Positions 1 through 64,000 of a stretch of 64,000 bases of DNA are shown piece by piece. Numbering within the stretch: position 1 is the first letter of the stretch; every line of letters begins with the position of its first letter. Origin of the DNA: Siphonodentalium dalli (Eukaryota > Mollusca > Scaphopoda > Gadilida > Siphonodentaliidae); NCBI GenBank assembly GCA_032622095.1, contig CP136062.1, positions 227,056,578 through 227,120,577 on the forward strand, written 5' to 3'. The notes under the pieces are model-generated. The model was not told where the DNA came from. It did no database searches and saw only the letters and a list, made by a program, of their open reading frames with translations. A program made the translations under genes and the position numbers.

Positions 1-28
1 ATGAATCAATGTACATGTGTACTATTAT

Positions 29-1060
29 ATATAGGTACACTATATTCCAGATTTATGGGATACTTGTGTAAATAATAATAAATCTGAGGACGTAATCATG
101 AATTTTACACTTACCGGTACCCACTGATGCATTCCAAACCTAATTATTATTGTTATATTCTAATTTAGTTACATATTTATACATATTATCATTATTATGT
201 GTCTATTGATAGGCACATTATATTATATCCCAGATCCACCTGTGTAAATGATAAAAAATGTCAGTCGAGACAACAATAACTTGAATTTTATACTTACCAG
301 TATTCGCTGTTACATTTCAAGTTTACTTACTATTCTCATTTTCTAATTTGGGTTATATATCTATATAAGTACATGTGCCTATACATGGGCACATTGTGTT
401 CCGGATGCAGAGGTTCTCTAGTTGATCGACTTCTTGATAGCGGCCGGGTTGTGGTGGGTTTTCTTTTAGGTAATGGTCGGGGGTGCTGCCTGTTGCCATT
501 CATCGGAAGGCTCTCAGTGAGAGCATTCCGATGGATGGCGGCGGGCCGCATTTCCGACTGGATCCTGAGAGGTTGCCCGTGATTCTGCTGCGGTTGTGGG
601 GTTGGTTGGCTGGAGCATTGCTGTATCTGAGATACATGTGTGTATATTATTTAAATGTATTTCTAACCTACACACTGGTAATGCATTAGCATCTGACGAT
701 TGTCTAAACCTTTTTATACACACACTTATAAGTCACTGTCATGGAAAAATTTATTTTTATCAAAGATGAAGAAGACCATTCACTTAATTTAATAATAGTA
801 ACGCATCATGTGTATAACCATCGTCATGCTATTTATTATCAACTTAATTGAGGTACATGCAACATTGGCACTGTTTTGAATACATCATCTCAAACTACTT
901 CATTAAGTCTTGCTCTCAAAAATATTGTGTGTAAATAATAATCATGAGTCGAGACTGTAATATGAAGGTGAAAATAATACTTGCTAGTACCAGTACTTAC
1001 TTTCTTATTCTGATTATACTTACTACCGCTATTCTCAATCTCACTTACAATGTACATATA
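29..1060. repeat. Three imperfect ~165-bp repeat units
   Basis: Units at about 29-190, 209-375 and 895-1060 share the same order of landmarks: a GTGTAAATRAT block, then AATTTTA or a relative, CTTACCRGTA, and TTCTAATTT or TTCTTATTCTGA, ending in ATAT-rich DNA with TACAT. The first two are nearly adjacent and the third lies 520 bases further on. No coding potential is apparent. It is probably a degenerate dispersed repeat; the family was not recognised. Confidence 0.5.
493..540. other. Small imperfect hairpin
   Basis: CATCGGAA at 501-508 pairs with TTCCGATG at 526-533, and CTCTCA at 511-516 pairs with TGAGAG at 518-523; flanking GCCAT/ATGGC extends the stem. It sits in a GC-richer patch (about 400-620) of otherwise AT-rich DNA. 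Function unknown. Confidence 0.5.
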
Positions 1061-1079
1061 TACTGGTGTGCGCATATGT

Positions 1080-1258
1080 GTATGCATTTATGTTTGCGCA
1101 CATGCACAATATATACAGAGTATATATATCTGCAGATGCATGTGTGTATGTATGCATGTATGTATATGTATGTGTGTATACGTGTATATATGTGTGTATA
1201 TATGTGCATGTCTATGCGTATATATATTATTATTGATTATTAATTAATTATTAATTAA
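1080..1258. repeat. TG/TA-rich microsatellite and AT tract
   Basis: Low-complexity run of GTAT, GTGT and ATAT words, ending in TTAATTAATTATTAATTAA. Short open frames across it are composition artefacts. Confidence 0.8.
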
Positions 1259-1867
1259 GCACGGACACTTAATTATTCTTTTCTAAATTTCATATCACAC
1301 CAGCGGCTATTTCGATAAATTCAACAATATTTAATTCAATCCTCGCTACACTCGGGTGCGTCTTCTCGATCGTGGGTGGTGGTTCGGGAGGGGAATGTGT
1401 CGACTGTCCAGATTGAACGCATTTAATGTTCAGGACTCTCCAGCGATATAATATGTCGTTTGAGGGTCTAGAAATTTAAATATTATACACTTTAGCGACC
1501 GGTGAACGTTATATTATGTAATTCTATCCTGTCTGACCTGGACGTTTAAGTTACCCAGGCAAGTACGATGCTAGTATAAAGCTCCTTATATGTAAGCCTA
1601 ATTCCCGCGATAAATGTTCGTACTCTCACCTCACGGAACCACCACCCGCCAAAGAGACGCACCCCAACATTATATTATAGATATAGATATTCATATAAGC
1701 ATATCCCGATTGAGTTGTCTCATTCATATATATGTTCTGCACACCAATTAGCGTGTGTACTTTTTCTATTATTTTTGCACATCTATTCATTTCTTCCTCT
1801 ATCTGCACAAATTGCACAATTGCGGCTATGTGTCTGTGGCCTCGCGGCGGGATAAAACTCATACAGA
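1259..1867. other. Unassigned; possible 5' region of the retroelement
   Basis: No convincing coding region is seen. It lies just upstream of the endonuclease frame of the non-LTR element and could hold its 5' UTR or a degraded first ORF, but no gag-like zinc knuckle or coiled coil is visible. A minus-strand open frame (1626-1973) overlaps the element antisense and matches no family I recognise. Confidence 0.3.
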
Positions 1868-1957
1868 AGTCCCTATTGAAACCTCTTATAATTAAACCGT
1901 TGAACACAATCTCCCATGGGAGTTGATTTAAATACGTGGAGAATTTCAATAGGGACT
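1868..1957. repeat. 14-bp inverted repeat at the retroelement 5' side
   Basis: AGTCCCTATTGAAA at 1868-1881 is the exact reverse complement of TTTCAATAGGGACT at 1944-1957, separated by 62 bases. The second arm lies inside the first codons of the endonuclease frame. Confidence 0.55.
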
Positions 1958-2827
1958 TTCCAGTTTTCTTCACTTAACGGTCTCCCGAAAAGAACGCAGT
2001 CGCCTCCAAAATTCCGAGCAATCAAGCTCCCGTTTGGAATTAGCGCCATCAGACTTATTTTACTTTTGACATTACTTCTCGTACGCAGTGGTTCCTTAGA
2101 ATTGAATCCTGGCCCTGGTAATAATGGTAATAATATTGATCGATCCCACGACGAACATCAAACACTCTCGATCTTTCACTTAAATATTAGAAGTATCAGG
2201 CATAAACTACTGCAACTGGTCGACGAAATCGAAGATTACGATATCTTGTGTTTCACCGAAACCCATATTGATGCAGCATTTCCCAGCCATAATATACAAC
2301 TTCGAGGATTCTCTGATCCTGAGAGATATGACGGTTCGAGCCATGGAGGAGGTATCGCAGTTTATTTTGCTGACCATCTAGTCTTTGAACGTATACCCTC
2401 CCTTGAATTCGATGATTCAATATTGTGGTTCAAGCTGACATCCAGGGCCTCCCGCTATCTATTGTGTGTCTCATACCGTTCTGATCAATTTTGTAATGAT
2501 AAGTACTGGGAGTTGATGGATCAGTCCATATCTAATTCATTTGACTTTAACATCCCCATGATACTAACTGGCGACTTCAACTCGAACGCACTAGACCCCT
2601 TATCAAAAATCAGAGAAATCATATCATTTTATAGTTTGCGAAACGTCATTGAATCACCAACCAGAGTGACCTCGACAACTTCCACTCTACTAGATCCCAT
2701 CATCGTGAATGACAATGTTACATGTCAATCCGAAGTGATTGACTTTGGGAGATCCATATCAGACCACTGCGCGGTCATTGGGTACTTAAAATATGACTCG
2801 GACTCTAATGTCCCCTTCCCCGACTAG
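1916..2827 (+). pseudogene. Endonuclease part of retrotransposon ORF2
   Basis: This stretch (303 residues) carries the exonuclease/endonuclease/phosphatase fold signature of LINE target-nicking enzymes: HLN at residues 88-90, the catalytic TETH at 114-117, GGGIAVY at 144-150, GDFN at 219-222 and SDH at 282-284. All key residues are present. A hydrophobic run (about residues 45-56) and a 2A-like motif (residues 59-67) precede the domain. The frame ends prematurely at 2825-2827, and the reverse transcriptase reading continues in another frame from 2821. The true start may lie further upstream; the first ATG is only the first one available. Confidence 0.85.
2090..2116 (+). other. 2A-like ribosome-skipping motif
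   Basis: The codons read GSLELNPGP just before the endonuclease domain. The family consensus is DxExNPGP, with peptide-bond skipping between the final Gly and Pro. Here Asp is replaced by Ser while ExNPGP is intact and is preceded by a Leu-rich stretch. 2A-like sequences at the N-terminus of ORF2 are documented in sea-urchin and other invertebrate CR1-type LINEs. Loss of Asp may weaken or abolish activity. Confidence 0.6.
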
Positions 2828-4767
2828 TTAGGAATTATGACAGAGGCAAATTCGATGAAGCTATAAAGCTCATTAATGATCCAGAGTGGTTGCACGCTAT
2901 CGAAACAGCACCCGACATAGACTTGGCGACTGATATTTTTACCACCAAATTTCTCGAAATTATGGACCAAACTGTTCCACAATCAAAAGTTTTAATAAGA
3001 CCTAAAGACAAACGATGATTCGGAAAAGAGATAGACTGCGTAAAATTGCTTTGAAATCAAAAAAAGAAACTGTCCAAATTCAAAAAAGCTCGAAATACTG
3101 TCAATAATATGAAAAAATATGCCAGAGCGCGTTATGAACAAACACTACAAAAAAATGTCCGTGAACACCCTTCCTCAAAATATTTCTGGCACTGTATAAA
3201 GGATATTATGCAAACTAAGCATAAGGGCGCTACCCCCCCTCTAACTAATGACAAAGGAAACTTAGTATTTGATGATCACACCAAAGCGACAATGCTCAAC
3301 GGTGCGTTCATCTCAAATTCAGAACTCGACGATTGGTCGTGCAGTTTACCGACATTCACCCAGAAATGTAGTAACACAGTAACAGACATTGAAATCACTA
3401 TCGATGATATTATTTCTGCTATTGGGACCCTGAAACCTAATAAAGCATCTGGCCACGATGGAATTACTGTTAAAATGATCCAATACACAACCACAGCTAT
3501 CGCCACCCCCCTTAAAGCGTTATTTGAAAAATCGCTTGAACTTTGTGCATTCCCAACACAATGGAAGCTCGCAAATGTTATCCCTATATACAAGAGAAAT
3601 GACAAATCAAGCTGTAAAAACTACCGCCCAATATCCTTACTCCCATGCCTTAGCAAGATCTTAGAGAAAATTGTACTAAAATACTTAATGGTCCACTTTT
3701 CAAATAATAATATACTATATCAATACCAATCTGGGTTTGTTCCTGGACATAGCACAACTTTCCAGTTACTCGAGATATACCACACCCTGTGCCAGGCCCT
3801 CGATGAGAAGTCATATACGTCGGCAATTTTTTGCGATATTTCCAAAGCATTTGAGAGAGTCTGGCACAGGGGGTTGTTATTCAAACTGGAACAATTCGGA
3901 GTAGCCGGAAATGTCCACAGTTGGTTGAATAGCTATCTCTGTAACAGATCACAACGCGTCCTAGTTGGTAAATCTTTCTCGGATTATCGTAGTATCCCAG
4001 CAGGAGTCCCCCAGGGCTCAATACTTGGACATTTTTTATTTTTGACGTATATAAACGACATAGCAAGGACAATACATTCCCTAACTCGCATGTACGCAGA
4101 TGATACTTGCTTTTTCAGTGTCCAACCTTCACTTGATGACTGTACACGCGAACTTTTTGAAGATCTGGATATAGTTTCTTGTTGGTCGAAACAATGGTTG
4201 GTTACTTTCAATGCAGACAAAACAAAATCAATGGTGTTCTCACTTACTCCCTCGACAGATTCTTTGGATCTCGAACTTGGTGATAACGAAATAGAGCAAG
4301 TTGACTGTCATAAACATCTTGGAGTATCTATACAATCGAACCTTCATTGGGACACCCATATAAATGAAATTTGTAGCCGAGTGTCAACCAGACTGTCACA
4401 ACTGAGGAGAATAAAATTTCTTGTAAATAGACAAACCCTCGAGATAATGTTCAAAACTTACGTACTTCCTATAATGGAGTACGGAGATGTTGTTTGGGAT
4501 AATGCACCCGATTGCCTCCTCCGGAAACTCGACCGCCTATACACAGACGCTGGTAGAATAGTAAGTGGTCTCACGCGTTCGGTGTCAGATGAAAAAGTCT
4601 TATTTGAACTTGGATGGCCCCCATTAAGCGAAAGACGAAACCTCCATAAAATGCACATCTGGAACAAAATAATTACTCATCATGTCCCTTCCTACCTCAC
4701 CAATCTATTACCAGCTACCGTCGCTGAAGCATATCGATACCCATCAGAAACCCCTTGCGATACATAA
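2821..4767 (+). pseudogene. Reverse transcriptase part of retrotransposon ORF2
   Basis: In frame 1 from 2821 the linker between endonuclease and RT is readable but broken by TGA at 3016-3018 and 3052-3054. From 3109 a 552-residue open frame holds the RT: the NYRPISLLP block, FCDISKAFERVWH (catalytic Asp of motif A), GVPQGSILG (motif B), YADD at 4093-4104 (motif C), and a thumb region with HLGV. The active-site aspartates are intact, so decay lies outside the core. The frame ends at 4765-4767 through a frame change; the C-terminal part continues in another frame. Confidence 0.88.
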
Positions 4768-5301
4768 ACTACTTTACGAACACGACTCATTTCAAATCGA
4801 GTTTCGTCCCATCCATGATAGCTGAATGGAATCTATCATGTAAAACTACTACCGATAACAAAAAAGTGGTTGACCCCTCTTCAGAACCAAGTAAAGACGA
4901 AATCATAAGTAACATGTATAGAACATTCTGTAATAACGAACTGACTTTGAAACCCCCACCATATTTCAATACAGGTCAAAGGAGATTAAATATTTTGCAC
5001 TGTAGACTTAGAAATAACTGTAGCGACCTAAACTTTGATAAATATGAAAACTACATCTCAGCTCATTCAAATTGTACTTGTGGAAATTCATGTGAAGACG
5101 CAAACCATTTTTTCTTCAGTTGTCCTCTGTACGCAGTAGCGCGAAATCGGATGTGGGCTCGTATATATGGATGAACTTAACGTGACTATTGTCTCCGAAA
5201 AAGATCTCCTGTTTGGTGTACAACACTACAGCGGAAAGCTAAATGCGCGCCTGTTTGAGACAGTACAATCATTTATCTCATCTACAGACCGTTTCTCTTA
5301 A
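4755..5301 (+). pseudogene. C-terminal Cys/His region of retrotransposon ORF2
   Basis: Frame 3 from about 4755 to 5174 continues the polyprotein, with a segment reading CTCGNSCEDANHFFFSCP, the conserved Cys/His motif near the C-terminus of CR1/Jockey-group ORF2. A further frame change near 5165 moves the last ~45 residues to frame 1, ending with TAA at 5299-5301. The motif is well preserved despite the breaks. Confidence 0.75.
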
Positions 5302-6186
5302 TCTCTTAATCTCATAATTATCAGAATTTTCTCGTTATAGTTTCCCTTACCCCAATTCTGCGAGACCACAGCCACTCCAACAGCCACACTTAAACATTAA
5401 CTTCTACAATACACCTGAATTAAAACCATCTCCGATATTTGACTGTATTAGCAATTGAATGCCAGGGGAGAGGAGCTCCGATAAGTTCGGCAACTTGTGC
5501 TCCGATCCTCTGTGCCCACACTCATACCATTATTGTTATGTTTAATATGTGTAATATATATTGTATATAGTGGGTCACAATAAATATGGTCAAATCAATC
5601 AATCAATGTACAGAAATCGGAACTGTGAAATTCTTTCAATAAAATATCAATGTTCTCAAACAAAAAGCAGAGTCATTCAAACTGTTATAGTTCAGAATTC
5701 GCTAGATTGAAAGTAACCATGCAAGTTCTGAGAAAAGTGTACATCGTAAATTTTGTGCGTGCAAGCTGTCTAAAATAACGAGAACATAATAGTGAAAGCT
5801 AAAATTTAGTCCTATTAAGGACATTTTAATCGTGTTACATCGAATATGTACATTACTATTTTATTCCACTTGTATGCATTAATTTATTCGTTTAAACCAT
5901 CCGAAACGCTAAAGTAAATGTGACCCAATTTCGAGGCGAGAGTTTTTGTTGATACGTCGCCAAGACAGCAACGTCGTGAGGTGAAAGGTCACGATGCGCA
6001 TAGTCCTTTCTTGGAGTATAATACACATGTGTAAGATATAGCTAAAATTTAATACACATTATAACATCAAACCGGTATAAGATAACAACATATTTATATT
6101 ATGTGAACTGTTCAGTCACTCTCGAACGATTGGTTGTTTCTATTGATTATATGACTGGAACTTCCTGAGTTTTTGCGAAAACTCTG

Positions 6187-6218
6187 TGCAATGCATTCTC
6201 TTATATTTGCGAGTCGCC
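6187..6218 (+). repeat. Half-arm remnant of the palindromic TTAA MITE
   Basis: GCAATGCATTCTCTTATAT followed by TTGCGAGTCG matches one arm of the 69-bp palindrome found intact at 44532-44600. No second arm lies nearby. Confidence 0.6.
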
Positions 6219-7570
6219 CGCACTGTGTAGGAACTGTTACACCGGACGTGGACTCGTTCCTAGCGCTCAGCCTCCACTACGCTGAGGCGTAACGTTACGT
6301 CGTGGAGTTGGACGGAACAGTGAGCGGAGTGTCTGAGCCAGGTACGAGACTACATCGGACGTCGTTCTATCGCTGGTATTGTGATGCAACTCCATGCAGG
6401 GTTTACCTCCCTTGATGACTCGGTAATACCGCTGCAACCGGCGACATTTCGCCCACATTTGGTGGACTTCCGCGAAATTAAGATATATACTAAGCGAACA
6501 GAGCAACATGCTGCTCTTGTTAAGCACACAAAAAATCCAACAAAATTTGTATAAATTTTGAACCTTAAGTTTGAAAAGTCCCACTAAAACCGAAGAAATA
6601 TATTTCGAAATGGTGTGATTCGGTTCTCCGATTATTTTATCAACACAAAAGTCAAAACGCACATGGACGACAATGTCACGACAACAAGCATGGCAAGTCA
6701 GACACAAGAGTTCTAATTTGCTCCAATTTTGACGAGTTGCTTGCGAAAATCGTCAACAAAACTACCGATCTGATCCTCCATTCTGTCATTAATTTTTAGT
6801 GCGGGAAATATTCTCAAATAAAGCGGTAATTGCTTTGTGTCCTATCCATACAATATACGTCGATGGTCAGATTATCCCGAATAGCAGAACAAGTGCGATA
6901 AAGAAATAACGAATTCTTGCACCTAACCTATATAATCAGCATCCAGCAAGCGGATGCTCAACATAAACCTTATAAATAGCGTAATTAGAACAATGTATGG
7001 GTGTCAACGAACTTCTAACGTCTTATTATTTGGTTTTTGCTGATTAAAATGCGTCTACGAAAATAGACAACATAAAATACAAAACAGATAACTCTATATA
7101 TCCCGTCTATGCTCACGCTTTCCGAAGTCCAGCGCTGTGAAATTACACTATAGCTAACCGGCTATTGATTCATGGCAATTTTGGGCCTGCAAAACGCGTT
7201 ATTTTTCAAACTAGCTGGCGAATTGGTGAATTTTGATAGACGTAACACAGGTTATTGAATAAGCATAGGAAGGCAGTGTAATTCATAGAAATTGATGACA
7301 TTGGTGCAAATTTCACCCTAATGCATATCTTGTTGTGTTTATCTTTGGTTAATTTCACGACATGGTCAATTTGAAACATTATCTTGCCAAATATTAGCCA
7401 TAGTATTACCCGTATAAAACCGATTAAATGGGGAGAGAGTTTTAACAGTCAAAGAGTCGCGAAAATGTATAATTTCGATCATAAGGAACCGTCACAAATC
7501 AGTCAAGAACCACCACAAACCGACGATAGAACGACTTCCGATGTAACAGTTCTACACAGTGGCGCCTTTT

Positions 7571-7734
7571 ATATATAAGAGAGTGCATTGGCCTAACAAT
7601 ATTTACCTCGATATTGCAAGCCAGTGTATTCTCTTATATGCGAAGTTCCCTATGGTCCACTCGCATATAAGACAATACTCTGGCACAGGGTCTTTAATGT
7701 TGAACCAGCGCAGCACCCGTCATGAAAGGGTTAA
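7571..7734. repeat. Diverged copy of the palindromic TTAA MITE
   Basis: Contains ATATATAAGAGAGTGCATTG, then a damaged palindrome (GTATTCTCTTATATGCGA to TCGCATATAAGACAATACTC) followed by GGCACAGGG, and ends in AAAGGGTTAA like the intact right terminus of the family. Older than the copies at 44-53 kb. Confidence 0.65.
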
Positions 7735-8000
7735 CTGCCGATAGATAACAGTTCAGACAGCCCCCACTAGTATAACTAAATTGTGTCGTTTTAATAATGT
7801 TACCGAAACGAACAACACATACATAGGGGTGAAGCTTTGGCCTGGTTTCCCAATTCACAGTCCTGTCATGTGGAGGATTCGAGAATGAAACATTGATATG
7901 TTGTTGATATTTTTTGGCAGGTATATAGACATTTCAAAATCAATTTAACCATGCTTATTTTGAAAAGTTTCACAGCAGCAGGCAGAGTAAAGACCATCCC

Positions 8001-8685
8001 AATGGCTGTGGACACACGTACCACAGTAGCGATGTCATAATAGGTGTGACTATTTATTACGGTGGAGTTTGGTGACAATTGTTCGTCATAAATAATATGT
8101 CATAGCAAGCCATGTCGCCCTCTGCAAATTCGCACAATGGGTCTACCAAGCTCTACCAGCGACGGTCGATATCTCAAGGATGTACCTACCTGAATGTCTT
8201 GTCGCTGTTGATCTTCACTCAACACGCAGTGTTATATTTTGCATGCTAACACACAAGTCCACTTGATAACTTAATTAATGAATAACCCATTTCTGTCAAC
8301 AGCCATGGTTGTTCTTATTAATGAAATTAATATAAGTAGATAAACATGCATGCATTGAGATCATATAAAAAACGTACCACATGCATGATATGTGAGTCAA
8401 TGAGGAATTGCCACCAGGCCACGGTCAAACACAATTCTGGAGATCTATCGTTCAATTATATATATCGTAGCGAATACAATTCAGCAAAACGTAATGAGTA
8501 GAGATCAATCTTGGTGAAACGCAATGGGTCAATTGGTCCAGTCGACTCATTTTTCGGAAACTCAGTGGGCAACATGACTGACTATGGCATATTAATTATG
8601 ACGAACAATTGTCACCAAACTCCACCATAATAAATTGTCACACCTACTATGCCATCGCTACAGTTATACGTGTGTCCGCAGCCAA
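8001..8685. repeat. Fold-back element with ~115-bp arms
   Basis: The left arm (8001-8115) includes GGTGGAGTTTGGTGACAATT; the right arm (8571-8685) carries its reverse complement AATTGTCACCAAACTCCACC and continues in inverse order through the CACACGT block. Arms are about 85-90% identical by eye, around a ~455-bp centre with no coding signal. Probably a non-autonomous DNA transposon; terminal duplications were not identified. Confidence 0.7.
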
Positions 8686-8814
8686 TATCAATCACTCAAT
8701 CCTGTAAACTAATACACGAGCCAAGAGTCTTATAGCTACACGACTAATAATAACTCAATCACTTACTCAATGGCAATATTTTGGCATAATTTTGGGGGTG
8801 GGGAGGGTTTTTAT

Positions 8815-9320
8815 TTCTGTGTGTGTTAACAAGACCATGCAGTGTAATTTTCGCGTCGGGTGGTATTGGTCACACCTCGCCTTTAAAGTGATGCGAAACA
8901 CTCCGGTTGGATGACCATATAGAAATGGATAATAATCTTGCTCAAAGTACTTATTTTTACGAATATTAATCCAAATTTTCAGTGCTCACACCGTCATTCT
9001 TATATATTAATTAAATGCAATGGCTCTCGATGGCGAAATCATTTACGTTAGTTTATCGCCGATTGTTGCGTCCCGAATCGAGATGTCAATAGTTACAATT
9101 ATGCGTAGTTCAGACGATGATATCTATGGAATGGTATGGTCAATTTCTTTGAGATTTTCGGTGATGTTAGTAGAATGCTACAATCCCACAGTTGGCATAG
9201 CGCCTGAGTACTAACTTATAAGTTTCACGCACCCGAACAAGTCCATAATATGTCTTTAATCAATGCGATACCGCACAAATGTAGAAACTGTGACTTATAA
9301 TATCGGAATTATCAGATTTG
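8815..9320 (+). repeat. Dispersed repeat, first copy (split)
   Basis: The block around TTTTCGCGTCGGGTGGTATT (8848-8867) recurs at 12121-12140 with the same flanks (AAGACCAT before, CACCTC after). A second block, GAAACTGTGACTTATAATAT at 9285-9304, recurs as GAAACTGTCACTTATGATAT just after the second copy. About 390 extra bases separate the two blocks here. Confidence 0.65.
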
Positions 9321-9462
9321 ATTTATTTGATTTAAATATATTTTTATTAGTATTATGTATAAAGAATACATTACATATAATGGATTGGAGGACAAGTTCT
9401 GTGAAAGTTGGACCTCCGCTCCCTACAGATAATGCATGAAACATGAATATAACAATTTATAT

Positions 9463-11833
9463 TGGATTTATATATATAATGTATGTCTGTCTGTCTGTGT
9501 TCTATGGAAATTCACAGGAGAACATCTAGATGGCACCAAAGGGGTCTACTAGGGTTAACTTTTTACAAGAAAGATAATGGTGCTGGTTATGATTTTCTAA
9601 ATTTTTCAGGGGCAGAAAAGGGGGAGGGGCAGAAAAATATTTGTCGCCGATTGACACGAAACTTATATATAATCATCCCCATGAGATAAGGAATCTGGTG
9701 GTGCGGTTTAAATATATATGTCAAAAGTGGCGCCGTTCGAGTCAGGGATGCACGGAAGGGGAGAGGGGCACCAAAATTGATAAACTAAGTTTAGCGCCGA
9801 GGGAGCATCTAGATGGCACAAAACTGGTCTACTAGGGGTACCCTTTTACGAGAAAGATAATGGTGCGGGTTAGAATATTCGGTGTTGTCAGGGGCTGATA
9901 GGGGAGGGGGAGAATTTTTGTTTTGCCGCCGATTGCCACCAAACTGTTATATAATCATTCCCACGATATGAGGAATCTAATGGCGTTGTTTAAATATGTC
10001 AAACGTGGCGCCATTGGTGTCAGGGATGCACGGAACCCCTTCCCAAAATTGATAAAACTAATTTTAGCGCCGATTTCCACCCCAAAATTGATCAAACTAA
10101 TTTTAGCGCCGATTTCCACCAAATTGATACACATTCTTCTCCACGATACAAGGAATCTAATTGTATATGATTTAAAGACGCCAAATTGGTGTCGTTTGGA
10201 TGTGATTGTGTGGTGGTATAGGCACTAAATTTGATCAAAATTGGTTTCGTCACCGATTGATACAAAGCTTATACAAAATCATCCACATGGTATGAGGAGT
10301 CTAATGGTGTGGCTTAAAACTGTTAAAACTGGCGTCATTCGAGTCAGGGGTGCACTGAAAAGGAGAGGGGCACCAGAGTTGATACACACTAATTTTAGCG
10401 CCAATTTTCACCAAATTGATACACATTCTTATCCATGATGCCAGGAATCAAATCATATGATATAAAGACGCTATGTTGATGCTGTGAGAGATGGTGTGGG
10501 GTGGGCACTAAGTTTGATAAAAAAAATTCTCATGATATCAGGAGTCTTAATTGTGTGGTTTAATATTGTCAATAGTGGTGCCATTCGAGACAGGGGACCA
10601 AAGAGGATGAGAGAGACACCAAAATTGATAAAAAATATGATTCGAGGAATGTAATCGTGTGGTTTGAATACGTCAAATTTGTGCCGTTTGGTGAGAGAAA
10701 TGTGGGCCTCAAATTTGATACGAATTTGTATACTCGTCAATTTTCAACAATTTTATATATATTCATCTCCATAATGAGTCTAAGTTTGTGGTTTAATGAT
10801 GTCAAATGTGGCGCCGCTTGAGTCCGAAATAGGGATAGGCGTGTCACCAAAACTGATAGAATTATGTTTAGTGGATACGAGGAATCAAATCGTGCGTGTT
10901 AAAAACATCACATTTGGTGCCTATAGATATGTATGTGTTCTATATATAACTTCATGGAGGCACAATCGAGATGGCACCAAGGCGTTCTAACAGTGGTAAC
11001 TTTTTACGAGGAAGATAATGGTGCATGTTAAAATATTAGAATAGCTCATGTTAATATTATAACACAATTGAGTTTGCTCCATTCAATATAGTTTCCACAA
11101 AATAGTTACAACAGATATGGAAATGTATAGAAGGCCTGTTCAACAATAGTGGTCACAGTGTGCCGTCAAATATAATTTATTCTGAGATAAAAGAAAACGG
11201 AGTCAGTGGCACGTGACTTCTCGTGATCATCCAATACTGACATCTGACAAGGTTATATCTTCCCAATATACAGAGGATATCTTTCATGTTTTAGAACAGA
11301 CTCATCGCCTAACATAAACAACTCAAAATCTCGCTCTGTTACATAGCAATATTTCTTTTAAACTGAGAATAATTAGCCAGTATATAGCACCATGAACAGA
11401 GGAGCACCTGGACATTTCTTTGAAACATCTGTATCTTCATGGAGATATGGTAACCATGTGTCCTCAAAAACCTTAGTCAAACCCACTATATTGATTGATA
11501 CATCTCTATGTAAAACTCAATTGTCGTCTTTTATTTTTGCGAACTAATGTGTTTATGATATTCACGTTATAACGTCTGAATTATACGCAGTTGTCAATAA
11601 ATAGATAGGTCTTTATTGGTGGGACGGATTAATCGCGATAAACAAAACGGCACTCGCTCCGATCCGACAAGGTGAGCTACTTCTTATATTCCGGGTGTAA
11701 GAATCATGTTTTGTGATGTTATTTGGATATATACTTTATCAGAATATGTGTAACGCTGTGAACAAGAGTATCCTCTATTCCCACCATATATTCACATCAC
11801 TTTAACCTGGGCAACGCCGGGTAATCCTGCTAG
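9463..11833 (+). mobile_element. Helitron-like element with internal diverged repeats
   Basis: The right end has Helitron 3' features: a GC-rich hairpin (CCTGGGCAACGCCGGG, about 11806-11821) then AATCCTGCTAG ending at 11833, followed by T. The left side starts with AT-rich DNA and GTCTGTCTGTCTGTG. Between them, blocks recur every ~140-150 bp or multiples: a GCCGATT..CACCAAA block (near 9643, 9927, 10068, 10110, 10251, 10399), GGCGCC..TCGAGTCAGGG, and AGATGGCACC..GGTCTACTAGGG..GATAATGGTG near 9530, 9800 and 10970. Central tandem repeats are known in molluscan Helitron/Helentron derivatives. No Rep/helicase coding is present, so it would be non-autonomous. The left boundary is a guess, and the right end may belong to a separate copy. 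Confidence 0.5.
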
Positions 11834-11857
11834 TTATGAATATTTCCAGAGTTATTT

Positions 11858-11992
11858 TAGTCGTCTCGCTATTAGACTCTTTATGGAAACTGATCCCATA
11901 TACCATAAAGAGTCTAATAACTGATCCCATATACCATAAAGAGTCTAATAACTGATCCCATATACCATAAAGAGTCTAATAGCGAGACTACT
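11858..11992. repeat. 31-bp unit in three copies between inverted arms
   Basis: CCATAAAGAGTCTAATA recurs at 11903, 11934 and 11965 (31-bp period). The block is flanked by inverse arms: 11858-11886 contains CTCGCTATTAGACTCTTTAT and 11965-11992 its complement. It begins 25 bp past the Helitron-like terminus. Confidence 0.75.
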
Positions 11993-12092
11993 AATACTAA
12001 CTCTATGACAATATTCAGATTCGGATGAGGATTAGTTTTTGTGGAGATTCTGGGTGAAATATTTGACCAAGTATATGTTCTGTATTATATTG

Positions 12093-12225
12093 GTGTGTGT
12101 CACCAAGACCATCCAGGGTAGTTTTCGCGTCGGGTGGTATTGGTCGCACCTCTCCTTTAGTCATGCATTACAACACAGCTGGAGAAACTGTCACTTATGA
12201 TATCGAAATTATTAGATTTGATATA
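12093..12225 (+). repeat. Dispersed repeat, second copy (contiguous)
   Basis: Matches 8815-8885 and then, without the long spacer, the block at 9280-9320. Comparison suggests that the spacer in the first copy is an insertion or that this copy suffered a deletion. Confidence 0.65.
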
Positions 12226-13068
12226 GTAATGCCGAAGGGGACACTATCATCGTGTGATGTGCGGTTGAGGTTACAGTGAAGTAATTCGATTGGTAGCGCC
12301 CTCCAACGGATTTTGGACCAAGATGCAGGAGAGAATTAAAAAAATTCTGGGCTCTGGTTGGTTAATAGTAGTTTCGATATTTAAACACATAAAATACATG
12401 CAATCACTCCTCTTGAAATTTCAGACTCCAAAAAAAACATTGGCACATTGTAAAGCACGTGGTTCCTAGATTTAATTTTTTTAGTGTGAGGTAAAAAATG
12501 TCAATATTTTTTTCATGCAATTCTGACTCTCGATTATAAATCCCAAATTTAAAGGTACATTCCATGCTCGACGATATGATTTTTTTCATTCAGAAACTTT
12601 GCGCAGATGCCAATTCCGGTAACCATGTACTCATTTATCACAATTCGTGGATAGTCAGGGCTGCAGGCCATTATATGTTAACACTGAGGCCTATGGGAAA
12701 TAATTACTTCACTGTAACCTTGAGTACCCAGCTTAATATTTCGTGCGGTCGTGTACCTCGCTTAACGAATCAGTGCGATTGAGTACCTCGTTTTACGAAA
12801 TCTCGGACTGGGATCACATGATACTAGGATATTGTATATATGCCGACCGTCAAACGATTTAATTGAAACGATACGGTGCGTCTTTAGACTTTATGTCACA
12901 CCAGCTTGCATTTTCATTTTGTTTTGGACATTGGAATTCTCCAAAAATAAAAGCAATTTAGCAGACGATATCGGGAATCTCATTAGCTGTGATATTTCTT
13001 AAAGCGAGGTACCCAAGATAGTAATGACATAAAACAAACACTGTAATTAGCTACAAATGCACCAATTG
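12226..13068. other. Intergenic, no gene seen
   Basis: AT-rich. AGTACCTCG-type words recur near 12713-12795 and 13010 (TGAGTACC, GTACCTCGC, AGGTACCC), perhaps a small repeat. It lies downstream of the protease-homologue gene. No exon, RNA gene or clear element was recognised. Confidence 0.4.
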
Positions 13069-13074
13069 TTTAAT
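13069..13074 (-). terminator. Possible polyadenylation signal of the protease-homologue gene
   Basis: ATTAAA on the minus strand, 39 nt past the stop codon at 13114-13116. It is a common variant of AATAAA; there is no transcript evidence. Confidence 0.4.
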
Positions 13075-13113
13075 ATTATCTGTGTAGAAGTAATAAATTG
13101 TTTGCTGTAATCT

Positions 13114-13272
13114 TTAAAGATTTCTCAAAATCGCCACCGAGTCAGCAGTGTCAAGCTTAACGAAGAAGGTCAGGTGGAAATTTTCGTTGCATGTTCCGTT
13201 TTTCATCACGCCAACAACAATTCTCTCCCCTGTTGTTGTTTCTTCACACGTGACAGGCCCTCCGACGTCACC
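13114..13272 (-). CDS. Exon 7: GDVGGP segment and C-terminus
   Basis: The acceptor is TTCATTTCAG ending at 13273 and the frame opens in phase 0 directly with GDVGGPVTCEE. In active S1 proteases this is GDSGGP, with Ser-195 as the nucleophile; here it is Val342. The rest (ERIVVGVMKNG, CNENFHLTFFVKLDT) matches the last strands and the C-terminal region of the fold, but the usual final Trp-helix residues are weak. TAA is at 13116-13114. With the exon-6 end the join reads AACD|GDVGGP, the expected Cys-x-Gly-Asp context. Confidence 0.9.
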   Translation of the reverse strand, partial: GDVGGPVTCEETTTGERIVVGVMKNGTCNENFHLTFFVKLDTADSVAILRNL

Positions 13273-16200
13273 CTGAAATGAACAAGTTATTATTCCAGGC
13301 CATGCGCACGGGTGTAGATATCAAACAATATGTGATCCTCCGTAGGATAGGGTATCATATAATATGTGATCCTCGTCTCAGGAGTCACTCGTGGCTCAAT
13401 GAAGGCAGGATCATATATCAAAACTAGAAGGTGGCCCGACTTCGTCCGGGCTATTCAAAAACCAATTTCAAGTCGATAGCTCCACCCGTTTCCGAGACCT
13501 GGTCTGCGCATGCACGAAGCTGGCATCGCACGGGCTCGGCGACCCGATAAAATTCGTATCCGGGGCAAGATACATTCACATACCAAATTTCAAGTCGATA
13601 GCTCCACCCGTTTCCGAGATATATATATTGCCCAATGTCATTTGCGGATACCTCGGCCGGTGATGAGTTAACGCGACATCGACCGGTTAAGAGTTAAACG
13701 CGATCACGTCACGATCTGTTGACGGCGTAATATATTTACGGAATGTTTTTCGATGAGCGAAGCATGGTCCTGCGTTCTTCCCGATAATTAAGGTAGAAAC
13801 TTTAAACGTGTGATACACCATTGGAAAGATGAAGCGCCACAGATTCTAACCGTGCAAATTATATGACTGGCAATTTATTATTCGTCCTATATCGAATCGA
13901 TTTGTGAGCACCGAACTGAAATATATTAGCGCAAAACGGCGTAAAAACAGATTTGACCTCGGCACGTGAAAAGTTGACCTCGGATCTGAAAATTAATATG
14001 CCTATGCCACTTCCCGACCGATAGTACCCTCACATACGAAGTTTCATCGAAATCGGGTCGGCCGTTTTCGAGTTCATCGCGAACACACACACAGACCACA
14101 GATACACAGACAGATCTTCCAAAATATATAATAGACTAGCAGGTTAGCCCGCCACCGGCGGCTTGTCCGAAACATGACATTTTTATATATATTTTTTAAA
14201 TTTTTAGCTCCACGCGTTTCAATAAGAAAAATTTGTACCCGGTAGCTCCACCAGTTTCCGAGATCTGGTCTGCGCATGAAAATTTGTACCCGGCGCAAGA
14301 TACATTCACATGCCAAATTTCAAGTCGATAGCTCCACCAGTTTCCGATATCTCGTCTGCGCATGCGCTGCACGGGCGTCGCACGGGCTCACGACCCGATA
14401 AAATTTGTACCCGGCGCAAGATACATTCACATAGCAAATTTCAAGTCGATAGCTCCACCCGTTTCCGAGATATCGTCTGCGCACGGGCTCACCAATACGA
14501 CAACGACCACCGCCTGGTCAAACTACACACACGTACCAAGTTTCGTCCCGATCGGTCGAGAATCGTAGATTTGTATGAAGTACAACACACACACAAACAT
14601 AAATATATAAGAGAGATATGTAAATTAGATAGATTGTATCAAAATATATAGGAGAGATATGTAAATGATCTACACACCATTAGTGGTGTTTGTCAAAGTT
14701 TAGTGGGGTATATCAATACTCATTCACGATCATATCATTGAGGTCCGGAGGGTGTGGGCTATCTCTCGAATACAAGGAGTTCTCAAAATATATAGAAGAG
14801 AAGATGAGAGGATATGGTGATCCCATTAAAAGGGGATCACCATATCCTCTCATTTTGATATGTGATCCTAAAATAAGAAAATATTTTTATTAACTAAATA
14901 ACGGAGATATTTGAAGAAGTGTTTTTGACGAAATGACGGAAATATTTGAAGAAGTGTTTTAAAGACCTCCCCCAAGCCCACCCTATAGAAGAATTTGACT
15001 TATATTTCACCAGAGTTGATCTATTGTGGTGTTGTAATTTCTCATACAATTCGCCGTTATTTAGTAAATGGACATTCTTTATAGAGTTATTACCCTTCAT
15101 ATAAAATCACTAAAAACAGATAAAGATCGCATATCAAAACCTATGTTATCCTCCGTAGGATCAGATATCGTTTATAGTCTACACTCGTGCGCATTGGGTG
15201 ATTATTCATATACTAATTTAGCCCTTTCTATAATAAACACTCATCGGTGAGTATTTGCCTTTTGAACTATTCAGATAATAACTTAAATAAACGTTTGTTG
15301 AACTTATTGTGTGAACATTTCACTTCAATATAAATAGGACTCCTGTTCTTTTATCATCTGTCGTCTGCTTGTTTTTCCTGAAAACCCCTCCAGATTAATA
15401 ATAGATCATTCCAGAGTATATTGTTATAACGGAGTAGGAGAATCCATTTAGTATACACAGAGTTAAAGATCGCAAGGAGAATTACAGGCAATAAGAAAAA
15501 CAATTAGTTTAAAGGGATCACATGCATTCGAAGTGGGTTCATGCGAACTAACATGAATTGTATAACAATGTCATGTAAAATATGTCATGTTTGTTCTTAT
15601 TTCCATATTTAATAGCTCTTCAATAACGATATTTTGCATGTTTTGAAAACATTATTATTATTCATCCCTTAACTAACACCATTTCCGATTGGGCAAAAGC
15701 CGCCACGTGATAGTCCTGGAAAAAGTCATATTGGACTCCCGACTATACAATAACACTTTTTTATTGGGACTCCGTGACGGCACGAATTAACTCTATTACG
15801 AAATGAATCAGTGAAATTGTGTTGCGCGCGCAACACTGATGGATTTTAGCAGACGTTTCACTTCCGCATTGAGTTTTTGTTTCTCACTTCCGTGTTTAAT
15901 TTCCAAATCATGCTTTCTGATGATCAAAATGCAGGCTTTTATAGAGACAAATACCAAAAATAACAACAAAAGATTTATTCCCAAAATTTGGATAAACATA
16001 CAGATGGATAATAAAAATGTCATTATACAATTAGGAGATAAACATACCCTGTTGAGTTGTACATTCTGGGATTCGAGCATGAAAACAGTTTTCATGCTCG
16101 AATCCCAGAATGGACAACGAAACAGGGTATGTTTATCTCCATTGTAATTCAAACTACCAAGGAATTTGCAAAAAACTGTATAAAAAGTATCATTTAGTCA

Positions 16201-19200
16201 TTTTCATGACACGAATCGAGACTTTCATTTTCGCCGTTGTCACCGTGCACAAATCGTGGGTTTGTTCATTGCGTTACTCGGAACAGTGCTCCGTAACCAT
16301 TTCCTGTGGGCGGGTTGTCTCGTTTCGCTACTCCGTTCTGCGCCGATAAAATTGTACCGTGCGACATTCAGATTTGATGCACACTGAAGCGGCCGATGAA
16401 CTGTATCTATAGACAACAACGCGCGGGTGTGTTCGTTTCGTTACTCGTTCTGCGCCGATGCAATTTGACCGTGCTACATTCAGATTTGATGCACGCTGAA
16501 GCGGCCGATGTCGGTGAATCGAAAACGAAAGTTAGCCGCTCTCGGCCAATCAGAATGCTTGTTTTTAATGACAAATACTCAATTGAATTACAATGTTGTG
16601 TACACTATGAGTTTTTCCTTGTACTCGTCCAGGTTGTAGTGAAAAGTCATATTGGACTCGATACTCGCGTGTCTCGTCCAATATGACTTTTCACCACAAC
16701 CTGGACTCGTGCAAGAAAAACACATACTGTACACAACATTGTATAATAACTTTATATTATGTAAACATAACATGTTCACTTGTATAATGCATTTATCCGA
16801 AGACGAATGGGTTTTCAGCGGCGTTCGTCATTACAAAAACGCCAAATACAAATTCCGGACAAAGTCTGCGCACCGTTTGCCGGCTTTCTTTATATCGGTA
16901 CAAGCGGTGCAGCGGTGGCGATATTTCCCTGCATGTCATGTTTGTTACCCATCCTTTGTGACGGGCAATCCCATAGTATAGCATATCGAAAAATTGTTAA
17001 CAGATTCCATGTATGGTATATATTGTCAATATATACTGTAAGGTAACATAATAAGCAGAACTTTTATACTCACATCGCATGCTGCAGCAGTGGAATGTGA
17101 AGGGGATGTACAGCCAATATTATAGGGGTTGGTGGTGCCGATGTCGAATTTACCCGGGAACATGGACAAAAGAAGTTCAAGGGAACCGCTGCAATCTTCA
17201 GCAACCTTGACGTCCCCGACCTTGATGACATCAGAAGGTATCACCTGTACACCTGGAATAATAAATAACAGTTATAGTCAGGGAGAGACAAAGTTATATT
17301 CGAACTATTAAGTACGAAAGTCTGATGTGCCTGAATTGTCAGGAAGACCGGACTGACGGAACAAATCCAATTCTTATGTTCCGCAAGCAATTAAAGCATA
17401 AAGGAGCCAGCATTTTGTATGCAGCATTTTGTATGCAGCATTTTGTATGCAGAATTTTGTTTGCAGAATTTTGTATGCATCATTTTGTATGCAGCATTTT
17501 GTATGCAGCATTTTGTTTGCAGCATTTTGTATGCATCATTTTGTATGCATCATTTTGTATGCAGCATTTTATTTGCAGCATTTTGTTTGTAGCATTTTGT
17601 ATGCAACATTTTGTATGCAGAATTTTGTATGCAGCATTTTGTATGCAGCATTTTGTATGCAGCATTTTGTATGCATCATTTTGTATGCAGCATTTTATTT
17701 GCAGCATTTTACTTGCAGCATTTTGTATGCAGCATTTTATTTGCAGCATTTTGTGTGCAGCATTTTGTATGCATAATTTTATTTGCAGCATTTTATTTGC
17801 AGCATTTTATTTGCAGCATTTTGTATGCAGCATTTTGTATGAAGCATTTTGTATACAGCATTTTATTTGCAGCATTTTATTTGCAGCATTTTGTATGCAA
17901 CATTTTATTTGCAGCATTTTATTTGCAGCATTTAATTTGCAGCATTTTGTATGCAGCATTTTATTTGCAGCATTTTGTATGCAGCATTTTATTTGCAGCA
18001 TTTTATTTGCAGCATTTAATTTGCAGCATTTTGTATGCAGCATTTTATTTGCAGCATTTTATTTGCAGCATTTTATTTGCAGCATTTTGTATGCAGCATT
18101 TTATTTGCAGAATTTTGTATGCAGCATTTTATTTGCAGCATTTTCGGATAATAAGGTGTAGATTAACATTGTCTACTCCGCTAAAACTTCGGAAATTCTC
18201 TATTTCTCCGGGAGCTGATAACATAATGCTGTGCCCCCCCCCCCCCCGCACCACAGGGTTAAACTAATGAACTAATCTTCAACCTTAATATGTCCCTCAA
18301 CTTTTAAGCAATTTTAACATAAAAAAGTAGACGCGAAGACACCTGTTCAGACAAGATAGCGTCAAACATAGCCGCCGTTTTTCAGACGAGGCACAATTTG
18401 ACCCGAATTATAAAAATAAAGTCTTGTCAAAAGTACGTAAAATAGTTTTGTGACAAGCCAAGACATAGTGTCACATTTTTGGGGGACAATTGGAACTTTC
18501 TGTCCAAGATGGCCATCAAAAAGGCGACCAGAAATTGAAAATTTGACTATTTTCACTAATAGTTTTTTTAATCAGTTTATGCTGTTTAGAACGGGTGAAG
18601 AATTGTGGCTTTATTTTGTTATCGACATTATTTGATCCCAGTAACTTCAGATTAATCAAAATGTCGATTTTGTTACGAACCTCTCAGATAAAATGACCGA
18701 ATGAAATACTAATACAAACCAGACAATAACTGAGAGTCCATACATTTGAATTACCACAAAATGATGTTGGTTGCAAGATATTTTCACTGTATTTTCTGTT
18801 AACGATAAAGTTAGATTTTTTAATTTTTACTTATTAAGTGTCAAATTTGGCGGACCATCTTTAACCCTTTCTTTACTAAATACTCATTGACGAGTAGTTC
18901 CCCTTGGAAATGTTAGATAATAAATTAGACAAACATCCTTTCTGGACTCTATCCCATATTGAATAATTCTGTACCTGTATTATTATTTCGTTTGGCTGTT
19001 GTCTGCTTATACTTCTTGAAAATCCATTCTGATGATTAACACATTATTCAAATATATAGAGGATATCTACACTTTTTGGTTGGATATGATAATTATCTCA
19101 TGAGTGATGATAAACAAAAAATGATTTCCACGAGTGGAAAGTAATTTTTGTTGTCATCACGAATGAGATAATTAACATATCCAACAAAAAAGTGTAGATT

Positions 19201-22200
19201 TTCTGTTTATTATATGCTCCGCTCATTTGGACCATTACGACTCAACTCGAAAGAAGAGTAAACAGAGGAAATGTGTATACCCAAGCACAACCATGGTAAC
19301 GAGCTTGTGCATAAAAAATAGTTCCATTTTTCAGACAGATTGATTGAGGGATAAAGGGGTTAACATCACAGTATGTTTAACAAAATAATTTAATATATAT
19401 CATATATAAAAAAAAAATTCAACCTGAATACTCAGGTACGTTTAGCTTAGTCTTCCATCAAGAAACCTAATCACTTTTAACGTTAGCACGGATGGATAAG
19501 AGTGAGATATCGATATCTCACTAGACGGATAACGGTTTTTATCTGATGCAAAAATACTATTATTTGATAGCCTAGCATATAATAAATGTTATTATTATGT
19601 TATTTTACAATATAATTATGATATTCAATTTGTGTTGGGTTATTTAGTGTTGACTGTAAGGTAAACATGGGTGATAAGGGTGGTAGAACAATTTTGTCAG
19701 CACGACAAGACATATTTAACATGGTGTCTTTACTTCCCTTGGGTTGTGGTAAAGAAATCATTATTAATTTGCTTTAACACGTCAGCCGCTTCGTGATCGT
19801 TTTCCTTGCTAAAATGTGATTGTGTGATAATATAGATCTCAAATTTGTCGCAATTATATACCAAATGTATTAAAACCTTGTCCACTGAATTCGATTCGAG
19901 CCTCGATGACGCTCGCTAGTGCACTAGGTTGATACATTTCATATAAAATAGCGATTAATTAGAGATTATATATTTATAACAGAATGGGAGATCCTTTAGT
20001 AAAGAAATTAGTATTTGATGAGTTACTACTTACCTTGGCTTGTTTCGCCCCACCCCACGATCTTACAGCTCGAGGGATCCACGTCAATCGTATTGTCCTG
20101 ATATTGGAAGCAAGCTGGCGACACACATCTGTTGAAACCGATTGGACGGTTCAATGTGATGGTCACAAGACCGGTGCCTGTAGTTGATAATACGTCGAAC
20201 ATTTAATTAAAGATACATAATCCGAATTAACGCTCCTAAATTACAATTTATTTGGCTTCGGTGGGTAAACAATATTTGATTCGAGTCGAAGAAACCGCCC
20301 ATCAAAGCTCAGAGTTATCATATATCGATTTTTGAAATCTGTTATTTTTCACCACCTGGAATATTTGGCGGCCCAGAAAATATCCGACGAGGCGATCGAC
20401 ATACTCTCGATACTAAATTGCGTTGAACAAACGGCTGATAACACGTTTTTTGAAATGTTATACTATAGTTGATAGATATATTGATAGATTGCAGGCATTT
20501 CGTCATAGAACGTACCCTTACAATATAATAATCGGATCCATAATTGTTTTGCGGTAACTTTTTATGCAAAAAATCATATCCGACTTGCAGGGGAATCTGC
20601 TTTAAATCTTGTGTTTTGTAACTAGTGTCAGAACCGCACTAAAAGATAATGTCTTATTTTAGACGACAAAATTCAAACTTCACCACAAATGTTTAATTCC
20701 GGTGTCAATGGCTATTTTACCTATGTGAAAGTATAGGGAAAATGTGTGATGTGATTTTTATGTAAAAACACACAAGGCTATTGACCAAGCAGGGCCCAGT
20801 GACTATTTTATTCTCTCCTATAATTTCATCCCGCTTCCGTTAGGAGGTCGCTCCGAACCATATTTACATCAGTGTAATCTCTATACGCCAAGAGCTGCAT
20901 GGGAGATACGTTGATTGCATATATACAATACAGGTCCCCAGAATTTTTTTTTACCCCACACCAATAGTACTTATTCCTATAGAAAGGTATCAAACTTGGC
21001 CCGGCCTAAATGTGTTATTTTATTCACAAAGTCCACAATCAGGTTCGAAATACATAACAATAATTTTTTTTACATACATTTCTCATATATGGGTAGAAAG
21101 ATATATTATTACTCTTCAATTTGATGTATTCCGTGTAAAAATTGGTTAAGAAAATCTCCGGTTATGAGCACAGGTCTGACGCAAACCGGCTGTAACGTTT
21201 CACTCGTTCGAGGTGGTGTCCGCCAAACTGGATAAAATAGTCCGGTTTTAACACAGACTTTCGCTTCAAAAACACGCTGAACGGTAAGAAGAATATATAT
21301 ATTGTTTACTGACCAACCTAAACCAATCATGCCACACCACGGCATCGTATCTCTCGTATTTATTGAAAAGTCAGTTTCATAAACCCGGAAGCAAATTGCA
21401 ATTTTCCAAAACCTAAAATATTGTAAGCAAGCCGAAATGAAGTGACACTAATTTGTCATGGGCCAAATATAAAACAAATATATAACGAAGAATTAGTGTA
21501 TATATGCTCTAAATATTTATGAAGTTATATTCTAGTCCATATAATCATAATTATATGTATGTTTTCAAATCGGCATTCGTGTTAATTCAGTCTGTGTATT
21601 AATTTAATTTTTTCTATAACTATATATTGTGTTGTATAAGAACTATAAATAGTACTCATAGCAGACTCGCACAAAATGGCTGGTTTTGGAAAATTTCAAT
21701 TTGCTACCGGGTTTATGAAACGGAATTTTTCAATAAATATGAGAGATACGATGCCGAGATGTGGCGCGACTATTATTGGTTTGGGTGGGCTAGTAAACAA
21801 AACAAGGCAGTGTCTATTCGCCACCTGGGTGGCGAGGTGGCGAATAATCATATTACATATGTATGACTCGCTATACGCCACCCAGGTATATAAGATTGTC
21901 TTCTAACGCGGGAACTTCAAATACGACATACAAGCACATTTTGGCTCACAATTATGTGATCTGTAAGACAGGTGGAGATGGAGGAGGGGGTGGGTGTTGC
22001 ATAACTGATTGAGGATTTTAAGGGTGGGGAAGGGGTACCGTTTGTTTTCCTCATAAAACTTTGTGTCAGATTATTTTCTTGTGCATTAGATGTAAGGATT
22101 TGTGTATTATATTAGGCGTTCATTTCATCGCAAGTTTTAGATTTAGAAGTGCATTTCGGACAAATCTTTGTTGTTGGAATTTGAGGTGGGGTGGCGAATA

Positions 22201-25200
22201 ACATTATTCTTAAAACTCGGACGTCAGTTAGATTTCTACATTTTTGCATTGGATTAGCCGAAATAGGAAATATTTTTCAAGTCAAGTATATGGAAAAAAT
22301 AGTTTGGTCTCACTTCTAAAAAAATTTAAAACACTTTAATGTCCTCGATACTTTCTTATGAGTCTGTTTCTGAGTATATTAAGTATATGCATATCGATAT
22401 TTCGTGTATTTATCGTGAGACGGGGTGACCACCTTCACTATGAATGTGGTGTACATGAGATATCTCATACTTCTATCCTCGTGAATGTGAGACGGGGTGA
22501 TCACCTTCACTATGAATGTGGTGTACATGAGATATCTCATACTTCTATCCTCGTGAATGTGAGACGGGGTGATCACCTTCACTATGAATGTGGTGTACAT
22601 GAGATATCTCATACTTCTATCCTCGTGAATGTGAGACGAGGTGATCACCTTCACTATGAATGTGGTGTACATGAGATATCTCATACTTCTATCCTCGTGA
22701 ATGTGAGACGGGGTGATCACCTTCACTATGAATGTGGTGTACATGAGATATCTCATACTTCTATCCTCGTGAATGTGAGACGAGGTGATCACCTTCACTA
22801 TGGAGGTGGTGTATATGAGATATCTCATACTTCTATCCTCGTGAATGTAAGACGGGGTGACCACCTTCACTATGAATGTGGTGTACATGAGATATCTCAT
22901 ACTTCTATCCTCGTGAATGTGAGACGGGGTGATCACCTTCACTATGAATGTGGTGTACATGAGATATCTCATACTTCTATCCTCGTGAATGTGAGACGGG
23001 GTGATCACCTTCACTATGAATGTGGTGTACATGAGATATCTCATACTTCTATCCTCGTGAATGTGAGACGAGGTGATCACCTTCACTATGCATGTGGTGT
23101 ACATGAGATATCTCATACTTCTATCCTCGTGAATGTGAGACGAGGTGATCACCTTCACTATGAATGTGGTGTACATGAGATATATCATACTTCTATCATC
23201 GTGAATGTGAGACGGGGTGATCACCTTCACTATGCATGTGGTGTACATGAGATATATCATACTTCTATCCTCGTAAATGTGAGACGGGGTGATCACCTTC
23301 ACTATGGAGGTGGTGTACATGAGATATATCATACTTCTATCCTCGTGAATGTGAGACGGGGTGATCACCTTCACTATGAATGTGGTGTACATGAGATATA
23401 TCATACTTCTATCCTCGTGAATGTGAGACGGGGTGATCACCTTCACTATGAATGTGGTGTACATGAGATATATCATACTTCTATCCTCGTGAATGTGAGA
23501 CGGGGTGATCACCTTCACTATGAATGTGGTGTACATGATATATATCATACTTCTATCCTCGTGAATGTAAGACGAGGTGATCACCTTCACTATGGAGGTG
23601 GTGTATATGAGATATCTCATACTTCTATCCTCGTGAATGTGAGACGAGGTGATCACCTTCACTATGGAGGTGGTGTATATGAGATATCTCATACTTCTAT
23701 CCTCGTGAATGTGAGACGGGGTGATAACCTTCACTATGAATATGGTGTATATGAGATATCTCATACTTCTATCCTCGTGAATGTGAGACGAGGTGATCAC
23801 CTTCACTATGGAGGTGGTGTATATGAGATATCTCATACTTCTATCCTCGTGAATGTGAGACGAGGTGATCACCTTCACTATGCATGTGGTGTACATGAGA
23901 TATCTCATACTTCTATCCTCGTGAATGTGAGACGAGGTGATCACCTTCACTATAAATGTGGTGTACATGAGATATATCACACTTCTATCCTCGTGAATGT
24001 GAGACGGGGTGATCACCTTCACTATGAATGTGGTGTACATGAGATATATCATACCTCTATCCTCGTGAATGTGAGACGAGGTGATCACCTTCACTATGAA
24101 TGTGGTGTACATGAGATATATCACACTTCTATCCTCGTGAATGTGAGACGAGGTGATCACCTTCGCTATGAAGGTGGTGTACATGAGATATCTCATACTT
24201 CTATCCTCGTGAATGTGAGACGGGTGACCACCTTCACTATGGAGGCGGTGTACATGAGATATCTCATACTTCTATCCTCGTGAATGTGAGACGATGTGAT
24301 CACCTTCACTATGAATGTGGTGTACATGAGATATCTCATACTTCTATCATCGTGAATGTGAGACGAGGTGATCACCTTCACTATGAATGTGGTGCACATG
24401 AGATATCTCATACTTCTATCCTCGTGAATGTGAGACGGGGTGATCACCTTCACTATGAATGTGGTGTACATGAGATATATCATACTTCTATCCTCGTGAA
24501 TGTGAGACGAGGTGATCATCTTCACTATAAATGTGGTGTACATGAGATATATCACACTTCTATCCTCGTGAATGTGAGACGAGGTGATCACCTTCACTAT
24601 GGAGACGGTGTACATGAAATATCTCATACTTATATCCTCGTGAATGTGAGACGGGTGACCACCTTCACTATGAAGACGGTGTACATGAGATATCTCATAC
24701 TTCTATCATCGTGAATGTGAGACGAGGTGATCACCTTCACTATGAATGTGGTGTACATGAGATATCTCATACTTCTATCATCGTGAATGTGAGACGAGGT
24801 GATCACCTTCACTACGAATGTGGTGTACATGAGATATCTCATACTTCTATCCTCGTGAATGTGAGACGGGGTGATCACCTTCTCTATGGATGTGGTGTAC
24901 ATGAGATATATCATACTTCTATCCTCGTGAATGTGAGACGAGGTGATCACCTTCACTATAAATGTGGTGTACATGAGATATATCACACTTCTATCCTCGT
25001 GAATGTGAGACGAGGTGATCACCTTCACTATAAATGTGGTGTACATGAGATATATCACACTTCTATCCTCGTGAATGTGAGACGGGGTGATCACCTTCAC
25101 TATGGAGGTGGTGTACATGAGATATATCATACTTCTATCATCGTGAATGTGAGACGAGGTGATCACCTTCACTATGCATGTGGTGTACATGAGATATATC

Positions 25201-28200
25201 ATACCTCTATCCTCGTGAATGTGAGACGAGGTGATCACCTTCACTATGAATGTGGTGTACATGAGATATCTCATACTTCTATCCTCGTGAATGTGAGACG
25301 GGGTGATCACCTTCACTATGCATGTGGTGTACATGAGATATATCATACTTCTATCATCGTGAATGTGAGACGAGGTGATCACCTTCAGTATGGAGGTGGT
25401 GTACATGAGATATATCATACTTCTATCATCGTGAATGTGAGACGAGGTGATCACCTTCACTATGAATGTGGTGTACATGAGATATCTCATACTTCTATCA
25501 TCGTGAATGTGAGACGAGGTGATCACCTTCACTATGAATGTGGTGTACATGAGATATATTATACTTCTATCCTCGTGAATGTGAGACGAGGTGATCACCT
25601 TCACTATGAATGTGGTGTACATGAGATATCTCATACTTCTATCCTCGTGAATGTGAGACGAGGTGATCACCTTCACTATGAATGTGGTGTACATGAGATA
25701 TATCATACTTCTATCATCGTGAATGTGAGACGGGGTGATCACCTTCACTATGAATGTGGTGTACATGAGATATATCACACTTCTATCCTCGTGAATGTGA
25801 GACGAGGTGATCACCTTCACTATGAATGTGGTGTACATGAGATATATCATACCTCTATCCTCGTGAATGTGAGACGGGGTGATCACCTTCACTATGAATG
25901 TGGTGTACATGAGATATCTCATACTTCTATCATCGTGAATGTGAGACGAGGTGATCACCTTCACTATGAATGTGGTGTACATGAGATATCTCATACTTCT
26001 ATCCTCGTGAATGTGAGACGAGGTGATCACCTTCACTATGGAGGTGGTGTACATGAGATATATCATACTTCTATCCTCGTAAATGTGAGACGGGGTGATC
26101 ACCTTCACTATGAATGTGGTGTACATGAGATATATCATACTTCTATCCTCGTGAATGTGAGACGAGGTGATCACCTTCACTATAAATGTGGTGTACATGA
26201 GATATATCATACTTCTATCCTCGTGAATGTGAGACGGGGTGATCACCTTCACTATGAATGTGGTGTACATGATATATATCATACTTCTATCCTCGTGAAT
26301 GTGAGACGGGTGATCACCTTCACTATGGAGGTGGTGTACATGAGATATATCATACTTCTATCCTCGTGAATGTGAGACGGGTGATCACCTTCACTATGAA
26401 TGTGGTGTACATGAGATATATCACACTTCTATCCTCGTGAATGTGAGACGAGGTGATCACCTTCACTATGAATGTGGTGTACATGAGATATATCATACTT
26501 CTATCCTCGTGAATGTGAGACGGGGTGATCACCTTCACTATGAATGTGGTGTACATGATATATATCATACTTCTATCATCGTGAATGTGAGACGAGTTGA
26601 TCACCTTCACTATGAATGTGGTGTACATGAGATATCTCATACTTCTATCCTCGTGAATGTAAGACGGGGTGATCACATTCACTATGAATGTGGCGTACAT
26701 GAGATATATCACACTTCTATCCTCGTGAATGTGAGACGGGGTGATCACCTTCACTATGAATGTGGTGTACATGAGATATATCATACTTCTATCCTCGTGA
26801 ATGTGAGACGAGGTGATCACCTTCACTATGAATGTGGTGTACATGAGATATCTCATACTTCTATCATCGTGAATGTGAGACGGGGTGATCACCTTCACTA
26901 TGAATGTGGTGTACATGAGATATATCACACTTCTATCCTCGTGAATGTGAGACGGGGTGATCACCTTCACTATGAATGTGGTGTACATGAGATATATCAT
27001 ACTTATATCCTCGTGAATGTGAGACGGGGTGATCACCTTCACTATGAATGTGGTGTACATGAGATATCTCATACTTCTATCCTCGTGAATGTGATACGGG
27101 GTGATCACCTTCACTATGAATGTGGTGTACATGAGATATCTCATACTTCTGTCCTCGTGAATGTGAGACGAGGTGATCACCTTCACTATGAATGTGGTGT
27201 ACATGAGATATCTCATACTTCTATCCTCGTGAATGTGAGACGGGGTGATCACCTTCACTATGGAGGCGGTGTACATGAGATATCTCATACTTCTATCCTC
27301 GTGAATGTGAGACGGGGTGATCACCTTCACTATGAAGGTGGTGTACATGAGATATCTCATACTTCTATCCTCGTGAATGTGAGACGGGGTGATCACCTTC
27401 ACTATGGAGGTGGTGTACATGAGATATATCATACTTCTATCCTCGTGAATGTGAGACGATGTGATCACCTTCACTATGAATGTGGTGTACATGAGATATC
27501 TCATACTTCTATCATCGTGAATGTGAGACGATGTGATCACCTTCACTATGGAGGTGGTGTACATGAGATATATCATACTTCTATCCTCGTGAATGTGAGA
27601 CGGTGTGATCACCTTCACTATGAATGTGGTGTACATGAGATATCTCATACTTCTATCCTCGTGAATGTGAGACAGGGTGATCACCTTCACTATGGAGGCG
27701 GTGTACATGAGATTTCTCATACTTCTATCCTCGTGAATGTGAGACGATGTGATCACCTTCACTATGAATGTGGTGTACATGAGATATCTCATACTTCTAT
27801 CCTCGTGAATGTGAGACGGGGTGATCACCTTCACTATGAATGTGGTGTACATGATATATATCATACTTCTATCATCGTGAATGTGAGACGGTGTGATCAC
27901 CTTCACTATGAATGTGGTGTACATGAGATATCTCATACTTCTATCCTCGTGAATGTAAGACGGGGTGATCATCTTCACTATGGAGGTGGTGTACATGAGA
28001 TATATCATACTTCTATCCTCGTGAATGTGAGACGGTGATCACTTCACTATGAATGTGGTGTACATGAGATATCTCATACTTCTATCATCGTGAATGTGAG
28101 ACGAGGTGATCACCTTCACTATGCATGTGGTGTACATGAGATATATCACACTTCTATCCTCGTGAATGTGAGACGAGGTGATCACCTTCACTATGAATGT

Positions 28201-31200
28201 GGTGTACATGAGATATCTCATACTTCTATCATCGTGAATGTGAGACGATGTGATCACCTTCACTATGAATGTGGTGTACATGAGATATATCACACTTCTA
28301 TCCTCGTGAATGTGAGACGAGGTGATCACCTTCACTATGGAGGTGGTGTACATGAGATATATCACACTTCTATCCTCGTGAATGTGAGACGAGGTGATCA
28401 CCTTCGCTATGAAGGTGGTGTACATGAGATATCTCATACTTCTATCCTCGTGAATGTGAGACGGGTGACCACCTTCACTATGGAGGCGGTGTACATGAGA
28501 TATCTCATACTTCTATCCTCGTGAATGTGAGACGATGTGATCACCTTCACTATGAATGTGGTGTACATGAGATATCTCATACTTCTATCATCGTGAATGT
28601 GAGACGAGGTGATCACCTTCACTATGAATGTGGTGTACATGAGATATCTCATACTTCTATCCTCGTGAATGTGAGACGGGGTGATCACCTTCACTATGAA
28701 TGTGGTGTACATGAGATATATCATACTTCTATCCTCGTGAATGTGAGACGAGGTGATCATCTTCACTATAAATGTGGTGTACATGAGATATATCACACTT
28801 CTATCCTCGTGAATGTGAGACGAGGTGATCACCTTCACTATGGAGACGGTGTACATGAAATATCTCATACTTATATCCTCGTGAATGTGAGACGGGTGAC
28901 CACCTTCACTATGAAGACGGTGTACATGAGATATCTCATACTTCTATCATCGTGAATGTGAGACGAGGTGATCACCTTCACTATGAATGTGGTGTACATG
29001 AGATATCTCATACTTCTATCATCGTGAATGTGAGACGAGGTGATCACCTTCACTACGAATGTGGTGTACATGAGATATCTCATACTTCTATCCTCGTGAA
29101 TGTGAGACGGGGTGATCACCTTCTCTATGGATGTGGTGTACATGAGATATATCATACTTCTATCCTCGTGAATGTGAGACGAGGTGATCACCTTCACTAT
29201 AAATGTGGTGTACATGAGATATATCACACTTCTATCCTCGTGAATGTGAGACGAGGTGATCACCTTCACTATGAATGTGGTGTACATGAGATATCTCATA
29301 CTTCTATCCTCGTGAATGTGAGACGAGGTGATCACCTTCACTATGAATGTGGTGTACATGAGATATATCATACTTCTATCATCGTGAATGTGAGACGGGG
29401 TGATCACCTTCACTATGCATGTGGTGTACATGAGATATCTCATACTTCTATCATCGTGAATGTGAGACGAGGTGATCACCTTCACTATGAATGTGGTGTA
29501 CATGAGATATATCATACCTCTATCACCGTGAATGTGAGACGAGGTGATCACCTTCACCATGCATGTGGTGTACATGAGATATATCATACTTCTATCATCG
29601 TGAATGTGAGACGAGGTGATCACCTTCACTATGAATGTGGTGTACATGAGATATATCATACTTCTATCACCGTGAATGTGAGACGAGGTGATCACCTTCA
29701 CCATGCATGTGGTGTACATGAGATATATCATACTTCTATCATCGTGAATGTGAGACGGGGTGATCACCTTCACTATGCATGTGGTGTACATGAGATATAT
29801 CACACTTCTATCCTCGTGAATGTGAGAGGAGGTGATCACCTTCACTATGAATGTGGTGTACATGAGATATATCATACTTCTATCCTCGTGAATGTGAGAC
29901 GGGGTGATCACCTTCACTATGCATGTGGTGTACATGAGATATATTATACTTCTATCCTCGTGAATGTGAGACGAGGTGATCACCTTCACTATAAATGTGG
30001 TGTACATGAGATATCTCATACTTCTATCCTCGTGAATGTGAGACGAGGTGATCACCTTCACTATGAATGTGGTGTACATGAGATATATTATACTTCTATC
30101 CTCGTGAATGTGAGACGAGGTGATCACCTTCACTATAAATGTGGTGTACATGAGATATCTCATACTTCTATCCTCGTGAATGTGAGACGAGGTGATCACC
30201 TTCACTATGAATGTGGTGTACATGAGATATATCACACTTCTATCCTCGTGAATGTGAGACGGGGTGATCACCTTCACTATGAATGTGGTGTACATGAGAT
30301 ATCTCATACTTCTATCCTCGTGAATGTGAGACGAGGTGATCACCTTCACTATGAATGTGGTGTACATGAGATATCTCATACTTCTATCATCGTGAATGTG
30401 AGACGAGGTGATCACCTTCACTATGAATGTGGTGTACATGAGATATCTCATACTTCTATCCTCGTGAATGTGAGACGGGGTGATCACCTTCACTATGAAT
30501 GTGGTGTACATGATATATATCATACTTCTATCATCGTGAATGTGAGACGAGGTGATCACCTTCACTATGCATGTGGTGTACATGAGATATATCACACTTC
30601 TATCCTCGTGAATGTGAGACGAGGTGATCACCTTCACTATGAATGTGGTGTACATGAGATATATCATACCTCTATCCTCGTGAATGTGAGACGAGGTGAT
30701 CACCTTCAGTATGGAGGTGGTGTACATGAGATATATCATACTTCTATCATCGTGAATGTGAGACGGGGTGATCACCTTCACTATGAATGTGGTGTACATG
30801 ATATATATCATACTTCTATCCTCGTGAATGTGAGACGGGGTGATCACCTTCACCATGAAGGTGGTGTACATGAGATATATCATACTTCTATCCTCGTGAA
30901 TGTGAGACGGGGTGATCACCTTCACTATGAATGTGGTGTACATGATATATATCATACTTCTATCATCGTGAATGTGAGACGAGGTGATCACCTTCACTAT
31001 GAATGTGGTGTACATGAGATATCTCATACTTCTATCCTCGTGAATGTGAGACGGGGTGATCACCTTCACTATGAATGTGGTGTACATGAGATATCTCATA
31101 CTTCTATCATCGTGAATGTGAGACGAGGTGATCACCTTCACTATGAATGTGGTGTACATGAGATATCTCATACTTCTATCATCGTGAATGTGAGACGAGG

Positions 31201-34200
31201 TGATCACCATCACTATGAATGTGGTGTACATGAGATATCTCATACTTCTATCCTCGTGAATGTGAGACGAGGTGATCACCTTCAGTATGGAGGTGGTGTA
31301 CATGAGATATATCATACTTCTATCCTCGTGAATGTGAGACGGGGTGATCACCTTCACTATGAATGTGGTGTACATGAGATATATCATACTTCTATCCTCG
31401 TGAATGTGAGACGAGGTGATCACCTTCACTATAAATGTGGTGTACATGAGATATATCACACTTCTATCCTCGTGAATGTGAGACGAGGTGATCACCTTCA
31501 CTATGAATGTGGTGTACATGAGATATCTCATACTTCTATCCTCGTGAATGTGAGACGAGGTGATGACCTTCACTATGAATGTGGTGTACATGAGATATAT
31601 CATACTTCTATCATCGTGAATGTGAGACGAGGTGATCACCTTCACTATGCATGTGGTGTACATGAGATATATCACACTTCTATCCTCGTGAATGTGAGAC
31701 GAGGTGATCACCTTCACTATGAATGTGGTGTACATGAGATATATCATACTTCTATCCTCGTGAATGTGAGACGAGGTGATCACCTTCACTATGGAGGTGG
31801 TGTACATGAGATATATCATACTTCTATCCTCGTGAATGCGAGACGGGGTGATCACCTTCACTATGAATGTGGTGTACATGATATATATCATACTTCTATC
31901 ATCGTGAATGTGAGACGAGTTGATCACCTTCACTATGAATGTGGTGTACATGAGATATCTCATACTTCTATCCCCGTGAATGTGAGACGAGGTGATCACC
32001 TTCACTATGAATGTGGTGTACATGATATATATCACACTTCTATCCTCGTGAATGTGAGACGGGGTGATCACCTTCACTATGAATGTGGTGTACATGAGAT
32101 ATATCATACTTCTATCCTCGTGAATGTGAGACGGGGTGATCACCTTCACTATGAATGTGGTGTACATAAGATATATCACACTTCTATCCTCGTGAATGTG
32201 AGACGGGGTGATCACATTCACTATGAAGGTGGTGTACATGAGATATCTCATACTTCTATCCTCGTGAATGTGAGACGGGGTGATCACCTTCACTATGAAT
32301 GTGGTGTACATGAGATATCTCATACTTCTGTCCTCGTGAATGTGAGACGAGGTGATCACCTTCACTATGAATGTGGTGTACATGAGATATCTCATACTTC
32401 TATCCTCGTGAATGTGAGACGGGGTGATCACCTTCACTATGGAGGCGGTGTACATGAGATATATCATACTTCTATCCTCGTGAATGTGAGACGGGGTGAT
32501 CACCTTCACTATGAAGGTGGTGTACATGAGATATCTCATACTTCTATCCTCGTGAATGGGAGACGGGGTGATCACCTTCACTATGGAGGTGGTGTACATG
32601 AGATATATCATACTTCTATCCTCGTGAATGTGAGACGATGTGATCACCTTCACTATGAATGTGGTGTACATGAGATATCTCATACTTCTATCATCGTGAA
32701 TGTGAGACGATGTGATCACCTTCACTATGGAGGTGGTGTACATGAGATATATCATACTTCTATCCTCGTGAATGTGAGACGGTGTGATCACCTTCACTAT
32801 GAATGTGGTGTACATGAGATATCTCATACTTCTATCCTCGTGAATGTGAGACGGGGTGATCACCTTCACTATGGAGGCGGTGTACATGAGATATCTCATA
32901 CTTCTATCCTCGTGAATGTGAGACGATGTGATCACCTTCACTATGAATGTGGTGTACATGAGATATCTCATACTTCTATCATCGTGAATGTGAGACGGGG
33001 TGATCACCTTCACTATGAATATGGTGTACATGATATATATCATACTTCTATCATCGTGAATGTGAGACGGTGTGATCACCTTCACTATGGAGGTGGTGTA
33101 CATGATATATATCATACTTCTATCCTCGTGAATGTGAGACGGGGTGATCATCTTCACTATGGAGGTGGTGTACATGAGATATCTCATACTTCTATCCTCG
33201 TGAATGTGAGACGGGGTGATCACCTTCACTATGAATGTGGTGTACATGAGATATCTCATACTTCTATCATCGTGAATGTGAGACGATGTGATCACCTTCA
33301 CTATGATTGTGAGATATCTCATACTTCTATCCTCGTGAATGTGAGACGATGTGATCACCTTCACTATGGAGGTGGTGTACATGAGATATATCATACTTCT
33401 ATCCTCGTGAATGTGAGACGGGGTGATCACCTTCACTATGAATGTGGTGTACATGAGATATCTCATACTTCTATCATCGTGAATGTGAGACGGGGTGATC
33501 ACCTTCACTATGAATGTGGTGTACATGAGATATCTCATACTTCTATCCTCGTGAATGTGAGACGAGGTGATCACCTTCACTATGGAGGTGGTGTACATGA
33601 GATATATCATACTTCTATCCTCGTGAATGTGAGACGGGGTGATCACCTTCACTATGGAGGTGGTGTACATGAGATATCTCATACTTCTATCCTCGTGAAT
33701 GTGAGACGAGGTGATCACCTTCACTATGGAGGTGGTGTACATGAGATATATCATACTTCTATCCTCGTGAATGTGAGACGGGGTGATCACCTTCACTATG
33801 GAGGTGGTGTACATGAGATATATCATACTTCTATCCTCGTGAATGTGAGACGGGGTGATCACCTTCACTATGAATGTGGTGTACATGAGATATCTATACT
33901 TCTATCCTCGTGAATGTGAGACGGTGTGATCACCTTCACTATGAATGTGGTGTACATGAGATATCTCATACTTCTATCCTCGTGAATGTGAGACGGGGTG
34001 ATCACCTTCACTATGGAGGTGGTGTACATGAGATATATCATACTTCTATCCTCGTGAATGTGAGACGGGTGATCACCTTTACTATGAATGTGGTGTACAT
34101 GAGATATCTCATACTTCTATCATCGTGAATGTGAGACGAGGTGATCACCTTCACTATGCATGTGGTGTACATGAGATATCTCATACTTCTATCATCGTGA

Positions 34201-37200
34201 ATGTGAGACGAGGTGATCACCTTCACTATGAAGGTGGTGTACATGAGATATCTCATACTTCTATCCTCGTGAATGTGAGACGAGGTGATCACCTTCACTA
34301 TGAAGGTGGTGTACATGAGATATATCACACTTCTATCCTCGTGAATGTGAGACGAGGTGATCACCTTCACTATGAAGGTGGTGTACATGAGATATCTCAT
34401 ACTTCTATCCTCGTGAATGTGAGACGGGTGACCACCTTCACTATGGAGACGGTGTACATGAGATATATCATACTTCTATCCTCGTGAATGTGAGACGAGG
34501 TGATCACCTTCACTATAAATGTGGTGTACATGAGATATATCACACTTCTATCCTCGTAAATGTGAGAGGAGGTGATCACCTTCACTATGAATGTGGTGTA
34601 CATGAGATATCTCATACTTCTATCCTCGTGAATGTGAGACGGGTGACCACCTTCACTATGGAGACGGTGTACATGAGATATATCATACTTCTATCCTCGT
34701 GAATGTGAGACGAGGTGATCACCTTCACTATAAATGTGGTGTACATGAGATATCTCATACTTCTATCCTCGTGAATGTGAGACGGGTGACCACCTTCACT
34801 ATGGAGACGGTGTACATGAGATATATCATACTTCTATCCTCGTGAATGTGAGACGAGGTGATCACCTTCACTATAAATGTGGTGTACATGAGATATATCA
34901 CACTTCTATCCTCGTGAATGTGAGACGAGGTGATCACCTTCACTATGAATGTGGTGTACATGAGATATCTCATACTTCTATCCTCGTGAATGTGAGACGA
35001 GGTGATCACCTTCACTATGAATGTGGTGTACATGAGATATATCATACTTCTATCATCGTGAATGTGAGACGAGGTGATCACCTTCACTATGAATGTGGTG
35101 TACATGAGATATCTCATACTTCTATCCTCGTGAATGTGAGACGAGGTGATCACCTTCACTACGAATGTGGTGTACATGAGATATATCATACTTCTATCCT
35201 CGTGAATGTGAGACGAGGTGATCACCTTCACTATGGAGACGGTGTACATGAGATATCTCATACTTCTATCATCGTGAATGTGAGACGAGGTGATCACCTT
35301 CACTACGAATGTGGTGTACATGAGATATCTCATACTTCTATCCTCGTGAATGTGAGACGAGGTGATCACCTTCACTATGGAGGTGGTGTACATGAGATAT
35401 ATCATACTTCTATCCTCGTGAATGTGAGACGGGGTGATCACCTTCACTATGAATGTGGTGTACATGAGATATATCATACTTCTATCCTCGTGAATGTGAG
35501 ACGAGGTGATCACCTTCACTATAAATGTGGTGTACATGAGATATCTCATACTTCTATCCTCGTGAATGTGAGACGAGGTGATCACCTTCACTATGCATGT
35601 GGTGTACATGAGATATATCACACTTCTATCCTCGTGAATGTGAGACGGGGTGATCACCTTCACTATGAATGTGGTGTACATGAGCTATATCATACTTCTA
35701 TACTCGTGAATGTGAGACGGGGTGATCACCTTCACTATGAATGTGGTGTACATGAGATATATCACACTTCTATCCTCGTGAATGTGAGACGGGGTGATCA
35801 CATTCACTATGAAGGTGGTGTACATGAGATATCTCATACTTCTATCCTCGTGAATGTGAGACGGGGTGATCACCTTCACTATGAATGTGGTGTACATGAG
35901 ATATCTCATAATTCTGTCCTCGTGAATGTGAGACGAGGTGATCACCTTCACTATGAATGTGGTGTACATGAGATATCTCATACTTCTATCCTCGTGAATG
36001 TGAGACGGGGTGATCACCTTCACTATGGAGGCGGTGTACATGAGATATATCATACTTCTATCCTCGTGAATGTGAGACGGGGTGATCACCTTCACTATGA
36101 AGGTGGTGTACATGAGATATCTCATACTTCTATCCTCGTGAATGTGAGACGGGGTGATCACCTTCACTATGGAGGTGGTGTACATGAGATATATCATACT
36201 TCTATCCTCGTGAATGTGAGACGAGGTGATCACCTTCACTATAAATGTGGTGTACATGAGATATATCACACTTCTATCCTCGTGAATGTGAGACGAGGTG
36301 ATCACCTTCACTATGAATGTGGTGTACATGAGATATCTCATACTTCTATCCTCGTGAATGTGAGACGAGGTGATCACCTTCACTATGAATGTGGTGTACA
36401 TGAGATATATCATACTTCTATCATCGTGAATGTGAGACGAGGTGATCACCTTCACTATGCATGTGGTGTACATGAGATATCTCATACTTCTATCCTCGTG
36501 AATGTGAGACGGGGTGATCACCTTCACTATAAATGTGGTGTACATGAGATATATCATACTTCTATCCTCGTGAATGTGAGACGAGGTGATCACCTTCACT
36601 ATGAATGTGGTGTACATGAGATATCTCATACTTCTATCATCGTGAATGTGAGACGAGGTGATCACCTTCACTATGAATGTGGTGTACATGAGATATCTCA
36701 TACTTCTATCATCGTGAATGTGAGACGAGGTGATCACCTTCACTATGAATGTGGTGTACATGAGATATCTCATACTTCTATCATCGTGAATGTGAGACGA
36801 GGTGATCACCTTCACTACGAATGTGGTGTACATGAGATATCTCATACTTCTATCCTCGTGAATGTGAGACGAGGTGATCACCTTCACTATGGAGGTGGTG
36901 TACATGAGATATATCATACTTCTATCCTCGTGAATGTGAGACGGGGTGATCACCTTCACTATGAATGTGGTGTACATGAGATATATCATACTTCTATCCT
37001 CGTGAATGTGAGACGAGGTGATCACCTTCACTATAAATGTGGTGTACATGAGATATATCACACTTCTATCCTCGTGAATGTGAGACGAGGTGATCACCTT
37101 CACTATGAATGTGGTGTACATGAGATATATCATACTTCTATCCTCGTGAATGTGAGACGAGGTGATCACCTTCACTATGGAGGTGGTGTACATGAGATAT

Positions 37201-40200
37201 ATCATACTTCTATCATCGTGAATGCGAGACGGGGTGATCACCTTCACTATGAATGTGGTGTACATGATATATATCATACTTCTATCATCGTGAATGTGAG
37301 ACGAGTTGATCACCTTCACTATGAATGTGGTGTACATGAGATATCTCATACTTCTATCCTCGTGAATGTGAGACGAGGTGATCACCTTCACTATGCATGT
37401 GGTGTACATGAGATATATCACACTTCTATCCTCGTGAATGTGAGACGGGGTGATCACCTTCACTATGAATGTGGTGTACATGAGATATATCACACTTCTA
37501 TCCTCGTGAATGTGAGACGGGGTGATCACATTCACTATGAAGGTGGTGTACATGAGATATCTCATACTTCTATCCTCGTGAATGTGAGACGGGGTGATCA
37601 CCTTCACTATGAATGTGGTGTACATGAGATATCTCATACTTCTGTCCTCGTGAATGTGAGACGAGGTGATCACCTTCACTATGAATGTGGTGTACATGAG
37701 ATATCTCATACTTCTATCCTCGTGAATGTGAGACGGGGTGATCACCTTCACTATGGAGGCGGTGTACATGAGATATATCATACTTCTATCCTCGTGAATG
37801 TGAGACGGGGTGATCACCTTCACTATGAAGGTGGTGTACATGAGATATCTCATACTTCTATCCTCGTGAATGTGAGACGGGGTGATCACCTTCACTATGG
37901 AGGTGGTGTACATGAGATATATCATTCTTCTATCCTCGTGAATGTGAGACGATGTGATCACCTTCACTATGAATGTGGTGTACATGAGATATCTCATACT
38001 TCTATCATCGTGAATGTGAGACGATGTGATCACCTTCACTATGGAGGTGGTGTACATGAGATATATCATACTTCTATCCTCGTGAATGTGAGACGGTGTG
38101 ATCACCTTCACTATGAATGTGGTGTACATGAGATATCTTATACTTCTATCCTCGTGAATGTGAGACGGGGTGATCACCTTCACTATGGAGGCGGTGTACA
38201 TGAGATATCTCATACTTCTATCCTCGTGAATGTGAGACGATGTGATCACCTTCACTATGAATGTGGTGTACATGAGATATCTCATACTTCTATCCTCGTG
38301 AATGTGAGACGGGGTGATCACCTTCACTATGAATATGGTGTACATGATATATATCATACTTCTATCATCGTGAATGTGAGACGGTGTGATCACCTTCACT
38401 ATGGAGGTGGTGTACATGATATATATCATACTTCTATCCTCGTGAATGTGAGACGGGGTGATCACCTTCACTACGGAGGTGGTGTACATGAGATATCTCA
38501 TACTTCTATCCTCGTGAATGTGAGACGGGGTGATCACCTTCACTATGAATGTGGTGTACATGAGATATCTCATACTTCTATCATCGTGAATGTGAGACGA
38601 TGTGATCACCTTCACTATGAATGTGGTGTACATGAGATATCTCATACTTCTATCCTCGTGAATGTGAGACGATGTGATCACCTTCACTATGTAGGTGGTG
38701 TACATGAGATATATCATACTTCTATCCTCGTGAATGTGAGACGGGGTGATCACCTTCACTATGAATGTGGTGTACATGAGATATCTCATACTTCTATCAT
38801 CGTGAATGTGAGACGGGGTGATCACCTTCACTATGAATGTGGTGTACATGAGATATCTCATACTTCTATCCTCGTGAATGTGAGACGAGGTGATCACCTT
38901 CACTATGGAGGTGGAGTACATGAGATATATCATACTTCTATCCTCGTGAATGTGAGACGGGGTGATCACCTTCACTATGGAGGTGGTGTACATGAGATAT
39001 CTCATACTTCTATCCTCGTGAATGTGAGACGAGGTGATCACCTTCACTATGGAGGTGGTGTACATGAGATATATCATACTTCTATCCTCGTGAATGTGAG
39101 ACGGGGTGATCACCTTCACTATGGAGGTGGTGTACATGAGATATATCATACTTCTATCCTCGTGAATGTGAGACGGGATGATCACCTTCACTATGAATGT
39201 GGTGTACATGAGATATCTCATACTTCTATCCTCGTGAATGTGAGACGGTGTGATCACCTTCACTATGAATGTGGTGTACATGAGATATCTCATACTTCTA
39301 TCCTCGTGAATGTGAGACGGGGTGATCACCTTCACTATGGAGGTGGTGTACATGAGATATATCATACTTCTATCCTCGTGAATGTGAGACGGGTGATCAC
39401 CTTCACTATGAATGTGGTGTACATGAGATATCTCATACTTCTATCATCGTGAATGTGAGACGAGGTGATCACCTTCACTATGCATGTGGTGTACATGAGA
39501 TATATCACACTTCTATCCTCGTGAATGTGAGACGAGGTGATCACCTTCACTATGAAGGTGGTGTACATGAGATATCTCATACTTCTATCCTCGTGAATGT
39601 GAGACGGGTGACCACCTTCACTATGGAGGCGGTGTACATGAGATATATCATACTTCTATCCTCGTGAATGTGAGACGAGGTGATCACCTTCACTATAAAT
39701 GTGGTGTACATGAGATATATCACACTTCTATCCTCGTGAATGTGAGACGAGGTGATCACCTTCACTATGAATGTGGTGTACATGAGATATCTCATACTTC
39801 TATCCTCGTGAATGTGAGACGAGGTGATCACCTTCACTATGAATGTGGTGTACATGAGATATATCATACTTCTATCATCGTGAATGTGAGACGAGGTGAT
39901 CACATTCACTATGCATGTGGTGTACATGAGATATATCACACTTCTATCATCGTGAATGTGAGACGAGGTGATCACCTTCACTATGAATGTGGTGTACATG
40001 AGATATCTCATACTTCTATCACCGTGAATGTGAGACGAGGTGATCACCTTCACTATGAATGTGGTGTACATGAGATATCTCATACTTCTATCATCGTGAA
40101 TGTGAGACGAGGTGATCACCTTCACTACGAATGTGGTGTACATGAGATATCTCATACTTCTATCCTCGTGAATGTGAGACGATGTGATCAGCTTCACTAT

Positions 40201-43200
40201 GGAGGTGGTGTACATGAGATATATCATACTTCTATCCTCGTGAATGTGAGACGGGGTGATCACCTTCACTATGAATGTGGTGTACATGAGATATATCATA
40301 CTTCTATCCTCGTGAATGTGAGACGAGGTGATCACCTTCACTATAAATGTGGTGTACATGAGATATATCACACTTCTATCCTCGTGAATGTGAGACGAGG
40401 TGATCACCTTCACTATGAATGTGGTGTACATGAGATATCTCATACTTCTATCCTCGTGAATGTGAGACGAGGTGATCACCTTCACTATGAATGTGGTGTA
40501 CATGAGATATATCATACTTCTATCATCGTGAATGTGAGACGAGGTGATCACCTTCACTATGCATGTGGTGTACATGAGATATATCATACCTCTATCCTCG
40601 TGAATGTGAGACGAGGTGACCACCTTCACTATAAATGTGGTGTACATGAGATATATCACACTTCTATCCTCGTGAATGTGAGACGAGGTGATCACCTTCA
40701 CTATGAATGTGGTGTACATGAGATATCTCATACTTCTATCCTCGTGAATGTGAGACGAGGTGATCACCTTCACTATGAATGTGGTGTACATGAGATATAT
40801 CATACTTCTATCATCGTGAATGTGAGACGAGGTGATCACCTTCACTATGCATGTGGTGTACATGAGATATATCATACCTCTATCCTCGTGAATGTGAGAC
40901 GAGGTGATCACCTTCACTATGAATGTGGTGTACATGAGATATATCATACTTCTATCCTCGTGAATGTGAGACGAGGTGATCACCTTCACTATGAATGTGG
41001 TGTACATGAGATATCTCATACCTCTATCCTCGTGAATGTGAGACGAGGTGATCACCTTCACTATGAATGTGGTGTACATGAGATATATCATACTTCTATC
41101 CTCGTGAATGTGAGACGAGGTGATCACCTTCACTATGAATGTGGTGTACATGAGATATATCACACTTCTATCCTCGTGAATGTGAGACGAGGTGACCACC
41201 TTCAGTATGGAGGTGGTGTACATGAGATATATCACACTTCTATCCTCGTGAATGTGAGACGAGGTGATCACCTTCACTATGAATGTGGTGTACATGAGAT
41301 ATATCATACTTCTATCCTCGTGAATGTGAGACGAGGTGATCACCTTCACTATGAATGTGGTGTACATGAGATATCTCATACTTCTATCCTCGTGAATGTG
41401 AGACGAGGTGATCACCTTCACTATGAATGTGGTGTACATGAGATATATCATACTTCTATCCTCGTGAATGTGAGACGAGGTGATCACCTTCACTATGGAG
41501 GTGGTGTACATGAGATATATCATACTTCTATCCTCGTGAATGTGAGACGAGGTGATCACCTTCACTATGGAGGTGGTGTACATGAGATATATCATACTTC
41601 TATCCTCGTGAATGTGAGACGAGGTGATCACCTTCACTATGGAGGCGGTGTACATGAGATATATCATACTTCTATCCTCGTGAATGTGAGACGGGGTGAT
41701 CACCTTCACTATGAATGTGGTGTACATGAGATATATCACACTTCTATCCTCGTGAATGTGAGAGGAGGTGATCACCTTCACTATGAATGTGGTGTACATG
41801 AGATATATCATACTTCTATCCTCGTGAATGTGAGACGAGGTGATCACCTTCACTATGGAGGTGGTGTACATGAGATATATCATACTTCTATCATCGTGAA
41901 TGTGAGACGGGGTGATCACCTTCACTATGAATGTGGTGTACATGATATATATCATACTTCTATCCTCGTGAATGTGAGACGGGGTGATCACCTTCACCAT
42001 GAAGGTAATGTACATGAGATATATCATACTTCTATCCTGGTGAATGTGAGACGGGGTGATCACCTTCACTATGAATGCGGTGTACATGATATATATCATA
42101 CTTCTATCATCGTGAATGTGAGACGAGGTGATCACCTTCACTATGAATGTGGTGTACATGAGATATCTCATACTTCTATCCTCGTGAATGTGAGACGGGG
42201 TGATCACCTTCACTATGAATGTGGTGTACATGAGATATCTCATACTTCTATCATCGTGAATGTGAGACGAGGTGATCACATTCACTATGAATGTGGTGTA
42301 CATGAGATATCTCATACTTCTATCATCGTGAATGTGAGACGAGGTGATCACCTTCACTATGAATGTGGTGTACATGAGATATCTCATACTTCTATCCTCA
42401 TGAATGTGAGACGAGGTGATCACCTTCACTATGGAGGTGGTGTACATGAGATATATCATACTTCTATCCTCGTGAATGTGAGACGGGGTGATCACCTTCA
42501 CTATGAATGTGGTGTACATGAGATATATCATACTTCTATCCTCGTGAATGTGAGACGAGGTGATCACCTTCACTATAAATGTGGTGTACATGAGATATAT
42601 CACACTTCTATCCTCGTGAATGTGAGACGAGGTGATCACCTTCACTATGAATGTGGTGTACATGAGATATCTCATACTTCTATCCTCGTGAATGTGAGAC
42701 GAGGTGATCACCTTCACTATGAATGTGGTGTACATGAGATATATCATACTTCTATCATCGTGAATGTGAGACGAGGTGATCACCTTCACTATGCATGTGG
42801 TGTACATGAGATATATCACACTTCTATCCTCGTGAATGTGAGACGAGGTGATCACCTTCACTATGAATGTGGTGTACATGAGATATATCATACTTCTATC
42901 CTCGTGAATGTGAGACGAGGTGATCACCTTCACTATGGAGGTGGTGTACATGAGATATATCATACTTCTATCATCGTGAATGTGAGACGGGGTGATCACC
43001 TTCACTATGAATGTGGTGTACATGATATATATCATACTTCTATCCTCGTGAATGTGAGACGGGGTGATCACCTTCACCATGAAGGTGGTGTACATGAGAT
43101 ATATCATACTTCTATCCTCGTGAATGTGAGACGGGGTGATCACCTTCACTATGAATGTGGTGTACATGATATATATCATACTTCTATCATCGTGAATGTG

Positions 43201-46200
43201 AGACGAGTTGATCACCTTCACTATGAATGTGGTGTGCATGATATATCTCATACTTCTATCCTCGTGAATGTGAGACGAGGTGATCACCTTCACTATGAAT
43301 GTGGTGTACATGAGATATAACATACTTCTATCCTCGTGAATGTGAGACGGGGTGATCGTCTGTTGTCCTGTCTGTATTGCATGTTCTCCCAGCGTCACCG
43401 ATATGTCGGTTCCATTGCCAACAGTTTGCCTAATGAAAGTAACAAAATATAGTAATATATCTTTGTCAGACTGTTAAGTAAATTCTTGAAACACTAAGAG
43501 GGCATTATTAATCATAATAAGGGACCTGGTTAGGGCTCCCTGTTGTGTGGGGAGGGGAGCACTGGAAATTTCCAACTGCATCACCCCGCTTGAACCAAAC
43601 TCTCATTTTCGCGACATTCCATCCCCCCCCCCCCCACTTCCCTGGTGATTATTCAAGAACATAATGAGAACACCATCGTCAAAACTCGAGTCATAAACTC
43701 ATTTTAATTATAATTGTACCATGATGTTTGCATCGTTCATAGAGCACATGAGTGTATTTCGCACTAATCCATGGCTCAAATACATTCGTTTGTTGCATAT
43801 ATTCTGTTGAGTATATATAATAGGAGATGGTCCCAAAAATGGCCGGTTTTAGTGTACAGTACCTCTTTATTAGTAACAAAAAATGGTATATAAAACATTC
43901 AATTTTATTCAGACAATGGGATTGGAGGACAAGTTCTGGTCTCACTATGGGTACCACCCCTTTCCCATTTTATAGCATATAAGAACTCAAAATTGTTCTG
44001 AAGGTGTTAATCTGAATCTTTCCAATTCAAATGTTCAAATATTAACTTGATACGTCGTTATCCCATTAACGATGGTCAATATCTTCCAATAACAAGTTGT
44101 ATATGATTTTCTGGATATAACATAATAAATATGAGTCGAAGACCCCTGTCCGGAATCGCTTCTATCAATTAGTGTTGTTTTTTAAATCCCATTTTCTGGT
44201 ATAATACATATACTTATTTGGGATGCCAGGCGGTCTCATATACAATCATGTAGATATATAGTTCTCCCGCTCGCTATGCTCCGAACGTTTCCGCGGAGAT
44301 CGTGGAAACATTCGAAGAGTAAAAAGCGGGAGAACTCTATCTCTATCTGAGATCGCCTGAAGTTTCAGGCCGGCTGTTTTAACCCTTTACCCAACAAACC
44401 GGCCAAAAACGGCCAAATAAAGCTGCAACAGCCTAAATTATCTTGGGTCTGTCTCAATAAAACCATACAAATATGGATATCATTGGAACCGGCTCATTGA
44501 CCACATTGTGATGGTTACAGTTATGCCCTGTGCCAATGCATTCTCTTATATATGCGAGTCGACCATAGGTCGCCTCGCATATATAAGAGAATGCATTGGC
44601 CTAAAAAAACACTTTTTACCATTTTTTCTTACATTCTTTAACAATTTTATAATTTTTAATATGTTAAGCCAATGCATTCTCTTATATATGCGAGGCGACC
44701 TATGGTCGACTCGCATATATAAGAGAATGCATTGGCACAGGGCCCTTCTGTTGGGTAAAGGGTTAAACAAATAGCCTGTAAAATGTTCCAATTGATTGTA
44801 TGGATATAATATTATAAGCAGTTTTTCCGGACAGGGTTCTTCGATTCATAAGTATTATTTTATACACAGGAAACAATATACAACTCGTTCCAGGAAGAGA
44901 TAAACCACATTTAAAGACCCTTATAACGTTCGTGCTCCAGATTAGTTCTATTCTGAGCCATCAACGAACAGTTTTGATCAAGAACTGTGACAAAAATATA
45001 TATTTCGATATACTACAACATATTTTTGCCCATAAATATCCTCAGAACGATAGGAAAACTTGTTTCAGCCTTTTAAGGCAATCGTGCATGTAACTGCATA
45101 CTTATGTATATAAATTTATCGGTTGTTTATTTTTAGCTTCAACATTAATACAACGGTTCTTTTTCTAAAAGATTGCTATAAATTTATAGTGGGCTGAGTT
45201 ATGGACCACCTTAACCATGTATATACTAAATACTCATTAACGACTAGTTATTCCTTATCCAATGTTCACATAATAAGATCAACGGTCGATTGTTGAACTT
45301 ATTATCTAAACATTTCCCGCCTAAGAATGTGAATTTATATTCACTCTTATTATCTATCGCCTGCTTATATATCATGAACACCACTCCAAATGAATAATAG
45401 ACCATTCCAATGTATACTTATATAACTGAGTGGGAGAATACATTTGGTATAGTGGAGTGGAAGGCGGGCATTGCACCATCGGGGGTTGGGGAGCCCCAAC
45501 CGACCTTAAGTCAACCGGCTGGCATTGCACCCTCTTCCTAGAGTTGAGCCCGTAGTACAACAGACTAAGGGAACTGGAGTTCACGCACAGCACTAAAATA
45601 GGGCATTATGTATCAACTATTCACAACTCTAAACAATATATGTACATATCAACGCACAAAACTCACACGGGTAAATCAAGGTAAATCTTCTCCGCCGGTC
45701 CTGGTTCTGAATGGGGGTGGGGCTTTGCTTCTTGCTTTGGTGGCATCCACCTCATGCACGGTATATATAGGCAACCACCTACTGTGCATGAGCTTATATC
45801 AATCTAACAAACTCTACAAACGCTCTTCGGCGGAATTAAGGCAACAAACAGTGGGTTGTAGGAGAGGGCCGACGGCCCTTTCAAATCTTCCCGGGTATCA
45901 CCCAAAACTCCAAACTCTCTCATTTGGTATATAAAGGGTTAATCGTGTAGCCGGTCCTATTGGTTAACCCTTTATCCAACAGAACGGCCCTGTGCCAATG
46001 CATTCTCTTATATATGCGAGTCGACCATAGGTCAATGCATTCTCTTATATATGCGAGGCGACCTATGGTCGACTCGCATATATAAGAGAATGCATTGGCA
46101 CAGGGCATAACTGTAACCATCACAATGTGGTCAATGAGCCGGTTCCAATGATATCCATATTTGTATGGTATTATTGAGACAGACCCAAGATAATTTAGGC

Positions 46201-49200
46201 TGTTGCAGCTTTATTTGGCCGGTTTTGGCCGGTTTGTTGGGTAAAGTGTTAACCCTCGTTCGCTCAGCTCACTCAGGTTTTACCAGGCCCGGCTCCCCTC
46301 GACAATTATGTCACGTAATCATCGAAACCAATTGATTACTCTCTATATAAATTCACTCTCGACAGACATTCCGTGGTGGTAATAATATAAAATAATAATA
46401 AAATAATAATAAAATAAAATAATATAAAACACAAACTCTAGACAGACATTCCGTGGTGGTAATAATATAAAAAAAAATTAAAATAATAATAAAATAAAAT
46501 AATATTAAACACACAATCTAGACAGACATTACATTCCGTGGTGATAATAATATAATTTTTTTTTTTAAATAACAATAAAATAAAATAATATTAAACTCAC
46601 ACTCTAGACAGACATTCCGTGGTGGTAATAATATAAAACAAATATTAAAATAATAATAAAATAAAATAATATTAAACTCACACTCTAGACAGACAATCCG
46701 TGGTGGTAATAATATAAAATAATAATAAAATAATATAAAACTCATACTCTAGACAGACATTCCGTGGTGGTAATAATATAACAAAAAATAAAAATAAAAA
46801 TAAAATAATGAAATAATATAAAACTCATACTCTAGACAGACATTCCGTGGTGGTAATAATATAAAATAATAATAAAATAATATAAAACTCACACTCTAGA
46901 CAGACATTCCGTGGTGGTAATAACATAAAAAAAAAAAAAATAATGAAATAATATAAAACTCATACTCTAGACAGACATTCCGTGGTGGTAATAATATAAA
47001 ATAATAATAAAATAATATAAAACTCACACTCTAGACAGACATTCCGTGGTGGTAATAATATAAAAAAAAAATTAAAATAATCATAATAAATAGAGAATAC
47101 CTACGAGTTTTGGTTGAATACCCGAATTATCTCATGAGTGGGTGCAAGGAAGTACAGAATTTCCACGAGCGGCTGCAAGCCGCGAGTGGAAATTCTGTAC
47201 TTCCTTGCACCCACGAATGAGATAATCCGGGTATTCAACCAAAACCCGTAGGTTTTCTTTTTATTATATGCGCTATAAACCGCACCAAAACTGCTAATTT
47301 TGTCCTACAGTTCACTTCAAATTGTTAGAAAGCTTCGACATTTGCATTTTGTTTACATTCCATCAATTGATTTGCTCACCACCGAATGACAAATATCGAG
47401 CATAGCCGCCATAAGAAATAGTCCCCATTGTTTTATTCTTAAATGATGCTAGAAAATTAATGTATACATAATTTAGTGATAAGAATATATTAAAACAAAT
47501 GAGTTAACATTATAACAATTAAATAACAGTTTATGAACCGTGAAAATCAATAATTACAACAATAGTCCGGCTGTTATTGATACGCTTTGAAACTTAATGT
47601 GATTCGCCGCTATAAACCGGAAGTAATCTCCGAAAAAGTAATACTATTGTGTTATCCATCGAGTCGGTCAGTGTTATCCATCGAGTCGGTCCAGGCGATG
47701 GATATAACACTCTACGCCACGGCAATTTCCCACTATTTAATGGGGAAGCATATAATAAAATAAAATAATATTAAACTCACACTCTTAATAGACATTCCGT
47801 GGTGGTAATAATATAAAACAAATATTAAAATAATAATAAAATAAAGAATATAAAACTCACACTCTAGACAGACAATCTGTGGTGGTAATAATATAAAAAA
47901 TAAAAAAATAAACTAATATAAAACTCACACATTCCGTGGTGGTAATAATATAAATAATAATAAAATAGCGATAAAATAATAATGAAATAATATGAAACTC
48001 ATACTCTAGACAGACATTCCGTGGCGGTAATAATATAAATAATAATAAAATAATATAAAACTCACACTCTAGACAGACATTCCGTGGCGGTAATAATATA
48101 AATAATAATAAAATAACAATAAAATAATAATGAAATAATAATGAAATAATATAAAACTCATACTCTAGACAGACATTCCGTGGTGGTAAAAATATAAAAT
48201 AATAATGAAATAATAATGAAATATTAATGAAATAATATAAAACTCACACTCGAGACAGACATTCCTTGGTGGTAATAATCGTTTGGGAATTAACGATTAC
48301 CCCTGAGCAGAATGGGAGCGGAGACACCGTGTGCCTGAGCACTGCTATCCACGGATTTTGACACTGGGAACTAGTGGTTGAACCGCCACCAATGCGAGGG
48401 TTCATTCCTTCGTAACGAGAATATTCGCATTCTGAAAAGAGAGACAGCAACAGTTACTGTTCAAAATATTTTCAGGTTTCAAATTCAACCCAATAGCGTC
48501 AAAACTAAAGGGTTCTCTCTCCATATTTCATTTTTTTCGAGTATAAAGTTTTGACCGATCCCCGGTTCACATGTTCTCATTCTGTGTTTGCAAGATAGTA
48601 CAAAGCGGGTATGATATCTTGTGTAAAAATACTATTATATGACGAGTTTCGAGACAAAACATATGATATAATGGGTGTAATCACGAAAAAGCAATTTGGA
48701 GATAGAACAATTTATGTTTTTATTCCGTGCTTAAGTGGTTTTCGTGTTTTTCAATCGTTGAAACGTGCAAAAATCCCAAATCACGCCATTTTTTGTGTTA
48801 TTTTAACCAAATAATTATCCTAGAAATAAGATGTTCACAGTTAGGAGTGAGAAAGCATTATTTCCAACAAGTCACTTCGTTGGCACTCTGCCAAGTTCGG
48901 GTTCCATTGCTTTCTATTGAAGATCAAAGATACAACATTTTAGAACTCAAATTTATTTAATCACGTGGTACAAATAAATAGATCCATTGGTCCACAGTGG
49001 AGCTAGAACAATATAGCACTGTCAAAAAAGTGAGTTTTTGAGAAGGAACAGATTTACACAGCCTCTCGTTCAAATTTGGTATAGGTTAGACCCGATATCT
49101 GGTGATTTTTCTAACATGAAATCCCGCAACGAACCGGAAGATGGCAATATCTCATTTCTCCGACAAAATGGAGAAAGAACAGTTTACTTCTGACGCAACG

Positions 49201-52200
49201 CCATAGTAATTCCTCGATTTTCGTGGATCGAACTGAGCCGTTGCGGGCATGTCAATCACAAGTTAAAGGTACTCAATCCGATTCGACGCTCCTAATTTAC
49301 TATTTCTTTGGCTTTGGGGGTAAAACATATTTGATTCGAGTCAAGGAACCCACACATCAGAGTGATCAGATATCGATGTTTGAATTTTGTTAATTTTTGA
49401 TGATGTGGACCACATACACGTGCTCAGACACAGTGTGGGTGTAAGATGGATAACTCTAAAATCAAGTGATTAGATTATTATTGTTAATAATAACCACTTG
49501 ATTTTTGAGTTATCAATCTTAAACGACAGTAATGCGCCATATTACTTCTCCGTATATGGCAAGAGACGTGAGCAGAAAGTTAAAGCGCTTTGTGCTGGAG
49601 GTTGGAATGGTGATGTAGGTTCGTGATCTTAACACATATTAAAAATGATAAAATTGTCAAAGAATGTAGAAAAATATTATAAAAATTGTTAAAAAATGTA
49701 AGAAAAAATTATAAAATTGTTAAAGAATGTAAGAAACAATGGTAAAAAGTGTTTAAAAATAATTTGTTTAGGCCAACGCATTCTCTTATATATGCGAGGC
49801 GACCTATGGTCGACTCGCATATATAAGATAATGCATTGGCACAGAGCATAACTGTAACTATCACAATGTGGTCAATGAGCCGGTTCCAATGATATCCATA
49901 TTTGTATGGTTCTATTGAGACAGACCCAAGATAATTTAGGCTGTTGCAGCTTCATTTGGGCTATTTTTCTGTTGTATGTTGTGTATGGTTTGATATAATA
50001 CGCACTTTTTGTTGAGACACTGGTAGTGCTGGGAGCAGCGGTCGTTGTGGCTGGGGATCCACACGAGTATTGATAACTGTTCTGACATCCAGCGCACCAT
50101 CTAGTACAGGACCGACGATACAAGGCGTAATAATATGATACGCTCGGTGTCGGGGTCCACCCAGGTAGGCACGTCGTCCCTTCAAAAAACAGGCAAGATG
50201 TCAATCATTATTGAAATGCTTCTGGGTCGGAATAGTAAATCCAGATATATTTATTACTTATACCATACATCAATGCATCGTTGAAAGAAAACATGTTTAC
50301 ATATATATCCATAATATCAGAGTCATTGCGAGACGAATAAAAGAAGTATCAATGCAATAACATTATTCTGGTTGTAACCTTACTAACATATATGAAGGGC
50401 AGGGTAAACTAGTCACTGTATATAAGGCCAACAACACTCTTAGAACAAATGTGTATAAATACTACACAATATGTGTTACATTTGATCTTAAACAAAATTG
50501 TGTAGAATGCATCATGACATAAATGTGTCGTCAGAATTTTATCAACATTGAATATGAGTGAATATGTGAGTATATTATATTTAATAGATGAAATATTTTC
50601 TATTTGAGACATTAACCTCGTAAAAGCTGCCATAATACAAAATTGGCAGCGGCTTTAAAACTTTGTGCTACACAATTATGTGTTGTTCAGTTTTTACACA
50701 AACATAGTGTATAACAACGTTTAAAGCTACTGCCAATTGTTTGTTCTGTGGTTGCCTTTACGAGTTTTGTGTCTCCAATAGAACACATTCCATCTAATAA
50801 CTATGATACACTCACATATTCAATCATATTCAACGTTGATGATATTCCACCGACATATTTAATAATTATATGTCATGTGTCATTTCTACACAATTTTGTT
50901 TAAGATCAAATGTAACACATTTTGTGTAGTATTTATACACATTTGTTCTAAGAGTGAAGGACCCACACCATACCACTATAGGCACAGCCGTGCGGAGGCA
51001 TAGTATGGCTGAATAGGTCATTGTCGCATGGTTTCGAGCAAAAAGACACCCAGGATCTCTCAAACGGACAAAAAGACACACAGGGTGTCCCAAACAAGCA
51101 AAATGACACCCAGGATATCAAAGTCTCACCAAACAACGGGAATTTTGTTTAGTCGTCTGCTATTAATATTGGTCCAATTATCAAGGATACGGAACTGCGC
51201 TGCCAGTCAGACCCAAAGCCCATTTAAATTTCGTTGATATTTCACTCCGATCACAAACAAATAATTATCATAATAGTAATAGCAGAGGACTAAACAAAAT
51301 ACCCGTTGTTTGGTGAGACTTTGAGATCCTGGGTGTCATTTTGCCCGTTTGAGAGATCCTGTGTGTCTTTTTGCTCGAACCCATGACAATGACAATGACC
51401 TATTCAGCCATAGTATGCGGCATAACTCTGATCTCATCAAGTGGCTAATCGTCCCTCCATAATCTTGACAATGTAAAGAGTCTCCAAGCGATCGATGGTT
51501 TCTCATGGAGAACAAGATTCTTAGTTTAATTGGACAAAGAGCAGAGACGCGGATGCACGACCCCAAACATTGATGAATATGTTTTATCAGTTGAAAATTC
51601 CATGCCTGACCCAATTTAGTTAGAGATGAAAACAAAATGCCGTTTTATGTTAATTTTGATTTTCCAACCATCATTTAGTGTGACATTTGTTGAATAGTTT
51701 CTGCTCCTAATTTGGACAAAAATTGGCAAGAGTTTTCATAGAGCGGACACTCCCAACGGACACCCTTTAGCAACGTCCCTGGTCATAATGTTTCTCGTGG
51801 CTCTTAAAGGTACTCAATCCGATTAAGCACCCCTAAATTACTATTTCTTTGGCTTCAGGGGTAAAAAATATTTGATTCGAGTCGAGGAGCCCACCACCCA
51901 TCAAAGCTCAGAGTGATCAGATATTGATTTTTGAAGTTTGTTATTTCTCGAGATGTGTACTAATAATTGCCCCAGAAACACTTATTCAAACGGACGTAGA
52001 TGGATAACTCTAAAATCAAGTGGTAACGCAATTTTGACCGAGACCACCCTTTTGACGTCGTGTTTCTGGGCCACAAACAATAGAAATAACAAAACTTCAA
52101 AAATTTATATCTGATCACTCTGAGCGTTGATGGGTGGGTTCCTCGACTCGAATCAAATATTTTTTTACCCCCGAAGCCAAAGAAATAGTAATTTATGAGG

Positions 52201-52871
52201 GTCTGATGGGATTTAGTACCTTTAAACATTCTGATATTTTCACCATATTCTTTGAATCTGTATACTATGCAGTAGTGATGGTAGAGTATATATAAAAATG
52301 AAATGGATTGGGCCCATAAATATTACATATTATAAAGTACGTTCATAATGTGATTCTGTTTGTCCACATTTTATTACTTTAGATTGTATGGTACATTATC
52401 CGAAATCCGTGTGTTTTACGAATTCAGATGATCAAAATAAAAAAATATTGAAATGTTCTAGAAATAGTGACGTCTTGTCCCAGTTCGGATGGAGATATAT
52501 AGGAGGCTATTTCCTTGCGACAGAACCTCTAGTTGACTAGTATCTTTGACTGAAAATTGTTATTTTATATATACACATGTACTTTTAAATAAATGCAGAC
52601 ATTTGAGGAACGAGATACACAATGTGTAATCGTACTCACGGTAAGCCAAGCAGTAGTCCGGATAAAAACGTGGCGAACATGACTCCATGTTGGCCTCACA
52701 AAAATGGTGCATTGTGTCGGGTATATTGAATTCGTTGTAGTAACCAAAGGTACCATATGCACTTTGATATGCACTCTGAAGAGAGGTTTGTCTGGGCACT
52801 ACGTCATCACATAGTGCCATGACAACAAGGGTACACAACAAAACTGCCATTCGGAACATGACGGATTTCAT
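13114..52871 (-). CDS. Secreted serine protease homologue (catalytically dead), seven coding exons
   Basis: Coding exons: 52871-52640, 50179-50006, 48431-48248, 43429-43326, 20177-20034, 17252-17074 and 13272-13114, totalling 1176 nt and 391 residues. Every intron is GT..AG and the phases agree (1,1,2,1,1,0). Domains: signal peptide (about 1-21), Cys-rich region (58-117, nine Cys), Thr/Ser/Ala linker (119-135), and an S1 trypsin-like domain from R148|IGGG. FCSGVIVNSQTIITTKEC (176-193) aligns with the His-57 region, LGEH is at 210-213, and CKIVGWGET at 269-277. Catalytic His, Asp and Ser are replaced by Glu192, Gly234 and Val342 (GDVGGP), so no proteolysis is expected. Such homologues commonly act as binding or regulatory proteins; the role here is unknown. 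The gene spans 39.8 kb because the introns are filled with repeats. Exon joins are inferred from sequence only. Confidence 0.9.
13424..14135 (-). mobile_element. Non-autonomous Helitron (A)
   Basis: Read on the minus strand, it starts TCTATTATATATTTTGGAAG at 14135 with CTGTCTGTGT after it, a typical Helitron 5' terminus. It ends with a hairpin (GCCCGGACGAAGTCGGGC) then CACCTTCTAG, with CTAG at 13427-13424 followed by T. About 712 bp, no coding capacity. The 3' part contains the TCAAGTCGATAGCTCCACCC blocks shared with Helitron B. It lies in intron 6, in the same orientation as the host gene. Confidence 0.75.
14136..14616 (-). mobile_element. Non-autonomous Helitron (B), abutting A
   Basis: On the minus strand the 5' end reads A then TCTCTCTTATATATTTATG near 14616. 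The 3' end has a hairpin (GCCGCCGGTGGCGGGC) then TAACCTGCTAG, whose CTAG is 14139-14136. The body contains repeated blocks with AGATACATTCACAT and TTTCAAGTCGATAGCTCCAC, also seen twice in Helitron A. Its CTAG touches the first base of Helitron A. Confidence 0.7.
14805..14852. other. Perfect 20-bp-arm hairpin
   Basis: TGAGAGGATATGGTGATCCC (14805-14824) and its exact reverse complement are separated by about 7-8 bases rich in A. Short GATCC/TAGGATC words occur nearby (13332, 13365, 15150). It lies within intron 6. Confidence 0.75.
14862..15237. other. Intron 6, nothing recognised
   Basis: AT-rich intronic DNA. A short direct repeat, ATATTTGAAGAAGTGTTTT at 14907 and 14950, and a CCTCCGTAGGAT motif near 15150 shared with about 13338 are the only structures noticed. 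Confidence 0.4.
15238..15440 (+). repeat. Dispersed ~200-bp repeat, copy A
   Basis: Shares ACTCATYRRYGAGTA, GTTGAACTTATT, CTGCTT, AATAATAGAYCATTCCA and GGAGAATMCATTTRGTAT in order with 45203-45450, and parts of it with 18852-19060. The family was not identified. Confidence 0.65.
15441..16025. other. Intron 6, mostly unassigned
   Basis: Contains the perfect palindrome GTTGCGCGCGCAAC at 15820-15833. CATATTGGACTC at 15729 is shared with the hairpin at 16587-16746. Probably part of one or more fold-back elements; no exon is supported. Confidence 0.4.
16026..16147. repeat. Fold-back hairpin with ~58-bp arms
   Basis: GGAGATAAACATACCCTGTT and CATTCTGGGATTCGAGCATG in the left arm are mirrored exactly in the right arm; only a short interval between them mismatches. 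The loop is a few bases. It is intronic and could be a small MITE. Confidence 0.8.
16318..16512 (+). repeat. Diverged tandem duplication of ~80 bp
   Basis: TCTCGTTTCGCTACTC..TTCTGCGCCGAT..CATTCAGATTTGATGCAC..TGAAGCGGCCGATG (from 16318) recurs from 16433 with a few changes. The second copy runs towards the hairpin at 16587. Confidence 0.75.
16587..16746. repeat. Fold-back hairpin with ~66-bp arms
   Basis: CAATGTTGTGTACA, GAGTTTTTC, CTCGTCCAGGTTGT and AAAAGTCATATTGGAC on the left are mirrored on the right through GTCCAATATGACTTTTCACC, leaving an ~18-base loop. Intronic, between exons 6 and 7. Confidence 0.8.
17074..17252 (-). CDS. Exon 6 of the serine protease homologue
   Basis: The acceptor is ATTATTCCAG and the donor is GAT|GTGAGTATA. 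It is 179 nt, phase 1 in and phase 0 out. It encodes residues 281-339 (VQVIPSDVIKVGDVKV, CSGSLELLLSMFPGK, PYNIGCTSPSH, AAACD), the part of the S1 domain between the GWG strand and the catalytic-serine loop. The Cys pairs expected here are partly kept (Cys300, Cys327, Cys338). The stretch before AAACD is Ser/Thr/Ala-rich and unlike the specificity pocket of active trypsins. Confidence 0.88.
17408..18145. repeat. 14-bp minisatellite, ~52 units
   Basis: The unit is GCAGCATTTTGTAT or GCAGCATTTTATTT, with single-base variants. The 14-bp period and the absence of stops leave three frames open, giving spurious ORFs of up to 278 residues. It lies in intron 5, 156 bp upstream of the exon-6 acceptor. 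TATGC and TTTGC variants are clustered, with TTTGC units dominating the right half. Confidence 0.95.
18146..18851. other. Intron 5, no gene seen
   Basis: Includes a C-homopolymer at 18234-18246 and a CCAAGATGGCCATC word (18503-18516) of the type common in dispersed repeats. Otherwise AT-rich and unassigned. Confidence 0.4.
18852..19060 (+). repeat. Dispersed ~200-bp repeat, copy B
   Basis: GGACCATCTTTAACC and TACTAAATACTCATTGACGA correspond to 45203-45240 (GGACCACCTTAACC, TACTAAATACTCATTAACGA). Similarity continues through TGTCTGCTTATA and TTCTTGAAAAYC. A fold-back element follows directly. Confidence 0.65.
19065..19586. mobile_element. Fold-back element, copy 1
   Basis: Starts with a ~136-bp hairpin (19065-19200) whose core reads ATTATCTCATGAGTG..TTTCCACGAGTGGAAA..CACGAATGAGATAAT. 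TTTATTATATGC (19206-19217) then faces GCATATAATAAA (19575-19586) as a 12-bp inverted pair around ~360 bp. The same hairpin core and the same inverted pair occur at 47099-47760. Non-coding and intronic. Confidence 0.7.
19587..20033. other. Intron 5, proximal part
   Basis: No repeat or exon recognised; AT-rich. The intron-5 donor GTAAGTAG begins at 20033 on the minus strand. Confidence 0.4.
20034..20177 (-). CDS. Exon 5 of the serine protease homologue
   Basis: The acceptor CAACTACAG is next to 20177 and the donor is AAG|GTAAGTAG. It is 144 nt, phase 1 in and phase 1 out. It encodes residues 233-279: TGLVTITLNRPIGFNRCVSP aligns with the NDIALLKLxxPxxFxxxVxP block of S1 proteases, so Gly234 occupies the catalytic Asp position. 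ACF and CKIVGWGETSQ follow, with the conserved Cys and GWG. Only 29 bp separate the acceptor from a TTAA-type repeat, and the polypyrimidine tract is poor. Confidence 0.92.
20207..20460 (+). repeat. TTAA-type repeat family 2, copy 1
   Basis: From TTAAAGATACATAATCCGAA it continues with AATT..TTTGGCTTC..GGGTAAA..ATATTTGATTCGAGTCGA..CCATCAAAGCTCAGAG, as in copies at 49263, 51804 and 54295. The right boundary is uncertain. Confidence 0.65.
20461..21302. other. Intron 4, no gene seen
   Basis: AT-rich intronic DNA without a recognised element or exon. Exons 4 and 5 join in phase without needing another exon here. Confidence 0.4.
21303..21798. repeat. Fold-back element whose arms read like protein
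   Basis: Arms at 21303-21412 and 21682-21798 are inverse copies. Read outward, each encodes a similar peptide: GFGKFQFATGFMKRNF and FSINMRDTMP in the right arm, GFGKLQFASGFMK and DTMPWCGMIGLG in the left arm, the latter with a frame change. Both are short and lack splice context. They may derive from a captured exon or a retrocopy, or be chance open frames in a fold-back; the peptide was not recognised. Confidence 0.55.
21799..22412. other. Intron 4, left flank of the giant array
   Basis: Contains a small palindromic cluster, CGCCACCTGGGTGGCGAGGT near 21820, with a further CGCCACCCAGG at 21876. The rest is unassigned. Confidence 0.4.
24110..25030. repeat. Higher-order segment of the 72-bp array, copy 1
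   Basis: Matches 28351-29271 almost base for base at a constant offset of 4241 bp, including marker variants (CTTCGCTATG at 24161, the 1-bp-deleted GACGGGTGACCACC units, CACCTTCTCTATGGATG near 24890). Similarity ends at about 25030. Confidence 0.8.
28351..29271. repeat. Higher-order segment of the 72-bp array, copy 2
   Basis: Partner of 24110-25030 at offset 4241; the same rare variants occur in the same order with only a few differences. Confidence 0.8.
31834..34130. repeat. Higher-order segment of the 72-bp array, copy 1 of ~2.3 kb
   Basis: Marker variants (AATGCGAGACGGG at 31836, GATCACATTCACTATG near 32213, CTTCTGTCCTCG near 32327, runs of GACGATG/GACGGTG units) recur in order in 37220-39454 at offsets of 5313-5386. 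The offset shifts are explained by one extra monomer, a 12-bp deletion near 33305 and a 1-bp deletion near 33893 in this copy. Confidence 0.75.
37220..39454. repeat. Higher-order segment of the 72-bp array, copy 2 of ~2.3 kb
   Basis: Partner of 31834-34130. Parts of the same order also appear in 26650-27900 and 35800-36200, so block duplication has happened repeatedly. Confidence 0.75.
43326..43429 (-). CDS. Exon 4 of the serine protease homologue, overlapping the array
   Basis: The acceptor is TTTCATTAG and the donor AGAA|GTATGT. It is 104 nt, phase 2 in and phase 1 out. It encodes residues 198-231: QTVGNGTDISVTLGEHAIQT and GQQTITPSHIHEDR, matching the GEHxxxxxEGxxQ..VxxxIxHP segment of S1 proteases. 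Its final 32 nt are the first unit of the 72-bp array. Joined to exon 5 it gives HEDR-S-TGLVTITL. If the donor were skipped, the frame would run on through about 3.7 kb of array to a stop near 39577. The exon is small and easily missed because automated calls would merge it with the array. Confidence 0.9.
43430..44227. other. Intron 3, distal part
   Basis: Includes a C-homopolymer at 43625-43635. GGATTGGAGGACAAGTTCTG (43919-43938) is also found near 9383, a dispersed-repeat block. No exon is supported. Confidence 0.45.
44228..44355. repeat. Imperfect fold-back hairpin
   Basis: AGTTCTCCCGCT pairs with AGCGGGAGAACT, CGAACGTTTCC with GGAAACATTCG, and the outer AGGCGGTCTCA with TGAGATCGCCT. It lies 23 bp left of the first intact palindromic MITE. 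Confidence 0.7.
44379..44766. mobile_element. Palindromic TTAA MITE (piggyBac-like), intact copy 1
   Basis: The element is bounded by TTAACCCTTTACCCAACA and its exact reverse complement TGTTGGGTAAAGGGTTAA, an 18-bp match including the TTAA. TTAA target duplication plus CCC/GGG termini is the hallmark of piggyBac-type ends. Inside are two 69-bp near-perfect palindromes (44532-44600 and 44668-44736), each built on GCCAATGCATTCTCTTATAT and TGCGAGTCGACC, separated by a 67-bp AT-rich spacer. Non-coding, 388 bp, in intron 3. Confidence 0.85.
44767..45202. other. Intron 3, nothing recognised
   Basis: AT-rich; no exon or clear element was found. Confidence 0.4.
45203..45450 (+). repeat. Dispersed ~200-bp repeat, copy C
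   Basis: Same order of blocks as 15238-15440 and 18852-19060, starting GGACCACCTTAACC and running through AATAATAGACCATTCCA to GGAGAATACATTTGGTATA. Confidence 0.65.
45451..45963. other. Intron 3, mixed unassigned DNA
   Basis: GGCATTGCACC occurs at about 45477 and 45528 around a GGGGTTGGGGAGCCCCAACC hairpin. AAAGGGTTAA at 45934-45943 resembles a TTAA-element end but has no partner. No exon is supported. Confidence 0.4.
45964..46252. mobile_element. Palindromic TTAA MITE, internally deleted copy 2
   Basis: Ends are TTAACCCTTTATCCAACA and TGTTGGGTAAAGTGTTAA, each with one change. It is inverted relative to copy 1, so the CACAATGTGGTCAATGAGCC tail lies on the right. The first palindrome is cut in half and joined directly to the second; the spacer is lost. 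Intron 3. Confidence 0.85.
46360..48280 (-). repeat. Array of ~17 units derived from the exon 3 / intron 3 junction
   Basis: Units of about 63-95 bp share, on the minus strand, ATTATTACCACCACGGAATG then TCTGTCTAGAGTGTGAGTTT and an AT-rich spacer of AATAAT/TTATTA words. The first unit is exon 3 itself: ATTATTACCACCAAGGAATG then TCTGTCTCGAGT|GTGAGTTT. Most units thus copy the coding tail and the splice donor (AGAGT|GTGAGT; some AGAGTATGAGT). Spacer length varies through slippage. The array is interrupted at about 47086-47760 by a fold-back element. In these units the frame would meet TGA at the donor, so unspliced read-through would stop. Confidence 0.92.
47099..47760. mobile_element. Fold-back element, copy 2, inserted in the exon-3 array
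   Basis: A ~155-bp hairpin (47099-47253) has near-perfect arms containing GGTGCAAGGAAGTACAGAAT and its complement, with the shared core ATTATCTCATGAGTG / CACGAATGAGATAAT. TTTATTATATGC (47260-47271) then faces GCATATAATAAA (47748-47759). CATCGAGTCGGTC is duplicated near 47658 and 47681. It splits the minisatellite, so it inserted after or during the amplification. Confidence 0.75.
48248..48431 (-). CDS. Exon 3 of the serine protease homologue
   Basis: The acceptor is CTTTTCAG and the donor CGAGT|GTGAGTTTT. It is 184 nt, phase 1 in and phase 2 out. It encodes residues 137-196: CEYSRYEGMNPRIGGGSTTS, then CQNPWIAVL and FCSGVIVNSQTIITTKEC. R148|IGGG sits where the zymogen cleavage R|IVGG lies, with one residue altered. 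FCSG..TTKEC is the Cys42-Cys58 segment with Glu192 in place of catalytic His. The last ~32 nt are the first unit of the 46360-48280 array. Confidence 0.93.
48432..49262. other. Intron 2, proximal part
   Basis: AT-rich, with no recognised repeat or exon. Short open frames on the plus strand (48611-48960) show no family features. Confidence 0.4.
49263..49530 (+). repeat. TTAA-type repeat family 2, copy 2
   Basis: Starts TTAAAGGTACTCAATCCGAT and continues with TTTCTTTGGCTTT..GGGGTAAAA..ATATTTGATTCGAGTCAAGG. It also holds an internal hairpin at about 49448-49525 (AACTCTAAAATCAAGTG / CACTTGATTTTTGAGTT). The right end is not resolved. Confidence 0.7.
49629..49970. repeat. Palindromic TTAA MITE, truncated copy 3
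   Basis: Begins with the internal AT-rich spacer (AAAATTGTTAAA..AATGTAAGAAA words) and contains one 69-bp palindrome (about 49772-49840) and the CACAATGTGGTCAATGAGCC tail. It ends around 49970 without the GGGTAAAGGGTTAA terminus. It lies 35 bp past the exon-2 donor, in intron 2. Confidence 0.75.
50006..50179 (-). CDS. Exon 2 of the serine protease homologue: Cys-rich region and linker
   Basis: The acceptor is TTTTTTGAAG and the chosen donor AAAAA|GTGCGT; a weaker in-phase alternative is ACCA|GTGTCT, 15 nt shorter. It is 174 nt, phase 1 in and phase 1 out. It encodes TTCLPGWTPTPSVSYYYALY and RRSCTRWCAGCQNSYQYSCG, followed by a Thr/Ser/Ala-rich linker. The Cys spacing recalls small disulfide modules such as ShKT, but the match is not good enough to name. 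With Cys58, 65 and 74 from exon 1 it makes a nine-Cys N-terminal region. Confidence 0.85.
50435..50956. mobile_element. Fold-back MITE in intron 1
   Basis: Ends are CACTCTTAGAACAAATGTGT and its exact inverse. Arms run ~75 bp at high identity (TTGATCTTAAACAAAATTGT), then a nested inner hairpin (AAAGCTGCC..TTGGCAGC and its mirror). 522 bp, non-coding. A target duplication is not obvious. Confidence 0.75.
50996..51420. mobile_element. Fold-back element with internal ~30-bp repeats
   Basis: Left arm words GGCTGAATAGGTCATTG, TCGAGCAAAAAGACACCCAG, GATATCAAAGTCTCACCAAAC and TTTTGTTTAGTCGTCTGCTA are mirrored from 51275 to 51420. The left arm contains AAAAAGACAC or AAAATGACAC three times at ~30-40-bp spacing; the right arm has two. 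Starts 40 bp right of the previous MITE. Confidence 0.75.
51804..52225. mobile_element. TTAA-type repeat family 2, complete copy 3
   Basis: Bounded by TTAAAGGTACTCAATCCGAT and an inverse end with TAGTACCTTTAA. Arms of ~170 bp contain TTACTATTTCTTTGGCTTC, ATATTTGATTCGAGTCGAGG and CAGAGTGATCAGATAT and their mirrors; the centre is ~80 bp. The TTAA at both ends suggests a piggyBac- or Kolobok-type target preference. Non-coding, intron 1. Confidence 0.75.
52226..52639. other. Intron 1, proximal part
   Basis: AT-rich, with no repeat or exon recognised apart from the exon-1 donor at 52639 on the minus strand. Confidence 0.4.
52640..52871 (-). CDS. Exon 1: start codon, signal peptide and first Cys
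   Basis: ATG at 52871-52869 opens MKSVMFRMAVLLCTLVVMAL, a clear secretory signal with cleavage likely near residue 21. Then come VVPRQTSLQSAYQSAYGTFG, a Tyr-rich stretch, and CEANMESCSPRFYPDYCLAY. The donor is TTACC|GTGAGT. It is 232 nt, phase 1 out, and the split codon with exon 2 gives Arg78. In-frame ATGs at codons 5 and 8 would still leave a shorter hydrophobic N-terminus; the first is preferred for full length and because it follows the TATA element by ~50 bp. Confidence 0.88.
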
Positions 52872-52921
52872 TGAAGTTTGCGTGCGAATTTCGAAATGAG
52901 GTGGCTGATGTTCGCAGGGTC

Positions 52922-52927
52922 TTTATA
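52922..52927 (-). promoter_or_regulatory. Candidate TATA box of the protease-homologue gene
   Basis: AAAATATAAAGACC on the minus strand, TATAAA 51-56 bp upstream of the start codon, placing transcription start near 52895 with a ~25-nt leader. No transcript support. Confidence 0.5.
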
Positions 52928-53108
52928 TTTTGTACGCGAGAACATCCTGGTCTCAACAAGGAAGTTTCGATTTAATTGAAATGTTTGCGATTCCCTGCGT
53001 AATCTTACCTCGCAAGAAAGCCAATTAATTCTTCTTATAGATAATACTATTATACAGACATCAAACGACTGCAACTTAACTAAATATCACGAACGTGATA
53101 ATGTGTTA

Positions 53109-53508
53109 TTAACCCTTTACCCAACAGAAGGGCCCTGTGCCAATGCATTCTCTTATATATGCGAGTCGACCATAGGTCGCCTCGCATATATAAGAGAATG
53201 CATTGGCTTAACACATTAAAAATTATAAAATTGTTAAAGAATGTAAGAAAAAATGGTAAAAAGTGTTAAAAAAAGATTTTTTTTAGGCCAATGCATTCTC
53301 TTATATATGCGAGGCGACCTATGGTCGACTCGCATATATAAGAGAATGCATTGGCACAGGGTATAACTGTAACTATCACAATGTGGTCAAGGAGCCGGTT
53401 CCAATGATATCCATATTTGTATGGTTCTATTGAGACAGACCGAAGATATTTTAGGCTGTTGAAGCTTTATTTGGCCGGTTTTGGCCGGTTTGTTGGGTAA
53501 AGGGTTAA
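53109..53508. mobile_element. Palindromic TTAA MITE, intact copy 4
   Basis: Ends TTAACCCTTTACCCAACA and TGTTGGGTAAAGGGTTAA are identical to copy 1, but the interior is in the opposite orientation. Both 69-bp palindromes are present (about 53140-53208 and 53287-53355), with the AT-rich spacer between them. 400 bp, ~240 bp upstream of the gene start. Confidence 0.87.
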
Positions 53509-53539
53509 CAAGGCTGCAAATAGTGTTTGTTATTTGCAG

Positions 53540-53925
53540 AATGAGGTCCCCAGAGGGTGAATTTAGTGACGCTATCCTGCGCAGTGGCCCAGCATCACCA
53601 AATTCACCATCTGGGTACCTAATTCTACTTATAGGCCTCAACTGCTATGGGAGAACTATAATCAGATTGGAGTTCTCAGGAGATCCGAAGTTGGTGACGT
53701 TCGCCCATTAGTCACCTCGATTATGCATTTTATCTTCTGCAAATTAGGGGAAATAGAACCTTCACAGAAGGAAAAAAGTAACTAAAACAATGTTAATTTG
53801 AGACTATAAATACTTCTCAGAAGATGATGCCTAAGCAAAATGAGGTCCACAGAGGGTGAATTTGGTGATGTTAGCTCTCTGTGCAGGTTAACACAACTAG
53901 ATTCACCCTCTGGGGACCTCATTCA
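53540..53925. repeat. Two related hairpins
   Basis: AATGAGGTCC.CAGAGGGTGAA at 53540 and 53838 each face an inverse copy (TTCACC.TCTGGG.ACCT) about 50 bases on, giving two stem-loops of ~85 bp. They could mark the two ends of one small element. The interval between them is unassigned. Confidence 0.65.
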
Positions 53926-54294
53926 TGACAGACACACTATTTTCAGACTTGGTTAATAATGCATCGCAAGTTGCCACGTCAATACACATAAACTGGTGCA
54001 CAGCTCAGCCATATGTTGCGGCGTTCCAGTATTCATTGTACGGTTTCAGGGGAATGCAGTTTTCTTTTACACGAACACGAACGATTTTATTTAAAACCGG
54101 ATCTATGTGTTGGAGATAATCATAGAGTACATGCCTATCCATTATACTTTACATAACACACATCATAATATAAAGCAGAGATTTTGCAATTATTATAGTT
54201 CTCAGCACACGGGGTATGTGGTATGTGTCTTCTGGTGCCATTCACCAGTTCTGCACCGAACGGACATGCCTCATTTGAGCCCCAAAACCTTTTG

Positions 54295-55721
54295 TTAAAA
54301 ATGCACAATCCGAATTAACGCTCGCAAATTACTATTTCCTTGGCTTCATGGGTAAAAAATATTTGATTCGAGTCAAGGATCCCACCCATCAAAGCCCAGG
54401 GTGATCAGATATCGGTTTTTGAAATATATTAATTTTCACCACCGATACTTGTAGTGGCCCAGTAAAAAGTCGACAAGAAGACGGTCTCGGACCAAATTTC
54501 TGATGAAGATGGATAACTCTAAAATCAAGTGGCTTTTTTGTGCCAGATTTTTGACAAACTCAGAAAATTTCGTTGAACAAAATGTTGATAAATAACAGGT
54601 TTTGCAGGGGGAAGACTGCATTTTTTTTTTCGAACACTAGGCGGGGTGGGTTGGTGGTTCAGCAACCCAGCTTACACATTTTTTACTGACCCTGTAAATT
54701 TTTCCCTGGAGTCATTTTTCTTCAAAATAATGGGACAAAGTTTTAAATAATGCTTCTATTATGTAATAGGTATGCACTTAACTCTTGGTTTGGGGGGGGG
54801 GTGTTGAGTTCACCATCAGTTAATAATGAGGGATGACACCAAGGGGTAATAAAAAGTTCAGCTTACTAAATGTTTTCATCAAGGATCTATCAATGCACAT
54901 TGACATGGAAGGCTCAGATTTAAATAGTTCTATTCAAAATCATTTATTCAACCTGATATAAATGAAAACATAGCACTAATAGATTCTTTAAATAAATGTA
55001 TTTTACTCTTTGCATCACTAAATCCTTTAACATACCTGCAGAGCTTATCCCTCGTCCTATCAACACCAATCTTCATATGGATCTTCGGTGTGGCCTCTCG
55101 ATGGGTGCCTACCATATTTTCCCGAATTTTGTGGGGGAAAAAGGGCTGTCAGTGGCCATCTTGGATTTTACTCTTTGTATGACCAAATACATATGGACCT
55201 TCATATGGACCTTCGAAGTGACCTCTAGATTGGAGCCTCCAGTTTTAACCCATTTAAAAAAAAAACAAACATGGCCACCAGCAGCCATCTTAGATTTCAA
55301 ATGTCAATCCATCAGCATACTATACAGCCCACATTTATTGGACAATTGTTTTAGAACTTTACAGTCTTATTGGTAAATAAAAAGTAGGAATGCTTCTATA
55401 ATCATGATACGGAACATTCATCAGATAAGATCAGGAAAACTGAGTAAAATAGAAGCAGTTTGGAGTGGGTGTGTCCCTATCTCAGAATCGGAAAATATTC
55501 AAATTAGTGGGTGGTGGGTACCCAGAGGGCGGAAAAAATAAAAAGGCGCCTAATGTCCGGAATTTTTTTCCCTGAGCCCCTTTTGTTCTATAGTTGATTG
55601 TGGTTATCATTATTTTGGGCAATTAATCGATACTGATAAATGAAGCGGCATTTCCAAAAATGTTGTTGTTGTTGGAATCTGATGATATGAGGACCATCGA
55701 ATCGGATTGAGTTACCTTTAA
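54295..55721. mobile_element. TTAA-type repeat family 2, longer copy 4 (1.43 kb)
   Basis: Starts TTAAAAATGCACAATCCGAA with the same subterminal blocks as the other copies (TTCCTTGGCTTC, ATATTTGATTCGAGTC, GTGATCAGATATCG). It ends with ATCGGATTGAGTTACCTTTAA, the inverse of the family terminus. The ~1 kb interior has no transposase-like frame; it includes CATCTTGGATTTTACTCTTTG and relatives as a local duplication near 55157. Whether the two ends belong to one insertion is inferred from the TTAA termini. Confidence 0.5.
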
Positions 55722-55734
55722 CTATAACTTTGGT

Positions 55735-56325
55735 GGATATCGACGACTAAAACATTGTTATCGATGTTAGTGCCCCCCCTCTCACCATCCCTGACCTAAA
55801 CGGCACCAAAGGTGGCGTCGTTAACCCACATGATTTGATTGATTCCTCGTATCATTGGAGAAGAATGTTTATGAATTTATATTGGAAATTAATGATAAAT
55901 ATATTAGTATCAGCTTTGGTACCCCTACCCTCCCCATTCATGACTTGAACGGTGCCACTTTTGACACATTTAAACTGCGTCCATTACACTCATGATACCA
56001 TGAGGATGAGTATTTATTATGAGTTCGGTTGTTATAGGCAACTAAACAATTAAATTATTATGAAATGTAGTGCCCCCTCCATCTCTCATGCAAGCGGCAC
56101 CAATTTGGCGTCTTTGAATAACACGATTATAGATTCCTTATATCGTGGAGAATAATATGTATCAATGTGTGCGCCCCCCCCCCCCATCCGTACACCCCAG
56201 CCGACTCGAACGGCGCCATATCATGGAGATTATTGTTTTAGTTTGGTAGAAAACGCGACAAAATAGTTCATCATTTTGCTGCCCCTCCCACTTTTCTGGC
56301 CGTGACACCAACGGATTCACTTAAA
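55735..56325 (-). repeat. Inverted relative of the 9.5-11 kb Helitron-like repeat
   Basis: On the minus strand, blocks such as GGTGCCGTTTAGGTCAGGGA, GGCACCGTTCAAGTC, AGACGCCAAATTGGTGCCG and GGCGCCGTTCGAGTC match the internal repeats near 9.7-10.6 kb. It borders the 32-bp minisatellite. Confidence 0.7.
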
Positions 56326-59300
56326 ATTCTAACCCACACATTATCATGTAATAGTTCATTCTAACCCACACATTATCATGTAATAGTTCATTCTAACCCA
56401 CACATTATCATGTAATAGTTCATTCTAACCCACACATTATCATGTAACAGTTCATTCTAACCCACACATTATCATGTAATAGTTCATTCTAACCCACACA
56501 TTATCATGTAACAGTTCATTCTAACCCACACATTATCATGTAATAGTTCATTCTAACCCACACATTATCATGTAACAGTTCATTCTAACCCACACATTAT
56601 CATGTAATAGTTCATTCTAACCCACACATTATCATGTAATAGTTCATTCTAACCCACACATTATCATGTAACAGTTCATTCTAACCCACACATTATCATG
56701 TAATAGTTCATTCTAACCCACACATTATCATGTAACAGTTCATTCTAACCCACACATTATCATGTAACAGTTCATTCTAACCCACACATTATCATGTAAT
56801 AGTTCATTCTAACCCACACATTATCATGTAATAGTTCATTCTAACCCACACATTATCATGTAATAGTTCATTCTAACCCACACATTATCATGTAACAGTT
56901 CATTCTAACCCACACATTATCATGTAATAGTTCATTCTAACCCACACATTATCATGTAATAGTTCATTCTAACCCACACATTATCATGTAACAGTTCATT
57001 ATAACCCACACATTATCATGTAACAGTTCATTCTAACCCACACATTATCATGTAATAGTTCATTCTAACCCACACATTATCATGTAATAGTTCATTCTAA
57101 CCAACACATTATCATGTAATAGTTCATTCTAACCCACACATTATCATGTAATAGTTCATTCTAACCCACACATTATCATGTAATAGTTCATTCTAACCCA
57201 CACATTATCATGTAATAGTTCATTCTAACCCACACATTATCATGTAACAGTTCATTATAACCCACACATTATCATGTAATAGTTCATTCTAACCCACACA
57301 TTATCATGTAATAGTTCATTCTAACCCACACATTATCATGTAACAGTTCATTCTAACCAACACATTATCATGTAATAGTTCATTCTAACCCACACATTAT
57401 CATGTAATAGTTCATTCTAACCCACACATTATCATGTAACAGTTCATTCTAACCCACACATTATCATGTAATAGTTCATTCTAACCCACACATTATCATG
57501 TAACAGTTCATTCTAACCCACATATTATCATGTAATAGTTCATTCTAACCCACACATTATCATGTAATAGTTCATTCTAACCCACACATTATCATGTAAT
57601 AGTTCATTCTAACCCACACATTATCACGTAACAGTTCATTCTAACCCACACATTATCATGTAATAGTTCATTCTAACCCACACATTATCATGTAATAGTT
57701 CATTCTAACCCACACATGATCATGTAATAGTTCATTCTAACCCACACATTATCATGTAATAGTTCATTCTAACCCACACATTATCATGTAATAGTTCATT
57801 CTAACCCACACATGATCATGTAATAGTTCATTCTAACCCACACATGATCATGTAATAGTTCATTCTAACCCACACATTATCATGTAATAGTTCATTCTAA
57901 CCCACACATTATCATGTAATAGTTCATTCTAACCCACACATTATCATGTAATAGTTCATTCTAACCCACACATTATCATGTAATAGTTCATTCTAACCCA
58001 CACATGATCATGTAATAGTTCATTCTAACCAACACATTATCATGTAACAGTTCATTCTAACCACACATGATCATGTAATAGTTCATTCTAACCCACACAT
58101 TATCATATAATAGTTCATTCTAACCCACACATTATCATGTAATAGTTCATTCTAACCCACACATTATCATGTAACAGTTCATTCTAACCCACACATGATC
58201 ATGTAACAGTTCATTCTAACCCACACATTATCATGTAATAGTTCATTCTAACCCACACATGATCATGTAATAGTTCATTCTAACCCACACATTATCATGT
58301 AATAGTTCATTCTAACCCATACATTATCATGTAACAGTTCATTCTAACCCACACATTATCATGTAATAGTTCATTCTAACCCACACATTATCATGTAATA
58401 GTTCATTCTAACCCACACATTATCATGTAACAGTTCATTCTAACCCACACATTATCATGTAATAGTTCATTCTAACCCACACATTATCATGTAATAGTTC
58501 ATTCTAACCCACACATTATCATGTAATAGTTCATTCTAACCCACACATTATCATGTACTAGTTCATTCTAACCCACACATTATCATGTAATAGTTCATTC
58601 TAACCTACTCATTATCATGTAATAGTTCATTCTAACCCACACATTATCATGTAATAGTTCATTCTAACCCACACATTATCATGTAATAGTTCATTCTAAC
58701 CCACACATTATCATGTAATAGTTCATTCTAACCCACACATTATCATGTAATAGTTCATTCTAACCCACACATGATCATGTAATAGTTCATTCTAACCCAC
58801 ACATTATCATGTAATAGTTCATTCTAACCCACACATTATCATGTAAGAGTTCATTCTAACCCACACATTATCATGTAATAGTTCATTCTAACCCACACAT
58901 TATCATGTAATAGTTCATTCTAACCCACACATTATCATGTAATAGTTCATTCTAACCCACACATTATCATGTAACAGTTCATTCTAACCCACACATTATC
59001 ATGTAATAGTTCATTCTAACCCACACATTATCATGTAATAGTTCATTCTAACCCACACATTATCATGTAATAGTTCATTCTAACCCACACATTATCATGT
59101 AATAGTTCATTCTAACCCACACATTATCATGTAATAGTTCATTCTAACCCACACATTATCATGTAACAGTTCATTCTAACCCACACATTATCATGTAAGA
59201 GTTCATTCTAACCCACACATTATCATGTAATAGTTCATTCTAACCCACACATTATCATGTAATAGTTCATTCTAACCCACACATTATCATGTAATAGTTC

Positions 59301-60668
59301 ATTCTAACCCACACATTATCATGTAATAGTTCATTCTAACCCACACATTATCATGTAACAGTTCATTCTAACCCACACATTATCATGTAACAGTTCATTC
59401 TAACCCACACATTATCATGTAATAGTTCATTCTAACCCACACATTATCATGTAAGAGTTCATTCTAACCCACACATTATCATGTAATAGTTCATTCTAAC
59501 CCACACATTATCATGTAATAGTTCATTCTAACCCACACATTAGCATGTAATAGTTCATTCTAACCCACACATTATCATGTAATAGTTCATTCTAACCCAC
59601 ACATTATCATGTAATAGTTCATTCTAACCCACACATTATCATGTAATAGTTCATTCTAACCCACACATTATCATGTAATAGTTCATTCTAACCCACACAT
59701 TATCATGTAATAGTTCATTCTAACCCACACATTATCATGTAACAGTTCATTCTAACCCACACATTATCATGTAATAGTTCATTCTAACCCACACATTATC
59801 ATGTAAGAGTTCATTCTAACCCACACATTATCATGTAATAGTTCATTCTAACCCACACATTATCATGTAATAGTTCATTCTAACCCACACATTAGCATGT
59901 AATAGTTCATTCTAACCCACACATTATCATGTAATAGTTCATTCTAACCCACACATTATCATGTAACAGTTCATTCTAACCCACACATTATCATGTAATA
60001 GTTCATTATAACCCACACATTATCATGTAACAGTTCCTTTTAACCCACACATTATCATGTAACAGTTCATTCTAACCCACACATTATCATGTAATAGTTC
60101 ATTCTAACCCACACATTATCATGTAACAGTTCATTCTAATCCACACCTTATCATGTAACAGTTCATTCGAACCCTCACATTATCATATAATAGTTCATTC
60201 TAACCCACACATTATCATATAATAGTTCATTCTAACCCACACATTATCATTTTAACAGTTCATTCTAACCCACACATTATCATATAATAGTTCAATAGTT
60301 CATTCTAACCCACACATTATCATGTAACAGTTCAATAGTTCATTCTAACCCACACATTATCATATAATAGTTCAATAGTTCATTCTAACCCACACATTAT
60401 CATATAATAGTTCAACAGTTCATTCTAACCAACACATTATCATGTAATAGTTCATTCTAACCCACACATTATCATGTACTAGTTCATTCTAACCCACACA
60501 TTATCATGTAACAGTTCATTCTAACCCACACATTATCATATAATAGTTCATTCTAACCAACACATTATCATGTAACAGTTCATTCTAACCCACACATTAT
60601 CATGTAACAGTTCATTCTAACCCACACATTATCATGTAATAGTTCATTCTAACCCACACATTATCATG
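56326..60668. repeat. 32-bp minisatellite, ~136 units
   Basis: The unit is ATTCTAACCCACACATTATC followed by ATGTAATAGTTC, with common variants TAACAG, TAAGAG and CATGATCATG. It is nearly uniform until about 60130; beyond that, units are more diverged and some carry an extra AATAGTTC. Every unit has stops, so there is no coding. It resumes at 61157-61302 after an insertion. Confidence 0.95.
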
Positions 60669-60675
60669 TAATATA

Positions 60676-60741
60676 AAATGATTTATTAGCTCATTCCATA
60701 GCTTTCGGCCATAGGCCTTCGTCAGTAGAAAACGATTAACA
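60676..60741 (-). ncRNA. Hammerhead-like core, left arm (minus strand)
   Basis: Mirror image of the motif at 61045-61110; same sequence on the opposite strand. Confidence 0.45.
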
Positions 60742-61044
60742 CAGTAAAGTCTACATGTTGCTCTGACATCAACTCATTCGTAAATGCCAGACGGATAACG
60801 TACGTTCATTGAGTTTGTTTACCTGACGTCATGTACGTTAGTGATCGATTTCATTTCGCGCCAAATTACCTGGCGCCAATGTTGTTGATTTTAGTGTTGA
60901 ATCCAACCCCAGCCAGGTAATTTGGCGCGAAATGAAATCGATCACTAACGTACATGACGTCAGGTAAACAAACTCAATGAACGTACGTTATCCGTCTGGC
61001 ATTTACGAATGAGTTGATGTCAGAGCAACATGTAGACTTTACTG

Positions 61045-61110
61045 TGTTAATCGTTTTCTACTGACGAAGGCCTATGGCCGAAAGCTATGGAATGAGCTAA
61101 TAAATCATTT
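61045..61110 (+). ncRNA. Hammerhead-like core, right arm (plus strand)
   Basis: CTGACGA (61061-61067) fits CUGANGA. GGCC-TAT-GGCC (61069-61079) can form stem II. GAAA is at 61080-61083. AGCT..AGCT (61083-61086 / 61095-61098) can form stem III, leaving CTA as the cleavage triplet with the cut after 61099. Deviations are an extra A before stem II and weak stem I pairing, so activity is doubtful as a monomer. Confidence 0.45.
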
Positions 61111-61156
61111 TATATTAATGACAATTGGTCCCTTTATCTGGACTTTATACATATAC

Positions 61157-61302
61157 TTATCATGTAATAGTTCATTCTAACCCACACATTACCATGTAAC
61201 AGTTCATTCTAACCCACACATTATCATGTAATAGTTCATTCTAACCCACACATTATCATGTAATAGTTCATTCTAACCCACACATTATCATGTAACAGTT
61301 CA
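61157..61302. repeat. Right remnant of the 32-bp minisatellite
   Basis: Four to five further units in the same phase and orientation after the inverted-repeat insertion. Confidence 0.9.
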
Positions 61303-62713
61303 GTCGATCTTTGTGTTCGTCTGGTGTCTCCGCTTCTCGTGTAGCAGACTTTCTCTCTTTGTCAGTTTTTCTTTAGAACTTGAAGCTTTTTTGGAGCAAT
61401 CATGTATAAGTTATGAACAACTTTCACTGTTGATATATTGATTGTATTCCTGATATGGTATGGATAAAGAGCGTTCTCGTCGCTCGCTTATGCTATTCGA
61501 GGCGGTGTCTATGTAGACTAATTATAAAGAGTGTTCACTATTGATCTATTCATGATATGGTATGAATAAATAGCCTTCTGCTAGCAGCTAGCTTATGTGA
61601 GCAACTTTTTAACAATATTGCGTGCGGAGTCTCAGTTGCTCTTTTCAAGACATCTGAGTTCAACGGTACCTACCTCATAAGATTATCCGGGTCAAATTAC
61701 GCCTATATACAAATATTCAGTCAGTTCCGATGGTCGAGCCGTTTTGGCGCCAATAAGCGGACAAACAAACAAAGGAACAACAAACAAAATTGAGTTTTAT
61801 TAGCATAGATTGAATATATCAATGTTTGGTGGACATAATGTCTTTAATGGTTGATGCAAATAATGTCTTTAATGTTTGATGCACATAATGTCTTTAATGT
61901 TTGATGCACATAGCAGCATCAGTTTGCCCTAACAGCATCGTAACAATTCAGCAGGACCCACCAGCATTATAGCACAATGGCATGACCACTTGACCATGGG
62001 CGATGCACACCATAGTGAATGATAAACACGCGACCCACGTGCAGTCAGGTTTAAATGTTTACGTCTACCATGATCTTTTCCGTGAAAATAGAGTTACCTC
62101 CATTAGTACGTTAAATTGATATCCGCCGTTGAGTGTTTTCCAGTATTTGAGCGATTGGTTTAATCAGAAATAACTACAAGAACATTAACAATACGCCATG
62201 TGTGAGTGTCGATGCAACAAATTGTGTTTACAGTTCCCTTAATACTTAATATTGCTACACAAAATCTTTAGTGACAAAATTAATGGCGGCGAAGTGATAA
62301 AATGTTATATAGGTATAGAACCACTAAAGTTAAACGGCAGGAATGTACACCACGGTCAAAACGTACGTAAGTATGTTATTAGAGCTCTTTCGCAAAATCA
62401 CTATTACGATTACGGACAGGGTATATTGTCCCTGTAAGGTGGACACCATCACAACTTACACATGATGGTCAATTGGTCAGGCGGCATGTATGCACAACTA
62501 TATTTAGTTACACATATATTAGATGGGAATAGATCCCACGTTCTTATCCGTGTATATACCGCATAGATAATGTTATGCGTATACCAGAAGGACCGGTTGC
62601 ACATCTTTGACACATCTGTACATAAATAAACTGAGTTGGTATATTTCGTCTCAGATAATAACCCCCGTGCTCATAGATCGTATACTGGTATGCTGTTATC
62701 CATATCCGTAATC
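61303..62713. other. Intergenic with two small repeats, no gene seen
   Basis: 61411-61500 and 61522-61610 are diverged direct copies (TTCACT.TTGAT, CATGATATGGTATG.ATAAA, GCTTATG). 61836-61912 has ATAATGTCTTTAATG three times (25-bp period). No splice-supported exon or family match was seen in the remainder, including the short open frame at 62252-62437. Confidence 0.5.
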
Positions 62714-64000
62714 GTATTAATTATAGAACAACTCAATGGTATACCGTGGTTAAACCACCAAGTCCATTAATTATAGAACAACTATATAGTATGCCGTGGT
62801 TAAACCACCAAGTCCATTAATTATAGAACAACTATATAGTATGCCGTGGTTAAACCACCAAGTTCATTAATTATAGAACAACTATATAGTACACCATGGT
62901 TAAACCACCAAGTCCATTAATTATAGAACAACTATATAGTACACCGTGGTTAAACCACCAAGTCCATTAATTATAGAACAACTATATATAGTATGCCGTG
63001 GTTAAAACACCAAGTCCATTAATTATAGAACAACTATATAGTATACCGTGGTTAAACCACCAAGTCCATTAATTATAGAACATCTATATAGTACACCGTG
63101 GTTAAACCACCAAGTCCATTAATTATAGAACAACTATATAGTATGCCGTGGTTAAAACACCAAGTCCATTAATTATAGAACAACTATATAGTATACCGTG
63201 GTTCAACCACCAAGTCCATTAATTATAGAACAACTATATAGTACACCGTGGTTAAACCACCAAGTCCATTAATTATAGAACAACTATATAATATGCCGTG
63301 GTTAAAACACCAAGTCCATTAATTATAGAACAACTATATAGTATACGGTGGTTAAAACACCAAGTCCATTTATTATAGAACAACTATATAGTATACCGTG
63401 GTTAAACCACCAAGTCCATTAATTATAGAACAAATATATAGTATGCCGTGGTTAAAACACCAAGTCCATTAATTATAGAACAACTATATAGTATACCGTG
63501 GTTAAACCACCAAGTCCATTAATTATAGAACAACTATATAGTATACCGTTGTTAAACCACCAAGTACATTAATTATAGAACAACTATATAGTATACCGTG
63601 GTTAAACCACCAAGTCCATTAATTATAGAACAACTATATAGTATACCGTGGTTAAACCACCAAGTCCATTAATTATAGAACAACTATATAGTATACCGTG
63701 GTTAAACCACCAAGTCCATTAATTATAGAACAACTATATAGTACACCGTGGTTAAACCACCAAGTCCATTAATTATATAACAACTATATAGTACACCGTG
63801 GTTAAACCACCAAGTCCATTAATTATAGAACAACTATATAGTATACCGTGGTTAAACCACCAAGTCCATTAATTATAGAACAACTATATAGTATACCGTG
63901 GTTAAACCACCAAGTCCATTAATTATAGAACAAATATATATTATACCGTGGTTAAAACACCAAGTCCATTAATTATAGAACAACTATATAGTATACCGTG
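62714..64000. repeat. 50-bp minisatellite, >25 units, continues past the window
   Basis: The unit is CCATTAATTATAGAACAACT, ATATAGTATACCGTGGTTAA, ACCACCAAGT. It contains a near-palindrome GTGGTTAAACCAC (stem GTGGTT/AACCAC). Variants: TACACC, TATGCC and AAAACAC. Uniform length except one TATATATA expansion near 62985. Confidence 0.95.

Follow-up and report, generated by a model that had tools for sequence, protein, structure and literature searches.

How is the right splice site chosen when it is followed by a long series of copies of itself? The question is raised by a gene of Siphonodentalium dalli located in the 64,000-nucleotide stretch of DNA analyzed here (the window), in which most of one intron is made of copies of the preceding exon's end and its donor, so that the locus offers a natural experiment on correct splice-site choice among many copies.

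The host gene lies on the reverse strand and has seven exons: exon 1 (52640..52871), which holds the start codon and encodes a hydrophobic segment at the N terminus, exon 2 (50006..50179), exon 3 (48248..48431, 184 nt), exon 4 (43326..43429, 104 nt), exon 5 (20034..20177), exon 6 (17074..17252) and exon 7 (13114..13272), with the stop codon. This splicing pattern is inferred from the sequence; the phases are consistent and the CDS has 1176 nt. Trypsins carry the consensus motifs AAHC and GDSGGP around the catalytic His and Ser, and in the host protein both residues are missing, TTKEC standing where the former motif is expected and GDVGGP (in exon 7) where the latter is. The joined protein matched the Pfam Trypsin domain (PF00089, E 3.1e-21), and the predicted product is trypsin-like but lacks the catalytic His and Ser. 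A protein-database search for homologues passed 0 of 2896 candidates. Support for exon 4 comes from its frame and phase, which fit those of exons 3 and 5, from the trypsin-domain match of the joined protein, and from the presence of this exon in paralogues A, C, and D.

Most of intron 4 is occupied by a tandem array on the same strand (22415..43357), which TRF, run on the window, described as 22415-43357, period 72, 291.2 copies, and 94% matches. Its first monomer consists of the final 32 nt of exon 4 (43357-43326) and the donor of that exon (GTATGT from 43325), and the unit thus straddles the exon 4/intron 4 boundary; beyond these 32 nt, within the exon, the similarity to the array ends. An array of about 290 72-bp monomers carrying an exon end and its donor, as announced in a preliminary description, was confirmed by TRF and monomer alignment, and the junction-straddling unit proposed there was borne out as well; the homologous exon-4 end is single copy in three paralogues (see below). 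The copies contain splice signals, as GT was intact in 288 of the 290 further copies (289 of the 291 rows of the monomer alignment that reach the donor site). Tallied from positions -3 to +6 (the slash marks the exon end), the 292 monomer rows comprised 232 with GAA/GTATGA, 40 with GAA/GTGTGA, 8 with GAG/GTATGA, 4 with GAA/GTATAA, 3 with TAA/GTATGA, and the single GAA/GTATGT of the exon copy, in addition to 2 that no longer have GT, 1 in which a deletion follows GT and 1 that stops short of the site. T at +6 was found only in the true exon-4 site. No higher-order structure was seen, the mean monomer identity being nearly flat from lag 1 (0.948) to lag 40 (0.945). The monomer and a neighboring palindromic repeat had no match in the viral contigs searched.

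The frame of the exon runs open through the array for 1298 codons, stop to stop. From exon 4 it stays open through about 53 units, and single-base deletions, at unit 53 and further on, break it. The array was nevertheless rejected as a coding exon, given these deletions, the equally long frames on the opposite strand and an N/S of 0.99 (275 monomers; of the distinct variants, 11 are synonymous and 44 are not); coding selection is absent from it. The preliminary description had asked how the spliceosome picks the first donor over ~290 decoys, a question that stands. By predicted U1 pairing, which is weak (-4.3 kcal/mol), 276 of the 290 decoys equaled the true site, 11 were better, 2 were worse and 1 was unscored. 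Site strength, as modeled, is no answer to why the first donor would win.

A second donor-straddling array of the same design, absent from the preliminary description, was found in intron 3 (46354..48193, reverse strand). It is AT-rich, with TRF periods of 63-142 bp, and comprises 15 or 16 further copies, depending on the measure used, of the final 32 nt of exon 3 (48248-48279) with the donor; the TRF rows cover 46354-47089 and 47750-48279, with no array in between. GT was intact in 10/16 copies and was here less conserved than in the large arrays. The exon-3 unit includes the site of the lost catalytic histidine and its surroundings, a stretch common to all six genes of the cluster to which the host gene belongs.

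Comparison with these paralogues gave the direction of the process. The exon-4 tails of A, C, and D align without gaps to the exon end, and no junction-crossing copies were detected at exon 4 of these three (in B and E, no exon 4 was located). Since they keep the homologous exon end without an array, the array was seeded on the exon junction. Throughout the cluster, junction-crossing copies were present at nine of the 28 placed donors (A6, B3, B5, B6, C3, D3, E6, F3, and F4), a count to be read knowing that the paralogues are not fully independent, and at one of 24 acceptors (C6). The exon part of the nine donor units varies from 10 to 49 nt and the number of further copies per locus from 2 to 290, with GT kept in 469 of the 485 further copies of the nine arrays together. 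The units do not resemble each other (no match at E 1e-3), although two of the intron parts have a length of just 8-9 nt, which does not suffice for a verdict. The best explanation would be that duplications of the same type arose separately several times within the gene family. At exon 3 of paralogue C, 50 of 121 further copies share the nine bases of the true site exactly, and strength at those bases is therefore not the answer there. With phases borrowed from the window gene, use of the second donor would lead to a stop in seven of the nine arrays and a frameshift in one, the frame staying open only at exon 4 of the host gene.

The region is very rich in repeats. By plain coverage, a crossing copy lay within 6 kb of 396 of 1153 random positions (321 of 1078 excluding the big array), and by this measure there was no donor excess, 9/28 being ordinary (p 0.46), while acceptors were depleted (1/24, p 0.003). 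A donor can sit only at the end of an array, and for this reason we used array edges, a measure adopted only after plain coverage had given no donor excess. Nine of 28 donors were array edges, against 2.5% of random positions for each direction (p 1.8e-8), the rate being derived from 112 edges, both directions together, among the 2224 non-interior of 3000 random positions. Counting one event per exon class, 4/28 donors remained as edges (p 0.005), and none of the 24 acceptors of the cluster was one. Edges are most frequent at the junction itself and become rarer within ~75 nt of it. GTRAGT sites outside the placed donors (307 in total) gave three same-direction edges among the 154 that were non-interior, so the motif elsewhere does not have the edge excess of true donors.

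As controls we examined 43 exon ends from other genes, of which 34 had a donor-like site (by a permissive criterion, GTRNG close to where the match ends) and 9 were dropped for want of one. The control stretches take in only 50-60 bp ahead of the point where the exon match ends and 300-360 bp past it, shorter than in the cluster; one from the acceptor side (L087) was excluded, and two with copies away from the donor-like site (L058 and L061) were not counted. Junction repeats were present at 3/34 (2 independent), which is not significant (p 0.05 and 0.20). They belong to two unrelated genes, one represented by a kinase exon with the donor motif seven times in 420 bp, the other by a pair of myosin paralogues.

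These loci are best read as the outcome of nearly neutral duplications that span donors, and we consider the intron-4 array, with a probability of roughly 0.82, to be a giant "mirage," a tandem duplication over the exon-4 end and its donor that expanded in the intron and was tolerated. The initial duplication would have covered both the exon end and the donor, and unequal exchange would then probably have raised the copy number to ~291 within intron 4. The first donor, which is transcribed first, would close the normal 104-nt exon and the later copies would leave with the intron. The array would be tolerated because nothing ahead of the first donor is altered and that donor still works. To judge from the sequence, the first unit supplies the exon-4 donor, as in donor-supplying VNTRs. 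In studies of duplicated donors it is often the intron-proximal site that is used, which a simple first-donor picture leaves unexplained. Also against that picture, human ABCA7 is reported to leak somewhat to the second unit (PMC5954066).

As to why donors are hit so often, there is a real possibility, somewhat short of even, that they are mutational hot spots where tandem duplications are started by a process linked to transcription or splicing (e.g., pausing of the polymerase, or R-loops and associated breaks where exons end). The edge excess at true donors and its absence from other GTRAGT motifs, the peak right at the junction, the dissimilarity of the units, and the two unrelated control genes all point this way. 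However, the sequence reveals no mechanism, the control families alone miss significance, plain coverage gives no donor excess, and both boundaries are reported to be affected in amphioxus mirages (PMC3087553). It is doubtful that selection acted only as a filter on an even input of duplications, exon and acceptor cases being purged and donor cases being harmless. A downstream donor copy spares the exon, an upstream acceptor copy would be encountered first, and the counts agree in that acceptors never appear as edges and lie below plain coverage, with donors at its level; such a filter, however, cannot lift donors above neutral intron positions (9/28 edges versus 2.5-2.7%). That the copies are functional, as a bank of U1 sites against early polyadenylation in a long intron or as a regulated leak tuning the protein or its decay, seems improbable. 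GT retention over the nine arrays, the ~53 open units at exon 4 and the use of repeat-unit donors reported for human IFI6 and ABCA7 (PMC4526556, PMC5954066) would fit, but not the N/S value, the stop or frameshift predicted at 8/9 arrays, the weak U1 pairing or the conservation of GT, which in the large arrays only slightly exceeds that of other positions and is lower in intron 3. An older array into which exon 4 was extended by a donor shift is very improbable, since, even if the exon copy differs by at most one position from five interior monomers, the homologous exon-4 end of A, C, and D lacks an array and the exon-3 unit spans the lost catalytic-histidine stretch present in all six genes.

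More speculatively, and with no great confidence, satellite-like arrays might be born at the true donors of this lineage, where some process coupled to transcription or splicing at the ends of exons would repeatedly start tandem duplications. Introns would then lengthen from the 5' side, and the final exon bases would join the concerted evolution of the array. If the donor excess holds genome-wide, splicing or transcription would be linked to the birth of minisatellites, and a route of intron growth would be added. The nine natural loci pose one question, namely, how the first donor is chosen among copies that are equal or better.

The kind of array described here is already known from amphioxus "mirages" and from human ABCA7 and IFI6, and what is new is its size, recurrence, and donor bias. 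The IFI6 minisatellite has a 12-bp unit. This gene (also 6-16) is reported to obtain several splice donors from its minisatellite (PMC4526556; Turri 1995, by its title, also in PMC2572611), which is similar as a source of donors but differs in the short unit and in that alternative donors are in use. The preliminary description knew of no array of this size with a unit straddling an exon/intron junction, but arrays of this kind have precedents in the amphioxus mirages (PMC3087553, PMC3902484) and ABCA7 (PMC5954066). In human segmental duplications, internal tandem repeats have been reported at exon-intron boundaries of recently duplicated genes, although these average 4 copies of 30 bp and are discussed as a source of new introns (PMC2812944). 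The VNTR of ABCA7 intron 18, with a 25-bp unit that includes the exon-18 donor, ~12 to 427 copies and a length of up to 10.7 kb, likewise starts at a donor and has a unit GT serving as such; however, it is a single locus with a known second-unit leak and a disease link, and its unit is described as beginning at GT, so that no exon sequence is said there to be repeated (PMC5954066). The amphioxus mirages are tandem repeats over exon-intron boundaries of Adh3, globins, troponin C, and PGBD5, with unit lengths of 10-72 bp (Adh3) or 150-160 bp (globins) and splice signals on many copies, which reportedly leave splicing undisturbed and the mRNA normal (PMC3087553, PMC3902484). They share with the arrays described here the boundary-spanning tandem unit and the splice signals in its copies, but the cited accounts give few copies (3 and 6 in BflGb6) and involve both boundaries, whereas here there are up to ~291 copies over 21 kb, and nine of the ten cases in the cluster are donors.

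Intron 4 of gene F, 23 kb long, is occupied for 21 kb by a 72-bp minisatellite on the minus strand (window 22415-43357; 291.2 copies with 94% matches by TRF). The preliminary description had read the unit as the 32-nt end of exon 4 plus about 40 nt of intron 4, repeated some 290 times over 21 kb with near-identical donor copies, and this was confirmed. Comparison of array and exon showed that the first monomer joins the 32 nt that close exon 4 to the initial 40 nt of the intron, 275 of the 292 rows in the monomer alignment (the last one partial) were free of indels, and the donor GT was preserved in 289 of the 291 rows reaching that site. Predicted U1 pairing was -4.3 kcal/mol at the true donor and at 276 decoys (the later donor copies); among the remaining decoys 11 paired better, 2 worse and 1 was not scored, the closest better-pairing one lying 32 units (~2.3 kb) downstream of the true donor. 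Among the monomer rows, T at +6 is found in the exon copy only. This copy is one base away from five interior copies. Its median distance to the remaining copies, 4 differences, equals the median among all copies, and the coding end of exon 4 therefore does not stand apart from the rest of the array. The exon 4 frame stays open across about the first 53 units; the array as coding sequence was ruled out by equally long opposite-strand frames, an even spread of distinct variants over codon positions 1/2/3 (19/18/18) and an N/S per site of 0.99.

F, the gene placed in the window, has seven exons on the minus strand (52871 to 13114), exon phases consistent throughout and a coding sequence of 1176 nt (391 residues). 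Residues 151-380 of its protein match Pfam Trypsin (E value of 3.1e-21), and among proteins of solved structure the best sequence matches are to hepatocyte growth factor-like protein and to plasminogen. By the motif consensus, TTKEC and GDVGGP stand at the catalytic histidine and serine positions, which makes the product very likely an inactive protease homologue. When the F protein was compared to the host genome (a single assembly of 2.23 Gb, 9 contigs), 23 exon matches were found, five of them F's own exons; 22 were located at 226.8-227.1 Mb of contig C2, which carries the window (C2:227056578-227120577), and one at 198.8 Mb of the same contig. Exons of five paralogues, A to E, were placed in C2:226825001-227035000, and all five lack both the histidine motif (exon 3 located in each) and the serine motif (exon 7 located in each). 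Introns 2 and 3 of F contain several copies of a palindromic dispersed element (CCAATGCATTCTCTTATATATGCGAG and variants; window about 44532-44600, 44668-44736, 45993-46100 and 49771-49841), the core of which had no exact match in the viral contigs searched. Upstream of F are two large arrays tied to no placed exon, one of 32 bp x 135 (56326-60673) and one of 50 bp x 26 that reaches the window end (62716-64000). A retrotransposon on the plus strand (1904-5174) carries an endonuclease frame (PF03372), a separate reverse transcriptase frame (PF00078) and a third frame with no family match.

The six-gene sample comprised 28 donors and 24 acceptors, positioned by homology and consensus (a few off by ~1 base), leaving out unlocated exons such as exon 4 of B and of E. 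Further copies crossed the junction at 9/28 donors: A exon 6, B exons 3, 5 and 6, C exon 3, D exon 3, E exon 6, and F exons 3 and 4. Some of these arrays are small, with 1-2 further copies at A exon 6 and two at B exon 6; C exon 3 had 121 (117 counting within 6 kb). All nine donors sit at the upstream edge of their own array, with the next copy at most 115 bp away. Compared with each other, the nine units gave no matches at an E value of 1e-3, the shortest being hard to judge. In intron 3 of F, the 32-nt end of exon 3 and its GTGAGT donor are repeated 15-16 times, in a unit with no match to the intron 4 unit; the equal 32-nt exon portions are likely due to chance, since those of the other seven arrays range from 10 to 49 nt. 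Only one acceptor had crossing copies, at C exon 6 (C2:226932015-226932225; 71 bp x 3), where any of the three acceptors may be the one in use.

The cluster region is rich in repeats, and a crossing copy lies less than 6 kb away from 396/1153 random positions (321/1078 excluding the big array). By this coverage the donors are ordinary (p = 0.46) and the acceptors low (p = 0.003; donors versus acceptors, Fisher p = 0.014). After this measure we adopted one based on array edges, because donors can lie at an array's edge but never inside one. Of 3000 random positions, 112 were edges in either direction and 776 interior, i.e., 2.5% per direction, against which 9/28 donors gives p = 1.8e-8; with same-exon arrays of different paralogues merged, the count is 4/28 (p = 0.005). 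GTRAGT, present in 19/28 true donors, occurs at 307 sites outside placed donors, 153 interior and 154 other, and the latter included 3 same-direction and 6 opposite-direction edges. Along the exon-intron border, edge counts peak at the junction (9/28 at position 0; 4 at -15, 6 at +15 and +30, 3 at +60, 1 at +75), and deeper in the intron 8-9/28 positions are interior, near the regional share of 776/3000. Nearly every array covering an intron start in the cluster begins across the junction.

Donor arrays are not confined to the cluster, since crossing copies were also found at 3 of the 34 control exon ends with a donor-like site (43 kinase and myosin ends in total). In one kinase exon on contig C1 the donor motif occurs 7 times within 420 bp; the other two are myosin paralogues on C4 with one common 67-bp duplication. 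In this small set of control genes, neither 3/34 (p = 0.05) nor 2 independent cases in 33 (p = 0.20) was significant; the cluster is richer than the controls (Fisher p = 0.03). Separately, 87 or more protein kinase frames of near-equal score lie in C2:149826753-150603706; most have ~281 codons and many are ~2.4-2.9 kb apart.

Sequence comparison shows that the exons gave rise to the arrays and not the reverse, because the exon 4 tails of A, C and D align with F through the last residue, the terminal part gap-free, and their donors have no copies, and because the exon 3 end, the stretch surrounding the lost catalytic histidine, is common to all six genes. Use of the second donor would produce a stop in 7/9 arrays and a frameshift in one, keeping the frame open solely at F exon 4 (paralogue frames computed with the phases of F). 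Since eight of the nine products would be disrupted, we infer that the first donor must be the one mainly used, unless decay serves a purpose. Donor strength does not account for this choice, given that 50 of the 121 further copies at C exon 3 share all nine bases of the true site; transcription order and exon length (exon definition) are its likely basis.

Among the papers listed in our literature searches, which covered few subscription journals, we found neither donor arrays recurring across a gene cluster nor a bias of such arrays toward donors. The human ABCA7 gene has a 25-bp VNTR that begins with the exon-18 donor, reaches ~427 copies and has its second unit used to some extent (PMC5954066), IFI6 is another human case (PMC4526556, PMC2572611), and human duplicated genes have repeats at boundaries (PMC2812944). 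In amphioxus, such repeats are named mirages and reportedly leave splicing undisturbed (PMC3087553, PMC3902484). As far as these accounts go, mirages can affect either boundary, whereas in the S. dalli cluster 9/28 donors are affected versus 1/24 acceptors.
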